Notes under the pieces: model-generated
What the model was told of the DNA's origin: nothing
Databases searched by the model: none
Seen by the model: only the letters and a program-made list of their open reading frames with translations
Shown: positions 1-64,000 of the stretch, piece by piece
Numbering within the stretch: position 1 is the stretch's first letter
Layout of the letters: every line of letters starts with the position of its first letter
Source of the DNA: Rhizobiaceae bacterium
Lineage (GTDB): Bacteria; Pseudomonadota; Alphaproteobacteria; Rhizobiales; Rhizobiaceae
Direction of reading: 5' to 3'
Length of the DNA: 64,000 bases
Assembly (NCBI GenBank): GCA_019635715.1
Contig: JAHBYY010000001.1
Span: 1 to 64,000 of the forward strand
Translations under genes and position numbers: made by a program

Positions 1-7
1 AGTCCGC

Positions 8-1294
8 ATGACCTACCAATCTCCCATCTCCCCCGGCATCTCCTGGTACGAGGACACGGTCGGCGAGCGACCGACCTACCCGCCGCTCGACGGCGACCGC
101 AGTTGCGACGTCGCCATCGTCGGCGGCGGCTTCACCGGCCTGTCGGCCGCGGCGCATCTGGCCAAGGCGGGAACTTCGGTCGCGCTGATCGAGGCGCATC
201 GCTTCGGCGACGGCGCGTCCGGGCGCAACGGCGGACAGCTTGGCACCGGACAGCGCGCCTGGGCCGAGGAGCTGGAGGCCGAATACGGCTTCACGCGCGC
301 CAAGGCACTGTTCGATTTGGCGGAGGAAGCCAAGGCGCAGCTACTCGAATTCGCCTCCGTCCACGGCATCGACATCGACTATCGGCCCGGCCAGATGTCG
401 GTGGTCCATAAGCGACGCTATCTCGACGACTACCGCAAGCACCCCGACATCATGGCGGCACGCTTCGGCTATCCGCACATCACCTTCATGGACGCCGCCG
501 AGACCGCGCAACGCCTCGGCTCCAGCCACTATTTCGGCGGGACGCGCGACACCGGCACCGGACACATCCATCCGCTGAAGCTGGTCGTGGGCACGGCTCG
601 CGTCGCGGCCTCCGCCGGAGCCGCGTTGTTCGAGAACACCAGGTCGACCGGCATCACGAGCAGCGGCGGCAAGGTCAGGGTCGCCACCGCGCGAGGCACC
701 ATCACCGCGGAAAAATGCCTGATCGCCGTCAACGCCTATGGCGAAAGGCTCGAACCGATCAGCAGCGCCCATGTCATGCCGATCGGCTCCTTCATCGGCG
801 CCACCGTCCCGCTGGGAGCCGACAGCCCGGTGCTGCCGGGCGGAGAAGCCGTGGATGATTCCCGCTTCGTGGTGCGCTACTTCCGCAAGTCGTCGGACGG
901 CCGCCTGCTGTTCGGAGGGCGCGAGATCTACGCGGTCAACGACCCGAAGGACATCCATATTCACATCCGCAAGCAGATCGCCGAGCTCTATCCGGCGCTG
1001 AAGGATGTCGAGATCACCCATGGCTGGGGCGGCTATGTCGGGATCACCATGCCGCGCAAGCCCTTCGTGCGGGAGGTCATGCCGCATGTCATCTCGGCCG
1101 GCGGCTACTCCGGCCACGGCGTCATGCTGTCCAATTTCCTCGGAAAACTGTTCGCCGAAACCGTGTCGGGCAATCGCGACCGCCTGAAGCTGTTCGAGGA
1201 CCTGAACATCCCCGCCTTCCCGGGCGGCCGCCGCTTCCGCTCGCCGCTGCTGTTCCTTGCGCTCAACTGGTTCGCGCTGCGCGATCGACTCTGA
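8..1294 (+). CDS. FAD-dependent amine/amino-acid oxidoreductase (PuuB/OrdL-like, DAO family)
   Basis: A 428-residue flavoenzyme of the D-amino-acid-oxidase fold. A Rossmann dinucleotide motif (VGGGFTGLSAA) lies at about residues 38-48 after a short N-terminal extension. The segment GASGRNGGQL at about residues 69-78 is typical of PuuB/OrdL gamma-glutamylputrescine oxidoreductase-like proteins, and a C-terminal FAD-contact region reads SAGGYSGHGVMLSNFLGKL. These enzymes oxidise a secondary or primary amine to an aldehyde, giving H2O2 or passing electrons on. The exact amine cannot be read from the sequence; polyamine-derived and amino-acid substrates are both possible. The gene is complete, with its ATG seven bases into the window, so its operon partners would lie upstream of the window. 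Confidence 0.85.
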   Translation: MTYQSPISPGISWYEDTVGERPTYPPLDGDRSCDVAIVGGGFTGLSAAAHLAKAGTSVALIEAHRFGDGASGRNGGQLGTGQRAWAEELEAEYGFTRAKALFDLAEEAKAQLLEFASVHGIDIDYRPGQMSVVHKRRYLDDYRKHPDIMAARFGYPHITFMDAAETAQRLGSSHYFGGTRDTGTGHIHPLKLVVGTARVAASAGAALFENTRSTGITSSGGKVRVATARGTITAEKCLIAVNAYGERLEPISSAHVMPIGSFIGATVPLGADSPVLPGGEAVDDSRFVVRYFRKSSDGRLLFGGREIYAVNDPKDIHIHIRKQIAELYPALKDVEITHGWGGYVGITMPRKPFVREVMPHVISAGGYSGHGVMLSNFLGKLFAETVSGNRDRLKLFEDLNIPAFPGGRRFRSPLLFLALNWFALRDRL

Positions 1295-1394
1295 TGCCTG
1301 TCGCCTAAAGGTGGGAACCGGTTTCGGGACAACGACATGCACCGAAACAAAACTAAAGCGGGTCGCCTGAGTCCGATTTGACGCGACGCGCTTT
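1295..1394. repeat. RIME-like intergenic mosaic element
   Basis: About 100 bases built of two imperfect palindromes. The first has arms GCCTGTCG (1296-1303) and CGACATGC (1333-1340) around an AACCGG core. The second has arms AAAGCGGGTCGC (1355-1366) and GCGACGCGCTTT (1383-1394), identical at 11 of 12 paired positions. Two adjacent large palindromes of this size, lying directly after a stop codon, match the Rhizobium-specific intergenic mosaic element (RIME1). The wording closely resembles the element I know from Mesorhizobium and Sinorhizobium intergenic regions. It could act as a transcript-end hairpin for the oxidoreductase gene. I noticed no second copy in this window. Confidence 0.65.
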
Positions 1395-1694
1395 GGACCT
1401 GTGGACAGTTTTGGGGCGGGCGCGGCCTTGGCGGCTTAATCATAAGGTGCGTATCGCGATTTTGCCGGTTGCGAAGCCGCATAGCCGCGGCGTATCGTCC
1501 GGCCTGCCAATTTTCGTGTCCATTTCCTGGCGCCTCGGGGGATTTCGGCGCAGAGATGCCACAATCTTGAAGCAAACGTGTCACACGGGCACGGCCTAGG
1601 CGGCCCGGGGGCTTCAGCCTCACACAGGCCGAACACGATAATGATAATCCGAACCACCGGGCACAGAAACCGGTGCGACGCGGAGAGGGTTGTA
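1395..1694. other. intergenic region with no recognisable gene
   Basis: Three hundred bases between the RIME-like element and the SH3-protein gene. Open frames on both strands lack a plausible start or recognisable protein and look like chance frames. An in-frame ATG at 1641 could extend the downstream gene by 18 codons, but the TTG at 1695 has the better ribosome-binding site. No RNA gene was identified. Confidence 0.5.
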
Positions 1695-2498
1695 TTGAAG
1701 GGGCTATTCAAGGCGCCAAAATCAAGGCGCGTCTCCTATGAGTTCCGCCATGGCGCGCGCGCGTCGATCTGGCATGAGATTTCCGTGCGCTCGCATCTGG
1801 TTGTCGCGGCGATAGGGACGGTCGTTTTCCTCGGCATGGCCGGAACTGCGATCTGGCTCGCCCTCCCCTCCAACCGCACAGCCGTCCTTGCCGCCAGGAA
1901 CGACCCCGTGAAGCCGGCACCGGAAGCCGCGATCGCAAGCCTGGTGGCCGCACCGCAGAAGGCGGCGACCGCATCGCGGGCACCTGTCAAGAACGCCGAA
2001 GAGTTGCGCGCCCAGACGGCGGGCAGCGAGCCCGACAAGGCCAGAGTCGCAGCCGACCCGGTGAAGACGCTTGGGCAGACCGATCAGCGCTGGGTGGATT
2101 CGAACGGCAAGGACGTCAAGGCGGCGCTCAGCGCCGCAGCCGGAGCGGCGACCGAGGATGCACTCGACGACATCGTCGCCAATGCCTACGCCGATGACGG
2201 CGGGGGCGCCGATGCCGCCCTCACCGCGGCCATTCCCGCCAAGCGTCCGGATGCGCCGAAGGCCGCCGAGGTCGCTGACGAAGAGCCGTCGAAGCAGACG
2301 GCCGACGCGACCCGGCAGAGCCGGACGCTGCGCGCCGTCACCTTGCGCTCCCGGCCGAGCAGCCGCGGCAGCGTGCTGGGCACGGTCCCGGGCCGCGCCA
2401 CCGTCGACGTGATCTCGTGCTCGAGCTGGTGCGAGATCGTCTACAGCGGCAAGCACGGCTACGTGTACAAGGGTTTTCTGCGGAACGGCGGCCGGTAG
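1695..2498 (+). CDS. membrane-anchored SH3-domain protein
   Basis: A 267-residue protein of unknown role. A short basic N-terminus is followed by one transmembrane segment at about residues 34-55, an Ala/Pro/Lys-rich linker of about 120 residues, and a C-terminal bacterial SH3 domain (about residues 205-264: TLRAVTLRSRPSSRGSVLGT followed by VDVISCSSWCEIVY and GYVYKGFL). Extracytoplasmic SH3b domains usually bind cell wall or other envelope partners, so a periplasmic position is likely. The TTG start is chosen because GGAGAGGG lies at 1682-1689 with good spacing; an upstream in-frame ATG at 1641 gives an 18-residue longer version. Two Cys residues in the SH3 domain could form a disulphide. Confidence 0.7.
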   Translation: MKGLFKAPKSRRVSYEFRHGARASIWHEISVRSHLVVAAIGTVVFLGMAGTAIWLALPSNRTAVLAARNDPVKPAPEAAIASLVAAPQKAATASRAPVKNAEELRAQTAGSEPDKARVAADPVKTLGQTDQRWVDSNGKDVKAALSAAAGAATEDALDDIVANAYADDGGGADAALTAAIPAKRPDAPKAAEVADEEPSKQTADATRQSRTLRAVTLRSRPSSRGSVLGTVPGRATVDVISCSSWCEIVYSGKHGYVYKGFLRNGGR

Positions 2499-2543
2499 AG
2501 CAATGCCAGCCAGATTCCGGCTGCCTTGCGCCGCCGCCCCGGG

Positions 2544-3839
2544 TCAGGCGCGCCTGGCCGGCAGCCTCAGTGCCGAATAGGTCAGCACGGCCGAGATCAG
2601 ATACAGCCCGGCGAAGATCGCATTGAGCAGCCAGACCAGGCTTTCGACGTCGCGGGTCATCGACAGGGCATAGATAAGGAACACCGCCTTGGCCGCCCCG
2701 AGCAGCGCGAGGTTCACGGCGCGCGTCAAGGTCTGGCCGCGCGCGAAAAGCAGTTCCGCCTGATATTCGACGATGTTGCGCGCGCCGGGGACGAGAAACG
2801 CCAGGCCGATCAGCCCTGCCGCCTGGGCGACGTTGCTTCCAAGCGCGTTGGGGAACACGTAGAGCACGAGCGCGAGCGACCCCAGCGCCAGGCTTGAGAT
2901 CGTCAGGATTCCCAGTTCGATGCCGCCGCGCATGCGCCAGCCCGTGAGCAGCGACGGCGTTCGCATCATCCGCTGCACCAGCATCATCGTGAAGGTACGG
3001 ATGGGGATCGCCGTCAGGTCGACGAGGCGCATGATCACCGCGTAGATGCCTGCCAGTTGCGGCCCGCCGAAGGACAGGACGACGAACTTGTCGAAATCCA
3101 TCTGCAGGTAGAACAGCACCTCGGCACAGGCCACGTAGAGCGAGTCCGGGAGCCGCCGCCAGTACAGCTTCGGATGGATGCGGATGCGCTGGCGCGGGTA
3201 GAAGACGGCGAAGGCGACGAAGGCGATCGCCGCATTGGCGACGAGATAGTAGACGCACCAGTCGGCGAGGCTGCCGCCCGAGACCAGCATGAAGGCGAGT
3301 GCCGCGGCGGCGCGGGCCGCCGTCGACAGGATGGCGAGCAGGGAGGCCCTGCCGAACTGTCCGAGGCCGTTGTTGACGATGATGACGGCTTCCACCGGGC
3401 GCCACAGCAACGCCTCCGCCGCGACCACCATGGCGAAGGCACCCACCGTCATCGTGCCGTTGAAGAACAGCAGGTAGACCACCGCGGAACCCGCGCCGAG
3501 GACCGGCAGCGAGATCAGCGCCATCATCAGGAAGCCGCCCGTGAACAGCCCGATCAGCAGCGGCTTCACCGTGGCGATGCGGTAGAGGCTGGAGATGAAA
3601 CCGAAGCCGAGGATACGCGACAGCACGACGCCGGCCGCCGACGCGGTGGCGAAGATGCCGAAGTCCGACAGCGGCAGCGTGTTGGCGAGCAGCACGAAAT
3701 AGGCGAGCGAGAACACCAGCCGCCCGCCGGCGCCGCTGATGGCGGCAAGATAGTCGCGAACGAGCCCGCGGCGGCTCGCCAGGAAGCTGCGCAGGCGCGT
3801 CGCAGGGCGCGTCGCAAAGGTGTCGGTGGTACCGGCCAT
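2544..3839 (-). CDS. polysaccharide flippase-like membrane protein (Wzx/MATE-type)
   Basis: About 431 residues with roughly a dozen hydrophobic segments, arranged like the MOP superfamily of lipid-linked oligosaccharide flippases used in Wzx/Wzy-type polysaccharide export. The N-terminus is basic, then membrane segments begin near residue 35. The central part (PKLYWRRLPDSLYVACAEVL, then QMDFDKFVVLSF) resembles oligosaccharide translocases. The ATG at 3839 is preferred over an in-frame start seven codons upstream. The gene is divergent from the GumC/ExoP-like gene at 4018, and a glycosyltransferase/polymerase locus lies 11 kb away, so it probably moves the lipid-linked repeat unit of the same surface polysaccharide. 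Family assignment rests on topology more than on a diagnostic motif. Confidence 0.75.
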   Translation of the reverse strand: MAGTTDTFATRPATRLRSFLASRRGLVRDYLAAISGAGGRLVFSLAYFVLLANTLPLSDFGIFATASAAGVVLSRILGFGFISSLYRIATVKPLLIGLFTGGFLMMALISLPVLGAGSAVVYLLFFNGTMTVGAFAMVVAAEALLWRPVEAVIIVNNGLGQFGRASLLAILSTAARAAAALAFMLVSGGSLADWCVYYLVANAAIAFVAFAVFYPRQRIRIHPKLYWRRLPDSLYVACAEVLFYLQMDFDKFVVLSFGGPQLAGIYAVIMRLVDLTAIPIRTFTMMLVQRMMRTPSLLTGWRMRGGIELGILTISSLALGSLALVLYVFPNALGSNVAQAAGLIGLAFLVPGARNIVEYQAELLFARGQTLTRAVNLALLGAAKAVFLIYALSMTRDVESLVWLLNAIFAGLYLISAVLTYSALRLPARRA

Positions 3840-3924
3840 GGCCGCCACGATAGGCGGCAATGATTAAGTCGCCGTTTTTCCGAAGGGCCGGATCGCGGCC
3901 TTCTCCACTCCAACGCGAAAAGGC

Positions 3925-3940
3925 AAGGTTCATTAACCTT
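3925..3940. promoter_or_regulatory. inverted repeat AAGGTT-N4-AACCTT in divergent promoter region
   Basis: A perfect 6-base inverted repeat with a 4-base loop in the AT-rich gap (3840-4017) between the divergent flippase and GumC-like genes. It could be an operator serving both genes. Half of a CtrA-type box (TTAA at 3933-3936) falls inside it, but no second TTAA sits seven bases away. Confidence 0.3.
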
Positions 3941-4017
3941 TTATTGTCCATGCGACTTTAGCGTGGCTTAACAATTGGACGAGCAACCGCGCCTCCAGAG
4001 TCAACCGCACGTGCCTC

Positions 4018-6483
4018 ATGCCTGACCGCGAAGACCATTCCGCCACGGGGCGCGAGCGTTCGCTGCTGTCGCTCGGCGACGCGCTGCGGGCGGGCGACGC
4101 TCCGGCGGCCGGCCGGCTCGCCCAGGCCGTCGCCCAGGCGCGGGCGCGCAAGGAGGGTCTCGCCGAGGAGTTTCGCCGCAACAAGCTGCGTCACGCCGGC
4201 CAAGACCGCCAGGCGGCCGAGCCGAGCACCGCCCCGCCGGCATTTCGGCAGGTCGCGGCCGACGGCAGCGGAGCGCCGGAGCCGGCTCGGGAAAAGACCG
4301 ATGAGGCACGCACGCCTCCCGCCGCCGGCGAACCGGCGGCGCAAGCCCCCGCGTCCCGGCCGGCCGACCCGCAGGCCTCCCCCGCCCGAGCCGAGATGGC
4401 CGCCGCCGAAGACGACGCCATCGCAGGCGAGGCGGACGGCCGCTGGCATCCGCTGATCGATCCGGCGAAGGTCATCTCGGGCGTCATCAATTCCAAGAAG
4501 ATCATCGCGGCGACGACCGTCGCCGGCGCGCTGATCGGCGTCATGGTGGCGTTGAGCACGCCAAAGACCTATTTCGCCGCGACCGAGCTGCTCGCCGACC
4601 CGCGCGACCTCAATCTGGTCGACAGGGAGCTGACCCAGGGCGGCATCTCCAACGAGGCGACGCTGGCCATCGTCGACAACCAGGTTCGGATCATGAAGTC
4701 CGGAACCGTGCTGTCCAACGTGGTCCAGCAGCTCAACCTCGCGGCCGATCCTGAATTCAACGGCACCGGAAAATCCGGCCCGTTCAGCTATCTGTCGAAG
4801 GTCAGGTCGCTGTTCTCGTCCTCCGACGGCGCCGCCGATCCGGGCCGGCGCACGGCGCTGGCGGTGATGAACCTCGGAAAGGCGCTGACCGTGGAGCGCG
4901 GCGGCCGCACCTTCGTGGTGCTCGTCGGCGCAAATACCCAGGATCCGGAGAAATCGGCGCTCATCGCCAACACCACCAGCCGGGTCTTCCTGGAACGCTA
5001 CGGCCAGATCGCCTCGGATTCCGCGGGACGGGCGGCCGGCGAACTGTCGGCAAAGCTCGACGAGCTGCGCAACGCCGTCGAGACGGCGGAACGCAAGGTC
5101 GAGACGTTCAAGGCCGAGAACGACCTGATCGACGCGCAGGGCCGGCTGATCACCGACGACGAGATCGTCAAGCTGAACGACCAGCTCGGCGTGGCGCGCG
5201 CCCGCACGCTTGAGATCAAGGCCCGGTCCGACGTGACGCGCGGCGCCGATGCCGACGCGGTGATCGGCGGCTCGCTTCCGGAGGAGCTCTCGTCGGCGAC
5301 GATCCAGGAGCTCCGCACCCAGTATTCGACGCTCAAGGGCGAATCGGACCGGCTGGCGGTGCGGCTCGGCCCGCGCCATCCGCAGTTGCTCGCGGTCGAG
5401 GCACAGCTTGGCGGGCTGCGCGACCAGATCGGCTCCGAGATCCGCCGCATCGCCGCCGCCACCCAGACCGAGCTGAGACGCGCCGTCGAACTCGAACAGC
5501 AGCTTTCCTCGCGGCTCGCCCAGTTGAAGGTCCGCCAGGGCGATCTCAGCGGAGAGATGGTGACGTTGCGCGAGCTCGAGCGCGACGCGACCGCCAAACG
5601 CGCGGTCTACGAAGCCTATCTGCTGCGTGCCAAGGAAACCAGCGAGCAGCAGGGCATCAACAGCGCCAACATCAACATCATCTCAGAAGCGACCCCGCCG
5701 TTCGAATCGAGTTCGACCTCGCGGTCCGTGACGGCCATGACCGGAACCGTCCTGGGCTTCCTGTTCGGCGTCGGCGTCGGTGCCGCCAGGGGCGGCTGGG
5801 CCGGTCTCAGCCAGAATATGAGAAATCGCCGCCGCCGTGCCGGGCCGCGCCCGCGAAAGCCGGTCGACACCATGTTCGATCATGAGCCGGCCGTGCCGCC
5901 GGCCCTGGTGGAGGAAACGGCCGCCGACGCCACGCCGCAGGCCGCAGCCGTGCCGCGCGACGTGCGCGCCGAAACCGATCAAACCGCCGCGGATGCGTCC
6001 GCTCAATCGAGGCAGGAACCCATGCACCGTCCCTATGCCAGCGACTACCCGCCGGTGGAGCAGCCCCGGCAGGCGCACGACCATCCCTACGGCACCGCCC
6101 ATCCCTATCCCTACCCGCCGATGGCGCCGCCCGTCGCCGCGATGAGCCCTGCCCATTACGGCTATCCGGCGGCGCCCGGCTATGCCGCGCCCTACGGCTA
6201 TCCGCAGGCGGGGCCGATGCCGGGCCAGGGCTACCCGCAGCCTGCTGCCGCGCCGTACTGGCAGCAGCCGCCGCATCCGGCGATGGCCTATCCGCAGCCC
6301 TATCCGCCACCGCAGCCCTACGCCCCGGCCGAACCGGACCGCTATGCCGGGCAGCCGCGCCGCGATTCGCAGGCCGCCCACATGACAGAGGCATCGCTGG
6401 ACGAAATCCGCGCCAGCCTGCGCGAGTGCCGCGAGGCGATCCGCGAGCTCGCCGAGCACAGGGCGCAGCGCCGCTACTTCTGA
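4018..6483 (+). CDS. GumC/ExoP-like polysaccharide co-polymerase without kinase domain
   Basis: An 821-residue inner-membrane protein for chain-length control and export of a surface polysaccharide. The order is a cytoplasmic Ala/Pro/Arg-rich N-terminus (about 1-150), a first membrane segment (about 165-185), a Wzz-type periplasmic domain starting TYFAATELLADPRD, long coiled coils at about 330-560, the GNVR-like segment RLGPRHPQLLAVEAQL near 450, and a second membrane segment at about 575-600. ExoP and Wzc proteins normally continue into a tyrosine kinase with Walker motifs. Here the tail is instead a low-complexity Pro/Tyr/Ala region with about sixteen tyrosines (about 660-780), followed by a short charged helix to the end. 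I see no Walker A motif. It is divergent from the flippase gene. Confidence 0.85.
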   Translation: MPDREDHSATGRERSLLSLGDALRAGDAPAAGRLAQAVAQARARKEGLAEEFRRNKLRHAGQDRQAAEPSTAPPAFRQVAADGSGAPEPAREKTDEARTPPAAGEPAAQAPASRPADPQASPARAEMAAAEDDAIAGEADGRWHPLIDPAKVISGVINSKKIIAATTVAGALIGVMVALSTPKTYFAATELLADPRDLNLVDRELTQGGISNEATLAIVDNQVRIMKSGTVLSNVVQQLNLAADPEFNGTGKSGPFSYLSKVRSLFSSSDGAADPGRRTALAVMNLGKALTVERGGRTFVVLVGANTQDPEKSALIANTTSRVFLERYGQIASDSAGRAAGELSAKLDELRNAVETAERKVETFKAENDLIDAQGRLITDDEIVKLNDQLGVARARTLEIKARSDVTRGADADAVIGGSLPEELSSATIQELRTQYSTLKGESDRLAVRLGPRHPQLLAVEAQLGGLRDQIGSEIRRIAAATQTELRRAVELEQQLSSRLAQLKVRQGDLSGEMVTLRELERDATAKRAVYEAYLLRAKETSEQQGINSANINIISEATPPFESSSTSRSVTAMTGTVLGFLFGVGVGAARGGWAGLSQNMRNRRRRAGPRPRKPVDTMFDHEPAVPPALVEETAADATPQAAAVPRDVRAETDQTAADASAQSRQEPMHRPYASDYPPVEQPRQAHDHPYGTAHPYPYPPMAPPVAAMSPAHYGYPAAPGYAAPYGYPQAGPMPGQGYPQPAAAPYWQQPPHPAMAYPQPYPPPQPYAPAEPDRYAGQPRRDSQAAHMTEASLDEIRASLRECREAIRELAEHRAQRRYF

Positions 6484-6596
6484 GGCGGCGCGATTTCGGC
6501 GCCGTGACGGGTTTGCGGCACGGCGCGACGCTGTGGCGGGATTGCGGCCCGAAATTTTGATGACTATGCCCCGGACCGAACAACCGGGGTTTTGTC

Positions 6597-7493
6597 ATGG
6601 CCGAGATCATTGACGGCAAGGCCGTCGCCGAGGACGTCGTCGAGAAGGTCACCGCGATGACCGCGCGCCTGGTGGCGGACAAGGGCGTGGTGCCCGGCCT
6701 GGCGGTGGTGATCGTCGGCGAGGACCCGGCCAGCCAGGTCTACGTCGCTTCGAAGGGCAAACGCGCCAAGGCCTGCGGCTTCCATTCGGTGCAGCACACG
6801 CTGGACGCAGACACCGCCGAGGCCGACCTCGTCGCGCTGATCGAGACGCTGAACGCCGACCCCGCCATCCACGGCATCCTTGTGCAGTTGCCGCTGCCGC
6901 CTCAGATCGATTCCGGCCGCATCATCCAGACCATCGCGCCGGAGAAAGATGTCGACGGCTTCCATTTCATCAATGTCGGCAAACTCGGCACCGGCGAGGT
7001 CGATACCGCCTTCGTGCCCTGCACCCCGGCCGGCTCGATGCTGCTCATCGAGCGCGTGCGGGGACGCGATCTCTCCGGCCTCAACGCCGTCGTGGTCGGC
7101 CGCTCCAACATCGTCGGCAAGCCGATGGCGAACCTGTTGCTCGCAGCCAACTGCACCGTCACCGTCGCGCACAGCCGCACCAGGGATCTGCCGGCGCTAT
7201 GCCGCACCGCCGATATCCTCGTGGCGGCGGTCGGCCGCCCGGAAATGATCCGCGGCGACTGGGTGAAGCCCGGCGCCACCGTGATCGACGTCGGCATCAA
7301 CCGCGTGGCCGCGAGCACCCCGGGCGGCAAGGCGCGCCTGGTCGGCGACGTCGCCTTCGACGAGGCGTCGGCCAATGCCGGCGCGATCACGCCGGTCCCG
7401 GGCGGCGTCGGCCCGATGACCATCGCGCTGCTGATGGCGAACACGCTGGTGTCGGCCTGCCGCTCGGCGGGGCTGCCGCGCCCGACGTTCTGA
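6597..7493 (+). CDS. folD: bifunctional methylenetetrahydrofolate dehydrogenase/methenyltetrahydrofolate cyclohydrolase
   Basis: FolD interconverts 5,10-methylene-, 5,10-methenyl- and 10-formyl-tetrahydrofolate, using NADP, in cytoplasmic one-carbon metabolism. The 298-residue length is normal. Diagnostic segments are [13 protein letters not shown] near residue 43, which carries the catalytic Lys, the substrate loop [11 protein letters not shown] near 97, the Rossmann segment [18 protein letters not shown] near 165, and the C-terminal signature [16 protein letters not shown] near 265. The ATG follows a 113-base gap after the GumC-like gene. A GlxA-type regulator gene begins 50 bases downstream in the same direction. 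Confidence 0.97.
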
Positions 7494-7543
7494 CGCCGTC
7501 ACGCTCCCTTGCGCGGCACGCGCCTTGATGTAGAAGCCAGGCC

Positions 7544-8506
7544 ATGAACGATGTCGTGCCGGTCGGCAGGCAGCTCGGTTTCCTGCTCGTCGACAAATTC
7601 TCGATGTTCTCGCTGGCTGCCGCGATCGACACGTTTCGATCCGCGAACCGGCTGCTCGGCCGCGACTACTACGGCTGGACGACGGTCTCGGCCGACGGCG
7701 ACCCCGTCATGGCGTCCAACGGCCTGCCGCTGAAGATCGACTACGGCGTCGCCGACCTGCCTTCCGTCGACATCCTGTTCGTCTGCGTCGGCCTGACCAC
7801 CGAATTCCCCGGCAAGAGCAAGGTGCTGGGGGCGCTTCGCACGCTCGGCCGCCGCGGGGCCTCGCTCGGAGCGCTGTCCGTCGGCTCCTATCTGCTCGGC
7901 GAAGCCGGCCAGCTCGAGGGCCACCGCTGCACGATCCATTGGGAGAACCGCGCCGGCTTCATGGAGCGCTTCCCCGACATCGAATGCACCGGCAATGTCT
8001 ACGAGATCGACCGCAAGCGCTATACCTGCGCCGGCGGAACCACCTCGATCGACCTGATGCTGGAGATCGTGCGTCGCGATCACGGCCCCAACATCGCCAA
8101 CGGCGTCGCCAACCAGTTCCACCACGAGCGCATCCGCTCGGCCGGCGACCGCCAGCGCGTCGGACCGGAGCGCGACCTGACCGGCAAGTCCGAGAAGCTG
8201 AAGAAGATCGTCGAGCTGATGGCGGACCATCTCGACGAACCGCTGTCGGCCGTCCAGCTCGCGAAATCGGCCGGCCTGTCGGTGCGCCAGGTCGAACGTC
8301 TGTTCCTGCGGCACCTGACGGTCACGCCCGGCCGCTACTATATGCGCCTGCGCCTGGAGCGGGCCCGCGAACTGCTGCGCCAGACCAACATGCCGATCCT
8401 CGACGTGGCGATCGCCACCGGCTTTACCTCGCATTCCTACTTCGCCCAGAGCTACCGCCTGCAGTTCGGCCGGCCGCCGAGCGAGGAACGCCGCACCACC
8501 TATTGA
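7544..8506 (+). CDS. GlxA-family transcriptional regulator (DJ-1/PfpI-like domain plus AraC HTH)
   Basis: A 320-residue regulator. Residues about 10-190 form a class I glutamine-amidotransferase/DJ-1-like sensory domain (QLGFLLVDKFSMFSLAAAID at the start, and GSYLLGEAGQLEGHRCTIHW at the nucleophile-elbow region, where Ser or Tyr replaces the usual Cys). Residues about 215-315 form an AraC-type double helix-turn-helix (LSVRQVERLFLRHLTVTPGR and MPILDVAIATGFTSHSYFAQ). Members control amino-acid, carnitine or glycine-betaine catabolism (ArgR, CdhR, GbdR). The target cannot be named here, and no catabolic gene is directly adjacent. The gene may be transcribed with folD across a 50-base gap. Confidence 0.88.
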   Translation: MNDVVPVGRQLGFLLVDKFSMFSLAAAIDTFRSANRLLGRDYYGWTTVSADGDPVMASNGLPLKIDYGVADLPSVDILFVCVGLTTEFPGKSKVLGALRTLGRRGASLGALSVGSYLLGEAGQLEGHRCTIHWENRAGFMERFPDIECTGNVYEIDRKRYTCAGGTTSIDLMLEIVRRDHGPNIANGVANQFHHERIRSAGDRQRVGPERDLTGKSEKLKKIVELMADHLDEPLSAVQLAKSAGLSVRQVERLFLRHLTVTPGRYYMRLRLERARELLRQTNMPILDVAIATGFTSHSYFAQSYRLQFGRPPSEERRTTY

Positions 8507-8568
8507 TCAGCCTTCAAATCGACCTGCGGTTGAACTACCGTGGCGGCGGCAAGCCGAGAGGATGATCG

Positions 8569-10224
8569 ATGACATTGCTGCAGCGTGTGTTCGCCGGATT
8601 TCTGGCCCTGTCCTGCCTCGCCGCGGTCCCGGCAAGCGCGGCGGAGCGCACCCTCATCATTCTCGACGGCTCGGGGTCGATGTGGGGCCAGATCGGCGGA
8701 AAGCCGAAGCTGGAGATCGCGCGCGAGGCGCTGCGCACCGTGCTCGCCGACCTGCCCGCCGACCGCGAGGTCGGCTTCATGGCCTACGGTCACCGCGAGA
8801 AAGGCAAGTGCGACGACATCGAACTGATCGTGCCGCCGGCTGCGGGCACGGCCGAGGCGATCGGCAAGGCGGCCGACGCAATGAAATTTGTCGGCAAGAC
8901 GCCGCTGACGGCCGCCGTGCGCCAGGCCGCCGACGACATGAAGTACACCGAGGACAAGGCGACCGTCGTTCTGATCACCGACGGGCTGGAGACCTGCGAG
9001 GCCGACCCTTGCGCGCTCGCTGGCGAATTGGAGCAGAAGGGTGTCGATTTCACCGCGCATGTCGTCGGCTTCGGGTTGACCGCCGAGGAGGGCAAGCAGG
9101 TCGCCTGCCTCGCCGACAAGACCGGCGGCCGCTACATCCAGGCCGATGACGCCGCCCAGCTCAAGGAGGCGCTGGCCGAGACCGTCGTCGCGGCGCCGGC
9201 GCCGCCCCCCGCGCCCGAACCTGATCCTGCGCCGCAGCCGGCCGAGGAGTTCAACCTGCAGCCGACGGTCAAGCTTTCCGCCGACGGTCCGCTGCTCGAC
9301 GACGGCGCCGGCAATGTCTGGGTGGTCTACAGACCGGGACAGGACGGCGAGCGCGGCGAATACGTCATGACCGACTACAATCGCTGGAAGGGCAAGCTCG
9401 AACCGGGCGACTACGTCCTCGTCGCCGAATACGGACAGGCCAAGGCCGAGCAGCCCATCACCATCAGGGCGGGCGAGGTGGCGAGACCCGAATTCGTGCT
9501 CGATGCCGGCACGATCATGGTCCGGCCGCTGGCCGTCGCCGGTCAGGAGCCGGATGCTTCCGCGGCTGTGCGCTTCGAATATCCCGGCGGCGACACGACC
9601 GAGTATGGCGAGGCCAAGGTGGTCGTCCCGGCCGGCGATCAGACGGTCAAGGTCACCATCGGGGCGGGCATGGCGACCGAGAGCTTCGCTCTCGCCGCCG
9701 GCGCAACGGTCCGCAAGGATATCGTGGTCGGCGTCGGCCATGTCGTGGTCAACGCCTTTTATGTCGAGGGGATGAAGGTCGAGGACGGCGCGCTCTTCTT
9801 CAGGATCGTCAAGGCGAAGAAGGCCATCGACGGCTCGCAGGAGCAGGTGTCCTACGAATACGGGCCCGACAAGGACCATGACCTGCCGCCGGGCGACTAT
9901 GTCGCGCTGGCCGAGATGGACCAGGCGCACGGCGAAGCGCAGTTCAAGGTCGCTTCCGGCGACAATCTGAACGTCAGCGTCGTCCTGCAGGCCGGCGTGC
10001 TGTCGATCGCGGCGCCCGGCGCGACCCGCATCGCGGTGCTGGGAGCGGCCAAGGACATTCAGGGCAACCGCAAGGAGTTCGGCGTCGCCTATTCCGACAA
10101 GCATCAGACCACGCTGCCGGCCGGCGACTATGTGGTGCAGGCCGAGTATGGCGAGGCGGCGGCTCCGAAAGAAGCGACGGCGAAGGTCACGGCGGGCGAG
10201 CGGACCGAGATCAGCATTCCCTGA
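8569..10224 (+). CDS. secreted von Willebrand factor A domain protein with tandem C-terminal beta modules
   Basis: A 551-residue exported protein. A signal peptide (residues 1-24, cleavage near ASA-AE) leads into a VWA domain (about 25-205) with an intact metal-ion-dependent adhesion site (DGSGSMW near 35, Thr in KTPLTAA near 112, Asp in LITDGLE near 140). After a Pro/Ala linker (about 207-225), the rest carries repeated modules. The phrase GDYV is followed by (L/A/Q)AEY or AEM and then a beta-rich stretch, at about residues 278, 442 and 518. A similar architecture occurs in many rhizobial proteins of unknown function. AGAGG ahead of the ATG supports the start. The end faces edd across a strong hairpin. 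Confidence 0.8.
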
Positions 10225-10238
10225 TCCGGGCCTGCGCC

Positions 10239-10269
10239 GGCGCCGGGCCCAGTGGCCGAGCCCGGCGCC
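10239..10269. terminator. hairpin between convergent genes, possible bidirectional terminator
   Basis: A perfect 10-base inverted repeat (GGCGCCGGGC at 10239-10248 and GCCCGGCGCC at 10260-10269) with an 11-base loop lies between the stop codons of the VWA gene and edd. Its position between convergent genes fits transcript ends in both directions. There is no clear U-tract on either side, so it is not a textbook intrinsic terminator. Confidence 0.5.
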
Positions 10270-10273
10270 CGGG

Positions 10274-12094
10274 TCAAACCGAGAAGGCGCTGGCGCCCTG
10301 GTCGGCACGGCCGACCATGCCGCGGAAGCCGGCGAAGAGTTCGCGGCCCATGCCATGCTGGCTGTCGTCGAGTTCGGGCTCGCAGAGCGGACGCGATGCG
10401 AACTCGCCGGGCGCCACCAGCACCTCCAGCAGACCGGCCTCGGCGTCCAGTCGGACGAGGTCGCCGTCGCGGATCCGCGCGATCGCCCCGCCGTCGAGCG
10501 CCTCGGGCGTCACATGGATCGCCGCCGGCACCTTGCCGGAAGCGCCGGACATGCGCCCGTCGGTGACCAGCGCGACCTTGCGGCCGCGGTCCTGCAGCAC
10601 GCCGAGCACGGTGGTCAGCTTGTGCAGTTCCGGCATGCCGTTCGCCTTCGGGCCCTGGAAGCGCACCACGGCGATGAAGTCGCGATCGAGGAGGCCGGCC
10701 TTGAAGGCATCGTTGAGCGCCTGCTGGCTGTGGAAGACCAGCGCCGGCGCCTCGACGATGCGGCGCTCGGGCTTGACCGCCGAGGTCTTGATGACCGCAT
10801 GGCCGAGATTGCCTTCGAGCACCTTCAGGCCGCCGGTCGGCTGAAAGGCCTTGGCGAAGGGCGCCAGCACCTTCTCGTCGCCGCTCGCGGCCGGCGCCGC
10901 CTGCCGGACGACCGAGCCGCCCTCTCCGAGACGCGCTTCCACCGTGTAGCTGCGCAGCCCGTCGCCCCACACGGTGCGCACGTCCTCATGCAGGAAGCCG
11001 GCATCGAGCAGTTCCCGGATCAGGAAGCCCATGCCGCCGGCCGCATCGAAATGGTTCACGTCGGCGAGCCCGTTCGGATAGACGCGCGCCAGCAGCGGCA
11101 CCGCGTCGGACAGATCGGAAATGTCCTGCCAGGTCAGCCGGATGCCGGCCGCCGCCGCCATGGCGATCAGATGGATCGTATGGTTGGTCGAGCCGCCGGT
11201 GGCGTGCAGGCCGACCACGCCGTTGACGATCGACCGCTCGTCGATCATCCGCCCGACCGGCGTGTAGGCATTGCCGAGCGCGGTGATGGCAAGGGCGCGC
11301 TTCGCCGCCTCGCGGGTCAGCGCGTCGCGCAGCGGCGTTCCCGGGTTGATGAAGGACGAGCCGGGGATGTGCAGCCCCATGATCTCCATCAGCATCTGGT
11401 TGGAGTTCGCCGTGCCGTAGAAGGTGCAGGTTCCGGGACCGTGATAGGATTTCGACTCGGCCTCCAGCAGTTCGGCGCGGCCGACCTTGCCCTCCGCATA
11501 GAGTTGCCGGACCTTCGCCTTCTCGTCGTTGGGGAGGCCGCTGGTCATCGGGCCGGCCGGGATGAAGATCGCCGGCAGATGGCCGAAGGTCAGCGCCGCG
11601 ATCACCAGGCCCGGCACGATCTTGTCGCAGACGCCGAGATAGACCGCCGCATCGAACATGTTGTGCGAGAGGCCGATGGCCGCCGACATGGCGATCACGT
11701 CGCGCGAGAACAGCGACAGTTCCATGCCGGGCTGGCCCTGGGTGACGCCGTCGCACATCGCCGGCACGCCGCCGGCGACCTGGGCGATGCCGCCGGCATC
11801 GCGCGCGGCCTGCTTGATCAGCGCCGGATAGGTCTCGAACGGCTGATGGGCCGAAAGCATGTCGTTGTAGGAGGTGATGATGCCGAGGTTGGGCACCGTG
11901 TCACCACCGAGCGCCGCCTTCTCCTGCGGACCGCACACGGCGAAGCCGTGGGCGAGGTTGCCGCAGGACAGCACGCCGCGATTGGCGCGCCGGCCCTGTG
12001 CCGCGTCGACGCGGGCCAGATAGGCTTGGCGCGCCGGCTGGGACCGCCGGCGTATGCGGTCCGTGATGGCTAGGATTTCTTTCCTGGCGCTCAT
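10274..12094 (-). CDS. edd: phosphogluconate dehydratase
   Basis: Edd converts 6-phosphogluconate to 2-keto-3-deoxy-6-phosphogluconate, the first dedicated step of the Entner-Doudoroff pathway. The 606-residue length is normal. Family segments include [20 protein letters not shown] near 38, [18 protein letters not shown] near 73, [20 protein letters not shown] near 108, [20 protein letters not shown] near 222, and [18 protein letters not shown] near 512; the cysteines in these are expected Fe-S cluster ligands. It is the third gene of a leftward zwf-pgl-edd operon, about 60 bases after pgl. The aldolase gene eda is not in the window. Confidence 0.96.
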
Positions 12095-12153
12095 GGCATC
12101 GTCCTCAAATGGCCGGCGGCCTCTGGGAGGGAAGGCCGCGACGGCAGTTGCAA

Positions 12154-12852
12154 TCAGGGTGCCCAGTACACTTCGACGGGGCGCGCGCTCAGCTTCAGCA
12201 CCCGGCCGACCGGCAGGTCGTCGCCGCCCAGCACGCCGTCCAGCACCGTGCGCTTGGCCTCTCCCTCGATGTGCAGCGCCAGCATCCGCGCCTCGACCAG
12301 CACCGGCAGGGTCAGCGTCAGGCGCGGTTCGCCGCCGCTTTCGGCATGCACCGGCGCGACGATCTCCCGGCCGGCCGGATCGAGCAGCCGAGAGAGGGAA
12401 GCTGCATCAGGGAAAAACGAGGCGGTATGACCGTCACCGCCCATGCCGAGCACGGCGACGTCGAGCGGCAGGCCGAGCTCCGTAACGGCCTTCGATGCGG
12501 CGGCAGCGGCGGTCTCGACATCGGGCGCATCGGAGTAGAGCCCGACGAATGTCGCGGCGGACGCCCGCCCGGTCATCAGATTGGCCCTGGCCAGCCCCGC
12601 ATTGGAGCGCGGCGACGTTTCCGGCACGAAACGCTCGTCGACGAGGGTGACGGTCACACGCGACCAGTCGATCGCCGCCTCGGCGAGCGTCTTGAAAAAC
12701 AGGGCCGGCGTCGTCCCGCCGGACACGGCGAGCAGCCCCTTGCCGCGCTGCGCGACCGCCTGCGCGAGCGCGCCGGCGACCCGCCGGGCGAGGGCCTCGG
12801 CAAGCGCCTGGCGATCGCCGGACGGCTTCAGGTCGATGTCGATCGTCGCCAT
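12154..12852 (-). CDS. pgl: 6-phosphogluconolactonase
   Basis: A 232-residue DevB/SOL-type lactonase that hydrolyses 6-phosphogluconolactone to 6-phosphogluconate, linking Zwf to Edd. Family segments are [20 protein letters not shown] near 45, [20 protein letters not shown] near 73, and the active-site motif [15 protein letters not shown] near 140. The start chosen (MATIDIDL) lies just after the zwf stop codon at 12860; an in-frame start at 12870 would overlap zwf by 11 bases. Tight spacing implies cotranscription and probably translational coupling with zwf. Confidence 0.94.
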
Positions 12853-12859
12853 GCCGGGA

Positions 12860-14326
12860 TCAGCTCTCATGCCAGGTCCGGCCGTCGCGCTCGATCAGCG
12901 CGATGGAAGCGGACGGCCCCCAGGTGCCCGCGGTGTAGCCCTGCACCTCCTGGCGCGCATCGGCCCAGGCGTGCAGGATCGGGTCGACCCAGGTCCATGC
13001 CGCCTCGACCTCGTCGCGGCGCATGAACAGCGTCTGGTTGCCGCGGATGACATCCATGATCAGCCGCTCATAGGCATCCGGGTTGCGCTCGTGGAATGTG
13101 TCGGCAAAGGTCATGTCGAGAGCGATCTGACGCAGCCGCATGCCGCCCGGCCCCGGGTCCTTGATCATGATCCACTGCTTGACGCCCTCGTCCGGCTGCA
13201 GGCGGATGACCAGTTGGTTGGCCTGGATGCGGCCGGCATTGTCGCCGAAGATCGAGTGCGGGATCGGCTTGAACTCGATGACGATCTCCGAGACGCGGCT
13301 CGCCAGTCGCTTGCCGGTGCGCAGGTAGAAGGGCACGCCGGCCCAGCGCCAGTTGGCGATCTCGGCCTTGATCGCCACGAAGGTCTCGGTGGCGCTCTCG
13401 CCGCCGAGTTCCTCGACATAGCCCTTCACCGCGCCGCCGGCCGACGCGCCGGCGCGGTACTGGCCGCGCACCGTCGATTTCGGCGCCTCGGCGCCGTTGA
13501 TGCGCTTCAGCGAGCGCAGCACCTTGAGCTTCTCGTCGCGCACCGCATTGGCGTCCATCGACGAGGGCGCTTCCATGGCCACGAGGCAGAGCAGTTGCAG
13601 GATGTGGTTCTGCACCATGTCGCGCAGCGCGCCGGCCTTGTCGTAATAGGTGACGCGGTCCTCGAGGCCGACCGTTTCGGCCACGGTGATCTGCACGTGA
13701 TCGATATGGGCGGAGTTCCACAGCGGCTCGTAGAGCATGTTGCCGAAGCGCAGCGCCATCAGGTTCTGCACCGTCTCCTTGCCGAGATAGTGGTCGATGC
13801 GGAAGATCTGGTGCTCGCCGAAATCGGCACCGATCTGATCGTTGAGCGTCAGTGCCGAATCGAGGTCGCGGCCGATCGGCTTCTCGACGACGATGCGCGA
13901 GTTCGGCGTGACGAGATCGTTCTCCTTCAGCTTGTGGGAGATGTCGCCGAACAGGTTGGGCGCCACCGCCAGATAGTAGGCCCTGATGGCATTGCTGCCA
14001 CCCAGCGCCTTCTTCAGCTTGCCGAAGCCTTCCCCCGACTTGGCGTCGACGGCGACGTAGGACAGGCGTGCCAGGAATGCCTTCAGGCCGGCCTCGTCGA
14101 TATCCGCCGCCTTGACGTGCTCGCGCAGGGCCTTGTCGGCAAAGGCGCGGAACTCCTCGTCCGAGAGCTTCGAGCGGGATGCGCCGATGATGCGCGTCGG
14201 CTCCGAGAACTGATGCCCCTGCTGGCGGTAGTAGAGAGCCGGCAGCAGCTTGCGCTCGGACAGGTCGCCGGTTCCGCCGAAGATGACGAAATCGAACGGT
14301 TCGACAGGGATAATCTGGCTGGTCAT
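12860..14326 (-). CDS. zwf: glucose-6-phosphate 1-dehydrogenase
   Basis: Zwf oxidises glucose-6-phosphate to 6-phosphogluconolactone with NADP or NAD, feeding the Entner-Doudoroff and pentose-phosphate routes. The 488-residue length from the ATG at 14326 is normal; a TTG ten codons upstream is less likely. Diagnostic features are the coenzyme fold FVIFGGTGDLSERKLLPALY near residue 13, the active-site signature RIDHYLGKETVQNLMALRFG near 180, and the EKPIGRDL segment near 152. It is the first gene of the zwf-pgl-edd operon, which in rhizobia carries most hexose flux because phosphofructokinase is usually missing. Confidence 0.97.
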   Translation of the reverse strand: MTSQIIPVEPFDFVIFGGTGDLSERKLLPALYYRQQGHQFSEPTRIIGASRSKLSDEEFRAFADKALREHVKAADIDEAGLKAFLARLSYVAVDAKSGEGFGKLKKALGGSNAIRAYYLAVAPNLFGDISHKLKENDLVTPNSRIVVEKPIGRDLDSALTLNDQIGADFGEHQIFRIDHYLGKETVQNLMALRFGNMLYEPLWNSAHIDHVQITVAETVGLEDRVTYYDKAGALRDMVQNHILQLLCLVAMEAPSSMDANAVRDEKLKVLRSLKRINGAEAPKSTVRGQYRAGASAGGAVKGYVEELGGESATETFVAIKAEIANWRWAGVPFYLRTGKRLASRVSEIVIEFKPIPHSIFGDNAGRIQANQLVIRLQPDEGVKQWIMIKDPGPGGMRLRQIALDMTFADTFHERNPDAYERLIMDVIRGNQTLFMRRDEVEAAWTWVDPILHAWADARQEVQGYTAGTWGPSASIALIERDGRTWHES

Positions 14327-14367
14327 GCTGTTCCCGACTCTGGGCGCGCGCGCCAATGATGCATAAA

Positions 14368-14378
14368 TGTAGAATACA
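14368..14378. promoter_or_regulatory. TGTA-GAA-TACA palindrome upstream of zwf
   Basis: An 11-base palindrome with arms TGTA and TACA lies 42 bases upstream of the zwf ATG, in the only AT-rich stretch of the gap between zwf and the divergent SDR gene. Entner-Doudoroff operons are often controlled by HexR, whose boxes have TGTA...TACA outer arms, though usually with a longer AT-rich centre. This is a candidate operator only; the arms are short. Confidence 0.35.
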
Positions 14379-14576
14379 ATCGATTTAATTTGCCAGCGTC
14401 ATGGTGTCACAGGCGCTGTTCGACGTGGCCGCTACCTAGCTTGCAGACCGGCGTCGCGCAAGCTTGGCAGGTGCAAATAGTCGCGCCCGGCAGCCGGAGG
14501 CAAAGCGACTCCGGCTGGTCGGACAGTTCCGGCGGCCGTCGGTCGGCTGCGCCGGAAACAGGAGCGGGAGGAAGGG

Positions 14577-15326
14577 ATGAACAGGCTTGCGGGCAAGGTC
14601 GCGATCGTCACCGGCGCGGCGTCAGGCTTCGGCGAGTGCATTGCCAGGCGCTTCGCCGAGGAAGGCGCGACCGTGGTGGTCGCAGACGTCAACGAGCGCG
14701 GCGCCGAACGGGTGCGCGAGGCGATCGGCGGCGAGGCGATCGCGACGACCGCCGACGTGTCGCGGCGCGGCGACGTGGAGGGGCTCGTCTATGCCGCGAA
14801 AGGTGCCTTCGGCCGTGTCGACATCATGGTCAACAATGCCGGCTTCACCCATCGGAAAGGCGATCTCCTCGCGGTCGACGAGCCGAGCTTCGACCTGATC
14901 GGAGCGGTGAACATGAAGGGCATCTATCATTCGACGCTCGCCGTGGTGCCGATCATGGATCGCAACGGCGGCGGCGTGATCCTCAACATGGCGTCGGTCG
15001 ACGGCCTGCGGCCGCGCCCCGGCCTGACATGGTACAATGCCTCGAAGGGCTGGGTGATCGCGGCGACGAAGTCGATGGCTGTCGAGCTTGCACCCCGCCG
15101 CATCCGTGTGAACTGCCTCTGTCCGGCCTCCGGCGAAACGCCGATGCTGCCGCTGTTCATGGGCGGAGATTCGCCGGGTGCGCGCGCCGAGGCCGCGCAG
15201 GAGATACCGCTCGGGCGACTGACCCGGCCGCTCGATGTGGCGAACGCCGCCCTCTGGCTGGCCTCGGACGAGGCGGCCTTCGTCACCGGCGTGGCGCTGG
15301 AAGTGGATGGAGGCAGCTCGATCTGA
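14577..15326 (+). CDS. SDR-family NAD(P)-dependent oxidoreductase
   Basis: A 249-residue classical short-chain dehydrogenase/reductase. Visible motifs are the cofactor loop VTGAASGFGECIARRFAEEG near residue 10, the structural NNAG near 87, the catalytic Ser in LNMASVDG near 138, and the catalytic Tyr-x3-Lys in WYNASKGWV near 150. GSSI near the C-terminus ends the typical LEVDGG segment. It resembles FabG-like and glucose-1-dehydrogenase-like members; the substrate is unknown. GGGAGGAAGG directly precedes the ATG at good spacing. It reads divergently from zwf and convergently with the polysaccharide operon. Confidence 0.9.
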   Translation: MNRLAGKVAIVTGAASGFGECIARRFAEEGATVVVADVNERGAERVREAIGGEAIATTADVSRRGDVEGLVYAAKGAFGRVDIMVNNAGFTHRKGDLLAVDEPSFDLIGAVNMKGIYHSTLAVVPIMDRNGGGVILNMASVDGLRPRPGLTWYNASKGWVIAATKSMAVELAPRRIRVNCLCPASGETPMLPLFMGGDSPGARAEAAQEIPLGRLTRPLDVANAALWLASDEAAFVTGVALEVDGGSSI

Positions 15327-15350
15327 CGGCGGCTCGGTCGATGCCGGGCG

Positions 15351-16268
15351 TCAACCCGCCAGCACGAGCTTGCGGATGCGGGCGAGGTCGGTGCCGATGA
15401 ACGACTGCATGCCGATCGCGACCTGGTCGGCGCCCATCGCGCCGACGAAGACGCCGAATTCGTCGTCGGACAGCGGCTTTCCCTGCCAGTGGACGCGGCA
15501 GAGTTCCTCCGCGCCGTGGAAATGACCCGCGCCGCCCAGCACGTCGTCGACATAGCGGCCGTAGAGCATGCACTCGGAGAAGCGGCGGTCCCGGCCGATC
15601 GCGGCGACCCAGTCGCGGCCGGTCACGGTTTCGATCTGCCGGCACATCGCAACCACCGTCGCGCGGTTCCAGGCGATCAGCGTCGTGATGTAGTCGTGCG
15701 TCGACGGCGTGGCGGCGAGACCGAGAACGCGTCCCGCATTGGCCGACCAGATACGGTGTTCGTCGTGGCCGTCGCGCAGAAGCGCGTCGTCGCGGCGGAA
15801 CAGACGGGTGCGGCCATTCCGGCTGAAGCGGGACAGGTCGGTCGGTTTCAGGAAGGCGACATCGGAATCGCAATAGACCAGAACGTCCTCGCGGACCTGG
15901 GCGGCGATCGCGATGCGGCGGAGCTGCTGGACGTGCCAGCCGCGCAGCGGCTGGGTGCGCAGGCTCAGCCAGATGCGGCGGCGGAAGCGGCTCAGCGGAT
16001 CGTCGAAGACATGCAGCCAGGACGGCAGGATGTCCCGCTCGTCGACGATGGTGCGGGTGGCCGTTTCCAGTTGCCGGAACAGCGGCACGTCGCGTCCCTC
16101 GACCAGGACGTAGTGATGGGCCATGCCGGCGACATGGCGGTCCATGGTCTCGCAGAGCAGCCGGCAGCGCTCCAAATCCGGCGCATAGCTGGCGGTTACC
16201 ACGGCGGCCACCGGCGGCCATGCCGGCATCGCCTCCCGGTGATCGGCGATCTGGAACGGCGCGTTCAA
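15351..16268 (-). CDS. DUF6492-like putative glycosyltransferase
   Basis: About 305 residues with a glycosyltransferase-A-like look. The start (PVAAVVTASYAPDLERCRLL) resembles a nucleotide-sugar-binding first strand, and VLVYCDSDVAFLK near residue 118 holds a DxD motif, typical of metal-dependent transferases. I associate the protein with the DUF6492 family found in rhizobial polysaccharide clusters, but this is from memory. The start is inferred from a TTG at 16266-16268 whose last two bases are shared with the TGA stop (16267-16265) of the upstream WecG/TagA gene, an arrangement that suggests translational coupling. It is the last gene of the leftward trio. Confidence 0.7.
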   Translation of the reverse strand: MNAPFQIADHREAMPAWPPVAAVVTASYAPDLERCRLLCETMDRHVAGMAHHYVLVEGRDVPLFRQLETATRTIVDERDILPSWLHVFDDPLSRFRRRIWLSLRTQPLRGWHVQQLRRIAIAAQVREDVLVYCDSDVAFLKPTDLSRFSRNGRTRLFRRDDALLRDGHDEHRIWSANAGRVLGLAATPSTHDYITTLIAWNRATVVAMCRQIETVTGRDWVAAIGRDRRFSECMLYGRYVDDVLGGAGHFHGAEELCRVHWQGKPLSDDEFGVFVGAMGADQVAIGMQSFIGTDLARIRKLVLAG

Positions 16269-17047
16269 GCAGGGTGCCTTTCGAGGCCGAGCTTCTGGCG
16301 CACGACCCGCGCGATGAACACCGGATTGCCGAGGATGTAGCGCCGCCACAGGCGCATCGGCTCCATCATCATCCTGAAGACCCATTCGAGCCTGAGGGTC
16401 CTGACCAGTGCCGGCGCGCGCGGCACGGCGCCGCTCATGAAGTCGAACAGCGCTCCGACAGCGATCGGCAGCGTGCAGTGCCGCTCGTCGATATGGCGCG
16501 ATATCCACAGTTCCTGCCGCGGCACGCCCATGGCGACGAGCAGCACGTCGGGCCTGATCAGCCGGATGCGTTCGAGAATCCGGGGCTCGTCCGCTGCGCT
16601 GAAATAGCCGTCGTTGATCAGGATGAAGCGATGCTGCGGACACATCGAGGCAAAGCGTTCGACGGCGCGCTCGACATTGCGCCCCTTCGCGCCGATCAGG
16701 CCGACCGTCATCGGCATGCCCTGCGCCTGCAGAAAAGCGGGCACGAAGTCCGTGCCGTTCAGATTTGCCGCAAAAGGCGCGCCGTAGAGAATCCTGGCGG
16801 CGAGATCGACGCCGACGCCATCGGGCAGAACGAGGAAGCTGCGCAGCGCATCGGCAAAATCCGGATCGGATGCCGCGAGGTTGGCAGTATGGGCATTCAG
16901 GAAACTGACCCGTGTGAACCGGCGCTCCTGCGCGAGCCTGCCGAGGAGCGCGATCGCTTCCTTCCAGCCGACGCTGGCGACGCGGACGCCCAGCACCGGC
17001 TTCCAGTCGATCCTGCCAAGTCCGGCGGGCGTGATGTGCTGGTTCAT
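16265..17047 (-). CDS. WecG/TagA/CpsF-family glycosyltransferase
   Basis: A 260-residue GT26-type enzyme that transfers N-acetylmannosamine, ManNAcA or a similar sugar to an undecaprenyl-linked acceptor at the inner face of the membrane. Family segments are FLNAHTANLAASDPDFADAL near 49, LPDGVGVDLAARIL near 72, NLNGTDFVPAFL near 93, DVLLVAMGVPRQELWISRHI near 167, and VGALFDFMSGAVPRAP near 195. It overlaps the upstream GT4 gene by four bases (ATGA) and the downstream DUF6492-like gene by four bases. The trio is therefore one tightly coupled unit. Confidence 0.9.
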   Translation of the reverse strand: MNQHITPAGLGRIDWKPVLGVRVASVGWKEAIALLGRLAQERRFTRVSFLNAHTANLAASDPDFADALRSFLVLPDGVGVDLAARILYGAPFAANLNGTDFVPAFLQAQGMPMTVGLIGAKGRNVERAVERFASMCPQHRFILINDGYFSAADEPRILERIRLIRPDVLLVAMGVPRQELWISRHIDERHCTLPIAVGALFDFMSGAVPRAPALVRTLRLEWVFRMMMEPMRLWRRYILGNPVFIARVVRQKLGLERHPA

Positions 17048-18219
17048 GCCGTCACCTCGCGGCCGGCCGCCGTCAGGCTGCTCAGGCCACGACGGACCTG
17101 ACGATCCAGCGCGGCCTGCTGGGCCGCATGGAACGCCGAGCCGTCTTGCAGCGGCATCGGCCGGGCCGCGGCGGCGACAAGTGCCGCGGCGAAGGCCAGT
17201 GGGTCATCGGCGACGACGCAGTTGGCGGGCCTATGGGCGATGCCGCGCAGCGCGCTGGTGGTCGCCACCGCCGGAAGGCCGAGTTCGAAGGTCTCGATCG
17301 TCTTTAGCTGCACTCCGGTGCCGCCGCGGCTGATCAGCGGCACGACGGCCGCCGCGCGCACGAAGTCGCCGGCGTCCGGGACCCGCCCGACGAAGGAGAC
17401 ACCGGGGTGGCCGGCCTCGAGGTCGGACGGGACGCTGCCGGCGATCCTGACCCGGAAGGAGGACGGAAGATGCGGCATCACCTGTTCCAGAAACCATTCG
17501 AGCCCGACGCGGTTGGGCTGCCAGGTCCACGTGCCGATCAGCGCGGCATCGCAGTCGATCGGCGGGCGCGCGCCCGGCGCTGCAACGGACCGGCGGGTCA
17601 CGAGCGGCAGCGCAGCGGATCGGTCGTCGGAAGCGACATCCAGCGCATGCCTGTCATCCTCCGCGAGGGTGAAGACGAAACGCGCCCGGCGGCACAGCCG
17701 CGCCTCGAGACCTTTCATGAGCTGCGCCTCGCGGCGGAAGAGCAGCCGCTGGAACGGATCGCGGCTGGTCTCGGCGTTTTCGGCGGCGGACTTCGCCTCG
17801 ACATTGTGCGCCACGAAGATCGAAGGCCGATCGTCGAAGCAGTCTTCGAACGCACCGGCGAGCTGCACCGAGTTGAGCACATAGCCGTCGACGGGGCCGG
17901 CGCTGCGGATGGCGTCGCGCACCGCGCGCCGCGTGATGCAGCGCAGTTTGGCGGAAGAGAAGGTCAGTCCGGTGCTCATCGCTTCCGCCAGCCAGATGAC
18001 CTTGCGCAGCGACGAGGCGGTATCGGTACGCACATCCACCTCGCCGAGCACGATGGTGTCGGTGGTGTCGGCGGGGCGGCGTCCCGGCCAGGCGAATCCC
18101 ATCACGGTGACGCGCACGCCGGCGCGGCGCAGCGCATCGATGATCGCCTCGTTGGCGATCTCGTAGCCGGACCCGAGCGACCCGTCCGGCACGATCGACG
18201 TGACAAACAGCAGATGCAT
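17044..18219 (-). CDS. glycosyltransferase family 4 protein
   Basis: A 391-residue GT-B enzyme. The N-terminal domain starts MHLLFVTSIVPDGSLGSGYE, with the Gly-rich acceptor loop. The C-terminal nucleotide-sugar domain has ALIGTWTWQPNRVGLEWFLE near 240, an HPGVSFVGRVPD segment near 290, and the ExxxxG-type loop ETFELGLPAVATTSALRGI near 338. The ATG at 18219 is chosen because the 30 residues upstream look non-coding. It is the first gene of the leftward polysaccharide trio and faces a promoter region shared with the GT2/polymerase pair. Donor sugar unknown. Confidence 0.87.
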   Translation of the reverse strand: MHLLFVTSIVPDGSLGSGYEIANEAIIDALRRAGVRVTVMGFAWPGRRPADTTDTIVLGEVDVRTDTASSLRKVIWLAEAMSTGLTFSSAKLRCITRRAVRDAIRSAGPVDGYVLNSVQLAGAFEDCFDDRPSIFVAHNVEAKSAAENAETSRDPFQRLLFRREAQLMKGLEARLCRRARFVFTLAEDDRHALDVASDDRSAALPLVTRRSVAAPGARPPIDCDAALIGTWTWQPNRVGLEWFLEQVMPHLPSSFRVRIAGSVPSDLEAGHPGVSFVGRVPDAGDFVRAAAVVPLISRGGTGVQLKTIETFELGLPAVATTSALRGIAHRPANCVVADDPLAFAAALVAAAARPMPLQDGSAFHAAQQAALDRQVRRGLSSLTAAGREVTA

Positions 18220-18319
18220 CAATGCCTTCCCAGTTGAGCCGGGTCTAGCAGGGCGCCGTGAAGCGTTGATTAAGAGGCCCCTGCGACAAGGGCGGGGAGG
18301 CGGTTGCAAGCCGCTGTTC

Positions 18320-18334
18320 TTAAAGAGTGTTTAA
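18320..18334. promoter_or_regulatory. CtrA-type box TTAA-N7-TTAA
   Basis: A perfect TTAA(N7)TTAA element lies in the 174-base gap between the divergent GT4 gene (start 18219) and GT2 gene (start 18394). This is the consensus for the alphaproteobacterial cell-cycle regulator CtrA, and it is unlikely by chance in DNA this GC-rich. It suggests cell-cycle or pole-specific control of this polysaccharide, as with unipolar adhesins. Binding is not shown. Confidence 0.5.
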
Positions 18335-18393
18335 CGAATCCTTGAACTCCATGGTGCAAAGTCGAACGACTTCGAACCGCGCCGGTCCAGCCC

Positions 18394-19383
18394 TTGAACG
18401 AGTCTGCCTCCATATCGACCGTCTACGTCTCGCCCGGCCTGAGCGCCGACGAGATCGCCATCGCCGTCACGGTGCCGACCTTCCGCCGGCCCCGGCAGGT
18501 GCTGGAGACGCTGGATTCGCTGAAAGCCCAGAAAACGGCGCGCCGCTTCGCGGTGATTGTGATGGAGAACGAGGCGGAACTGCGCGAGGGCGCGGCAGCG
18601 GCGACGAAGTGGATGGAACGCACCGCCCTGCCCGGCATCGTCATCATCGCGCATGATCGCGGCAATTGCTGCGCCTACAATGCCGGCTGGCAGACGGCGC
18701 TGCAGCATTTTCCGAAGCTCCAGTACATCGCGGTGATCGACGACGACGAGATCGCCGACCCGCTGTGGCTCGAAACCCTCTGCGCGACGGCCGAGCGCCA
18801 CGCGGCCGACATCGTCGGCGGGCCGCAACTGCCGATCTTCGCGCAGGCCGAACATGCGCGATGGGCGACCCACCCCGTTTTCGCGCCGCCCTACCGCGAC
18901 AGCGGCCCGGTCCCGGCACTCTATTCGTCGGGCAATCTGCTCGTCGGCCGCAAGGTGCTGGACGCAATGGAGCAGCCGTTCCTCGATCTGAAGTTCAACT
19001 TCATGGGCGGCGGCGATTCGGACTTCCTGTCGCGGGCCGCGCAGCGCGGGTTCCGGCTCGGCTGGGCCGCCGACGCGATCATCCGCGAAACCGTGCCGGC
19101 ACGGCGCGTCGAGCCGGATTGGATCCGTGCCCGATCCCTGCGCAACGGCGTGATCTCGACGCTGGTCGAGAAGAAGAGGCGGGCGGGCACGCCGTTCGCC
19201 AGCGCCAAAGTGTTGCTGAAGAGCCTGGCGCTGCTCGGCGCTTCGCCGCTGCGCGGCTTGGCCCGGCTCCTCAAGACGGGTTCGCTGTCGATCGGGCTCT
19301 ACCCGGTCTATGTGGCGGCCGGCCGGGTGATGGCCGAGTTCGGATATGCCAATGAGCAGTATCGCCAGCCCGAGAAGAACTGA
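18394..19383 (+). CDS. glycosyltransferase family 2 protein
   Basis: A 329-residue GT-A enzyme. The N-terminal strand-loop IAVTVPTFRRPRQVLETLDS (about residues 23-42) binds the nucleotide sugar, and the metal-binding DxD is seen in YIAVIDDDEIADPLW near 112. A late segment FMGGGDSDFLSRAAQRGFRL near 204 matches the ED/GxD acceptor region, and the C-terminal part is hydrophobic and may sit on the membrane. No ATG is in frame, so the TTG at 18394 is used. The 3' end overlaps the polymerase gene by about 30 bases, implying cotranscription. Confidence 0.85.
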   Translation: MNESASISTVYVSPGLSADEIAIAVTVPTFRRPRQVLETLDSLKAQKTARRFAVIVMENEAELREGAAAATKWMERTALPGIVIIAHDRGNCCAYNAGWQTALQHFPKLQYIAVIDDDEIADPLWLETLCATAERHAADIVGGPQLPIFAQAEHARWATHPVFAPPYRDSGPVPALYSSGNLLVGRKVLDAMEQPFLDLKFNFMGGGDSDFLSRAAQRGFRLGWAADAIIRETVPARRVEPDWIRARSLRNGVISTLVEKKRRAGTPFASAKVLLKSLALLGASPLRGLARLLKTGSLSIGLYPVYVAAGRVMAEFGYANEQYRQPEKN

Positions 19384-20713
19384 CGCGCCACGCTCGCTGG
19401 CCGACTGGCTGCCGGCTTGGACGCCCACCGCGGTCGCCGCGGCGCTGCTTTCGGCGCTGATGATCTCGTTCTCGCCCTTCGCGACGATCGACGCGGACGC
19501 CGTCCTGGAAGGCGGCAACATCGTCAACCAGCTCGGCTACGGCTCGCTCGGAGCGATCTCGCTGATCGCCATGGCGACCTATGCCTCGCCACGCGTGCTG
19601 AGCGCGCTGTTCGGACCGTCGATGATCCTCGTGCTGGTGCTGATGATCTTCTCGGTGCTGAACGCGGCGCATCCGCCCTCGGCGGCGCGCGCGGCCTCCT
19701 TCACCTTCATCGGCATTCTGTCGGTCGCCACCATTTTGAGCATACCGCGCAGTCCGGATTCCTTCTCTCGCGTCCTGCTGATCGCCGGGCTCGCGGTGGT
19801 CGGCATCTCCTATGTCGGCCTCGTTCTGTACCCGACGATCGCCATCCACACGACGGCCTCCAACGAACCGGAGCATGCCGGCCTGTGGCGCGGCGTGTTC
19901 ACCCACAAGAACATCGCCGGGCCGATCATGGCCTGCTTCAGCTTCTGCGGCCTCTATCTCATGCGACGCGGCTCGCTCTGGGGCGGCGGCCTGCTCTTCC
20001 TGCTGTCGATGAACTTCATGCTGCACACCGGCTCCAAGACGACGGCGGGCCTGGTGCCGGTGGCGATGATCGTGGTGGCGCTGCCGGGCATATTCGGGGT
20101 GCGGATCGTCACGGCGCTGCTGTTCTGGGCGGCCATCATCGGCACGGCGCTCGGCACGCTCGGCATCGTCTTCATCGAGCCGCTCAAGCATCTCGCCGCC
20201 GAATATTTCCCCGGCATGACCTTCACCGGCCGCGTCACGCTCTGGGAGTTCGCCGGCGACATGCTGATGAAGCGCCCCTGGACGGGCTACGGCTACGAGA
20301 GCTTCTGGATGTCGCCACTCATGGAGACGATCTACCAGCCGTTCGACCGCGAATGGGACATCCGCTTCATGGTGCACGGCCACAACGGCTATCTCGACAT
20401 CGCCGTCATCATGGGCATTCCGACGCTGATCGTGGCGGTCTGGGCGTTCCTGGTCAGTCCTGTGATCGACTATATCCGCGTGCCGATGCTGAAGGAGAAC
20501 GTGCTGCTCGGCGACCTGTTCATGATGATCCTGTTGTTCACCTCGCTCAACGCCTTCCTGGAAAGTTTCTTCTTCCGGCGCGCCGACCCGGTCTGGCTGT
20601 TCTTCGTCATGAGCGTGATCGGCCTGCGCCTCGTGGCACGCTTCCCGATGCGCCCGGCGGGCGGGACGGCTCGAATGCCGACCCCAGCCGCGGCGCCGAT
20701 ACGCCGCGCCTGA
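19352..20713 (+). CDS. O-antigen ligase/ExoQ-like polysaccharide polymerase
   Basis: About 453 residues with ten or more hydrophobic segments and the large periplasmic loop typical of Wzy/WaaL/ExoQ proteins. The signature region near residues 165-185 (EHAGLWRGVFTHKNIAGPIM) and the loop region MTFTGRVTLWEFAGDML followed by RPWTGYGYESFW near 290-325 match ExoQ-type polymerases, as does HGHNGYLDIAVIMG near 348. It would join lipid-linked repeat units in the periplasm. Two nearby ATGs (19346 and 19352) are both inside the end of the GT2 gene. Confidence 0.88.
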   Translation: MSSIASPRRTDAPRSLADWLPAWTPTAVAAALLSALMISFSPFATIDADAVLEGGNIVNQLGYGSLGAISLIAMATYASPRVLSALFGPSMILVLVLMIFSVLNAAHPPSAARAASFTFIGILSVATILSIPRSPDSFSRVLLIAGLAVVGISYVGLVLYPTIAIHTTASNEPEHAGLWRGVFTHKNIAGPIMACFSFCGLYLMRRGSLWGGGLLFLLSMNFMLHTGSKTTAGLVPVAMIVVALPGIFGVRIVTALLFWAAIIGTALGTLGIVFIEPLKHLAAEYFPGMTFTGRVTLWEFAGDMLMKRPWTGYGYESFWMSPLMETIYQPFDREWDIRFMVHGHNGYLDIAVIMGIPTLIVAVWAFLVSPVIDYIRVPMLKENVLLGDLFMMILLFTSLNAFLESFFFRRADPVWLFFVMSVIGLRLVARFPMRPAGGTARMPTPAAAPIRRA

Positions 20714-20792
20714 CTCGGCTCCGGCCGGACTGCCCGTTCCACTCGCCCACACGATGCTGTAGACGGGTCGCACGGCAATGACGGAGGCAGGC

Positions 20793-21608
20793 ATGTCGGT
20801 GAAGACGGTACTCGTGGGCTGCGGCAACATGGGCCACGCGATGCTTGCCGGCTGGCTCGCATCGGGCCAACTCGCCGCATCCGACGTGCTGGTGGTCGAA
20901 CCCAACGAGGATCTGCGCGCACGCGCCGCAGCGCTGGGCGTCGCCACGGCCGACAGCGCCGCCGGCCTCGCGGTCGACGCGCAGCCCGAACTCGTGGTGC
21001 TGGCGGTCAAGCCGCAGGTGATCCGCGAGGTGACGGCGCAGTATGCCCGGCTCGGCGGTGGCCCCTCGACCTTCCTCAGCATCGCGGCGGGCACCCCGAT
21101 CTCCGCCTTCGAGACCATCCTCGGCACGCATACGCCGATCGTCCGCTGCATGCCCAACACGCCCGCCGCCATCGGCAAGGGGATGATGGTCGTCTACGCG
21201 AACGGCGCGGTCGGCGAGCGGCCGCTGGCGGCGATCAAGGCGCTGCTCGCGACGAGCGGCGCGGTCGCGACCATCGACGACGAAGATCTGATGGACGCGG
21301 TGACGGCGGTGTCGGGCTCCGGTCCCGCCTATATCTTCCATTTCATCGAGTGTCTCACCGCCGCCGCGATCAAGGTCGGCCTGCCCGAGGATACGGCCCG
21401 CCTGCTGGCGATGCAGACGGTCTACGGCTCGGCGAACCTCGCCGCCGAAAGCCGCGAGACGCCGGCGACGCTGCGCCGGCAGGTCACCAGCCCGAACGGC
21501 ACGACCGCCGCGGCGCTGGACGTGCTGATGGGCGGCGAACGGCTGGAGACCCTTGTGACCGAAGCGGTCGAGGCGGCCCGGCGACGCGCCGAGGAACTGC
21601 GCGGCTGA
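20793..21608 (+). CDS. proC: pyrroline-5-carboxylate reductase
   Basis: ProC reduces 1-pyrroline-5-carboxylate to proline with NADPH. The 271-residue length is normal. Motifs are VLVGCGNMGHAMLAGWLASG at the N-terminus, VLAVKPQVIREV near 71, CMPNTPAAIGKGM near 117, and the signature VTAVSGSGPAYIFHFIECLT near 170. The ATG at 20793 is chosen over one five codons upstream because GGAGG lies at 20782-20786. Both give the same enzyme. It is convergent with the following dehydrogenase gene. Confidence 0.96.
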   Translation: MSVKTVLVGCGNMGHAMLAGWLASGQLAASDVLVVEPNEDLRARAAALGVATADSAAGLAVDAQPELVVLAVKPQVIREVTAQYARLGGGPSTFLSIAAGTPISAFETILGTHTPIVRCMPNTPAAIGKGMMVVYANGAVGERPLAAIKALLATSGAVATIDDEDLMDAVTAVSGSGPAYIFHFIECLTAAAIKVGLPEDTARLLAMQTVYGSANLAAESRETPATLRRQVTSPNGTTAAALDVLMGGERLETLVTEAVEAARRRAEELRG

Positions 21609-21626
21609 AGCCGCGACCGAGCCGCT

Positions 21627-22955
21627 TCAGGCGGCGGCGCTGGCCTTGCCGAACAGCATTTCGTCCTGCCGCCGGCGCAGGTCGAAGAGCCGTGTCGTGA
21701 CGTCGGGCAGCGCGTTGTCGGTGGTCAGCAGTTCGCCCTTGCGCACCGGCTTCAGCACCTTGCCGCCTTCGAGCAGGCCGACGGGAACGGCCTTGCCGCG
21801 CCGCGCCTGCGACGCCTCCATCGTGTAGGAGCGATAGCAGGTCTCGCCGATGGCATCGAAGGTCTCGCCGGCGACCAGATCGCGCTTCGCCACGGCGCAG
21901 ACCTCCGCCACCGGCCGCGGCAGCGGCACCATGTCGGCCTTGCCGTGCAGCATGATGCGCGCCGCCGTCAGCGGCACCTCCAGCGAAGTCAGGTGATAGG
22001 GCCGGAAGAAGCTGTAGTAAGGTCCCTTGCCGACATGCAGGTCGTCCATGCGCTCGATGATGCGCGGATGCGTCGCCTCGACGATGACGAACACCCCCGG
22101 CGCCACGCCCTTGCCGATCGTGTAGTCGACGACGCCCTTGCGGCCGAGGATGCCGCCGTCGGCCTTCGGGATCAGCACCTTCGCCAGATCGTCGCGGTCG
22201 GCCTTCGGCCCGTGCAGGCCCGGAACGTCGGGGACCAGCCCGGTGGCGTTGGCGATCGCCGCCATCTCGACCATGGTCTTGGAACCGTCGACGAACTCGA
22301 CCAGCATGCGCGGGTTCATGTTGCGCCGCGTCGCCTCCTCGCGATAGTCGTCGGGCACGGCGTCGTGGTTCAACGGGTTGTTCTTGCCCTTGCCGGCGGA
22401 GACGATGGTGTAGCCGAGCGCGGTGGCGAACTCGATCAGCTCCATGCAGCTCGACGGCTCGTCGCCGGCGCCGACCGAATAGACCACGCCGAGCCTGTCG
22501 GCTTCCTTCTTCAGATAAGGACCGATCGTGACGTCGGCCTCGACGTTCATCATCACGACGTGCTTGCCGTGCTCCATCGCCATCAGGTCGAAATCGGCGG
22601 CGACGCCGGGCTTTCCGGTCGCATCGATGACCACGTCGATCAGCGGGTTGGAGACGAGCAGGTCGTTGGAGGTGATGGCAATGCGCCCGGCCTCGATCGC
22701 CGCCGTGACCTTCGATTGCGTTTCAGCCTCGGCGGCGCGGCTGTCCTCGCCATAGGCGATCCTGACCGCCTCGCGCGCCGTGTGTGGACGCCGCGTCGAC
22801 ATGGCGACGAGTTCCACGCCCCTCATCAGCATGCACTGGGTGACGAGGTCGGTGCCCATCTCGCCCGAGCCGATGACGCCGATCCGCACCGGCCGTCCTT
22901 GGTCGGCGCGTTGCGCAAGTTCGCGCGCAAGTCCGGTCAGGGCGATGTTGGTCAT
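21627..22955 (-). CDS. homoserine-dehydrogenase-like NAD(P) oxidoreductase with C-terminal SAF domain
   Basis: A 442-residue protein of the COG4091 type. The N-terminal Rossmann domain reads VRIGVIGSGEMGTDLVTQCM at about residues 22-41, followed by a homoserine-dehydrogenase-like catalytic segment (VDVVIDATGKPGVAADFDLM and MMNVEADVTIGPYLKKEADR). A C-terminal SAF-like domain follows (about 345-420: AKRDLVAGETFDAIG ... MEASQARRGKAVPVGLLEGG ... VRKGELLTTD). Family members act in catabolism of unusual sugars or hydroxy acids; the reaction is not known to me. The ATG at 22955 is chosen because sequence upstream in frame belongs to the antisense of the caspase gene. Confidence 0.8.
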   Translation of the reverse strand: MTNIALTGLARELAQRADQGRPVRIGVIGSGEMGTDLVTQCMLMRGVELVAMSTRRPHTAREAVRIAYGEDSRAAEAETQSKVTAAIEAGRIAITSNDLLVSNPLIDVVIDATGKPGVAADFDLMAMEHGKHVVMMNVEADVTIGPYLKKEADRLGVVYSVGAGDEPSSCMELIEFATALGYTIVSAGKGKNNPLNHDAVPDDYREEATRRNMNPRMLVEFVDGSKTMVEMAAIANATGLVPDVPGLHGPKADRDDLAKVLIPKADGGILGRKGVVDYTIGKGVAPGVFVIVEATHPRIIERMDDLHVGKGPYYSFFRPYHLTSLEVPLTAARIMLHGKADMVPLPRPVAEVCAVAKRDLVAGETFDAIGETCYRSYTMEASQARRGKAVPVGLLEGGKVLKPVRKGELLTTDNALPDVTTRLFDLRRRQDEMLFGKASAAA

Positions 22956-23044
22956 GGTGAGAAATCCGCTTTCGTTCGACCCGCTGATACCAGAAACAAC
23001 GTCGGTAGCAACGCAAATGGACGGCGGCAATTCTTTCGACAGCC

Positions 23045-26000
23045 CTACCGCCTGCCTTCGAGCGACGCCAGAAGGGTTCTGGCCCGAGCCAGATTCGCCG
23101 TGGAGCCGGCCGCCAGATCGGCCAGCGCGTTCTGCCGGAAGATGGCGAGCGCGCTTTCGCAGGCGGCGATCGCCTCGGCCGCCATCGCCGGGTCGCGCCG
23201 CACCGTGCCGAGCTCGACCAGCGCATCGCAGAGGCTGTCCTGCGTGTAGGCGACGTCCGGCAGCGCCTTCAGCGCCACCTGCAGGCTCGCCGCCTCCCGC
23301 AGCATCGGCACCGCCTTCTCGAAATAGGAGGCGTCCTTCTTCTGGCGGCCGATGAGCGTCATCGTGTAGGCAGCCTCGTTCTGCAGGCTCGCCCAGCGCG
23401 CGGGTTCGGCATCGCGGCCCAGATGATCGGCCAGCGCCAGATTGACCGCGATCGCTTCCTCCATCAGGTCGGGGTGCGGCGCACGGGCGATCAACAGGCC
23501 GAGCGTGCGCGCTCGGCTTTCCTGGATGCGTACCCATTGCTCCGGCAGTTTTTCGCGCGTGCGCACCATGACGAGTTCGCGATAGACCGAGGCGGCGCGC
23601 GCCAGCGCCGCCGCGTCGTCGGCAACATAGCCGAGCGACGTCAGCGCCCCGGCGAGGTTCATGCTGTGGCGCGCCCAGTCGTCGGGAGCGGCCTGGCGCG
23701 TCGCGACCGTCAGCGCCGCATCATAGCTCGCGACGGCGTCGCGCAGCGTCACGGCATCGTTGGCGGCGCTTCCGAGCATATAAAGGGCATTGGCGCGCTC
23801 GCCCTGGAACTGCCCCCAGAGCGTCCGGTCGGCGTCCCCTGCATAGACTTCGAGCGCACCCTCATAGGCGGCGACGGCCTTGCGATAGAGCGCCGGATCG
23901 CCGGCCGCGGCAGCCGCGTAATAGTAGGCGTTGGCCATCTCGCCGGTGATCTGCGCCCAGTCGGCGGCGTTCTGCTGCCGTGGATAATACGGCACCGCGG
24001 CCTCGAGAAGCGAGGCTGCCTCGGAGAAGAGCCCGCCTTCGCCGGTGCGGTCGGCCAGACGGATCAGGACGTGGCCGAGCCCCCAGCGCGTCGCGGCGAG
24101 GCGGTCGGGCGTGTCGGCAGTCTCCTGCACGGCCGCGGCATCGCGATAGTCCTGCACGGATCGGGCGAGCAGATCACCGTCATCGGTTAGCTTGAACAGC
24201 AGCGACTCGGCATTGGCGCGGCGGAACATCGCCCGGCCCCATTCGCGCGGCATGCCGTCTCGCGTGCGGGCCGTCAGCGCCGCGTCATAGGCCTCGATCG
24301 CCTGCTTCAGCTTTTCGGGATCCTTGCTGCGGTCGCCCCAGTCGGAAAGCGTGTTGCCGAGGTCGAACTGGACAGTCCCGTAGTCGCGCGGCCGGGTCTC
24401 GGGCCGATAGATCGTCAACGCGGCACGATACGCCTTCACCGCGGCCTCCGACGCGTCCGCGCCACCGCCCACATCCGACAGATCCGCATAGGCGCCGCCG
24501 ATGTTCATCTGCAGCGAGGCCCAGTCGAGCGGAGCACGTGCCACGTCGTATTCGGTGAGCGCCGCCTCATAGGCGGCGATGGCCTGGCGAAGGCCGCCGG
24601 CATCGACAGCATGTTCCGAGGCCCGGTAGAGCGCGTTGCCGAGCGTGAGCTGGCCTGTGGCCCAGTTCGATGCACCCCGCTCGCGCGCCCAGACCTCCAA
24701 GGCATTTCGCGCCGTGGAGACCGCGTTCCGATAGGCGTCGGCATCTTCCGTCACGTCCGCGACGCCGAGCCATGCCGAGCTCAGATTGTTGTTGATGGTG
24801 GCCCAGTAGGCCGGGGCCCGCTCGCGGCTCATCTCGGCGCGCGCCGCCTCGTAGGCCTCGATGGCACGCCTGTAGGTGCCGGCATCGCGCGTGCGCTCGG
24901 CACGCCGGGTCAGCGTCGCGCCGATATTGACATGGCTCTGGGCCCAGTCGAGCGGATGGCCGGGCCGATCGTAGACGGTCAGCGCAGCCTCGTGAGCGGC
25001 GATCGACGCATCGAAATCGTCCAGCCGGCCGCTGCGCTCCGCCAATTCGGACAGGACGATGCCGAGATTGTTCTGCGTGGCCGCCCATTCCAGCGGAATG
25101 CGGTCCTTGCGCTGGACCTCCAGGGCAGACCGGAACGCCTCCACCGCCTTCCGCAGCGTGTCGATGCCGGCCTCGCGCTGCCCGAGCCGCCAGTAGACGG
25201 TGCCGAGATTGCTGAGGGTCGAGGCCCAGTCGTCGGGATGCGCGTCGCGCCTATAGAAGGCCAGTGCCTCGTCGAACGCGTCGATCGACATGCGCAGCGT
25301 GGATGTGTCGGTCTCGCGCTCGCCGAGAACCGCAAGCACGGCGGCGAGGTTGTTCTGCAGCACCGCCCGGCTCTGGCGGTCGCCATCCACCGGCAGAAGC
25401 GCCATCGCCTCGCGATAGGCGTCGACGGCCCGCTTCAGGTCCGCGTTGTCGCCGGAATACTCGCCGAGCGAGCTCAAGGCGCCCGCCTCACGGCTCTTGT
25501 AGGTCGCAGCCTCGACCTCGTCCCAGCGGCGCGCCTCGGCGAAGGCCTTGGCGTAGTCGCCGGCGGCGCGCCCGAAATCGAAGGCCAATTCGTAGGTGCG
25601 GGCCGATTGCGCGAAGACCTCCGCGAATTCCAGCCGCCGCGCTTTCAGATCCTGCTCGGCCTGGTCGAGCGCGCCGGACAGTTCGCCGATGCGCGCCTTG
25701 GCCGCGTCATAGAAGCTGCGCGCCGCATCGAGCGCGCCTTCGTCGAGCGCCTGGTTTGCGAGCGCGGTGAGGCGGCCGATCTCGGGATCGGTGCTCTTCA
25801 GCGCCGACCGTTCCGCCAGGATGGCCTTGAGCTTCTCGGCCTGGCCGCGCAGCAGCCTGTCGAGCTCCAGCGGATCCTTCGGCTTCTCGGCGCCGAGCGC
25901 CTCGAGCATCGCGTAGAGCGCATCCATCGGCACGCCGCCTTCGCGCGACACCGCCTCGATCTGGCGGCGCTGCGGATCGGGGAGTGCGGCGATCGCCACG

Positions 26001-26917
26001 AGAAGCTGCCGCCGCTCGGTGAGAATCTTGCCTTCATCGCCTTCGACCGTCGGGACCGCCTCGCCGAAATAGAGAAGGCGGCGCAGGCTTTCGTTCGTCC
26101 AGGGACGCTGGCGGCCGCCGGTCTTCAGGTAGACCTCCTCGCCGACCATGCGCATAACCGTCCCGAATTCCTCGCCGGCCAAGACGCCGAGGTGACGGAT
26201 GAGGGCCGCCGCGTAGGGGCTGTTGCCGCCCTCCGGACCGTCCAGCGCGACATGGCCGGGCTCGGCGGCAAAGCCGATGACCTGGCCGAGACTTTCATCG
26301 CCGGAGCCCTCGGGCCTAGCCTTCAGCGCGACGACGCCGCGGCTCTCGCCGAGCCCGCCGCCGGAGACCGGAACCGGCTCGCCGCCTTCCTCCAGGGTCA
26401 ATGTGGTTCCCGGCGGGAACGGATTGTTGCGGCAGGCGTCCAGCAGGACGATCGTCACCGGCACGGTCTTGCCGAGTTCGGCGATCAGCGCCGAGATCGG
26501 CACCAGCTTGTCGCCGGCCTCCGAAAGCGAGGCGACGTCGGCATCGACCGGAACCAGGAAGTTCTCGCCGCCAGCCTCGATGCCGTGGCCCGAATAGTAG
26601 ATCACCGCGACATCGGCGTCCTCGGCATCCTCGACGAAGCCCTCGATGTCGCGGCGCAGCCGGCGCGCATCCCGGTTGGTCGCGACATCGGTCTCGAAGC
26701 CCAGATCGCTGAGCAGCTCCTCGACGGCGCGCGCATCGTTCTCGGGATTGGCAAGCGCCGGAATGGTCTCGTACTCGGCCTCGCCGATGACCAGCGCGAC
26801 GCCGCGCAGCGTCCGTTCCGCGGCATAGGCGCCAGGCAGCCACGACAGAGCGGTGCTCGCCAGCGCGGCCGCGAACAGAACAGTGCGTAAGCGCCCTCCA
26901 GCCCGTCCGACCGCCAT
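23045..26917 (-). CDS. exported caspase-family (orthocaspase-like) protein with long TPR array
   Basis: About 1290 residues. From the ATG at 26917 there is a signal peptide ending near YAAER, then a caspase/p20-like domain (about residues 36-270) with a His in VIYYSGHGIEAGG (His111) and a Cys in LLDACRNNPFPPG (Cys162), the expected dyad. A spacer with a coiled-coil look (about 290-420) leads to some thirteen to fifteen TPR-like units of about 52-55 residues, each carrying a WA(x)nN(L/I)G phrase. Such proteins are probably periplasmic proteases or scaffolds; no target is known. An in-frame ATG at 26968 would add 17 residues before the signal peptide. Confidence 0.85.
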   Translation of the reverse strand: MAVGRAGGRLRTVLFAAALASTALSWLPGAYAAERTLRGVALVIGEAEYETIPALANPENDARAVEELLSDLGFETDVATNRDARRLRRDIEGFVEDAEDADVAVIYYSGHGIEAGGENFLVPVDADVASLSEAGDKLVPISALIAELGKTVPVTIVLLDACRNNPFPPGTTLTLEEGGEPVPVSGGGLGESRGVVALKARPEGSGDESLGQVIGFAAEPGHVALDGPEGGNSPYAAALIRHLGVLAGEEFGTVMRMVGEEVYLKTGGRQRPWTNESLRRLLYFGEAVPTVEGDEGKILTERRQLLVAIAALPDPQRRQIEAVSREGGVPMDALYAMLEALGAEKPKDPLELDRLLRGQAEKLKAILAERSALKSTDPEIGRLTALANQALDEGALDAARSFYDAAKARIGELSGALDQAEQDLKARRLEFAEVFAQSARTYELAFDFGRAAGDYAKAFAEARRWDEVEAATYKSREAGALSSLGEYSGDNADLKRAVDAYREAMALLPVDGDRQSRAVLQNNLAAVLAVLGERETDTSTLRMSIDAFDEALAFYRRDAHPDDWASTLSNLGTVYWRLGQREAGIDTLRKAVEAFRSALEVQRKDRIPLEWAATQNNLGIVLSELAERSGRLDDFDASIAAHEAALTVYDRPGHPLDWAQSHVNIGATLTRRAERTRDAGTYRRAIEAYEAARAEMSRERAPAYWATINNNLSSAWLGVADVTEDADAYRNAVSTARNALEVWARERGASNWATGQLTLGNALYRASEHAVDAGGLRQAIAAYEAALTEYDVARAPLDWASLQMNIGGAYADLSDVGGGADASEAAVKAYRAALTIYRPETRPRDYGTVQFDLGNTLSDWGDRSKDPEKLKQAIEAYDAALTARTRDGMPREWGRAMFRRANAESLLFKLTDDGDLLARSVQDYRDAAAVQETADTPDRLAATRWGLGHVLIRLADRTGEGGLFSEAASLLEAAVPYYPRQQNAADWAQITGEMANAYYYAAAAAGDPALYRKAVAAYEGALEVYAGDADRTLWGQFQGERANALYMLGSAANDAVTLRDAVASYDAALTVATRQAAPDDWARHSMNLAGALTSLGYVADDAAALARAASVYRELVMVRTREKLPEQWVRIQESRARTLGLLIARAPHPDLMEEAIAVNLALADHLGRDAEPARWASLQNEAAYTMTLIGRQKKDASYFEKAVPMLREAASLQVALKALPDVAYTQDSLCDALVELGTVRRDPAMAAEAIAACESALAIFRQNALADLAAGSTANLARARTLLASLEGRR

Positions 26918-26994
26918 GCGAAGCCCCGCGCGATTGCCGCCCGAATCGATCCACCGATCTGATGGCATGACGATGGCAACGCACCGGCCGGATC

Positions 26995-27030
26995 AAATAA
27001 AAAGCCCGCCCCGACGAAGCGGAGCGGGCT
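26995..27030 (-). terminator. intrinsic terminator of the methyltransferase gene
   Basis: Read leftward, a stem AGCCCGCTCCG / CGGGGCGGGCT (27020-27030 with 27003-27013; one mismatch) with a short loop is followed by TTTTTATTT at the low-coordinate side. It lies about 37 bases after the stop codon of the methyltransferase gene and separates it from the caspase gene. Confidence 0.8.
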
Positions 27031-27066
27031 CGGAACCGGTCTTCGCCGGAAGCGTGCGATCGAAAC

Positions 27067-28080
27067 CTAGCGGTTGATGCCGATCATGCGGTTCATGTTG
27101 CCGCCGATATGCTCCAGCACGCTGGTCTGGTAGGTATGCCAGACCTTCGGCGGAAGGCGTGCTTTCAGCGCCTTGGCGAAGTAGGCATAGTGCGGGCGAT
27201 AGTAGAACTCTCCGAAGCCGGACTTCTTGAACAGCTTACGCGCCGTCATCGGGCTGAAGAAGGCCAGATGGTTGCGGGTGAAGCCGTCCCACGCGTCGCG
27301 GTTCGCCTTGAGCTGCAGCGAGTTGGCGTTGACGGTGAAGACCAGCAGCGCGCCGCCCGGCTTGAGGAAGGAGCGGAGCATCGAGAAGGTGTCGATCGGG
27401 CGCGGCAGATGCGCCAGCACCGACCAGAGCGTGATCAGGTCGAACTTCTGGCCGCGCAGCTCCTTGATGTCCATCGGATCGCCGCACCAGATGCGGTTGT
27501 GGCCACGCCGCTTCTTGGCGGCTTCCACCGATTCCGGCGAGAGGTCGACACCCCAATCCTCGTATCCGTGGCGTCCGGCCACTTCGAGGAAGAGGCCGTT
27601 GCCGCAACCGAAATCCAGGACCTTGAGCGGCCCCTTCGGCGGAACGATGTCGCGGAACGAGTAGAGGACGCTCTCGTATTTCTGCTGACGGTCGCTTCCG
27701 TAGTGGCTCGACAGGAAGTTGTTGTAGTTCACCTGATCGTAGAGCTTGTGCAGGTGTTCCGGGATGATGTTCGGATTGCGGAACAGAAGATCGCATTCCG
27801 TGCACATCACCACGTCGTATTCCCAATTCTTCTTCTTGGGATGGAAGAGGTGCATGAACTTCTCATTCCCGCACAGCATGCACGGGATGATTTCCTCGAT
27901 ATCGCCAACCGGACGGCGCTTCTTGTACTCGTCGACGCTGACGATCGGGCGCGTCGACAGGAATTTCTGCCACTTCACCTCGATTCGCCGGGCCTCGTCC
28001 GGAATGGCATAGGGTGCCAGTTTCGGGGTCATGACGAACGGCTTTGCCGCCTTCTTCACGGCAGCGACTGCTTTGGCCAT
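27067..28080 (-). CDS. class I SAM-dependent methyltransferase with N-terminal zinc-ribbon-like segment
   Basis: About 337 residues. Near residues 67-105 two CxxC pairs (CMLCGNEKF and MCTECDLLFRNP) look like a zinc-binding segment, as in methyltransferases that act on sugars or polysaccharide precursors. The SAM-binding motif LKVLDFGCGNGLFLEVAGRH follows near 150, and motif IV-like DLITLWSVLAHLPRP near 207. This is the general architecture of O- and C-methyltransferases in surface-glycan clusters. The ATG at 28080 is preferred over a GTG five codons upstream, which has a ribosome site too close. It ends at an intrinsic terminator and lies downstream of the nonulosonate module. Confidence 0.82.
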   Translation of the reverse strand: MAKAVAAVKKAAKPFVMTPKLAPYAIPDEARRIEVKWQKFLSTRPIVSVDEYKKRRPVGDIEEIIPCMLCGNEKFMHLFHPKKKNWEYDVVMCTECDLLFRNPNIIPEHLHKLYDQVNYNNFLSSHYGSDRQQKYESVLYSFRDIVPPKGPLKVLDFGCGNGLFLEVAGRHGYEDWGVDLSPESVEAAKKRRGHNRIWCGDPMDIKELRGQKFDLITLWSVLAHLPRPIDTFSMLRSFLKPGGALLVFTVNANSLQLKANRDAWDGFTRNHLAFFSPMTARKLFKKSGFGEFYYRPHYAYFAKALKARLPPKVWHTYQTSVLEHIGGNMNRMIGINR

Positions 28081-28253
28081 CAAACTCAATCCCACTCTCT
28101 ATGACAATTGGGCGACATTGATAGAGCATGGTTCGTCCGTTTGCCAAGTGTTGCAGCGCGGAAAACTTCACTGGGCAAATCTATAAGCGAAGTTGGGCCA
28201 CCAATCCCCGGCCGACGCCCCGAGATGACCCACAACACCCTGATCCGAAACGA

Positions 28254-29486
28254 TTACTGGCGCCTGGCGAAGATCTTGAGGCTCATTCCGTAAAGCCGCG
28301 ATGCAAGCGGTGTACTGGCTGGAATGGTCTTGTGCTGGCGCGTCACCACACCCGCCGGTCCGTGAAGCTCGCCGAGCCGCAGGCGCAGCGCCGGCGACAT
28401 CTCGGCTGCCAGATCGAGATCCGACAGCGGCTGGCGCGGCGCGGCGGCCATGGCGACGGCCTCGGCCACCAGACCGCCGATCGCCGGTTGCGGAGGCGGC
28501 ATATGGCGCGCAGCCCAGGCCGGCTCGGGCACCAGCATCAAGGGAAGCTCGATGTCGGCGAACCGCCGCATCAGGCCCGAACGGAAGAAATAGTGCATGC
28601 CATACTCGTCGTGGGCGCCGAAGTCGGCGACGATCGCCGTCGGAACCCCGGCGTGGAGAGCTTCGGCCGCCACCGTCGAGCACACGGTCAGACAGGCCGA
28701 GGCCCGTTCCAGCAATGCCCCCGACCGCTCTTCGGATAGGGCGAGATTGGCCGGCCAGCCGCCGGACATGTAGGCCGCCTCGTCGAGCAACTGGCCGATC
28801 GGATGGCGTACCCTGTGGAGCGTGGCGTCCTCGCCGCTGACGCGCGGCTTCACCAGCACCTGGCGGTCGGGATAGCGCCGGGCAAGCCCGATCAGTTGCT
28901 CCGCCAGGAACAGGCGCTCGTCGCGCGTGCTCGGTATGATGGACTGCTCGAAGAAGACGACCGGGCCGCGCGCGGCATCCGGCGCCCGCGCCACGCGCTC
29001 CAGCAGCGCCGGCACGCCGAGCACGCGCGCATTGTCGGATCGAAGGCCGAACGCGAAGCACATGTCGCGGTACAGCGCGAGATCCGCTTCGCTGTTCAGC
29101 CAGAGCAGGTCGCTGGCGCTGCGCATCGACAGCCCGTCATGCGCGAATCTCAGCACCAGCCCGGAATAGGCGCAGACGACCAGCGGCCGGCGGGTTCCGC
29201 TGGGCCTGAGATGGTGCATCAGGGTGCGGGTCGAAAGGCCCTCGAGCGTCGACAGGATGATGTCGTATCCGCCGATGCGGTCGGGCATGCACAGATCGGC
29301 GAGGTCGACCCAGGGCACCTCGTCGCGCGGCGCCAGGGCGCCGATCTGGCGGTCGCTGATCTGCTTGCGCTTGCGCGCCCTGACAAGCGACAGATCGACC
29401 CGGCAGCCGGCAGCCTCGAAGTGCGGCGCGATGAGGCCCGCGATGTTCAGGCCGGAATCGTAGGAGGCCAGCGCCAGGACGCGCAT
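28254..29486 (-). CDS. putative glycosyltransferase (DUF6716-like), possible nonulosonyltransferase
   Basis: A 410-residue protein with GT-B character: an N-terminal Rossmann start (MRVLALASYDSGLNIAGLIA), a central PVVFFEQSIIPSTRDERLFL then QVLVKPRVSGEDATLHRVRH, and a later VCSTVAAEALHAGVPTAIVA segment, resembling the donor-binding part of sialyl- and polysialyl-type transferases. I associate it with the DUF6716 putative glycosyltransferases, which sit beside CMP-acylneuraminate synthetase genes; this is from memory. It starts three bases after the NeuA-like gene, so the two are cotranscribed and it likely uses the CMP-sugar made there. Confidence 0.6.
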   Translation of the reverse strand: MRVLALASYDSGLNIAGLIAPHFEAAGCRVDLSLVRARKRKQISDRQIGALAPRDEVPWVDLADLCMPDRIGGYDIILSTLEGLSTRTLMHHLRPSGTRRPLVVCAYSGLVLRFAHDGLSMRSASDLLWLNSEADLALYRDMCFAFGLRSDNARVLGVPALLERVARAPDAARGPVVFFEQSIIPSTRDERLFLAEQLIGLARRYPDRQVLVKPRVSGEDATLHRVRHPIGQLLDEAAYMSGGWPANLALSEERSGALLERASACLTVCSTVAAEALHAGVPTAIVADFGAHDEYGMHYFFRSGLMRRFADIELPLMLVPEPAWAARHMPPPQPAIGGLVAEAVAMAAAPRQPLSDLDLAAEMSPALRLRLGELHGPAGVVTRQHKTIPASTPLASRLYGMSLKIFARRQ

Positions 29487-29489
29487 CGC

Positions 29490-30662
29490 TCAGGCGACCA
29501 GATCGTTCTTCAGCAGGAATTCGCTGAGTTCGCGCAGCGCGCCGCGGCCGCCCGGCCGGGCCAGCACGATGTCGGCCTCTTCGCGCGCGGCCGGATGGGC
29601 GTCGCCCGGTGCGAAACTCAAGCCGACCGCCCGCATGCAGTCGAGATCGTTGACGTCGTTTCCGACATAGGCGAGTTCGTCCCAGTCGAGGCCGTGATCC
29701 TTGCGCCACTGGTCGAGCGCTCCGAGCTTGTCGAAGATGTGGTGCATTACCGCCATGCGCAGCTTGGCGGCGCGGGCCCGGACCACCGGGTTCTGCTCGC
29801 GCGACAGGATCAGCAGCTTCAGGCCGCGGTTGCGCAGGTGCTCGATGCCCATGCCGTCGGAGCGGCTGCAGCGCACCGTCTCGCGCCCCTCCTCGTCGAC
29901 GACGACGCGGTCGTCTGTATGGACGCCGTCGAAATCGGTGACCAGCGCCCGGATCTTGCGGCCGGGCGAACGCGGTCGCGCCAGCGGATCATCGATGGTC
30001 GCGTAGGCCTCGGCGACGGCCCAATCCTGCGGCGAGTCGATCTCGATCGGCGGCGCGTCGACGGGCACAAGCACGGTGGGACCGCAGAAGCGGTTGCCGA
30101 CGCGGCGGAAATCGTCCACGCGCATGGCGTAGATGGCGCCGTTCTCGCGGTAGCGCGGCGCTATGTCCTGGCGGCGCTGGCGCGGCTCGGTATGGTCGTG
30201 GGTGATGCCCTGCGCCGTGCCGTCCTCAGCCGTCGACCAGATGAAACCGTGGTCCTCAACGGCGCTGAAAGCCGCGGCGGCACCGCTTTGCGACAGGCGA
30301 TCGAGCACCGCATCGATGTGCCGTCCGGTGGTGAACGGCGAGGTGCATTGCAGGAATACCAGTCGCGCCGCCGTCTCCCCCGCGGCCTCGACCTCGTCGA
30401 GCGCATGGAGCAGCGCCGATTCAGAGCTCGCCTGGGCGCCGGAGATGCCCTCCGGCCTGCGGATCGGCACGGCGCCGTGCTCGGCGGCCACCTTCAGGAT
30501 CTCGTCGCTGTCGGAGGAGACGTAGACCGTGTCGACGCCCTCGGCCGCCAGCGCGGCAAGCACCGCCCGCCCGACCAGCGGAATGCCGTTGAGCGGGCGA
30601 ACGTTCTTGCGGGGAAGGCCGACCGACCCTCCCCGCGCGGGTATGACCGCGATCGTCTTCAT
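29490..30662 (-). CDS. acylneuraminate cytidylyltransferase fused to a KdsC/HAD phosphatase domain
   Basis: A 390-residue two-domain protein. Residues 1-225 form a NeuA-type cytidylyltransferase (AVIPARGGSVGLPRKNVRPL at the start, the CTP-binding loop, and VFLQCTSPFTTGRHIDAVLD near 100), which activates a nonulosonic acid to its CMP form. Residues about 230-390 form a type C0 HAD phosphatase with the nucleophile motif ALVTDFDGVHTDD, a LLILSREQ second motif and a GNDVNDLDCM metal motif, so the phosphatase looks active. The same pairing occurs in animal CMAS and in KDN pathways, where a 9-phosphate is removed before activation. It lies 16 bases after the NeuB-like gene. Confidence 0.88.
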   Translation of the reverse strand: MKTIAVIPARGGSVGLPRKNVRPLNGIPLVGRAVLAALAAEGVDTVYVSSDSDEILKVAAEHGAVPIRRPEGISGAQASSESALLHALDEVEAAGETAARLVFLQCTSPFTTGRHIDAVLDRLSQSGAAAAFSAVEDHGFIWSTAEDGTAQGITHDHTEPRQRRQDIAPRYRENGAIYAMRVDDFRRVGNRFCGPTVLVPVDAPPIEIDSPQDWAVAEAYATIDDPLARPRSPGRKIRALVTDFDGVHTDDRVVVDEEGRETVRCSRSDGMGIEHLRNRGLKLLILSREQNPVVRARAAKLRMAVMHHIFDKLGALDQWRKDHGLDWDELAYVGNDVNDLDCMRAVGLSFAPGDAHPAAREEADIVLARPGGRGALRELSEFLLKNDLVA

Positions 30663-30678
30663 GGCAGGCTGGCCGGTG

Positions 30679-31617
30679 TCAGACGACCTGGCGGATCTGG
30701 CCGGCGTGCTTCTCGGCGCGCCACTTCAGCTTGTCGCGCTGCACCAGTTCGACATCCAGCAGTTCCTTGTCCTTGTAGGCGATCGACTGGCGGACGTTCT
30801 TCAGGTCGCGGCAGAGGCGGCGCAGGCCGTCCGGCTCCAGGCTGGCCGCGTGGTCCGTACCCTTCAGGGTCCGGTCGAGCGTGAAATGGCGCTCGACATA
30901 TTCGAAGTCGCCCTTGCCGTAGATGTTGCGGCCCATGACGCCGGCGGTCACGGCTGCCACGTCGGCGGCGATGCCGAGGTGATGGCCGGAGAAGCCGATC
31001 GAGCGGACGCGGTCGCCGTAGAGCTCCTGCAGCCGGTTGATCTCGAGGATGCAGATGTCGTTGAAGGCGACCGGATAGCCGGAGGTGCAGGCGTAGAGGA
31101 CGACGTCCCTGGCGCGGCCGCGATCCTCATAGAAGCGCACCAGGCGATCGGTCTCGTCGCGCGTCGTCATACCGGTGGAGACGTGGATCTCGCCGTCGAA
31201 GTTCTTGCAGAGGAATTCCTGCAGCACATAGTGCTGGTTGGTCGCCGACGGCAGCTTGATCAGGTTCGGCTTCAGCGCGGCGATCTCCTGAGCCGAGGTC
31301 AGATCCCAGACCGACGAGGAATATTCGATGCCGTTGGCGCGGCACTCTTCCTGCAGCTCCCTGTGCTGGCCGGCATTGAACTCGAGGAATTCGCGGTGCG
31401 CGCCATAGGTCTTGCCGTAGGAATTGGCCGGCACCGGATGCGGGCGCTCATATTCCTCCGGCGTCAGAAGTTCACGGTTGTGGCGCTTCTGGAACTTGGC
31501 GACATCTGCGCCGCAGACCTTGGCGGCGACCCGGATCAGTTCGCGCGCCAGATCCATGCTGCCCATGTGGTTGCAGCCGATCTCGGCGATGACCTTGACT
31601 TCTGCTGTGGCGACCAT
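30679..31617 (-). CDS. N-acetylneuraminate synthase family protein (NeuB/SpsE-like) without SAF domain
   Basis: A 312-residue TIM-barrel enzyme that condenses phosphoenolpyruvate with an N-acylmannosamine-type sugar or its phosphate. NeuB segments are VIAEIGCNHMGSMDLARELI at residues 8-27, DVAKFQKRH near 38, and HFTLDRTLKGTDHAASLEP near 255. The usual GxSDHT reads GFSGHHLG here. Most NeuB proteins have a further 60-residue antifreeze-like SAF domain at the C-terminus; this one stops soon after the barrel. The ATG at 31617 has AGGAAG seven bases upstream. It begins the leftward module with the NeuA-phosphatase fusion and the transferase. Confidence 0.87.
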   Translation of the reverse strand: MVATAEVKVIAEIGCNHMGSMDLARELIRVAAKVCGADVAKFQKRHNRELLTPEEYERPHPVPANSYGKTYGAHREFLEFNAGQHRELQEECRANGIEYSSSVWDLTSAQEIAALKPNLIKLPSATNQHYVLQEFLCKNFDGEIHVSTGMTTRDETDRLVRFYEDRGRARDVVLYACTSGYPVAFNDICILEINRLQELYGDRVRSIGFSGHHLGIAADVAAVTAGVMGRNIYGKGDFEYVERHFTLDRTLKGTDHAASLEPDGLRRLCRDLKNVRQSIAYKDKELLDVELVQRDKLKWRAEKHAGQIRQVV

Positions 31618-31815
31618 GTGCAAACTTCCTTTCATTCTGTGACTGCCGACCCAAGACATGCCGCCGGCGACTGGATGCTTCAAATCTCTCCCAGCCGAAC
31701 CTAGGCACCGCCGATGACGGTCATGTGACAGTTCCAAGATGGTTGCGGCGCTGCCGACCGTGTCGCACGGCTGTCACGCCGGCTCCGCATGCTGGGCGCC
31801 GCACCGGACCCCTGC

Positions 31816-32535
31816 ATGACCGATCAGCTCGCCATCCTCAGATCCGTATGGGACGCCCACCCGAACGAGGCCAGCCGCAGGGACAACAGCCACTGGCGCG
31901 GCATCGGGCGATGGAGCGACGACGAGGCATGGAGGTCGATCGGCGCCGCCAGCCTGACAGCGGTGTGCCGCACATTGCGCTTCCTCGGTCGTGACGACGC
32001 GCTTGCCCCGAAGGGACTTCGCATTCTGGAATGGGGGCCGGGCGGCGGCGCCAACGTCCACGCCTTCCGCCAATTTGCCGGCTGTCATTTCGGCATCGAC
32101 ATCTCGCAGCGCAATCTCGACGAATGCCGGAGGATGATCGCCGCCGAGGGAGGCGACGCGTTCAGGCCGGTCCTGCTTTGCGGCGAACCGGGCTCCATCG
32201 CCGACCGCGTCGTCGGGCCGATCGACCTGTTCCTCAGCACGGCCGTATTCCAGCATTTTCCCGACAAGGACTACGGCGCAAAGGTGCTGCGCGCCGTCCG
32301 GGCCGTCTGCGATGCCGCCACGATCGCCGTGATCCAGATCCGTTTCGACAATGGCGATCCACGGTTCGCCGGCAATGCCACGATCGACGACTATGTCCGC
32401 AGGCCGATCTTCGCAACTTCCTACAGGCTGGACGAATTCTGGTCGCTGTGCAGAGAATGCGGCTTCCGCCCCCTGTTCATCAGCGAGATCGCGCCGGAAA
32501 ACAACTACGCGATCTTCCATCTGCAGGCGGCCTGA
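31816..32535 (+). CDS. class I SAM-dependent methyltransferase
   Basis: About 239 residues. The SAM-binding motif RILEWGPGGGANVHAFRQFA lies near 71, an acidic ribose contact in FGIDISQRNLDE near 95, and IDLFLSTAVFQHFPDKDYG near 137 fits motif IV. The rest has the standard seven-strand layout. It is divergent from the NeuB-like gene, so it could methylate a sugar in the same glycan, but nothing in the sequence fixes the substrate. Two in-frame starts (31789 and 31816) are possible; the later one is used. Confidence 0.78.
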   Translation: MTDQLAILRSVWDAHPNEASRRDNSHWRGIGRWSDDEAWRSIGAASLTAVCRTLRFLGRDDALAPKGLRILEWGPGGGANVHAFRQFAGCHFGIDISQRNLDECRRMIAAEGGDAFRPVLLCGEPGSIADRVVGPIDLFLSTAVFQHFPDKDYGAKVLRAVRAVCDAATIAVIQIRFDNGDPRFAGNATIDDYVRRPIFATSYRLDEFWSLCRECGFRPLFISEIAPENNYAIFHLQAA

Positions 32536-32687
32536 CGGACCTGCCGGGACCGCGCGTGCCGGGCGCGCCGGCATGAGGATGGCATCCGGCCGAGACCCCC
32601 TGCGGATCGTGCCTGCGAGAGCCCCGCCAGGTGTTCTGGCCGATGCGATCAGGCTCTCGGTTCGTCGGTCGTTAACGAATGCCCGGT

Positions 32688-32930
32688 ATGAAGGCCTTTG
32701 GGTTGCGATCGCCTGCGTCGAAGGGGCTGCGCACGATGGATGAGTACGAGGCGATTCGCGGACGTCGAGGCCACTTGCGTCGACCGCTATCGGTCACGCT
32801 CTTCGATCTGTTCTATCCCCTGTTTGTGACGCTCGTGATGATCGGCATCCTGTCCTGGCTGCTGGACGTACCGATCGACAAGGTCCTGGAGGATTCCACC
32901 GGCTTCCTGCTGCGGAAGCTGTTGGCGTAG
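32688..32930 (+). CDS. small single-pass membrane protein of unknown function
   Basis: About 80 residues: an N-terminal basic part (RGRRGHLRRP), then one hydrophobic segment (FYPLFVTLVMIGILSWLL) and a short charged tail. The start is uncertain: ATGs at 32679, 32688 and 32736 are in frame and none has a strong ribosome site. I do not recognise the family. It stands alone between the methyltransferase and the accessory operon; its coding status rests only on the clear membrane segment. Confidence 0.45.
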   Translation: MKAFGLRSPASKGLRTMDEYEAIRGRRGHLRRPLSVTLFDLFYPLFVTLVMIGILSWLLDVPIDKVLEDSTGFLLRKLLA

Positions 32931-32977
32931 GAGGAGGCGCCGCGCTCCCCGCGGTGCCGGCCCGATCGCCCCCGCCT

Positions 32978-33694
32978 TCAGCCTTGTGAAATTCGCGGTT
33001 CCCCCCGCGGCCCCGATCCGCCATCGGCGATCAGCCGGCGCAGCGTCGTCACCGCACTGTCGGGCGTGGTCAGCACCGGCACGGAAACCAGGGCCTCGAC
33101 GACGGGCCGCGAACGGGCCAGCGAGAACTGCCCGAGCACGATGACGTCGACATCCTCCAGGCCCTGTGCCGCTTCTCCGACAAGCCGGTCATGGCGTGAT
33201 CCGTCGCCGTCTTTCAGGGCGGCGAGGGCGCCCTGCGCGACGACGGCGTGCACCGAGATGCGGCGACCGAGCCTTTCCGCCATCTCCTCCACCTCGCGGG
33301 CGAGCGACGGGCGCGACGGTTCGAAGGACACGACCAGGCCGATCCTGTCGCCGATTTCGAGGGCCTGGGCGAGAGCGGCCTCGTTGGGCTTCAGCACCGG
33401 AATGCCCAGCCGATCCTGCAGGGGCGCGATCGCCGGACCGAACGCCGAACAGGTGAAGAGCAGGCCGGCCGCCTTGCCGCCGGCCGTCGCGGCGTAGTCC
33501 GCGAGAACCTCGAAGCGCCGCATCATGTCGGGCCGCAGCGATCCGGCGGCGGCCAGGTCCGGGGCGAGCGATGTGTCGAGGAGGTCGAAGCACCAGGCCT
33601 CGGGCCAGTGCCTGGCGAATGCCGCCCGGGCCGGCAGCACCGACTCATCCAACGCGTGGATCAGGCCGATCCTTGCCGTTTCCGTCCTAGTCAC
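32978..33694 (-). CDS. aspartate/glutamate racemase-superfamily protein lacking the second catalytic Cys
   Basis: A 238-residue protein of the Asp/Glu/hydantoin racemase fold. The first active-site region GLLFTCSAFGPAI near 77-89 keeps its Cys. The second region reads DVIVLGQFSLARSRP near 186, where racemases have a Cys (for example LGC); here Gln takes its place. A two-base racemisation is therefore doubtful, and a decarboxylase, isomerase or other one-Cys activity is possible. It uses a GTG start overlapping the preceding dehydrogenase gene by eight bases. It is the last gene of operon A, which holds hydantoinase-type enzymes, so a role on a related intermediate is likely. Confidence 0.78.
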   Translation of the reverse strand: MTRTETARIGLIHALDESVLPARAAFARHWPEAWCFDLLDTSLAPDLAAAGSLRPDMMRRFEVLADYAATAGGKAAGLLFTCSAFGPAIAPLQDRLGIPVLKPNEAALAQALEIGDRIGLVVSFEPSRPSLAREVEEMAERLGRRISVHAVVAQGALAALKDGDGSRHDRLVGEAAQGLEDVDVIVLGQFSLARSRPVVEALVSVPVLTTPDSAVTTLRRLIADGGSGPRGEPRISQG

Positions 33695-34622
33695 CCTCGC
33701 GCCCTCTCTCCTTCAGCAGTCGCACCAGCATCCGGTCGCGCTCCGCCTCCAACTGCTCGATCGTCCGGCCGGCAGCCTCCTCGGCGATGCCTTCGATCAG
33801 GCGACGGCAGACGTCGTCGCTCAGCTCCGGCCTGCCGAGGCTTTCCCAGCGCTGCCGCTGGCTTGGCCCGAGATGCCTGAGATAGTGTTCGATCCCGCCT
33901 CTTCCGCCGCCGAGATGATAGGCCATGTGGGCGCCGATGACGGACCAGCGAAGGCCTGGTCCTGCCACCAGCGCCGCGTCGATGTCGGCAACGTCGGCGA
34001 CGCCTTCCGCCACGAGATGCACCGCCTCCCGCCAGAGGGCGGCGGAAAGCCGGCCGGCAATATGCCCCGGTATGTCCTTCTTCAGCACTACGACCCGCCG
34101 CCCCAGGCTCTCGTAGAACGCGCTGGCGCGCGCCAAAGTGCCGCGATCGGGCCCGTAGAGTTCGACGAGCGGCATCAGATGCGGCGGGTTGAACGGATGG
34201 GCTGTGATGAAGCGGTCCGGACACCGGAGCCCCTGCGAAAGCCCCGTCCATGTTTGCGCCGAGGTGCTGCTGGCGATGACGCAGTCCGGCGCCACCACCG
34301 CTTCGACCTCCGCATAGAGGGCCTGTTTGAGCGCGGTGTTCTCCGGCGCGTTCTCCTGCACCCAAGCGATTCCCGAAACGGCGTCGCGAAGCGTCGGCTG
34401 CACGTGCAGGCGGCCCGGCCGATCGGCGCCCGTTCCGAGTTCGGCGAGTTGCGCAAGCAGCGGCCCAATCTGCGCGGCGAGCTGGCGGCGCGCCGCCTCG
34501 TTCGGGTCCCAGGCCCGCACGTCCAGGCCATGATGGATGAAGAGCGCGGTCCAACTGGCTCCGATCAGGCCGCATCCGAGAACGGCGACCGAGGCGGGCA
34601 TCGAGGTCAGGGAACCGGCCAT
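33687..34622 (-). CDS. 3-hydroxyacyl-CoA/L-carnitine dehydrogenase-like NAD enzyme
   Basis: A 311-residue two-domain dehydrogenase. The N-terminal NAD-binding fold has VAVLGCGLIGASWTALFIHH near residue 9, the catalytic-loop segment ITAHPFNPPHLMPLVELYGP near 140 with the active-site His, and a helical C-terminal domain with GRLSAALWREAVHLVAEGV. The single-domain form, without an acyl-CoA hydratase partner, resembles L-carnitine dehydrogenase and lambda-crystallin. It should oxidise a 3-hydroxy acid to its 3-keto form. The ATG follows the HyuB stop codon by one base (TGACATG), which implies coupling. Confidence 0.85.
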   Translation of the reverse strand: MAGSLTSMPASVAVLGCGLIGASWTALFIHHGLDVRAWDPNEAARRQLAAQIGPLLAQLAELGTGADRPGRLHVQPTLRDAVSGIAWVQENAPENTALKQALYAEVEAVVAPDCVIASSTSAQTWTGLSQGLRCPDRFITAHPFNPPHLMPLVELYGPDRGTLARASAFYESLGRRVVVLKKDIPGHIAGRLSAALWREAVHLVAEGVADVADIDAALVAGPGLRWSVIGAHMAYHLGGGRGGIEHYLRHLGPSQRQRWESLGRPELSDDVCRRLIEGIAEEAAGRTIEQLEAERDRMLVRLLKERGREGD

Positions 34623-34623
34623 G

Positions 34624-36444
34624 TCAGTCCGACGCGCCCAGCGCGATCCGGCGGCGGCGGGTGGCTTCGACATCGGCGACCAGATCGCCGCCCCTGCCCA
34701 CGATCTCGACGCCGTAGACGTCGCGGGCGCGCTCGCGGCTGACCCAGCCTTCGGCGACGTCATGGACGACGCTGGCGACGGACCGGTCGAGCGGCGAGCC
34801 GTAGCCGCCGCCGCCGCAGGAGGTGGACAGCATGAACTCTCCCGGCAGCAGGCTCTGCGCGTGGCAGGCCGGAAGTTGCGTCACCGCGCCGTCGAACGCC
34901 CGCTTCTGCGCCACCGCCAGCCCGCCGGCGCCGCCGCCGCGGGTCCCGAGAGCCGCGTTCACGGTGCCGTCGGCGGTGTAGATGACCTCGAGCGGAGAAT
35001 CGTAGCCAGGCCCGAACTCGACATAGATGGACAGCGCCCCGCGGTGCTCGCCGGGTCCTTCGGTGTCGGGCAGCAGCCGCCGTTCCCTGACGAAGATCGG
35101 ATGATGGAGTTCGTCGACCTCGATGCTGTCGTGCCGGCAAAGACCGGCATTGCCGGCGTGGATATAGGTCAGATATCCGTCGGTCAGCGGTGTGCCCGCG
35201 CCGCCGCTGATGCCAAGGAAGATCTGGTTGACGAAGGACTGGCCGCTTCGCGGGTCGCGGCCCGAAATGACGCCCATCGCCGGCGGCATGATCGGCCCGA
35301 TCTCCGCCTGCCCAAACCCCGGAGCGATTTCCGCTATGGCGCGCTGGACCGGATTGCTGACGCGGTCGGCGAGGTTCGTCGTCGCGACGGAGGTCGAAAA
35401 CGGGTGGCGCGGAATGCCCACGGCGCAATTCTCGCGCAGCCTGACCTCGATGCGGCGGAAGCTGCCGCTGTTGATCGGCACGCTGTTGTCGATCAGGCTG
35501 TTGTACACGCCGATCATCGCCGCCGAACGCGCGCATCCTTCCGACAGGTTGAGCCCGCAGGGCTGACAGTCGACATTGTCGGTGAGGTCGAGGACGATCT
35601 TGCCTTGTGCCGCATCGATCTCGACATCGACGTTGACCGGAATCCCGTCGGGCACGCCGGGAAACGGATCATGCTGCGACGACACCCTGATCCGGCCGGA
35701 TGGCATGCGCTGAATGGCCTGCGCCATCTTGTGCTCGGAATAGTCGAACCAGGCGGAGGAGTAGTCCCGCAGGGTGTCCCATCCCATCTCGTTGCCGAGC
35801 GCGATCAGTTCCCGTTCGCCGATCCGCACCGCGCCAAGCGTCGCCAGATAATCTCCCCACCACTGCTCGGGCACGCGGATGCGCGTCCTGCACATGCGGA
35901 TGATATCTTCGTTGTCCTTGTAGTCCGTCTGGATCTTGGTCGCCGAGAAGATGAGCGCGCCCTCTTCGTAGACGTCCCGGGCGTGTCCCATATAGGTGGT
36001 CGGCAGCGAGTTGCCGCAGTCGGCCTGGTGTGCCTTGGCCAGCACGAAGAAGCGCAGCGTCGCGGATTCGTCGACCACCGGAATGATCAGGCAGTGGTCG
36101 GCCGCGTGCGTATCGCCCTCGTAGGGATTGTTGTGCAGGAAGCAGTCGCCGCGCCGGAATTCGGAGTGGTACTTCAGCACCGCCCTGCACATCAGGTCCG
36201 GGCCGATCAGCGTGTGGATCGGCAGGCTTTCCGCCGTGGCCAGCAGTTGGCAATCGGCGGTCAGGATGACGCACGAAAAGTCGTGCGCGGTGTTCAGGAC
36301 GCCCGACCGCGCCGTGCGGAAAAGCGTGTTCTGCATCTTGCGGGCGATGCTTTCGAGGCGGTTGGAGATGATCGCCATCTGCACCCCGGCGCGACCGCGC
36401 TCGGCACTCTCTTCCGGAACCCTGGCATCCTGCGCTACGTCCAT
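34624..36444 (-). CDS. hyuB: hydantoinase B/oxoprolinase family subunit (first copy)
   Basis: A 606-residue HyuB-type subunit that works with HyuA in ATP-dependent opening of lactam or hydantoin rings, or in ATP-dependent carboxylation. Typical segments are ISNRLESIARKMQNTLFRTA near 25, FLHNNPYEGDTHAADHCLII near 100, LDLTDNVDCQPCGLNLSEG near 300, TNLADRVSNPVQRAIAEIAP near 362, DTEGPGEHRGAL near 475, and CGGGGYGSPLDRSV near 555. AAGGAG lies seven bases before the ATG. It follows HyuA by about 38 bases in operon A and is a paralogue of the HyuB at 43733. Confidence 0.92.
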   Translation of the reverse strand: MDVAQDARVPEESAERGRAGVQMAIISNRLESIARKMQNTLFRTARSGVLNTAHDFSCVILTADCQLLATAESLPIHTLIGPDLMCRAVLKYHSEFRRGDCFLHNNPYEGDTHAADHCLIIPVVDESATLRFFVLAKAHQADCGNSLPTTYMGHARDVYEEGALIFSATKIQTDYKDNEDIIRMCRTRIRVPEQWWGDYLATLGAVRIGERELIALGNEMGWDTLRDYSSAWFDYSEHKMAQAIQRMPSGRIRVSSQHDPFPGVPDGIPVNVDVEIDAAQGKIVLDLTDNVDCQPCGLNLSEGCARSAAMIGVYNSLIDNSVPINSGSFRRIEVRLRENCAVGIPRHPFSTSVATTNLADRVSNPVQRAIAEIAPGFGQAEIGPIMPPAMGVISGRDPRSGQSFVNQIFLGISGGAGTPLTDGYLTYIHAGNAGLCRHDSIEVDELHHPIFVRERRLLPDTEGPGEHRGALSIYVEFGPGYDSPLEVIYTADGTVNAALGTRGGGAGGLAVAQKRAFDGAVTQLPACHAQSLLPGEFMLSTSCGGGGYGSPLDRSVASVVHDVAEGWVSRERARDVYGVEIVGRGGDLVADVEATRRRRIALGASD

Positions 36445-36481
36445 GACCGCTCCTTCTCCATGCCTTGGGGATTGCGCCGGG

Positions 36482-38548
36482 TCAGCCCGGCCGGACGTCG
36501 ATGCGCAACCCGCCGCCCGGCGACAGCGATGCGACTGCGCCGGGGTCGATGACCACCGTCGTGAACGAGGACTCGACGATGGCCGGGCCGGCGACCTGCG
36601 CGGTCTCCGACATGGCCTCGAAGAGCACCACTTCCGCGTCGGTCCATCCCGTCGCCTCGAAATAGACCTGCCGCGTGCGGGTGTCCGCGCCGTCCTCGCG
36701 CGACAGCAGCCGCGATTGCGGCGGCCGGTGAAGGCGGCAGTTGATGCGCGCCCTCCAGGTGATGAACTCGATCGCCGAGTGGCTGTCCTCGATCTCGAAA
36801 ATGTCGCGATGCGTCGCGTGGAAGCGGTCGACCAGCCGCGCCAGACCGGCCGGGCCGACGATGTCGGCATCCGGCATCGCCACCTCGATCTCCCATATCT
36901 GATGCGCATAGCGCGCTTCCACGAAGAAGCTCGTCTCCGTCGACAGGGCACCCGCACCGGGACCTCGTGCGAAATCCCGGCAACGCCCGGCCAGTTCGGC
37001 AAGCACGTGCGACACGCCGGAATGATCGAACTCCGCGCTGGTCGTGTAGTGGATCCGGCTGTAGTCGGCCGACAGGTCCGACAGCAGCGCGCCGGCGGCG
37101 CTCAGGGCAGCGCCGACCTCGGGGATCAGCACCTGCGCGCAACCGAGTCTGCGGCCGACCGAAACGGCGTTCAAGCCGGCCGCGCCGCCGCCGCCGATCA
37201 GGATCGCCGAGGACGGGTCGAAGCCCTGGTTGACCGTGATCTCGTCGATGGCCCCGACCATCTTCTCGGTCGAGAGCGCGAGCACCGCCGCGGCAGCCTC
37301 CTCCGGCGTCAGGCCGAGAGGGTCCGCGACCTCCCGGCGCAGCGCCTCCAGTGCGAGGTCGCGATGCAGCGCCATGGCGCCGCCCAGAAAGAACTCCGGA
37401 TCGATATAGCCGAGGATGATGCAGCAGTCGGTGACGGTCGGCCTCATCCCGCCCTGCCCATAGGCGGCCGGCCCGGGCGTCGAGCCGGCGCTCATCGGTC
37501 CGACATGCAGCAGGCCGCCCTCGTCGACCCAGGCGATCGACCCGCCGCCGGCGCCGATGCTGCGCACGTCGACGGCCGGGAAGCCGGTCATGTGGCCGCG
37601 CATGCGCTGGCCGATCCAGGCCTCGCGCGTCCAGGGTATCCGGTTGTCCCTGACCAAGGTGACGTCGAAGGTCGTGCCGCCGGTGTCCGCGACGATGGCA
37701 GGGGCGCCGGCATGGTCGCGCGCGCTGTAGTGCCGCCCGGCCACCGGAGCCATGGCCGGGCCCGAATTGATCGAATGAATGGGCGCACGGGCCACGTCGC
37801 GCGCGTCCATGATGCCGCCCCCGGATGTCGCCATCAGCGTGCGCCCGGCAAAGCCGGCCTCCTGGAGACGGCGCTGGAGATTGTCCAGATAGGCGAACAT
37901 CAGCGGCTTGAGGGAGGCGTCGATGACCGCGGCGGATGCCCGCCGGTACTCCCGCAGCGACGGATTGAGCTGGTGCGACAGGGTGTAGGGAACGCCGGGC
38001 AGGTGCTGCTCCAGCAATTCGCCGACCCGTCTTTCATGCGCGCCGTTGACGATCGACCACAGGAGACAGACGCCGACGGCCTCGATCCCCGATGCCTTCA
38101 TCTGCGCGGCGATGTCGATGACGCCCTGCTCGTCGAGCGGCGCGCGCTCGGTGCCCGAAGCGTCGATGCGGCCGCCGACCTCGAAGGTCAGCCGGCGCGG
38201 TACGTAGGGCTCGGGATGGCCGACGGTGAAATTGAAAGGCTCGATGCGGCCGCCCTCACGGATCACCAGCACATCGGGATGGCCGGCCGACGTGAGGAAC
38301 GCCGTCCGCGCGGTCTGGCCGGTCAGAATGGCGTTGATCGCCCGCGTCGTGCCGTGCACGAACATCTCGGCGCGGGCGAGAAAGGCGGCAAGGTCCTGGC
38401 GATAATGCGCCGCCGCGAGCGCCAGGGCGTTGAGTACCCCCTGCACCGGATCGCTCGGGACCGTCGACGACTTGAAGAGAAGGATGTCAGCGCCATCCTC
38501 GACCACGAGGTCCGTGAAGGTGCCGCCCGTATCGCATGCCAGTCGCAT
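36482..38548 (-). CDS. hyuA: hydantoinase A/oxoprolinase family subunit (first copy)
   Basis: A 688-residue HyuA-type ATPase subunit of the acetate/sugar-kinase-like superfamily. The N-terminal phosphate-binding loop is RLACDTGGTFTDLVVEDG, MFVHGTTRAINAILTGQTAR lies near 88, and IVADTGGTTFDVTLVRDN near 285 is the second nucleotide loop. A further Gly-rich loop is SIGAGGGSIAWVDEGGLL near 338 and another ILIGGGGAAGLNAVSVGRRL near 455. The family includes 5-oxoprolinase, N-methylhydantoinase, caprolactamase and acetone/acetophenone carboxylases; the substrate is unknown. AAGGAGAACC before the ATG supports the start. Confidence 0.93.
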   Translation of the reverse strand: MRLACDTGGTFTDLVVEDGADILLFKSSTVPSDPVQGVLNALALAAAHYRQDLAAFLARAEMFVHGTTRAINAILTGQTARTAFLTSAGHPDVLVIREGGRIEPFNFTVGHPEPYVPRRLTFEVGGRIDASGTERAPLDEQGVIDIAAQMKASGIEAVGVCLLWSIVNGAHERRVGELLEQHLPGVPYTLSHQLNPSLREYRRASAAVIDASLKPLMFAYLDNLQRRLQEAGFAGRTLMATSGGGIMDARDVARAPIHSINSGPAMAPVAGRHYSARDHAGAPAIVADTGGTTFDVTLVRDNRIPWTREAWIGQRMRGHMTGFPAVDVRSIGAGGGSIAWVDEGGLLHVGPMSAGSTPGPAAYGQGGMRPTVTDCCIILGYIDPEFFLGGAMALHRDLALEALRREVADPLGLTPEEAAAAVLALSTEKMVGAIDEITVNQGFDPSSAILIGGGGAAGLNAVSVGRRLGCAQVLIPEVGAALSAAGALLSDLSADYSRIHYTTSAEFDHSGVSHVLAELAGRCRDFARGPGAGALSTETSFFVEARYAHQIWEIEVAMPDADIVGPAGLARLVDRFHATHRDIFEIEDSHSAIEFITWRARINCRLHRPPQSRLLSREDGADTRTRQVYFEATGWTDAEVVLFEAMSETAQVAGPAIVESSFTTVVIDPGAVASLSPGGGLRIDVRPG

Positions 38549-38622
38549 CGGTTCTCCTTGAGTCACCGCGTTTGTTCAGCCGAGGTCACACCATCCCGCA
38601 CTCGCCGCCGCGCCGTGCCGGC

Positions 38623-39957
38623 TCAGCCGAGCTCGCGCAGCGTCTCTTCGAGACGGCTCAGGAATTCGTCGGCGTTGGCGCGGCTGAACGGAAGCGGCGG
38701 GCGGATCTTGAGGACATTGCCGCTGACCCCTGAGGCGCTGATGAGCACCTGCTTCTCGCGCAGCCGGTTGACCACGTCGATGGCGTAGGCTCCGTCGGGC
38801 TCCTTGGTCCGGCGATCCTTGACGAAGTCCATGCCGAGGAAGAGGCCGGCGCTGCGGACCTCGCCGACACGCGGATTGTCCGCCGCCAGCCTGTCGAGGC
38901 CGGCACGCATATAGGCACCGACATTCGCGCAATTGCCCAGCAGTTGCTCGTCACGGATGACGTCGAGCACGGTCTGCGCCGCAGCGATGCAGACGGTGTT
39001 GGCGCCGAAGGTGTTGAAGTAGCGGATCTTCGTTCCGAACTCCGCGATGAGGTCGGGCCGCATCACCACGCCGGCGATCGGCATGCCGTTGCCCATCGGC
39101 TTGCCCATCACCACCAGATCCGGCGCGATGCCATGCCTCTGGAACCCCCACATGCTGTCGCCGGTGCGCGCGAAGCCGGGCTGCACCTCGTCGGCGATGA
39201 ACAGACCGCCCGCCGCCTGCACCGCCTTGACGGCCGCCGCGAACATGCCCTTCGGCTCGGTCAGGATGCCGTCGGACGAGAGCACCATGTCGGCGATCAT
39301 GCCGGCCAGCTTGATGCCCTTGCGCTGCATGGCGTCGATCGCGGCCTGAACGTCCGCCGCGAAACGCGCCGACACGTCCTCGCCGGGCGCGGTGCGGTAC
39401 CGGTCGGGCGCCGGAACGGTGTAGACGCTCTGGCCGAGGGGAACGTTCTTCCCCATGGACGGGGAGAGTTCGGAGACGGCCGTGGTCAGCCCGTGATAGG
39501 CGTTCTCGGTGACGATGAACCCCTGCCCGCCGGTGAAATAGCGCGAGATGCGCAGTGCGAGGTCGACGGCCTCGCTGCCGGTGCAGGTGTACATGACGTT
39601 GCCGAGATGCGACGGGAACGTCGACAGCAGATCCTTCGAGTAGCGGATGATGCTCTCGTCGAGATAGCGCGTATGGGTGTTCAGGATGGCGCTCTGCCTG
39701 GAGATCGCCTCGACGACGCGCGGGTGGCAGTGTCCGACGCACGGCACATTGTTGTAGACGTCCAGATAGGCATTTCCGGCGGCGTCGTACATCCAAACGC
39801 CCTCGGCGCGGACGAAATGCGCCGGATGCCGATAAAAGAGCTTGTAGGAGGGGCCGAGAACCTCGCTCCGCTCCGAGATCAGGCGCAGCTCATCGGCGGA
39901 CAGTCCCGCCGTCTGCCCCGGATCGAAGCCGTTGATCATGTATGCGGTTGCCGACAT
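38623..39957 (-). CDS. class III PLP enzyme of the phospho-lyase (AGXT2L/ETNPPL) type
   Basis: A 444-residue fold-type I PLP enzyme. The PLP-binding segment reads FIADEVQPGFARTGDSMWGF near 232, followed by DLVVMGKPMGNGMPIAGV near 260, whose Lys binds PLP. The phrase GKPMGNG with a preceding EVQPGFARTG is that of the AGXT2-like phospho-lyases (ethanolamine-phosphate and phosphohydroxylysine lyases), rather than ordinary omega-transaminases. Those enzymes eliminate phosphate and ammonia to leave a carbonyl. A hydroxylysine-kinase-like gene just upstream (66 bases away) fits this: kinase then phospho-lyase. A plain aminotransferase is the alternative. AGGAG precedes the ATG. Confidence 0.85.
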   Translation of the reverse strand: MSATAYMINGFDPGQTAGLSADELRLISERSEVLGPSYKLFYRHPAHFVRAEGVWMYDAAGNAYLDVYNNVPCVGHCHPRVVEAISRQSAILNTHTRYLDESIIRYSKDLLSTFPSHLGNVMYTCTGSEAVDLALRISRYFTGGQGFIVTENAYHGLTTAVSELSPSMGKNVPLGQSVYTVPAPDRYRTAPGEDVSARFAADVQAAIDAMQRKGIKLAGMIADMVLSSDGILTEPKGMFAAAVKAVQAAGGLFIADEVQPGFARTGDSMWGFQRHGIAPDLVVMGKPMGNGMPIAGVVMRPDLIAEFGTKIRYFNTFGANTVCIAAAQTVLDVIRDEQLLGNCANVGAYMRAGLDRLAADNPRVGEVRSAGLFLGMDFVKDRRTKEPDGAYAIDVVNRLREKQVLISASGVSGNVLKIRPPLPFSRANADEFLSRLEETLRELG

Positions 39958-40023
39958 CGAACAAATCTCCTGCTTCAAACTTCAGCGTTCCGGCCCGATC
40001 GCGCCGCGGCGACATGGATGAGG

Positions 40024-41145
40024 TCAGGCGCCGCCGCGCCATGCGCTCATCACCCTCAGACGCCCTTCCTCGGGCGAAATCCGCATCACCTCGTCGATCA
40101 TCGTCCAGGCCGCCTCGCTGTTCCTGAGAATGTAGTCGCGATTCTGCGGAAACATCGACGACCTCCACAGATAGATCAGCACCCGCGCCACCAGCCGGGC
40201 GACGACGGCATGGTAGAGTTGCCGCACCTCGACCTCCTGGAGAGGAATGACCTCCTCGTAACCCACCATCAGATCGGCGATCACCTCGAACAGGTCGTCC
40301 TCGGGCTTGGCGGCATATCCGGCGGCGACGCCGATCTCGTTGATCAGCGGCGCGTAGACCATGTCGCCGAAGTCGATGACGCCGCTGACCCTGTCCTTGG
40401 TGTCCTCGGCGACCAGAATGTTGCTGGTGTTGATGTCGTTGTGGATGATCTGGCACCGGCAGGCGTAGAGTTCCGGGACCGCGACGCCGACGAACGAAGC
40501 GATGAACTCCTCCATCCAGCGGCGGCGGCGCACATCGTCGACCATCTGCACCATTGGCTGGAGCGAGGCCAACTGCATGATGTCCCACAGCAACTCGCGG
40601 CGCGCCGCGGCATGGTGGAAACTCGACAGCGCCTTGTCGAGCGTCGCACAGGAACGCCCGATATCCTGTCGCAAGGCTCGGCTGCTCGGCACCAGATTCT
40701 GCGAAACGCCGCGCATGAACGATATCAAGGTGCCGTGATGCTCCTGCCCACCGGCGACGAAATGGAACTCCGCGGCGCCGTCGAGGGTGGGCATCAGCCT
40801 CGGTACGAAGCCGCCTCCCCCATGTCGATGCACGTGCAGCAGCGCACGCTGCTGGAAGTCCCGCGTATCGGCGTCATCCATCTGATTGTAGACCTTGAGG
40901 ACGCAGCGCGGCTCGCCAGCCTCGGTGATGAGGAAATTGCGATCCCGCTCGCCCGCCAGGATGGTCGCCTCTACGTCCAGACCGTACACGTCGCGCGCAA
41001 TTCCGCACGCCGTCGCGATGTCTATATCTGGCTGATCAACTGACAAGAGCCTCTCGCCGCCGCCTGTTCTCTTCTGGGTGATGGGAATTGTCTTCAAGTC
41101 AGACTCTGTCTTCACTTGCCTGCGAGCCGACACGACACGCCGCAA
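40024..41145 (-). CDS. APH-fold kinase of the hydroxylysine-kinase (HYKK/AGPHD1) type
   Basis: An aminoglycoside-phosphotransferase-fold kinase. Visible motifs are the ATP-lobe Lys in PRCVLKVYNQ, the catalytic loop CQIIHNDINTSNILVAED and the metal-binding GVIDFGDMVYAPLINEIGVA. The DFGDM phrase and downstream Ala/Gly helix match hydroxylysine-kinase-like proteins and the kinase part of bacterial kinase-aminotransferase fusions. It would phosphorylate a hydroxyl of a hydroxylated amine or amino acid. The exact start is uncertain: the first 16-34 residues look unconserved and TTG or GTG starts further in are possible. It is the first gene of operon A, divergent from operon B. Confidence 0.85.
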   Translation of the reverse strand: MRRVVSARRQVKTESDLKTIPITQKRTGGGERLLSVDQPDIDIATACGIARDVYGLDVEATILAGERDRNFLITEAGEPRCVLKVYNQMDDADTRDFQQRALLHVHRHGGGGFVPRLMPTLDGAAEFHFVAGGQEHHGTLISFMRGVSQNLVPSSRALRQDIGRSCATLDKALSSFHHAAARRELLWDIMQLASLQPMVQMVDDVRRRRWMEEFIASFVGVAVPELYACRCQIIHNDINTSNILVAEDTKDRVSGVIDFGDMVYAPLINEIGVAAGYAAKPEDDLFEVIADLMVGYEEVIPLQEVEVRQLYHAVVARLVARVLIYLWRSSMFPQNRDYILRNSEAAWTMIDEVMRISPEEGRLRVMSAWRGGA

Positions 41146-41254
41146 GACAAGTTATCTTTAAGCTTTGCCGACTCGCCATTTGCCATGACAGGACCAACCG
41201 GGAGCCGTCTCCTTGCAGCATCTATGTCACAACGCCACCAACGAAGTCAACAAG

Positions 41255-41266
41255 TGTGATCTCACA
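41255..41266. promoter_or_regulatory. operator copy 1, TGTGATCTCACA
   Basis: An inverted repeat with arms TGTGA and TCACA around TC, on the operon A side of the divergent control region. The core fits TGNGATCTCA, found again at 41537, 41662, 57659 and 57892. It is a likely binding site for one of the two GntR regulators encoded at 51619 and 54104. Confidence 0.6.
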
Positions 41267-41506
41267 TTTGTGCGCCATCGCGCCAATGCCAACCATGGCG
41301 CCTTTCAGATGAGGCATTTTTCGATCTGCCCGGCCAGATCCGAGTGCAGGAAGCGCCATTGGTGATGTGTTCAGGCGCCGCCTTCACTCGCGGCCGGTTT
41401 CCGCCAAGGTGGCGCGCAAAAACCCAGCAAATTGCTGATATTATTTGATTATTTATCACCCCTCACGACGCCAGGTACGGCGCCTCGGTGCCTTCTCCGG
41501 CAAAAA

Positions 41507-41546
41507 TTGACAAAAGTGCGAAAAAATCTCTTGAATTGAGATCTCA
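41507..41546 (+). promoter_or_regulatory. promoter of operon B with overlapping operator copy 2
   Basis: TTGACA at 41507-41512 and TTGAAT at 41531-41536 are separated by 18 bases and form a sigma-70-type promoter. A perfect 10-base palindrome TGAGATCTCA (41537-41546) follows directly after the -10 box. A repressor bound there would block transcription start, so the operon is probably induced when the regulator releases its ligand-sensitive grip. The promoter lies about 140 bases upstream of HyuA. Confidence 0.6.
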
Positions 41547-41661
41547 GTTAGATAGTCTGAGTATCAACGAGCCGGAAATGTGGCCTATGTGGCGGGAAAA
41601 GACGACTGTCGCCCGACGTATACGTGCCGTTGGCCGGCAAACTCAGCATTTTGTGACTTGG

Positions 41662-41671
41662 TGCGATCTCA
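41662..41671 (+). promoter_or_regulatory. operator copy 3, TGCGATCTCA
   Basis: A third copy of TGNGATCTCA lies 14-23 bases upstream of the HyuA ATG at 41685. It could be an auxiliary site or extend repression into the leader. There is no strong ribosome-binding site between it and the ATG. Confidence 0.45.
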
Positions 41672-41684
41672 GGATTTTTGACAC

Positions 41685-43733
41685 ATGAGCCTTCTTGTCG
41701 GGATCGATGTCGGTGGAACGTTCACGGATTTCGTTGCCTATGACCATGACAGCGGCAGGATGGAGGCCTGGAAGGTGCTCTCCGTCCCGACCGACCCGGT
41801 GGTCGGCATACTGAACGGGCTGAACGCGCATCCCGCCGGCAAGACGGCGATCGAGCACATCCGCCTGGGCACGACGGTCGCCACCAATGCGATCCTTGAA
41901 CGCAAGGGGGCAACCGTCGCCTACGTCACGACGAAGGGCTTCAAGGACGTCATCTTCGTGCAGCGCGGCAACCGGCGCTTCCACTACGACATGAGCTGGG
42001 TCAAGCCCAAGCCGCTCGCCAAACGGCGGCACTGCTTCGAGCTCGACGAACGCATCGACGCCCACGGCGCGGTGCTCAAGGATCTCGACGAAGCTGAGGT
42101 CGCCCGCCTGGCCGAGGCGATCGCCGCCGATCCGTCGATCGAGGCCGTCGCGATCTGCCTGCTGTTCTCCTACATCAACCCGGACCACGAAATCCGGGTC
42201 AAGCAACTGCTGGGCGAGAAGCTCCCCGGCATGCCGATCTCGATCTCCTATGAGGTGCTTCCGAAGTGGAAGGAGTATGAGCGCGCCTCGACGACCCTCG
42301 CCGACGCCTATCTCAAGCCTGTCGTCAGCCGCCAGATGCGGGCGATGCGGGCCCGCTTGAACGAGGACGGCGTCAAGGCACCCACCGTGGTGATCAAGTC
42401 CAATGGCGGCCAGATGACCCTCGACGGCGCCGCCGACTCGCCGGTGCACCTCGTCGTTTCCGGTCCCACCGGAGGTGTCCTGGCGAGCTGCCAGGTCGCC
42501 AAGGCGACGGGCATCGACCACATGGTGACGATCGACATCGGCGGCACGTCCACCGACGTCTCGACCATCATCGACGGCAGCGAGCGCCTGACCACCGGCT
42601 TCGAGATCGAGTGGGGCGTGCCCGTCCAGATCCCGATCATCGACATCCGCACGATCGGCGCCGGCGGCGGCTCGATCGCATGGATCGACAAGGGCGGCAT
42701 GCTGCGCGTCGGCCCGCAGAGCGCCGGCGCCAATCCCGGCCCTGCGTCCTACGGCAGGGGCGAGCTGCCCACCGTCACCGACGCCAACCTGATGCTGGGC
42801 AGGATCGATCCCAACAATTTCCTAGGCGGCAAGATGACGCTCGACCGGGCTCGCGCCGAGCGCGCCATCGCCTCGGTCGCCGAGCCTCTGGGATATACGG
42901 TGATGGAGTGCGCGCTGTCGATCGTGCGCATCGCCAACAGCAACATGGTCGCCGCGCTGCGTTCCGTGCTCATCGAGGCCGGTCTCGATCCGCGCGACTT
43001 CACCCTGTCCGCCTTCGGCGGCGCCGGTCCAGTGCATGTCGGCGAGCTGATGATCGAAATGGGCATTCCGCGCGGCATCGTGCCCAACAATCCGGGCCAG
43101 TTCTCGGCCTCGGGTTTCATCATGTCGCAAGCCCGGGTCGACCGCCAGCGCACCACCCAGCTCACCAGTTATCGCTTCGACCGCGACAAGGCCGCGGACG
43201 TGCTGCGGTCGCTCGTCGACGAGGCGATCCAGCAATTGCGCGACCAGGGATTCGACGACGACGTCAAGCTCACCAAGCAGCTCGAGATGCGCTATCTCGG
43301 GCAGAACTACGAGCTCGAGCTTCAGGTCTCCGACGAGATGTTCGAGAGATCCGAGCATGAGGACGCGCTCTGGGCCGCCTTCCACGACGCCCACAAGTCG
43401 CGCTTCGGCTTCTCGACGCCGGGCGAGATCATCGAGATCGTCAATTTCAAGGTGACCGCCATCGCCGACAGCCCGATTCCGGAGCTGCCGCGCATCGAGA
43501 AGGCGAGCGCGCCGCCGCAGGCGCGGCGCCATCGCCTGGTGACTTTCACCGAGGGCGAGATCGACGTCCCGGTTTACGACCGCGACGACCTTCGCGCCGG
43601 CCACGCCGTGAAGGGACCGCTGCTGGTCGAGGAATCGGCTTCCGTAACTGTCATCTGCCCCGGCCAGAACCTCTCCGTCGACGACTACGGCCACCTTCTC
43701 ATCGAGAACGCCGCTCAGCAGGAAAACAACTGA
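41685..43733 (+). CDS. hyuA: hydantoinase A/oxoprolinase family subunit (second copy)
   Basis: A 682-residue HyuA-type ATPase subunit and first gene of operon B. Nucleotide-binding loops are VGIDVGGTFTDFVAYDHDSG at residues 5-24 and MVTIDIGGTSTDVSTIIDG near 280, with IGAGGGSIAWIDKGGMLRVG near 325 and FGGAGPVHVGELMIEMGIPR near 445. LGTTVATNAILERKGATVAY near 65 is the usual conserved Thr/Asn segment. It belongs with 5-oxoprolinase and acetone-carboxylase-type beta subunits and is a paralogue of the HyuA at 36482, though clearly different in sequence. Its stop overlaps the HyuB start (TGATG). Confidence 0.93.
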   Translation: MSLLVGIDVGGTFTDFVAYDHDSGRMEAWKVLSVPTDPVVGILNGLNAHPAGKTAIEHIRLGTTVATNAILERKGATVAYVTTKGFKDVIFVQRGNRRFHYDMSWVKPKPLAKRRHCFELDERIDAHGAVLKDLDEAEVARLAEAIAADPSIEAVAICLLFSYINPDHEIRVKQLLGEKLPGMPISISYEVLPKWKEYERASTTLADAYLKPVVSRQMRAMRARLNEDGVKAPTVVIKSNGGQMTLDGAADSPVHLVVSGPTGGVLASCQVAKATGIDHMVTIDIGGTSTDVSTIIDGSERLTTGFEIEWGVPVQIPIIDIRTIGAGGGSIAWIDKGGMLRVGPQSAGANPGPASYGRGELPTVTDANLMLGRIDPNNFLGGKMTLDRARAERAIASVAEPLGYTVMECALSIVRIANSNMVAALRSVLIEAGLDPRDFTLSAFGGAGPVHVGELMIEMGIPRGIVPNNPGQFSASGFIMSQARVDRQRTTQLTSYRFDRDKAADVLRSLVDEAIQQLRDQGFDDDVKLTKQLEMRYLGQNYELELQVSDEMFERSEHEDALWAAFHDAHKSRFGFSTPGEIIEIVNFKVTAIADSPIPELPRIEKASAPPQARRHRLVTFTEGEIDVPVYDRDDLRAGHAVKGPLLVEESASVTVICPGQNLSVDDYGHLLIENAAQQENN

Positions 43734-45667
43734 TGCGCCTGTCAGCCAACGGTTTCTACGTCGAGCAGTACCGCAAGTGCTGCAACTGCGGCATCCTCGT
43801 CTATGGCGAGGGCGTCCGTAACCCGGAACACCCCAAGAAGCTCTACTGCTCCGACTGGTGCGTCGAGTGGCGCACGAGCAAGGATCGCGGCGTCGCCGAT
43901 CCGGTGCTGCCGATCAAGCAGCCCAAGCTGCCGTTCGAGGCCGCCTACCCCGCCAAGGGCGAACGCATCGCGCCCTACGACCTGGTGACGATGAACATCC
44001 TCGACTCGACCATGGTGTCGGTCTGTCGCGAGATGGGCATTCTTCTGATGAAGACGTCCTACTCCACCATCTTCAACGAGGGCCTCGACTTCACCTGTGC
44101 GCTGGCCGACGCGAAGGGCGACATGATCGCCTGCGCCGAGTTCTGCCCCACCATGATCGGCGGCATGCCGCTTCTCATCAAGACCTGCGCCCAGGAGATC
44201 GATTTCAAGAGCCTCGAGGAGGGTGACATCATCCTCCACAACGATCCCTACCGCGGCGGTCTCCACTGCCCCGAGCACACCTTCTTCCGGCCGTTCTTCG
44301 TCGACGGCGAGCTTCTCGGCTTCGCCGTCTGCATCGGCCATATCGCCGAGATCGGCGGCATGGTGCCCGGCGCCTTCTGCGGCGAGGCGACCGAGATCTT
44401 CCACGAGGGGCTGCGCGTGCCGCCGGTGAAGATCATGAAGGCCGGCAAGGACGTCGAGGAGGTGTGGAAGCTGCTGCTGGCCAACACCCGCACGCCGCGC
44501 CAGAACTACGGCGACCTGAGGGCGATGATCGCCTCGGTCGAGCTCGGCTGCGAGCGCATCGCCGCCACCGTCCGCAAATACGGGAAAGCCGTCTTCAAGC
44601 AGACCTGCGAAGATCTCATGGACTATGCCGAGCGGCGCATGCGCGCCGAGATCGCCGAGTTCGCGGACGGCCTCTATTCGTTCGGCGACACCGTCGAGAA
44701 CGACGGCATCGTCAACAAGCCGTACCGGATCGAGGTCGATCTCCACATCCACGGCGACGAGGTGGTGGCCGACTTCTCGCGCAGCTCCGACCAGGCCAAG
44801 GGACCGATCAGCGCGACGCTCGGCGTGACCACCGGCGCGGTCTACAACGGCATGTTCCATGTGACGGACGCCTCGATCCCGAAGAACTCGGGCTGCTTCC
44901 GGCCGCTGCGGGTGGTGGCAAGACCCGGAAGCATGGCGAATGTCGACTATCCGGGGCCGCTCGTCGCGGGCAACACCGAACTGCATCCGCGCCTCGCCAA
45001 CATCGTCATCGGCGCCATGTCGAAATGCGTGCCGGAGCGGTCGATGGCGTCCGAGGCCTGCACGTCGATGAACTTCGTCTTCGGCGGCAACCATCCCGAA
45101 TATGACGAGTATTTCGCCTGCTACGATCTGATGGCCGGCGGATGGGGCGGCCGGCTCGGACACGACGGCAATGACTGCGTCATCGCCATCAACGGCAATT
45201 GCCGCTTCAATCCAACGGAGGTTTTCGAGACCCGCTTCCCGCTGATGGTGGAGAACTGCGAACTGGTCACCGATTCCGGCGGGCCGGGCGAATTCCGCGG
45301 CGGCCTCGGCTACAGCCGGACCCTGCTGGTGCGGGAAGTGCCGATCACCGGCAGCCAGTGCACCGATCGCCACGAGATCAAGCCCTACGCGCTGTTCGAC
45401 GGACTGCCCGGCGGCAATGGCTCGACGCTCGTCAAGACGGCCAACAGCAGCGACTGGAAGACCGTCTCGGAGGTCTACGGCAAGGTTTCGACGAGCAAAT
45501 ACGCCAATGTGGTGTTCGAGCCCGGCGATCGCATCAAGTTGACCACGCCTGGCGGCGGCGGATACGGCGACCCGAAGAAGCGGGCGCGCGAAAGCGTCCT
45601 GGAGGACGTGCGCGAAGCCTATGTATCCAGCCAGTCGGCCGAAACCGACTACGGGCTCAAGGGGTGA
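43733..45667 (+). CDS. hyuB: hydantoinase B/oxoprolinase family subunit with N-terminal zinc-finger-like segment (second copy)
   Basis: A 644-residue HyuB-type subunit. Residues 1-70 form an extra segment with KCCNCGILVYGEG (Cys16, 17, 19) and LYCSDWCVEW (Cys39, Cys43), spaced like a treble-clef zinc finger and absent from the HyuB at 34624. The family domain begins about residue 80 (IAPYDLVTMNILDSTMVSVC) and includes IILHNDPYRGGLHCPEHTFF near 165, LHPRLANIVIGAMSKCVPER near 422, DSGGPGEFRGGLGYSRTLL near 515, and TPGGGGYGDPKKR near 605. The start overlaps the HyuA stop by one base (TGATG), so the two subunits are likely made in equal amounts. Chemistry could be ring opening or carboxylation. 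Confidence 0.92.
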   Translation: MRLSANGFYVEQYRKCCNCGILVYGEGVRNPEHPKKLYCSDWCVEWRTSKDRGVADPVLPIKQPKLPFEAAYPAKGERIAPYDLVTMNILDSTMVSVCREMGILLMKTSYSTIFNEGLDFTCALADAKGDMIACAEFCPTMIGGMPLLIKTCAQEIDFKSLEEGDIILHNDPYRGGLHCPEHTFFRPFFVDGELLGFAVCIGHIAEIGGMVPGAFCGEATEIFHEGLRVPPVKIMKAGKDVEEVWKLLLANTRTPRQNYGDLRAMIASVELGCERIAATVRKYGKAVFKQTCEDLMDYAERRMRAEIAEFADGLYSFGDTVENDGIVNKPYRIEVDLHIHGDEVVADFSRSSDQAKGPISATLGVTTGAVYNGMFHVTDASIPKNSGCFRPLRVVARPGSMANVDYPGPLVAGNTELHPRLANIVIGAMSKCVPERSMASEACTSMNFVFGGNHPEYDEYFACYDLMAGGWGGRLGHDGNDCVIAINGNCRFNPTEVFETRFPLMVENCELVTDSGGPGEFRGGLGYSRTLLVREVPITGSQCTDRHEIKPYALFDGLPGGNGSTLVKTANSSDWKTVSEVYGKVSTSKYANVVFEPGDRIKLTTPGGGGYGDPKKRARESVLEDVREAYVSSQSAETDYGLKG

Positions 45668-45669
45668 GC

Positions 45670-45765
45670 ATGTCGGCGGCGCGGCGACCGGCGGCATCGC
45701 GGCGGCCGCGGCCCGGCAACGGGCCGGGCCTGCCGGTTGCGCCCGTCCGGCGCCGAGCCGGTTGA
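45670..45765 (+). CDS. possible 31-codon leader ORF between HyuB and the chaperonin-like gene
   Basis: A short open frame with AAGGGG four bases ahead of its ATG starts three bases after the HyuB stop and ends six bases before the chaperonin-like ATG. Its product would be rich in Arg, Pro and Ala. The chaperonin-like gene has no obvious ribosome site of its own, so ribosomes finishing this frame could restart there. It may equally be a chance frame. Confidence 0.3.
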   Translation: MSAARRPAASRRPRPGNGPGLPVAPVRRRAG

Positions 45766-45771
45766 ACTCCG

Positions 45772-47367
45772 ATGGGCGCACCGTCCGGAAGGTCGTCCTT
45801 CGATCGCCTGCGGCGCGTCTATCCGGTCGAGTCGATGCAGCCGGGAATCGATGTCGCCTGCAGGCTCATTGCCTCCGTCATCGGTCCCTGCGGCCGGGCC
45901 GTGCTGGTCGGCAGGGGGCCGTCCTTTCCGCTGCGCAGCCGCTCCGGCTATGCCGTCCTGCAGCAGGTCGAACTCGCGCACAAGCCGCAGAACGCCGGTC
46001 TTTCCTTCATGCGCGAACTGGCCTGGTCGATGCAGCAGGATTTTCGGGACGGCAGCAGCGCGGTGGTGCTGATCGCCGCCGAACTGCTGCGTGGCGCCGG
46101 CGCGGCGGTGGCGGCGGGCATCCCGGCCATCGAGCTTGCCGAGGCGCTGCAGGCGCATGGCGAACTGATCGTGCGCCAGCTTCGCGCCGAGGGCCGGGCG
46201 GCGGATATCGGCGCCCTGACGGCCGTCGCCGAGCAGGCGGCCGGCGATGATGCGCAAACAGCCCGTCGCCTGGCCGAGGCCGCGGCGAAGCTGGGTCCGG
46301 ATGCCTTCATCGAGATCGAGACGGCTGAATCACGCCAGGACAGTCTTGTCGTCGAAACAGGATATCGCATCGAGGGTGGGCTTGCATCGAGCCGTCTGGC
46401 GGCAGGGTTCGCGGGCGCCGCGCGCCTGGACGATCCGCTGATCGTCGTCCATCCCGCTCCTATCGAGAGCTTTAACGCGGTCGAGCCGGTGATGCGCATG
46501 GCTGCGGCTGCGGGACGCAGCCTGCTTTTCCTGACGGAGGGCATCTCCGGGGAGGCACTGGCGACGCTCGTGATCAACCGCCAGGCCAACCGGCTCGCGG
46601 CGGTCGCGGCCAGGCTGACGGCCGCCGGCGAGACGCGCCGCGCCCTGCTGGACGACATCGCGGCGGTCACCGGAGCGACGATCATCGGCGACGCCAGCGG
46701 CACCCGGCTGGCGGAACTGCGGCCAGCCATGGTCGGACGGGCCGGCCATGTCATGGTCACCGCGCAATCTGCCCTCGTGGTCGGCGGCCAGGGCGCTCCG
46801 GAGACCGTGGCCGCGCGGGTCGCAGCGGCGCGTCTGGACCTGCAGCGGCCGGGCACGCTCGACCTCGACCGCGAGCGCGCCTCGCGCAGGCTGGCCTATC
46901 TCACCTCCGGCGTGGTGCGGGCGCAGCTCGGCGCGGCATCGCGTCTCGAAGCGGCAGCCCGGCTCGAACAGGCCCGGTCCGTGGCGGCGGCCCTGTCGGC
47001 GGCGCGTCGAGGCGGCGTGGTCGCCGGCGGCGCCAGCGCATGGGTCGCAGCGGAAGCGCGCGCCCGCGCCAGCCTGGCGCCCGGAACGGTCGGTGCGGCG
47101 GTCGGCCAGGTCTTCGCCAGAGCACTGTCGGCACCCTTGCGTTGCATCGCGGCGTCCTCGGGCGACGACGCCGACTGGGTCACGGAGCGCGTGCGCCAGT
47201 CGGCAGCCGGCGAGAGTGTCTGCTTCGACGCGGCCAAGCGAACGTTCCGCGAGAGCCGCGCCCTTGGCGACCCGCTCGACGTGATGACGGCCGCGGTGTC
47301 GCGCGCCGTGTCGGCGACGGCGACCCTGCTGACGGCCAACAGGCTGATTGTGAGGGTCGCGACATGA
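45772..47367 (+). CDS. highly divergent GroEL/HSP60-like chaperonin in the hydantoinase operon
   Basis: A 531-residue protein that aligns by eye with GroEL over most of its length. Matches include IGPCGRAVLV near 37 (GroEL LGPKGRNVVL), DGSSA at 93-97 (DGTTT), AGIPAIELAEAL near 115, SGEALATLVINRQANRLAAV at 259-278 (EGEALATLVVNTM), and GGVVAGGAS at 414-422 (EGVVAGGGV). In ungapped local alignments the ATPase residues Asp52 and Asp398 of E. coli GroEL fall on Ser58 and Ser403, while Asp87 is kept as Asp93. The Gly-Met tail is missing. It lies between HyuB and the ABC transporter genes, so it probably helps fold or assemble the HyuAB enzyme rather than acting as a general chaperone. No groES-like gene is nearby. 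Confidence 0.8.
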   Translation: MGAPSGRSSFDRLRRVYPVESMQPGIDVACRLIASVIGPCGRAVLVGRGPSFPLRSRSGYAVLQQVELAHKPQNAGLSFMRELAWSMQQDFRDGSSAVVLIAAELLRGAGAAVAAGIPAIELAEALQAHGELIVRQLRAEGRAADIGALTAVAEQAAGDDAQTARRLAEAAAKLGPDAFIEIETAESRQDSLVVETGYRIEGGLASSRLAAGFAGAARLDDPLIVVHPAPIESFNAVEPVMRMAAAAGRSLLFLTEGISGEALATLVINRQANRLAAVAARLTAAGETRRALLDDIAAVTGATIIGDASGTRLAELRPAMVGRAGHVMVTAQSALVVGGQGAPETVAARVAAARLDLQRPGTLDLDRERASRRLAYLTSGVVRAQLGAASRLEAAARLEQARSVAAALSAARRGGVVAGGASAWVAAEARARASLAPGTVGAAVGQVFARALSAPLRCIAASSGDDADWVTERVRQSAAGESVCFDAAKRTFRESRALGDPLDVMTAAVSRAVSATATLLTANRLIVRVAT

Positions 47368-47434
47368 TGGGAACTCAACGCGCCATCATGCGGATGCGGC
47401 GCGGCTGCGGCGTTTCGGGTGAGCATCGAAAGAC

Positions 47435-48526
47435 ATGAACAAATCCTCGCAAGACGGCCTGATGCTGGAGATCAGCCACGCGGTCCACCGCTACGGCACC
47501 TTCACCGCGCTGAACGACGTCTCGCTGGTCGCGCGAGCCGGCGAGTTCCTCACCATCCTCGGCGAGAGCGGTTCCGGCAAGACGACGCTGTTGCGGCTGA
47601 TCTCCGGCCTCGAGCATCCCTACGCCGTGGAAGCGCTCAAGCTGGACGGCGTCGACGTGACCAGGACGCCGGCGCATCAACGCAACTGCACCACTGTCTT
47701 CCAGCACTATGCGCTGTTTCCCCACATGTCGGTGGTGGAAAATGTCGAATACGGCCTCAAGGTGCGCGGCGTGGCCCCGGCCGAGCGTCGTTCGCGGGCC
47801 TTGAGCGCGCTCGAGATCGTGCGCCTCGCCAACAAGCATGACCGCCGGATTCATCAGCTAAGCGGCGGCGAGCGGCAGCGTGTCGCGCTCGCGCGGGCCT
47901 TCGTGCCCCAGCCGGCGATCCTCCTGCTGGACGAGCCACTTGGCGCCCTGGACGAAAAGCTGCGCATCGAGATGCAGATCGAACTGATGGAAATCCACCG
48001 TCAGCTCGGCATGACCTTCGTCTACATCACCCACAGCCAGGAAGAGGCGCTCACCATGAGCGATCGCGTCATCCTGATGACGAAAGGCCGCATCGCCCAG
48101 GTCGGCGCGCCCGCCGATCTCTTCGACCGGCCGGAAAGCCGCTTCGTGGCGGACTTCATGGGCATGGAGAACCTGCTCGAAGGGAGGCTCGTCGAGCATG
48201 GCGGCGAGCATGTGACGGTTGCGCTCGACGACACCACGGTGCGCGGCAGGCTTTCCCGGCAGGGTTCCGCGGCGGTCGGCTCCAAGGTCATCGTCGGCAT
48301 GCGCGCCGAGCGCATCTCGATGGGCGCCGAACCGCCGCCCGACGCGACCCTGAACTCCGTCCGCGGCACGCTCAGGAGCAGCATCTACAGGGGCAAATAT
48401 CTCGACCGCGAGATCGAGACGACGGCCGGCGTGCTCAAGGCGCGCATCTGGAGCTCGTCATCCGAGTTCGAGGGATCTGGCTATGCATGGTGGCGTCCGG
48501 AGGACTGTGTCGTCATGCCGGCTTGA
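47435..48526 (+). CDS. ABC transporter ATP-binding protein (PotA-like)
   Basis: A 363-residue ATPase of the spermidine/putrescine-type importer family. Walker A is ILGESGSGKTTLLRLISGLE near 36, the Q-loop is in TTVFQHYALFPHMSVVENVE near 86, the signature LSGGERQRVALARAF near 142, Walker B AILLLDEPLGALDEKLRIEM near 163, and the switch His is in VYITHSQEEAL near 195. A C-terminal TOBE-type domain (about 280-355) may regulate the transporter. It couples with the solute-binding protein and two permeases that follow, and follows the chaperonin-like gene by 67 bases. Confidence 0.93.
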   Translation: MNKSSQDGLMLEISHAVHRYGTFTALNDVSLVARAGEFLTILGESGSGKTTLLRLISGLEHPYAVEALKLDGVDVTRTPAHQRNCTTVFQHYALFPHMSVVENVEYGLKVRGVAPAERRSRALSALEIVRLANKHDRRIHQLSGGERQRVALARAFVPQPAILLLDEPLGALDEKLRIEMQIELMEIHRQLGMTFVYITHSQEEALTMSDRVILMTKGRIAQVGAPADLFDRPESRFVADFMGMENLLEGRLVEHGGEHVTVALDDTTVRGRLSRQGSAAVGSKVIVGMRAERISMGAEPPPDATLNSVRGTLRSSIYRGKYLDREIETTAGVLKARIWSSSSEFEGSGYAWWRPEDCVVMPA

Positions 48527-48598
48527 AGACAATTCGCGGCGATGTCTCGTCGTTGGCGAATGACCGACAACGCGTCGGCAAAACAACAGGAGTGGAAC

Positions 48599-49804
48599 AT
48601 GGCAAAGCCGGAAAACATGGGAAATGGGATTGAAATCACACGCCGGACGGCGCTGGGCGGCATGCTCGGCGCGTCCGGAGCCGCGATGCTCGGAAGCCTG
48701 CCGTTCGGCACCTCGGCGGCGAGTGCGGCCGACAACCCGGTGGTGAAGGTCTACGGCATCACCTCGGCCCAGATGAACGACTGGGCGCACATCAAGGAAG
48801 CGATCGGCATCACCATCGAGTGGACGCCGACCAATGACGATACCGGCGTCTTCATCCGCGACGTGATTTCGAACAATGTCGGCGAAACGCACGACATCCT
48901 GATCTTCAACGGCGGCACCCAGACCGTGCTTGCCCCGCAGGGCCTGCTGGCGGAGATCGACACCGCCAACCCGAACCTCACCAAATGGGCCGACGCCTCC
49001 AAGGACTGGACGGAAAGCGCGCTCGTCATGGCCGACGGCAAGACCTTCGGCGTTCCGATCGACGGCAACGCCGACAGCTTCGGATACTTCCCGGAAGCGA
49101 TCGGCGTCGACCCGTCCGGCAGCGAGGAAGTTTCCTGGGGCGTGATGTTCGAGGATGAGAGGCTGCGCGGCCGCGTCGGCGTCGATCGCAACTGGTCTCA
49201 GTCGCTGTGCTGCGCCGCGCTGTTCCTGAACCACGCCGGCCGGCAGAACATCGCCGACGTGGCGAATCCGACCGGCGAGGAAGCCAAGGCCGTCGTCGAC
49301 TATCTGATCGAGCGCAAGAAAGCCGGCCAGTTCCGCACGATCTTCAGCTCCTTCGAGGAACAGATCCAGTTGCTCTCCAACAAGCAGGTCGACGCCCTGA
49401 ACTGCTGGGAACCGGCTGTACGCGAGTCGAACAAGGCGCTGAACGCCAACTCGGTGGTCTATGCCTACACGGTCGAAGGCTACTTCAAATGGGGCCACGC
49501 CGCCCATGTGCCCGCGCAGGCGGTGGACCGCGGCAACATCGAGAACATCTACAAGGTGCTGAACTACTTCATCGATGGCGAGTATCGCGCCTACCAGGCG
49601 ATCGACCGCGGCTATGCGGGTCCGAACATGGACCTCGGCGTCGAATACGCCAAGGCTAAGGGTTGGGAGGCCGACAAGGTGCAGTCGATCCAGAACACCG
49701 CCGACAAGGTGGCGCGCAAGTTCGCCAAGCCCTTCGTCAACCTGCCCGCGCCGCCGAACGCCGACGCGATCGAGGAGGAGTGGCAGCGTTTCCTGAACGC
49801 TTGA
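48599..49804 (+). CDS. periplasmic solute-binding protein with Tat-type signal (PotD-like)
   Basis: A 401-residue extracellular solute-binding protein. The N-terminus has a twin-arginine signal (ITRRTALGGMLGASG, then a hydrophobic stretch ending SAASAAD). The mature part (VVKVYGITSAQMNDWAHIKE onward) has the two-lobe layout of polyamine/iron-type binding proteins, with FGVPIDGNADSFGYFPEA near 150 and LSNKQVDALNCWEPAVRESN near 265. The ligand is probably the compound broken down by the operon; it cannot be read from sequence. The ATG at 48599 is used because AGGAG lies six bases upstream; a start at 48542 would spoil the signal. Confidence 0.88.
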   Translation: MAKPENMGNGIEITRRTALGGMLGASGAAMLGSLPFGTSAASAADNPVVKVYGITSAQMNDWAHIKEAIGITIEWTPTNDDTGVFIRDVISNNVGETHDILIFNGGTQTVLAPQGLLAEIDTANPNLTKWADASKDWTESALVMADGKTFGVPIDGNADSFGYFPEAIGVDPSGSEEVSWGVMFEDERLRGRVGVDRNWSQSLCCAALFLNHAGRQNIADVANPTGEEAKAVVDYLIERKKAGQFRTIFSSFEEQIQLLSNKQVDALNCWEPAVRESNKALNANSVVYAYTVEGYFKWGHAAHVPAQAVDRGNIENIYKVLNYFIDGEYRAYQAIDRGYAGPNMDLGVEYAKAKGWEADKVQSIQNTADKVARKFAKPFVNLPAPPNADAIEEEWQRFLNA

Positions 49805-49853
49805 ACCGCAACAGCGCGGGCGGCCAGGCCGCCCGCGCCACAGGAGGCAGGTC

Positions 49854-50768
49854 ATGGGCACAGCGCAAGACGAGACAAGGCGGCCGGCATCGCGCCTTGC
49901 CGACTACTGGCCGTCCGGCCTTGCCGTGCCTGCCTTCATGATCTCCTGGTCGATCCTCGTCCTGCTGCCGATCGTCATCATCGTGGCGTTCAGCTTCCTG
50001 CAGATGAAGTCCTACCGCGTCGTCTACGAGCCGACGCTGGCGACATGGACCAACATCATCGTCTCGGAGCGGTGGTTCACCGTCGTGCGCACCTTGCGCA
50101 TCGCGCTGACTATCACGGCGATCGAGTTGCTGCTGGCCTTCCCGTTCGCCCTCTGGATGGCGAAGCGCTGCCGCTCCAAATCGCTGAAGGCGATGATCGT
50201 CACCCTGCTGACGATCCCCTTCTTCCTCGATATGTCGTCGCGCATCATCGTCTGGCGCTCGATCCTCGACGTCAACGGCGGCATCAACTCGCTGCTGCTC
50301 AACCTCGGCCTGATCGACGCGCCGATCCAGTGGCTTCTCTACTCCGAATTCGCGGTACACTTCGGCATGATCGGATCCTACTTTCCAGCCATGGTATTCC
50401 CGATCTTCACCTCCCTGGTGCTGATCGACGACGAATACATCCACGCCAGCGGCGATCTCGGCGGCAACCCGCTGCAGACCCTGCGCTACATCATCCTGCC
50501 GCTGGCTATGCCCGGCATCGTCGCCGGGATCATCTTCACCCTCGTTCCGCTGATGGCCGCGTTCGTCGAGCCGCGCATGCTGGGCGGAGGCTTCGTCAAC
50601 CTCTTGGGCGACTCGATCAATTCCGCGCTGCAGGAACTCAAATATCCCACGGCGGCGGCGCTTTCGACGATCGTGATCGTGGCGCTCGGCGTGCTCATGG
50701 TGGTGCTGGTGAAGCTGATCGGCCGTCGCGAAGGCAACACGTCCCTGTTCCAGGTGGTGCAGAGATGA
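49854..50768 (+). CDS. ABC transporter permease (PotB-like)
   Basis: A 304-residue inner-membrane permease with six expected membrane segments. The first is at about residues 28-52 (FMISWSILVLLPIVIIVAFS). The cytoplasmic EAA loop that contacts the ATPase reads SGDLGGNPLQTLRYIILPLA near 200. It overlaps the second permease gene by four bases (ATGA), as is usual for heterodimeric permease pairs of this importer type. Confidence 0.92.
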   Translation: MGTAQDETRRPASRLADYWPSGLAVPAFMISWSILVLLPIVIIVAFSFLQMKSYRVVYEPTLATWTNIIVSERWFTVVRTLRIALTITAIELLLAFPFALWMAKRCRSKSLKAMIVTLLTIPFFLDMSSRIIVWRSILDVNGGINSLLLNLGLIDAPIQWLLYSEFAVHFGMIGSYFPAMVFPIFTSLVLIDDEYIHASGDLGGNPLQTLRYIILPLAMPGIVAGIIFTLVPLMAAFVEPRMLGGGFVNLLGDSINSALQELKYPTAAALSTIVIVALGVLMVVLVKLIGRREGNTSLFQVVQR

Positions 50769-51622
50769 CCGCCGCAGCCATCGACACCGACAATCGAAAT
50801 GCCGACCCCGCGATGCGGCGCGTGCATGTGCGCGACCACCTCCGGACGGCGTCGCGCATCGCCGTCCTGCTCGGCGGCGGAGCGCTCGCACTGATCTACC
50901 TGCCGCTGCTTTGGCTGGCGGTCATGTCCTTTGCGCGCAACCCGCTCTCCGGCATACCGATGCCGCTGACGACGATGCACTACCAAGCGATCCTCAACGA
51001 TGTGCGCTGGGTGAAGCCGCTGCTCACCAGCATCGCCCTGAGCGCCATCGTCGCCCTCGTCTGCATGATCGCGGCGACGCTGGTGGCGCGGGCCGCCATC
51101 CGCATGCGCAAGCCGGGCGTCATGCTCCTCGTGTCGCTGGCGCCGCTGTTCATTCCCGGCCTGACGATGGGCGCGGCGCTGTTCATCAGCCTGCGCATGC
51201 TGATGAACCTGACGCTCGGCCTGTGGTCGATCTTCTTGGCGCAGTTCATCTGGGCCTTCCCCTTCGCCCTGCTGATGGTGCTGATCGTCGCCAGCCGCTT
51301 CGATACCCGCCTGCTGCACGCGGCGGAGGACCTCGGCGCCACCCCCTGGCAGCGGTTCTGGGACATCGAGGTGCCGCTGCTGCGGCCCGGCATCATCGGC
51401 GCCGGCATCTTCGCCTTCCTGCTCTCGTTCAACGAACTGCTGCGATCGCTGTTCGTGCGCGGCCAGGACACGACCATGCCGATCTACAATTGGATCATGG
51501 CGGCCTCGCAGCAGTCGCAGGTGCCGATCATCTTCGCGCTGACGACGCTCGTGCTGTTCGTCACGCTGCCGATCACCGCCGCCAGCTTCTGGTACGTCTT
51601 CGTCAAGCTCGACAAGTCATGA
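50765..51622 (+). CDS. ABC transporter permease (PotC-like)
   Basis: A 285-residue permease with membrane segments beginning near residue 33 (IAVLLGGGALALIYLPLLWL). The EAA loop is AAEDLGATPWQRFWDIEVPL near 185, followed by a transmembrane segment and FLLSFNELLRSLFVRGQDTT. It partners the permease at 49854. The start ATGA overlaps the stop of that gene, and its own stop overlaps the ATG of the GntR gene. Confidence 0.92.
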   Translation: MTAAAIDTDNRNADPAMRRVHVRDHLRTASRIAVLLGGGALALIYLPLLWLAVMSFARNPLSGIPMPLTTMHYQAILNDVRWVKPLLTSIALSAIVALVCMIAATLVARAAIRMRKPGVMLLVSLAPLFIPGLTMGAALFISLRMLMNLTLGLWSIFLAQFIWAFPFALLMVLIVASRFDTRLLHAAEDLGATPWQRFWDIEVPLLRPGIIGAGIFAFLLSFNELLRSLFVRGQDTTMPIYNWIMAASQQSQVPIIFALTTLVLFVTLPITAASFWYVFVKLDKS

Positions 51623-52332
51623 GCGCGCGGCAGCATTCGGAGCGGGAGGCGTCCGGAGCCCTGCCCGACTCACGCCAGGACCGCGACGACGATGCGGCGC
51701 TCAACGTGCAGGCCTACAACGCCCTGCGCGAGCGATTGCTGACCGGCCTCTACAGGCCCGGTTCCCTGCTCAACACCCGTCCGCTCGCCGAGGAGTTCGG
51801 GACGAGCGTCATGCCGGTGCGGGAGGCGCTGGCGCGGCTGCGCTCCGACGGCGCGCTGGAAGCGCTTCCGAACCGCGCCTTCAGGGTTCCGGTCCTGCGC
51901 GAGGAGGTTTTCCGCGAGCTGGTCATCCTGCGCCTGCGTCTCGAGGCGGCGGCCTGCGAATGCGCCGCGGTGCGCGCCACGGCGCAGGACTGCCGAGAGG
52001 TCGCATCGATCTACCAGCGCATGCTCGCCTGCTACGACGACGATCTCGACGAATATCTCGGCGAGCACAGGAAGCTGCATTTCGCCATCTACGAGATCGC
52101 GGCGATGCCGCTGCTCAAGGGACTCATCGAACGCCTCTGGCTGCGCATGGGTCCCCTGTTGCGGGCAAGCAGCGAGGGTCGCATTCTGTTCGACAACACC
52201 CATCACGGTGCCATGGTCAGGGCGCTCTCCGCGAGCGACCCGGTCGCCCTGGTGTCGGCGCTCCGGGACGATCTCGTCGACAGCATCGAGCCGATCTGCC
52301 TCTATCTGCGCCGACTCGGCTCCGAAAGCTGA
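51619..52332 (+). CDS. GntR-family (FCD) transcriptional regulator 1
   Basis: A 237-residue regulator at the end of operon B. A winged-helix domain (about 25-95: AYNALRERLLTGLYRPGSLL and SVMPVREALARLRSDGALEA) is followed by an all-helical FCD ligand-binding domain with the metal-binding residues around DEYLGEHRKLHFAIYEIA near 144. The start overlaps the upstream permease stop by four bases. It is a close paralogue of the regulator at 54104: long stretches such as LWLRMGPLLRASS are identical. It likely senses the imported compound and acts at the TGNGATCTCA sites. Its 3' end overlaps the convergent dehydratase gene by 31 bases. Confidence 0.9.
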   Translation: MSARQHSEREASGALPDSRQDRDDDAALNVQAYNALRERLLTGLYRPGSLLNTRPLAEEFGTSVMPVREALARLRSDGALEALPNRAFRVPVLREEVFRELVILRLRLEAAACECAAVRATAQDCREVASIYQRMLACYDDDLDEYLGEHRKLHFAIYEIAAMPLLKGLIERLWLRMGPLLRASSEGRILFDNTHHGAMVRALSASDPVALVSALRDDLVDSIEPICLYLRRLGSES

Positions 52333-54047
52333 ATGCGGTCCGGGAACCTGGTCAGGAACCTGAAGTCGCAGCCGTGCTCGGCCTGGAGGATCTCCTGGCT
52401 GTAGAGACGCGCGTAGCCGCGCTGCGGCGCCTGCGGCGCCGGCGGCAGGGCGGCACGCCGCCGCGCGAGTTCGTCCTCGCCGACCAGAAGATCGAGCCGC
52501 CTCTCGCTCACCGACACGCTTATCCGGTCGTCGTCGCGGACCAGCCCGAGCGGACCGCCCGACGCAGAATCGGGACTCACGTGAAGGACGACGCTGCCGT
52601 AGGCGGTGCCGCTCATCCGCGCATCCGAGATGCGCAGCATGTCCTTGACACCGCGCCGCGCAAGTTTTGCCGGGATCGGAAGGTAGCCCGCCTCGGGCAT
52701 GCACGCGGCGCTGCCGGGGCCGGCATTCTGCAGCACCAATATGTCGTTCTCCTCGACATCGAGGTCCGGATCGTCGATGCGGGCGGCAAGGTCCTCGAGC
52801 GATGCGAAGACGACGGCGCGGCCGGTGTGCTCGAACAGCCGCGGATCGGCCGCCGCGCGCTTCAGGATGGCTCCGTTGGGCGCCAGGGTTCCGAACAGGG
52901 CGACCAGCCCGCCATGCGGCTGCAACGGCGATGCCCGGCTGTGGACGACCGACGGGTCCACATAGTCCGCGGCCTCGCCGCCGAGCCGTTCACCGAGCGT
53001 CTCTCCGGTCACCGTCATGCAATCGAGATTCAGCAGCGGCTTGAGTTCCCTCAGGATGGCACCGAGGCCGCCGCCGGCGAACAGATCCTCCATATAGTTG
53101 GCGCCGGTCGGCTTCAGATCGACCAGCACCGGCGTGCTGTCGGAAAGGGCGTTCAGATGCGCGAGGTCGAGCGAGATGCCGGCGCGGCCGGCGACGGCGG
53201 CGAGATGGAGCACCGCATTGGTCGAGCCGGAGATCGCCAGGAGCACCCTCAGGGCGTTCTCCACCGAGGCCGGCGTGACGATGTCGCTCGGGCGCATGCC
53301 GGACCGCGCCAGCCGCATCGCCGCGACCCCCGACATTTCGGCCGCGCGGATCCGGTCGGCGTGAACCGCCGGTATCGCGGCGGTTCCAGGCAGCATCATG
53401 CCGAGCGCCTCGGCGATGAGCGCCATGCTGCTGGCGGTGCCCATGACGGCGCAGGTTCCGGCGGTGGTGGCCAGGCGTCCCTCGACTTCGCCGATCGTCG
53501 GCCCGTCCAGTTCGCCGGCGCGATAGCGCGCCCAGAAGCGGCGGCAGTCGGTGCAGGCGCCGAGTCTCTCGCCGCGCCACCGCCCTGTCATCATCGGCCC
53601 GGTGACCAATTGGATCGCCGGGACATCGGCGGAGACGGCGCCCATCAACTGCGCCGGCACGGTCTTGTCGCAGCCGCCGACCAGCACCACCGCATCCATG
53701 GGCTGGCCGCGGATCATCTCCTCGGTGTCCATCGCCATGAGGTTGCGGAAGTAGATGCTGGTCGGATTGAGGAAGACCTCGCCGAGGGAGATCGTCGGGA
53801 ATTCGAGCGGCAGCCCCCCGGCGGAGATCACGCCGCGCTTCACCGCCGCCACCAGTTCCGGCACGAGGCGATGGCAGTTGTTGAACTCGCTGTAGGTGCT
53901 GGCAATGCCGACCACCGGGCGCGACAGCATCTCGTTGGAGTGCCCCATCGAGCGCGCGAAGGACATGCGCAGGTAGCGGGCGAAGTCCTTGTCGCCATAG
54001 GTGCTGAGGTTTCGCGACAGTCCTGTCGCGGTTTCCTTCTCGGCCAT
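52302..54047 (-). CDS. IlvD/Edd-family dehydratase, probably acting on a sugar acid
   Basis: A 581-residue Fe-S dehydratase. Family segments are VVGIASTYSEFNNCHRLVPE near 45, VLVGGCDKTVPAQLMGAVSA near 120, ACTDCRRFW near 163, TAGTCAVMGTASSMALIAEA near 190, and ISDARMSGTAYGSVVLHVSP near 488; the Cys in these are likely cluster ligands. It is nearer to the aldonate dehydratases (arabinonate, xylonate, galactonate) than to branched-chain IlvD. It would turn a 2,3-dihydroxy acid into a 2-keto-3-deoxy acid. It ends operon C, 56 bases after the GntR gene, and overlaps the convergent GntR gene by 31 bases. Confidence 0.88.
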   Translation of the reverse strand: MAEKETATGLSRNLSTYGDKDFARYLRMSFARSMGHSNEMLSRPVVGIASTYSEFNNCHRLVPELVAAVKRGVISAGGLPLEFPTISLGEVFLNPTSIYFRNLMAMDTEEMIRGQPMDAVVLVGGCDKTVPAQLMGAVSADVPAIQLVTGPMMTGRWRGERLGACTDCRRFWARYRAGELDGPTIGEVEGRLATTAGTCAVMGTASSMALIAEALGMMLPGTAAIPAVHADRIRAAEMSGVAAMRLARSGMRPSDIVTPASVENALRVLLAISGSTNAVLHLAAVAGRAGISLDLAHLNALSDSTPVLVDLKPTGANYMEDLFAGGGLGAILRELKPLLNLDCMTVTGETLGERLGGEAADYVDPSVVHSRASPLQPHGGLVALFGTLAPNGAILKRAAADPRLFEHTGRAVVFASLEDLAARIDDPDLDVEENDILVLQNAGPGSAACMPEAGYLPIPAKLARRGVKDMLRISDARMSGTAYGSVVLHVSPDSASGGPLGLVRDDDRISVSVSERRLDLLVGEDELARRRAALPPAPQAPQRGYARLYSQEILQAEHGCDFRFLTRFPDRIQLSEPSRRR

Positions 54048-54103
54048 TCACTTGCCTCGGCTTGGATGGGTGGGACGGATCGAAGAGCGGCGTCCGGCTT
54101 GCT

Positions 54104-54913
54104 CTAGCCGGAACCCCGCTCGTTGTGCTGCCGGATGTATTCCGAGATCGGCTCGAGGCCGTCGAGCAGGTCTTCGTTCAGCGCCGCGACGAGCCCGGTC
54201 GGATCGGACGCCGACAGCGCCTTGACCATCGCGCCGTGATGGGCGTGGTCGATGGCGCGGCGCGTCGCCTGGCTGCTGGCGCGCAGCAACGGCCCCATGC
54301 GCAGCCAAAGATCTTCGATGAAGGTCTTCAGCACCGGCATCTCGGCGATGTCGTAGATCGCGAAATGGAACCGGCGGTGCGACGCGAGATAGACCTCGAG
54401 CGAGGCCTTGCTGCATTCCAGCATGTCCTGATAGGCGGCTGCGACCGCCCGCGCCTGGTCGATCGAGCAGAGCACCGCCGCGCGTTCGCAGGCGCAGGCC
54501 TCCAGCCGAAGACGCAGCAGCAGGAGTTCGCGGAAGACGCTTTCCTCGATGACGGGCACACGGAAGGCGCGGTTGGCCAGCGCCTCGAGCGCGCCGTCCG
54601 ACCGCAGCCGCGACAGCGCCTCCCGTACCGGCATCGGGCTCATGCCGAGCTGCGCGGCAAGCGGCCTGATGTTCAGCATGGAGTCGGGCGGGAAGGCGCC
54701 GGACAGCAGCCCCTCCCGAAGCACCATGTAGGCCTTTACGTTCAGCGCGACGTCGCCGAATTCCTGCGACTGCAGATCAAGATCGAGGGGTGCCCGAACC
54801 CTGGTCCTGCGCCGCACCGGCGCTGCTGGCTTTGCATCGTCCAATCGGGCAACCGCGGGAAAGAGAGTTGGCGAGAGATCGGCCACACTCTCAAATTTGC
54901 CTGACCTCATCAA
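54104..54913 (-). CDS. GntR-family (FCD) transcriptional regulator 2
   Basis: A 269-residue regulator with a longer N-terminus (about 45 residues) than its paralogue at 51619. The winged helix (AYMVLREGLLSGAFPPDSML and SPMPVREALSRLRSDGALEA) and FCD domain (SLEVYLASHRRFHFAIYDIA, then LWLRMGPLLRASSQ) match gene 51619 closely. It is the third gene of operon C, so the operon may regulate itself through the TGNGATCTCA sites at 57659 and 57892. The two regulators may respond to different ligands or form mixed dimers. Confidence 0.9.
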   Translation of the reverse strand: MMRSGKFESVADLSPTLFPAVARLDDAKPAAPVRRRTRVRAPLDLDLQSQEFGDVALNVKAYMVLREGLLSGAFPPDSMLNIRPLAAQLGMSPMPVREALSRLRSDGALEALANRAFRVPVIEESVFRELLLLRLRLEACACERAAVLCSIDQARAVAAAYQDMLECSKASLEVYLASHRRFHFAIYDIAEMPVLKTFIEDLWLRMGPLLRASSQATRRAIDHAHHGAMVKALSASDPTGLVAALNEDLLDGLEPISEYIRQHNERGSG

Positions 54914-54947
54914 CCTTTTCCCTCTTTCCTTCGGCGGGCGCGGTGCG

Positions 54948-56075
54948 TCAGGAACAGCGGGTCCACGGCGTCAGCGCATAGCGATCGACCGCCGCCGCAT
55001 CGAAGCGAAAGCCGAGACCAGGCGCATCGGACATCGTGATCTTGCCGCCGCGCACCTCGATCTGGGTGTCGACGAGCCGGCGGAAGTTCAGCACCTGGTC
55101 GTCGGGAAAGAACTCGACATAGCGGGCGTTCGGCGTCGACGCCACGAGATGGGCGTGCAGGTCGTGGAACCAGTGCGGGGACACGGTGACGCCGAAGCTC
55201 GCCGCCGTCGCGGCGATGCGCCGGAATTCGGTGATCCCGCCGCAGACGCAGGCATCGGTCTGGAGGATGGCCGCGCCCTCGCTGCGCAGCAGTTCATGGA
55301 ACCGCCAGCGGCCGACCTCGATCTCGCCGGTGGCGACGGGCGTGGCGATCGCCGCCGCCAGGCGGGCATGATTGACGATGTCGTCCGGGCTGAACGGCTC
55401 CTCCAGCCAGTAAGGGCTGTACCGTTCGTACATGCGCGCGAAGCTCAGCGCCGTCGGATAGTCGGCCCAGGCGTTGTTGGCATCCAGCATGAGGACGACG
55501 TTGGGGCCGATCCGGTCGCGGACCGCCGCGATGCGCGCCTCCTCGCCCGCCAGGTCTAGGCGGCCGACCTTCATCTTGACCGCCGTATAGCCCTGCTCGA
55601 CATAGGCCTGCATCTCGTCGGCCAGGCGCTCCGGCGTCTTCCCATCCAGGTAATAGCCGCCGCTCGCATAGGCGGGCACTTCGTCGTGCATCGCGCCGAG
55701 ATATTTGTAGAGCGGCAGTTTCGCGGCGCGGGCGTTGCGGTCCCACAGCGCGGTGTCGAGCGCGCTTATGGCGCGCACGACCGTTCCGGCGCGGCCCTGA
55801 AGCAGCCCCTCCTGGTACATGCGGGCCCAGAGTCCCTCCGTGTGGCAGGAATCCTGCCCGATCAGGACCGGGGCGAGCAGACCTTTCACGGCCTCGTCGA
55901 AGATCGTGCCGCCGCCGCTGCCGACGTAGCAGAAGCCGATGCCCTTCTCGCCGTCGTCCGTTTCGACCTCGACGAGGCCGTAGTGGCGCTCGGTCACGCG
56001 CCGCGTCGACAGGGACGTCGCGAAATCGAGCGGGACGCTGACGCTTCTGGTGTTGACGGATACGATCTTGGACAT
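54948..56075 (-). CDS. mandelate racemase/muconate lactonizing enzyme-family protein (enolase superfamily)
   Basis: A 375-residue enolase-superfamily enzyme. The catalytic KxK is VKMKVGR (Lys167, Lys169), the metal ligands are Asp198 (LMLDANNAW), Glu225 (WLEEPF) and Glu251 (ATGEIE), and the Asp/His pair is Asp274 with His301 (SPHWFHDLH). This arrangement is that of the mandelate-racemase subgroup, which includes many acid-sugar dehydratases. It therefore likely abstracts the proton next to a carboxylate. With the IlvD-type enzyme and the aldehyde dehydrogenase of the same operon it suggests a hydroxy-acid or sugar-acid route. The substrate is unknown. Confidence 0.9.
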   Translation of the reverse strand: MSKIVSVNTRSVSVPLDFATSLSTRRVTERHYGLVEVETDDGEKGIGFCYVGSGGGTIFDEAVKGLLAPVLIGQDSCHTEGLWARMYQEGLLQGRAGTVVRAISALDTALWDRNARAAKLPLYKYLGAMHDEVPAYASGGYYLDGKTPERLADEMQAYVEQGYTAVKMKVGRLDLAGEEARIAAVRDRIGPNVVLMLDANNAWADYPTALSFARMYERYSPYWLEEPFSPDDIVNHARLAAAIATPVATGEIEVGRWRFHELLRSEGAAILQTDACVCGGITEFRRIAATAASFGVTVSPHWFHDLHAHLVASTPNARYVEFFPDDQVLNFRRLVDTQIEVRGGKITMSDAPGLGFRFDAAAVDRYALTPWTRCS

Positions 56076-56129
56076 TTCGCAATCTTCCTTGGGAGCCGGA
56101 GCGGATCGAAGGCTGGACCGCGGGCGCGG

Positions 56130-57614
56130 TCAGATGCCGTTCAGGGACAGGTATTTGAGGTTGAGGAAGTCATCGAGGCCGCGCGTCGAGCCCTCGCGCC
56201 CGAAACCGGACTGCTTGATGCCGCCGAACGGGGCCATTTCATTGGCGATGAGCCCGGTGTTCACGCCCACCATGCCGGTTTCGAGCGCCTCGGCGACGCG
56301 CCAGACGCGCGACAGATCGCGGGAATAGAAGAAGCCCACGAGGCCGTACTCCGTATCATTGGCCATGGCGATGACGTCCTCTTCCCGGTCGAAGCTGATG
56401 AGCGGGGCCAGCGGGGCGAAGGTCTCTTCCTTGAGGACGCGCATCCCCGGCTTGACGCCGGTGATCACCGTCGGCTCGAAGAACGTCCCGCCGAGCGCCG
56501 AGCGCTTTCCGCCGCAGGCGACGGACGCGCCTTTGCCGACCGCATCGGCGATGTGCGCTTCGACCTTCTCCACCGCCCGGTGGTCGATGAGCGGCCCCTG
56601 TGTCGTCGCAGGGTCGGAGCCCGGTCCGAGCCTGATCCCGGCAACCCGGTCCAGGAACCGTTTGGTGAATTCCCCGGCAATGCCGCTCTGCACGTAGATG
56701 CGGTTCGCACAGACGCAGGTCTGGCCGGCATTCCTGAACTTCGAGGCGATCGCGCCTTCCACCGCGCTGTCGAGGTCGGCATCGTCGAAGACGATGAAGG
56801 CCGCGTTGCCGCCGAGTTCGAACGACAGCCGCTTGATGGAATCGGCCGCCTCGCGCATCAGCCAGCGACCGACCGCGGTGGAGCCGGTGAAGCTGATCTT
56901 GGCGATCTTCGGGTTCTTGCAGATTTCCGCCCCGATCATCGGCGCATCGCCGGTGACCACCGAGAAGACACCTGCGGGAACCCCGGCGCGTTCGGCCAGC
57001 ACCGCGAGCGCCAGCGCCGACAGCGGCGTCTGCGGCGCCGGCTTGAGGATCACCGTGCAGCCGGCGGCCAGCGCGGCGCCGACCTTGCGCGTCACCATTC
57101 CGTTGGGGAAGTTCCAGGGCGTGATCGCCGCGCAGACGCCGACGGGTTGTTTCATCACGAGGATGCGCTGATCGGCGCGGGCGCCGGGAATGACATCGCC
57201 GTTGATGCGCTTCGCCTCTTCCGCGTACCAGTCCAGGAAGCCGGCGTTCGCGACGACCTCGGCCTTCGCCTCGGAGAGCGGCTTGCCCTGTTCCATGCAC
57301 AGGATGGCGGCCAGGTCGTCGGCGTTTTCCAGGACGAGTTCGTACCATTTGCGCAGGATGGCCGAACGCGTCTTGACCAGGCTGGCGCCCCACGACCGCT
57401 GGAGCGCGTATGCCTGGTCGATGCAGCGCTGGATCTCGGCGAGCGTGAGCGAGGGCACTTCCGCAACGATCCGGCCGTCGGAGGGATCGACGACCGTGGA
57501 TCGGCCGGACGTGTCGCCCATCGTCCACCGGCCACCGACATAGGCCTCGGCCTTCAGCAGCGCCTTGTCGCGCAGGTTGAGTCTGGATCGCACGACCTCG
57601 GTCATGATCGTCAT
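56130..57614 (-). CDS. aldehyde dehydrogenase, succinate-semialdehyde dehydrogenase (GabD)-like
   Basis: A 494-residue NAD(P) aldehyde dehydrogenase. VCAAITPWNFPNGMVTRKVG near 150 is the cofactor-binding segment, SFTGSTAVGRWLMR near 235 the nucleotide loop, LSFELGGNAAFIVFDDADLD near 257 carries the catalytic Glu, and FRNAGQTCVCANRIYVQ near 286 carries the catalytic Cys. The phrase around the Cys is that of succinate-semialdehyde dehydrogenases; 2-ketoglutarate-semialdehyde dehydrogenases are close relatives. The ATG at 57614 is used; 57605 is an alternative. It is the first gene of operon C and lies just downstream of a TGNGATCTCA operator. Confidence 0.92.
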   Translation of the reverse strand: MTIMTEVVRSRLNLRDKALLKAEAYVGGRWTMGDTSGRSTVVDPSDGRIVAEVPSLTLAEIQRCIDQAYALQRSWGASLVKTRSAILRKWYELVLENADDLAAILCMEQGKPLSEAKAEVVANAGFLDWYAEEAKRINGDVIPGARADQRILVMKQPVGVCAAITPWNFPNGMVTRKVGAALAAGCTVILKPAPQTPLSALALAVLAERAGVPAGVFSVVTGDAPMIGAEICKNPKIAKISFTGSTAVGRWLMREAADSIKRLSFELGGNAAFIVFDDADLDSAVEGAIASKFRNAGQTCVCANRIYVQSGIAGEFTKRFLDRVAGIRLGPGSDPATTQGPLIDHRAVEKVEAHIADAVGKGASVACGGKRSALGGTFFEPTVITGVKPGMRVLKEETFAPLAPLISFDREEDVIAMANDTEYGLVGFFYSRDLSRVWRVAEALETGMVGVNTGLIANEMAPFGGIKQSGFGREGSTRGLDDFLNLKYLSLNGI

Positions 57615-57658
57615 GCCATCAACCTCAGATTCGGAGGCATCTCGCTTCTCGCCCTTTT

Positions 57659-57698
57659 CTGTGATCTCAGTTCTATATGAAAAAAGAGGATCACTCAA
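57659..57698 (-). promoter_or_regulatory. promoter of operon C with operator copy 4
   Basis: Read leftward, TTGAGT (57698-57693) and TATAGA (57677-57672) are spaced 15 bases apart and form a possible promoter. Operator copy 4, CTGAGATCACAG (57670-57659, containing TGTGATCTCA on the other strand), follows right after the -10 box. The same layout is seen at the operon B promoter. The 15-base spacing is shorter than ideal. Confidence 0.5.
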
Positions 57699-57891
57699 GA
57701 CCGCCTTCGAACTTTGTGAGAGCGACGAATGCGGCCGGCCCATCCACCGATACGGATGTTTTGCAACACAATTTCAATGCTTTATGGAATCTGCCATATC
57801 CACGCGACGCAGCCCGTGGCTCTGGCAGACCATCGATCAAAATCTCACATAGGGGAGCCAAGAAGGCTGATGTCCGTAGATTTCACTCTAA

Positions 57892-57901
57892 TGAGATCAC
57901 A
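57892..57901. promoter_or_regulatory. operator copy 5, TGAGATCACA
   Basis: The reverse complement is TGTGATCTCA, the same core as at 41256 and 57661. It lies about 220 bases upstream of copy 4, next to a further GATCTCA half-like site at 57913-57919. It could support DNA looping or serve a lost gene on the plus strand. Confidence 0.45.
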
Positions 57902-58382
57902 GTTTTAAGCCTGATCTCAACAGATCTCGCCCCGTTTGGGCGTTCGGCCATCGCCGCCGGTGCTTTGGCCCGTCGTCGAATTGCGCGGCGGCACACCGGA
58001 CGGGCCGGCGCGCGCCGGCTTCAAGCGGTCGACGTAGGGAGGCGAGGCCAGGCGCCACGGCCAGGCGCTGATCGCTGGCTGCACAGGGCTGCGGGCACGT
58101 CAGCCCGATGCCGCTCGCGCGACGTGGAGGAGTGGCGCGATGGCGTCAGCGACCGAAATGCGGAGGGTCCATTCGGCGGCCGGATCCGGGCAAACCATCG
58201 GGGTGCCGCCCGCGCGCCTCAGCAGCGCGGAACCACCCCTGCCCCGAATCCGAGACTTTGCCCTTGAACAAGCTCCGCGGTCGCCAGTGCCGGCAAGCCA
58301 TTCGCAGGCACGGCCCCATGACGGTCCAAGTTGACCGAAACCACGGAGAAGCCTACTCTTTTGCTGTTTCCAGGGATTGAGA

Positions 58383-58457
<75 letters not shown>

Positions 58458-58530
58458 ATCCGCAATGCGGCGGCTTCTTGCACATAGCGGCGGCGCGCGC
58501 AAGCCGTCTGAAGACAACAGGACGGCAAGA

Positions 58531-58710
58531 ATGGGCGATCAGGACAGCGACGGCCGCAAGCGCCAGCCGGACCGCCGTGCCGAACGGCTCGCCGCGGAGC
58601 TGCGCGCCAATCTGATGCGGCGCAAGGCGCAGGCGCGATCGCGGCGGGACGAGGCGCAGCACTCCGGCGACGAGCCCCGCGCCGGAGATGACCTCGACTC
58701 CGACACATAA
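58531..58710 (+). CDS. small basic/acidic protein of unknown function upstream of murA
   Basis: A 59-residue highly charged protein (RRAERLAAELRANLMRRKAQ in the middle, an acidic tail), with no hydrophobic segment. I believe similar short frames lie before murA in related rhizobia. The ATG at 58531 is preferred to frames starting inside the tRNA flank. Its sequence suggests one amphipathic helix; no function is known to me. Confidence 0.6.
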   Translation: MGDQDSDGRKRQPDRRAERLAAELRANLMRRKAQARSRRDEAQHSGDEPRAGDDLDSDT

Positions 58711-58853
58711 TTGCCGGGTTGCACGGCTCTACCGGCGCCTGGGCGATGGCCGGTCCAGCGGTTTCCTTGAACCGCGGGACGCGATGGTCTAGAGGGGCGT
58801 CTTCCTTGCATTCGGCGAATCTGTTTCGGTGATTCCCCGGGAAAGTGATATTC

Positions 58854-60143
58854 ATGGATCGCATCAGGCTGGTCGGCGGCAACAAGCTCAACGGCCGCAT
58901 CCCGATCTCGGGCGCCAAGAATGCGGCGCTGCCGCTGATGATCGCCTCGCTGCTGACCGACGACACGCTGACGCTGGAGAACGTCCCGCACCTGGCGGAT
59001 GTGGAACAGCTCATTCGCATCCTCGGCAATCACGGCGTCGACTATTCGGTCAACGGGCGGCGCGAGAAGCAGAACGAAGGCTATTCGCGCACCATCAACT
59101 TCACCGCCCGCAACATCGTCGACACCACGGCGCCCTACGAGCTGGTCTCCAAGATGCGCGCCAGCTTCTGGGTCGTCGGGCCGCTGCTTGCCCGCATGGG
59201 CGTGGCCAAGGTGTCGCTGCCGGGCGGCTGCGCCATCGGGACGCGCCCCGTCGACCTGTTCATCGAGGGCCTGCAGGCGCTCGGCGCCAGGATCGACGTG
59301 GAGAACGGCTATGTGGTGGCGGACGCCCGCAACCGGCTGACCGGCAACCGCTACGTCTTCCCGAAAGTCTCGGTCGGCGCCACGCACGTCCTGATGATGG
59401 CGGCGTCGCTGGCACGCGGCGAAACCGTGCTGGAGAACGCGGCGCGCGAGCCGGAAGTGGTCAACCTCGCCGAATGCCTCAACGCGATGGGCGCGCGCAT
59501 CGAGGGGGCCGGTTCGTCGACCATCCATATCCAGGGCGTGGAGTCGCTGTCGGGCGCCCGTCACAAGGTGATCCCGGACCGCATCGAGACCGGCACCTAT
59601 GCCATGGCGGTCGCGATGGCCGGCGGCGACGTGCTGCTGGAAGGGGCGCGCGCCGACCTGCTTCAGACGGCGCTCGACGTGATCGCCCAGACCGGCGCGG
59701 AGGTGCTGCCGACCAATTCCGGCATCCGCATCAAGCGCAACGGCCACGCCATCCAGCCGGTCGATGTGACGACCGAGCCCTTCCCCGGCTTCCCGACCGA
59801 CCTGCAGGCGCAGTTCATGGGTCTGATGACCAAGGCCGAGGGCCGCTCGCACATCACCGAGACGATCTTCGAGAACCGCTTCATGCATGTGCAGGAGCTG
59901 GCCCGGCTCGGCGCCCACATCACCCTGTCGGGGCAGACGGCGACCGTCGAAGGCGTGAAGACGCTGAAGGGCGCGCCGGTGATGGCGACCGATCTGCGCG
60001 CCTCGGTCTCGCTGGTCATCGCCGGCCTCGCCGCCGAGGGCGAGACGATCGTCAACCGCGTCTACCATCTCGACCGCGGCTTCGAGCGGCTGGAAGAGAA
60101 GCTTTCGGGCTGCGGCGCCGAGATCCAGCGCCTGTCGTCCTGA
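58854..60143 (+). CDS. murA: UDP-N-acetylglucosamine 1-carboxyvinyltransferase
   Basis: MurA adds enolpyruvate from PEP to UDP-GlcNAc, the first committed step of peptidoglycan synthesis. The 429-residue length is normal. Segments are the start [20 protein letters not shown], then [33 protein letters not shown] near 122 with the catalytic Cys, and [20 protein letters not shown] near 305. The ATG at 58854 with GGAAAG upstream is preferred over a GTG three codons earlier. The catalytic Cys means sensitivity to fosfomycin-type inhibition would be expected of this family. Confidence 0.97.
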
Positions 60144-60319
60144 GGCGATGCGGGCCGCGGTGGTTGCACACCCGGCCCGGAGCGCCTAGTTAGGCCGACG
60201 GTCTCCGGATCTCGAAGCCGCTAGCACAGCGTTGCCCATGAGACCCCGGCCGGCCGGCGGGCGGCTCGATCTGCGCAGGGCAGGATGAGTCTTTTCCGCT
60301 GCATATCACGGCAGAAGGC

Positions 60320-60766
60320 GTGCAGGGCGTGACAGACAGGCTGAAGCTCGTGGCCCTCGACGAAGAAGACCTGACGATCGTCTCGGCGCATGTCCAGGAT
60401 GCCGTCATGAAGGTCGGCGACGTGAAGTTCCTGCGCGCGCAGTCGCGTTTCGTGCTGCCGATGAACCGCTTCGCCTGGGAGCGGAAGAGCGGCGCGCTGT
60501 CCGGCCCGCCGGAACGCCGCAACAGCGTGCTGGATTTCGGCCGGGTGACGCGGGCGGCCAGTACCGGCCTCGCAGGCGCCAAGGCCGCCGACGTGCTGTC
60601 GCTGCTGGCAGTGCGTTTCCAGGCGACCGACGCGCCTGCCGGCGCGATCGAGCTGACATTCTCCGGCGGCGCGACGATCCGGCTCGACGTCGAATGCATC
60701 GAGGCGCGCCTGTCGGATCTCGGCGGCGCATGGGAGGCCTCGTCGCGCCCCCGCCACGCAGTTTGA
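60320..60766 (+). CDS. DUF2948 family protein
   Basis: A 148-residue alphaproteobacterial protein of unknown function. It begins LKLVALDEEDLTIVSAHVQD and includes VKFLRAQSRFVLPMNRFAWE near 35, which is characteristic of DUF2948 and its place between murA and hisD. A GTG start is used; another GTG lies three codons on. It ends ten bases before hisD and is likely cotranscribed with it. Confidence 0.88.
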   Translation: MQGVTDRLKLVALDEEDLTIVSAHVQDAVMKVGDVKFLRAQSRFVLPMNRFAWERKSGALSGPPERRNSVLDFGRVTRAASTGLAGAKAADVLSLLAVRFQATDAPAGAIELTFSGGATIRLDVECIEARLSDLGGAWEASSRPRHAV

Positions 60767-60776
60767 GGACCGCATC

Positions 60777-62117
60777 TTGGCGATCACCATCAGCACCGCC
60801 GATCCGGATTTCGAGGCCGCCTTCGCGCGCTTTCTCGGCACAAAGCGGGAGGCCTCGCCGGATGTCGAGGCCGCCGTTCGGGCGATCATCGACGACGTCA
60901 GGGCGCGCGGCGACGCCGCCCTGATCGACTATACGCGGAAATTCGACCGCGCCGACCTTTCGAATCTCGGCATCGCCGTCAGCCGCACGGACATCGACCG
61001 CGCCCATGCCGAGGCCGACCCGGAAACGGTCGAAGCGCTGACTTTGGCGCGCGACCGGATCCTTTCGCACCACAAGCGCCAGATGCCGGCCGGCGAACGC
61101 TATCGCGACAGGATCGGCGTCGAACTCGGCACGCGCTGGACCGCGATCCAGGCGGTCGGCCTCTACGTGCCCGGCGGCACCGCCTCCTATCCGAGCTCGG
61201 TGCTGATGAACGCCATTCCGGCGGTCGTCGCCGGAGTTCCGCGGGTGGTCATGGTGGTGCCGGCATCGGGCGGCGCCATCAATCCGCTTGTGCTGGTCGC
61301 CGCCGACCTTGCCGGCGTCACCGAGATCTACCGGATCGGCGGCGCCCAGGCGGTGGCCGCGCTCGCCTATGGGACCGACACCATCGCGCCGGTGGCCAAG
61401 ATCGTCGGGCCGGGCAATGCCTATGTCGCGGCGGCCAAGCGGCAGGTCTTCGGCACGGTCGGCATCGACATGATCGCCGGGCCGTCGGAAGTCCTGGTGA
61501 TCGCCGACGGCGACAACGACCCGGACTGGATCGCCGCCGACCTGCTGGCTCAGGCCGAGCACGACACGGCGGCGCAATCGATCCTGATGACCACCGACGC
61601 TGCCTTCGGGCGCGCTGTGGAAGACGCCGTGGAGCGACAGCTCGAAGCCCTGTCGCGCGCCGGGACCGCCGCGGCAAGCTGGCGCGATTTCGGCGCGGTG
61701 ATCCTCGTCCGCGACCTGGACGAGGCCGTTCCGCTCGCCGACCGGATCGCCGCCGAGCACCTCGAGATCGCCGTCGCCGATCCGGAAGCGCTCGCCGCGC
61801 GCATCACCAATGCCGGCGCGATCTTCATCGGACGCCACACGCCGGAAGTCATCGGCGACTATGTCGGCGGGTCCAACCACGTGCTGCCGACGGCGCGTTC
61901 CGCCCGCTTCTCCTCGGGGCTTTCGGTGCTCGACTTCCTGAAGCGCACCTCGCTGTTGAAGCTGGGTGCCGAGCAGTTGCGGGCGCTCGCCCCCGCCGCG
62001 ATCGCGCTGGCGAACGCCGAGGGGCTGGAGGCGCACGGCCGTTCGGTGGCGATCCGGCTGAACCGCTCCGGCGACGACGCCCGGGAGCCGACCGCCCTGC
62101 CCGGGGCGGCTTCGTGA
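60777..62117 (+). CDS. hisD: histidinol dehydrogenase
   Basis: HisD oxidises L-histidinol to histidine in two NAD steps, the last reactions of histidine synthesis. The 446-residue length is normal. Segments are [20 protein letters not shown] near 125, [16 protein letters not shown] near 183, [20 protein letters not shown] near 208, and the zinc-site segment [20 protein letters not shown] near 250. A TTG start at 60777 has GAGGA eight bases upstream. It is not next to other his genes, as is usual in this order. Confidence 0.97.
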
Positions 62118-62121
62118 CCGG

Positions 62122-62607
62122 ATGGGTGCGCGCGACCAAATCACCGACCGGCTGATCGACGTCGAACTCGACGAGTCGATCGGCCGCTCGACGCCGGACG
62201 TCGAGCACGAACGGGCGGTCGCCATCTTCGACCTCATCGAGGACAACAGTTTTGCGCCGATCAACGACAGCGGCGACGGCCCCTACAGGCTGAAGCTGTC
62301 GCTCGCCGAGCAAAGGCTGATCCTCGCCGTGGCGCGCGCCGACGGGACGGCGGTGGTCACCCACATCCTGTCGCTGACGCCCTTCCGCCGGATCGTGCGC
62401 GACTATCACATGGTCTGCGAGAGCTATTACGACGCCATCCGCTCGGCGACGCCGAGCCAGATCGAGGCGATCGACATGGGCCGCCGCGGACTGCACAACG
62501 AGGGCTCGCAGACCCTTCTCGATCGCCTGTCCGGCAAGATCGACCTCGACTTCGACACGGCCCGACGGGTCTTTACGCTGATCTGCGTCCTCCACTGGCG
62601 GGGTTAG
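62122..62607 (+). CDS. UPF0262 family protein
   Basis: A 161-residue conserved protein of unknown function found between hisD and a low-molecular-weight phosphatase gene in Rhizobiales. Characteristic stretches are [20 protein letters not shown] near 13, [20 protein letters not shown] near 84, and [20 protein letters not shown] near 115. It starts five bases after the hisD stop, so it is part of the same transcript. Confidence 0.92.
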
Positions 62608-62612
62608 AGCCT

Positions 62613-63038
62613 TTGGCCGGGCCGCCCCGATCGATCCTGTTCATGTGCGGAATGAACGCAGTGCGTTCGCCGATCGCCGAGGCGGAGGCCCGCCGGCTGC
62701 TTCCGTCGACCACCTACGTCGCTTCGGCAGGGGTGCGCCGCGGCGAGCGCGACCCCTTCGTCGACGCGGTGCTGGCGGAGGACGGGCTCGGCCCGGTCGG
62801 CGGCGCACCGCGCACTCTGGACGATCTGGAGGACGACTATTTCGACCTGATCGTCACCCTCTCGCCGGAGGCGCACCATGCGGCGCTGGAGCTGACCCGC
62901 TCGCTTTCAGTCGAGGTCGAGTACTGGCCGACGCCGGACCCGACCATCGCCACGGGGACGCGCGAGCAGATCATGGCCGCCTACCGGGCAGTGCGCGACC
63001 GCCTGAAGACGCGCATCACCCGTCGATTTGATGGCTGA
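62613..63038 (+). CDS. low-molecular-weight protein-tyrosine-phosphatase-like protein
   Basis: A 141-residue protein with the phosphatase loop CGMNAVRS near residues 12-19 (Cys-x5-Arg-Ser), and a general-acid Asp probably in WPTPDPT near 110. It may be a protein tyrosine phosphatase or an arsenate-reductase-like enzyme; the target is unknown. A TTG start is used, six bases after the preceding stop. It is conserved at this place in the order. Confidence 0.85.
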   Translation: MAGPPRSILFMCGMNAVRSPIAEAEARRLLPSTTYVASAGVRRGERDPFVDAVLAEDGLGPVGGAPRTLDDLEDDYFDLIVTLSPEAHHAALELTRSLSVEVEYWPTPDPTIATGTREQIMAAYRAVRDRLKTRITRRFDG

Positions 63039-63150
63039 AACGCCAGTTCCGGCACGGATTATGCGTGTTCACAAGAGCGACTTTATACTATAGGTTCCGC
63101 CCACTTTTCGCGGCCGTCCGCCGCGCCTGAATCCTAGCCGAAGGTCACGA

Positions 63151-63369
63151 ATGCCGAAGGAAGAAGTCCTCGAGTTTCCGGGGGTGGTCATCGAACTGCT
63201 TCCGAACGCCATGTTCCGCGTGAAGCTCGAAAACGAACACGAGATCATCGCCCACACTGCCGGCCGCATGCGCAAGAACCGCATCCGCGTGCTGACGGGC
63301 GACAAGGTGCTGGTCGAGATGACGCCCTACGACCTCACCAAGGGGCGGATCACCTACCGCTTCAAATGA
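63151..63369 (+). CDS. infA: translation initiation factor IF-1
   Basis: A 72-residue S1-fold protein that binds the 30S A site during initiation. The whole sequence matches IF-1: starting [20 protein letters not shown], then [40 protein letters not shown] and ending [15 protein letters not shown] hexamer at 63084-63089 in the 112-base gap before it may be a -10 box, but I saw no matching -35. Confidence 0.97.
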
Positions 63370-63400
63370 GTGCGGCGATCCGCAGGCGGCGGGCCGTCCC

Positions 63401-64000
63401 GTGAGCGCGCGCCACGCGCTGGTGCTGGCTTCGGGGTCGCCGCGCCGCATCGAGCTCCTGCAGCAGGCCGGGCTGGAGCCGCATCGCATCCTTCCGGCAA
63501 ATGTCGACGAGACGCCGCAGCGTGCCGAGCATCCGCGCTCGCTGGCCAAGCGGCTGGCACGCGCCAAGGCCGACAAGGCGCATGCCTCGCTGGCCGCCGA
63601 GCCCGACCATGCGGGCGCCTTCCTGCTCGCCGCCGACACCGTCGTCTCGGTGGGGCGGCGCATCCTGCCCAAGGCGGAAAGCGAAGACGAGGCGGCGGAC
63701 TGCCTGAAACTGCTTTCCGGCCGTGCGCACCGCGTCTACACCGGTGTCTGCCTGATATCCCCGTCGGCCAAGGTGCGGCTGCGGCTGGTCGAAACGCGGG
63801 TGCGCTTCAAGCGGCTGTCGCGCGACGACATCGACAGCTACATCGCGTCCGGCGAATGGCGCGGCAAGGCCGGCGGCTACGCCATCCAGGGCCTCGCCGG
63901 CTCGTTCGTCATCAAGATGGTCGGCTCCTACAGCAATGTCGTCGGGCTGCCGCTCTACGAGACCGTGGCATTGCTGGCCGGCGACGGGTTCCCGGTCCAC
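63401..64000 (+). CDS. maf: Maf family nucleotide pyrophosphatase (3' end outside window)
   Basis: A Maf/YhdE-like nucleoside-triphosphate pyrophosphatase, 200 codons visible and no stop before the window edge. The start is a GTG at 63401. The signature [20 protein letters not shown] at residues 7-26, the metal-binding ADTVVS near 77, and [20 protein letters not shown] near 149 identify the family. It is thought to clean modified or non-canonical nucleotides and has been linked to septum inhibition. It follows infA as in other Rhizobiales. Confidence 0.93.

Follow-up and report, generated by a model that had tools for sequence, protein, structure and literature searches.

A GroEL paralogue without the catalytic aspartate 398 is linked to a PotABCD-type importer operon in four bacterial lineages

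A GroEL paralogue that has lost the residue equivalent to the catalytic Asp398 was found in four lineages, each time beside, or one gene away from, a four-gene importer of the PotABCD type. One member lies in the window analysed here (the whole stretch of 64,000 nucleotides from a Rhizobiaceae bacterium). Our favoured reading, held tentatively, is that of a group I chaperonin paralogue dedicated to the importer operon, with a slow ATPase and with a constant product of the operon, not the hydantoinase HyuAB as such, as its client. As far as the open-licence literature was searched, the D398-less group, its link to the importer and its persistence alongside differing hydrolases are new; no report of a chaperonin linked with hydantoinase/oxoprolinase or such importer operons was found there.

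The chaperonin gene is a single open frame with an ATG start (Table 1), and its product shares about 27% identity with E. coli GroEL. Pfam Cpn60_TCP1 matches residues 32–527 (E 4e-25), solved GroEL chains align with residues 22–527 in phmmer (best E 3.5e-59), and an AlphaFold2 model (mean pLDDT 82.1) matches GroEL/Hsp60 chains over 506–537 columns among the 50 matches listed. With its full-length domain and fold, the protein is a member of the Cpn60 superfamily (group I chaperonins), as the initial annotation had proposed from the sequence; the structure prediction that it had called for points the same way. The NCBIfam GroEL models score the protein at 275 bits or less, under each curated cut-off listed (the GroEL3 model gives 107 bits, its cut-off being 600). 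The C-terminus reads RLIVRVAT, without a GGM tail. The AlphaFold2 model adopts a closed conformation, which was considered as a sign of a permanently closed ring and rejected, since a canonical GroEL from the same sequence set, modelled as a control, was also closed; the predicted conformation is therefore no evidence.

Three syntenic relatives were identified, in two draft genomes of the same order, here called G354 and G399, and in the complete sequence record of Shinella sp. PSBB067; the window genome (G000) is itself incomplete. The four proteins share 28–35% identity. With the window chaperonin as query (E <= 1e-66), 397 genomes of the order yielded one relative beyond the window, G354 (37% identity), and 385 genomes of the class and 398 of the phylum yielded none. 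These searches scored the best three candidates per genome and were blind to more distant members: G399 belongs to the sample of 397 genomes and was missed, and both the G399 and the Shinella members score below ordinary GroEL against the window chaperonin. Orthologue counts obtained with this query were therefore discarded as unreliable. With query P0002, all 10 genomes of G354's family matched at E <= 1e-66; among the 13 matches beyond P0002, 12 were ordinary GroELs (67–70% identical to E. coli) and one, L053, had 51% identity, and all of them keep D398.

The binding protein of the importer was also used as a query. Shinella sp. PSBB067 ranked first among plasmid records (55% identity; the next had 34%, among the best 20 of 158), and its chaperonin, earlier a weak match (H8) among 1287 records, was recognised through this binding protein. 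In 259 genomes of the order, the query found the window genome, G354 and G399 at E <= 1e-80, and the G399 locus also holds a group chaperonin. Since G399 was found with the binding protein and not with the chaperonin, it provides an independent test of the linkage. Each of the four loci in which a close orthologue of the binding protein was found also has a group chaperonin. The same search gave G399 alone among 30 genomes of its family and, at E <= 1e-60, 2 of 61 relatives, namely the window and a weaker match of 35% identity in genome G167; a blastn search of plasmids gave no match. The sample covers a fraction of the known genomes, and four members of the group are known.

All four members fall under the TIGR02348 cut-off of 582.1 bits (window 250, G354 322, Shinella 133, G399 260), and the G354 protein narrowly misses that of the broader GroEL subfamily model PRK12849 (351.4 against 352). 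The two members submitted to PHROGs matched its general GroEL family alone, and PADLOC matched none of the four. In a tree of 35 rows the four lie on one side of a branch with support 100/98. Their end branches are very long (4.5–9.5) and their composition is odd, and the midpoint root of the drawn tree falls among them, so that the order of the members is unsure, a single origin is unproved and the grouping may be due to long-branch attraction. All four are full-length open frames, with GC by codon position typical of a coding frame in the window, G354 and Shinella and unclear in the lower-GC G399.

The substitutions at the ATPase site were examined in three alignments, which agree for the window protein: phmmer, a MAFFT alignment that includes E. 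coli GroEL and further rows, and an hhalign comparison of a profile of the four members with one of 20 ordinary GroEL-type proteins. The residues named in the initial annotation (Table 1) were reproduced in each, and none places an acidic residue of the window protein at position 52 or 398, so that the first refuting condition of that annotation failed. Across the group (order: window / G354 / Shinella / G399), position 398 reads S/R/R/R, position 87 D/D/D/D and position 52 S/G/T/D; in 107 other non-identical rows, Asp occupies these positions in 107, 107 and 106 cases, respectively. Loss of D52 is thus lineage-specific, and the lesion common to all four is that of D398. Further positions vary, with Q/Q/R/R at D83 and A/A/G/G at G416. 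In the AlphaFold2 model, Ser403 sits in a helix (391–414) at the place of GroEL helix M, and Ser58 directly follows a strand (54–56).

The 107 rows, of which 57 or 58 come from viral contigs and the others from genomes and one plasmid, were chosen with no filter for a motif, after omission of a partial match (L014), 22 identical rows and a 108th row, L056, which is a truncated copy of the window chaperonin; up to three of them (L151, L152, L153) are the same gene under another locus identifier. They served to recount D87, as a smaller set of 46 other rows (with L036 and L037 as duplicates of L002 and L011) had been picked by a motif containing D87 and its count was circular. In a smaller set picked by such a motif, 76 positions are invariant in the other rows; nine of these are changed in all four members, including D398 (one, G477, is counted via a gap in Shinella), whereas all four retain 23, among them G32, P33, D87, G88, G414 and G415. 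All four also carry an insertion of one Leu after E. coli residue 358, found in none of the 107 rows. The single row of the 107 without Asp at position 52 is a divergent GroEL on a plasmid of Cupriavidus sp. KK10 (NZ_CP073678.1, L038 11881–13593), which has Ser there and keeps Asp398; judged by eye, it adjoins genes resembling FtsH and erythromycin esterase.

Compared with GroEL/Hsp60 (PF00118, TIGR02348), the group shares the full-length fold and the GP loop, D87-G and GG loop that form the phosphate/Mg-binding core, but has lost D398 in all four members and D52 in three, and none of the four shows a GGM tail in the alignment. The groove that binds GroES and clients (L234/L237/V264) reads E/M/I in the window, S/L/K in G354, V/I/R in Shinella and V/L/V in G399, so that the all-hydrophobic character is lost in three of four. 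Inter-ring and groove residues appear to be partly altered. By analogy with GroEL mutants, the protein would bind ATP and hydrolyse it very slowly: the D52A/D398A double mutant of GroEL is nearly stalled. The D398A mutant is reported to retain about 2% of the ATPase of the wild type and to be slowed in its late apical movement (PMC3813556). A slow ATPase of this kind could turn the putative ring into a client-specific holding or assembly chamber that works without the general GroES-driven cycle. Loss of the tail and the changed groove in three of four members make such a general cycle unlikely, and the chaperonin is probably independent of GroES. G399 runs counter to this reading, since it keeps both D52 and a hydrophobic groove.

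The gene stands third in a run of plus-strand genes (HyuA2, HyuB2, chaperonin, ATPase, binding protein, two permeases, GntR regulator) that ends at 52332. The gaps along the run are -1, 104, 67, 15, 49, -4 and 14 nt (two starts are estimated), fitting a single operon. None of eight terminator-like sites lies in the gaps of 104 and 67 nt that flank the chaperonin; 5.7 such sites are expected by chance, and their absence there is therefore weak evidence. Upstream on the minus strand, beyond HyuA1/HyuB1, follow a 3-hydroxyacyl-CoA/carnitine-dehydrogenase-like gene and an Asp/Glu/hydantoin racemase gene. The cluster probably imports ring-shaped amides and opens them; a lactam-like compound taken up by the importer would be ring-opened and then transaminated.

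Table 1. Features of the chaperonin locus, with positions counted within the window
Feature	Position	Strand	Remarks	Basis
HyuB1, second hydantoinase B subunit	34624..36483	-		Locus comparison
HyuA1, second hydantoinase A subunit	36482..38566	-	70% identity in G354	
Class-III aminotransferase	38623..39957	-	56% identity to that of the Shinella locus	
APH-family kinase	40024..41145	-	Relative in the Shinella locus, 34% identity	
HyuA2, hydantoinase/oxoprolinase A subunit, caprolactamase-alpha-like	41685..43733	+	G354 orthologue, 64% identity	Pfam, NCBIfam
HyuB2, hydantoinase B subunit	43733..45667	+	73% identity in G354	Pfam, NCBIfam
GroEL-like protein, 531 aa	45772..47367	+	Ser58 at Asp52, Ser403 at Asp398, Asp93 at Asp87, Gly-Met tail gone	Pfam, NCBIfam, alignments
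Importer ATPase, PotA-like	47435..48526	+	58–59% identity in the three other loci	Pfam, NCBIfam
Binding protein, twin-arginine (Tat-like) N-terminus	48542..49804	+	50–52% identity in the three other loci	
Importer permease 1, PotB-like	49854..50768	+		Pfam, NCBIfam
Importer permease 2	50765..51622	+	Start estimated	
GntR/FCD regulator	51637..52332	+	Start estimated	

Some features of the surroundings deserve mention in their own right. The last regulator of the run and a second GntR/FCD regulator (54104–54913) are 64% identical and flank an IlvD/Edd-type dehydratase gene. Just outside the catabolic block lie a tRNA-Thr(GGT) gene (58383–58457, minus strand) and genes at 58845–62117 that by eye resemble murA and hisD; the block may have inserted close to the tRNA gene. 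The N-terminus of HyuB2 (about residues 1–60) contains a zinc-finger-like CxxC...CxxxC segment. In Sulfitobacter dubius and Shinella sumterensis (L064 13714–13908, L066 13720–13911), the equivalent of this segment (window 43733–43910) is a separate gene of 63–64 codons directly downstream of hyuB, annotated as hypothetical protein: a small HyuAB partner, either fused or split. In L064 and L066 (the latter from Shinella sumterensis CP132317.1), the HyuA2/HyuB2 relatives are accompanied by a 4-aminobutyrate or other aminotransferase and a succinate-semialdehyde dehydrogenase, hinting at a pathway of the 2-pyrrolidone-to-GABA type. G354 carries tandem HyuB1-like genes (L035 3427–6953; 69% and 68% identical to window HyuB1) behind a single HyuA1.

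Comparison of the four loci revealed a constant set consisting of the chaperonin, the importer ATPase, the binding protein, two permeases (51–70% identical to those of the window), a GntR-type regulator (31–33%) and a class-III aminotransferase, the last in two types (window/Shinella, 56% identity; G354/G399, 47%). The ring-opening enzyme varies: it is HyuAB in the window and G354, and PxpABC in Shinella and G399, where the genes were assigned by 56–63% identity to those of Shinella. PxpABC consists of a LamB/YcsF protein and two carboxyltransferase-domain subunits, from Pfam families other than those of HyuAB. The immediate neighbour of the chaperonin differs as well. It is HyuB2 in the window, HyuA1 (divergent) in G354 and PxpA in Shinella, where the first chaperonin ATG (12290) lies 4 nt past the PxpA stop (12285); in G399 an aminotransferase stands between chaperonin and ATPase, and the hydrolase is not adjacent.

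Nine hydantoinase loci served as controls, read over about 8–12 kb on each side (for L158, one side is limited to 1.8 kb by the end of its contig). An HMM built from the four members, which found only those four among 15 sequences scanned, had no match at the eight loci with HyuA2/HyuB2 relatives (L063–L066, L156–L159) or at L155, where a HyuA1/HyuB1 relative lies beside a related importer and a LacI-like regulator takes the place equivalent to that of the chaperonin. Since two of the four loci have PxpABC in place of HyuAB, and no chaperonin lies in the stretches read at nine HyuAB loci, HyuAB is unlikely to be the defining client. The initial annotation had proposed a dedicated, slow chaperonin for HyuAB or its transporter, linked with hydantoinase genes. 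Dedication, a probably crippled ATPase and a conserved linkage are supported; HyuAB as client is not supported, and the hydantoinase link is limited to the window and G354. The transporter fits better, as it lies beside or one gene from the chaperonin in every case.

The genes that are constant across the loci are candidates for the client; the importer, and its binding protein in particular, or else the aminotransferase would be likeliest. In the window, the binding protein matches no Pfam, NCBIfam or PDB entry at E 0.001, and a twin-arginine motif is present on all four, which suggests a pre-export role of the chaperonin. A one-client chaperonin is imaginable whose hydrolysis-free ring forms a cytoplasmic holding chamber that keeps the Tat-exported binding protein export-competent until it is folded or loaded; we consider this improbable. 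The relative in G167, which has no chaperonin, shares the twin-arginine motif, so the Tat signal was set aside as an explanation and the holding chamber is retained as a possible reading only. Together with the importer locus L155, the G167 protein indicates that a chaperonin is not generally required.

Separate canonical groEL genes with an adjoining groES exist in G354 and G399; no groES was noticed beside the group chaperonins. The window genome (4.57 Mb, 151 contigs, 85% complete) holds one other GroEL-like gene, and no housekeeping groEL and no groES were found in this assembly; given its completeness, the housekeeping groESL probably lies in the missing part. The other gene (contig C108, 16451–17962; L002 and L036) encodes a protein that keeps D52, D87 and D398 and has D/R/G in the groove. 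By eye, it adjoins a sigma-54-type regulator and an apparent propane-monooxygenase cluster. From the neighbours, we take this protein and L011 of a congener to be MimG-type. These MimG/MmoG-type proteins are likewise GroEL paralogues inside catabolic clusters, and the groove is also changed in L011 (D/R/G at 234/237/264), but both retain all three aspartates, unlike our group. They fall across the branch from the four members in the tree, and the window protein was accordingly rejected as a MimG orthologue.

That GroEL-like proteins assist propane monooxygenases, a precedent invoked in the initial annotation, agrees with published statements: functional expression of the enzyme is reported to depend on such a protein (PMC6849523), a list of maturation proteins assigns MimG to MimAC (PMC7176365), and mmoG is mentioned as a neighbour of methane monooxygenase genes (PMC6778391). 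Divergent paralogues are also represented by chlamydial GroEL2 and GroEL3, for which differences at ATP- and GroES-binding sites are reported, with no mention of catabolic-operon linkage in the excerpt available (PMC1892554). GroEL paralogues without a Gly-Met tail are reported to occur and to be often dispensable (PMC11978752). The CapAB/Opl and PxpABC operons encode the same kinds of ring-opening enzymes as the four loci. The caprolactamase CapAB (PMC8453981) and the Opl enzymes (PMC11033972) are described as produced in E. coli, in the former case a host with its own GroEL; the main texts of both papers contain the word GroEL nowhere and 'chaperon' once, for Hsp70.

These precedents bear on the possibility that the chaperonin assembles the ATP-dependent lactam-opening enzyme, HyuAB or PxpABC, much as MimG serves propane monooxygenase. 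It adjoins a subunit of such an enzyme in three loci, and OplA and OplB are reported as poorly soluble when expressed singly, but according to the same source co-expression of OplA raised soluble OplB (PMC11033972). A single client surface on enzymes of different families seems unlikely, the nine chaperonin-free HyuAB loci speak against it, and in G399 the neighbour is an aminotransferase, not a hydrolase. The version restricted to HyuAB is weakened by these loci and by PxpABC, and we regard enzyme assembly in general as unlikely, if worth keeping in mind. It is also conceivable, though rather doubtful, that the protein, though derived from GroEL, is no longer a chaperone and serves as a scaffold, sensor or regulator, with a metabolite or a product of the operon bound by its apical domain. 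Alteration of both groove and ATP site and the very fast divergence would suit such a role, but D87, the GP and GG loops and the overall fold are kept, suggesting that nucleotide binding may be retained.

The canonical groESL kept separately in G354 and G399 would allow a slow subunit to co-assemble with housekeeping GroEL and retune some of the rings. We think this very unlikely, as mixed rings are doubtful when contact sites are altered and identity to the canonical subunits compared is about 26–33%. Least credible of all is a GroEL copy in decay that has been kept by chance. Lost catalytic residues and very long branches are what decay would leave, but the frames are open and full-length in four lineages, codon-position GC is that of coding sequence in three of them, and the indel, D87 and the place in the operon are conserved. 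A slow chaperonin dedicated to the importer operon stays our tentative preference.

Dedicated GroEL-like proteins were known before for propane and methane monooxygenases, and the two MimG-type proteins checked here keep their ATPase residues. A group that lacks D398 and keeps D87 in four lineages, each time beside one importer, is nature's equivalent of the D398A mutant. With it one can examine whether useful work by a chaperonin is possible when hydrolysis is slight or absent, and how a folding machine of general use becomes restricted to a single client.
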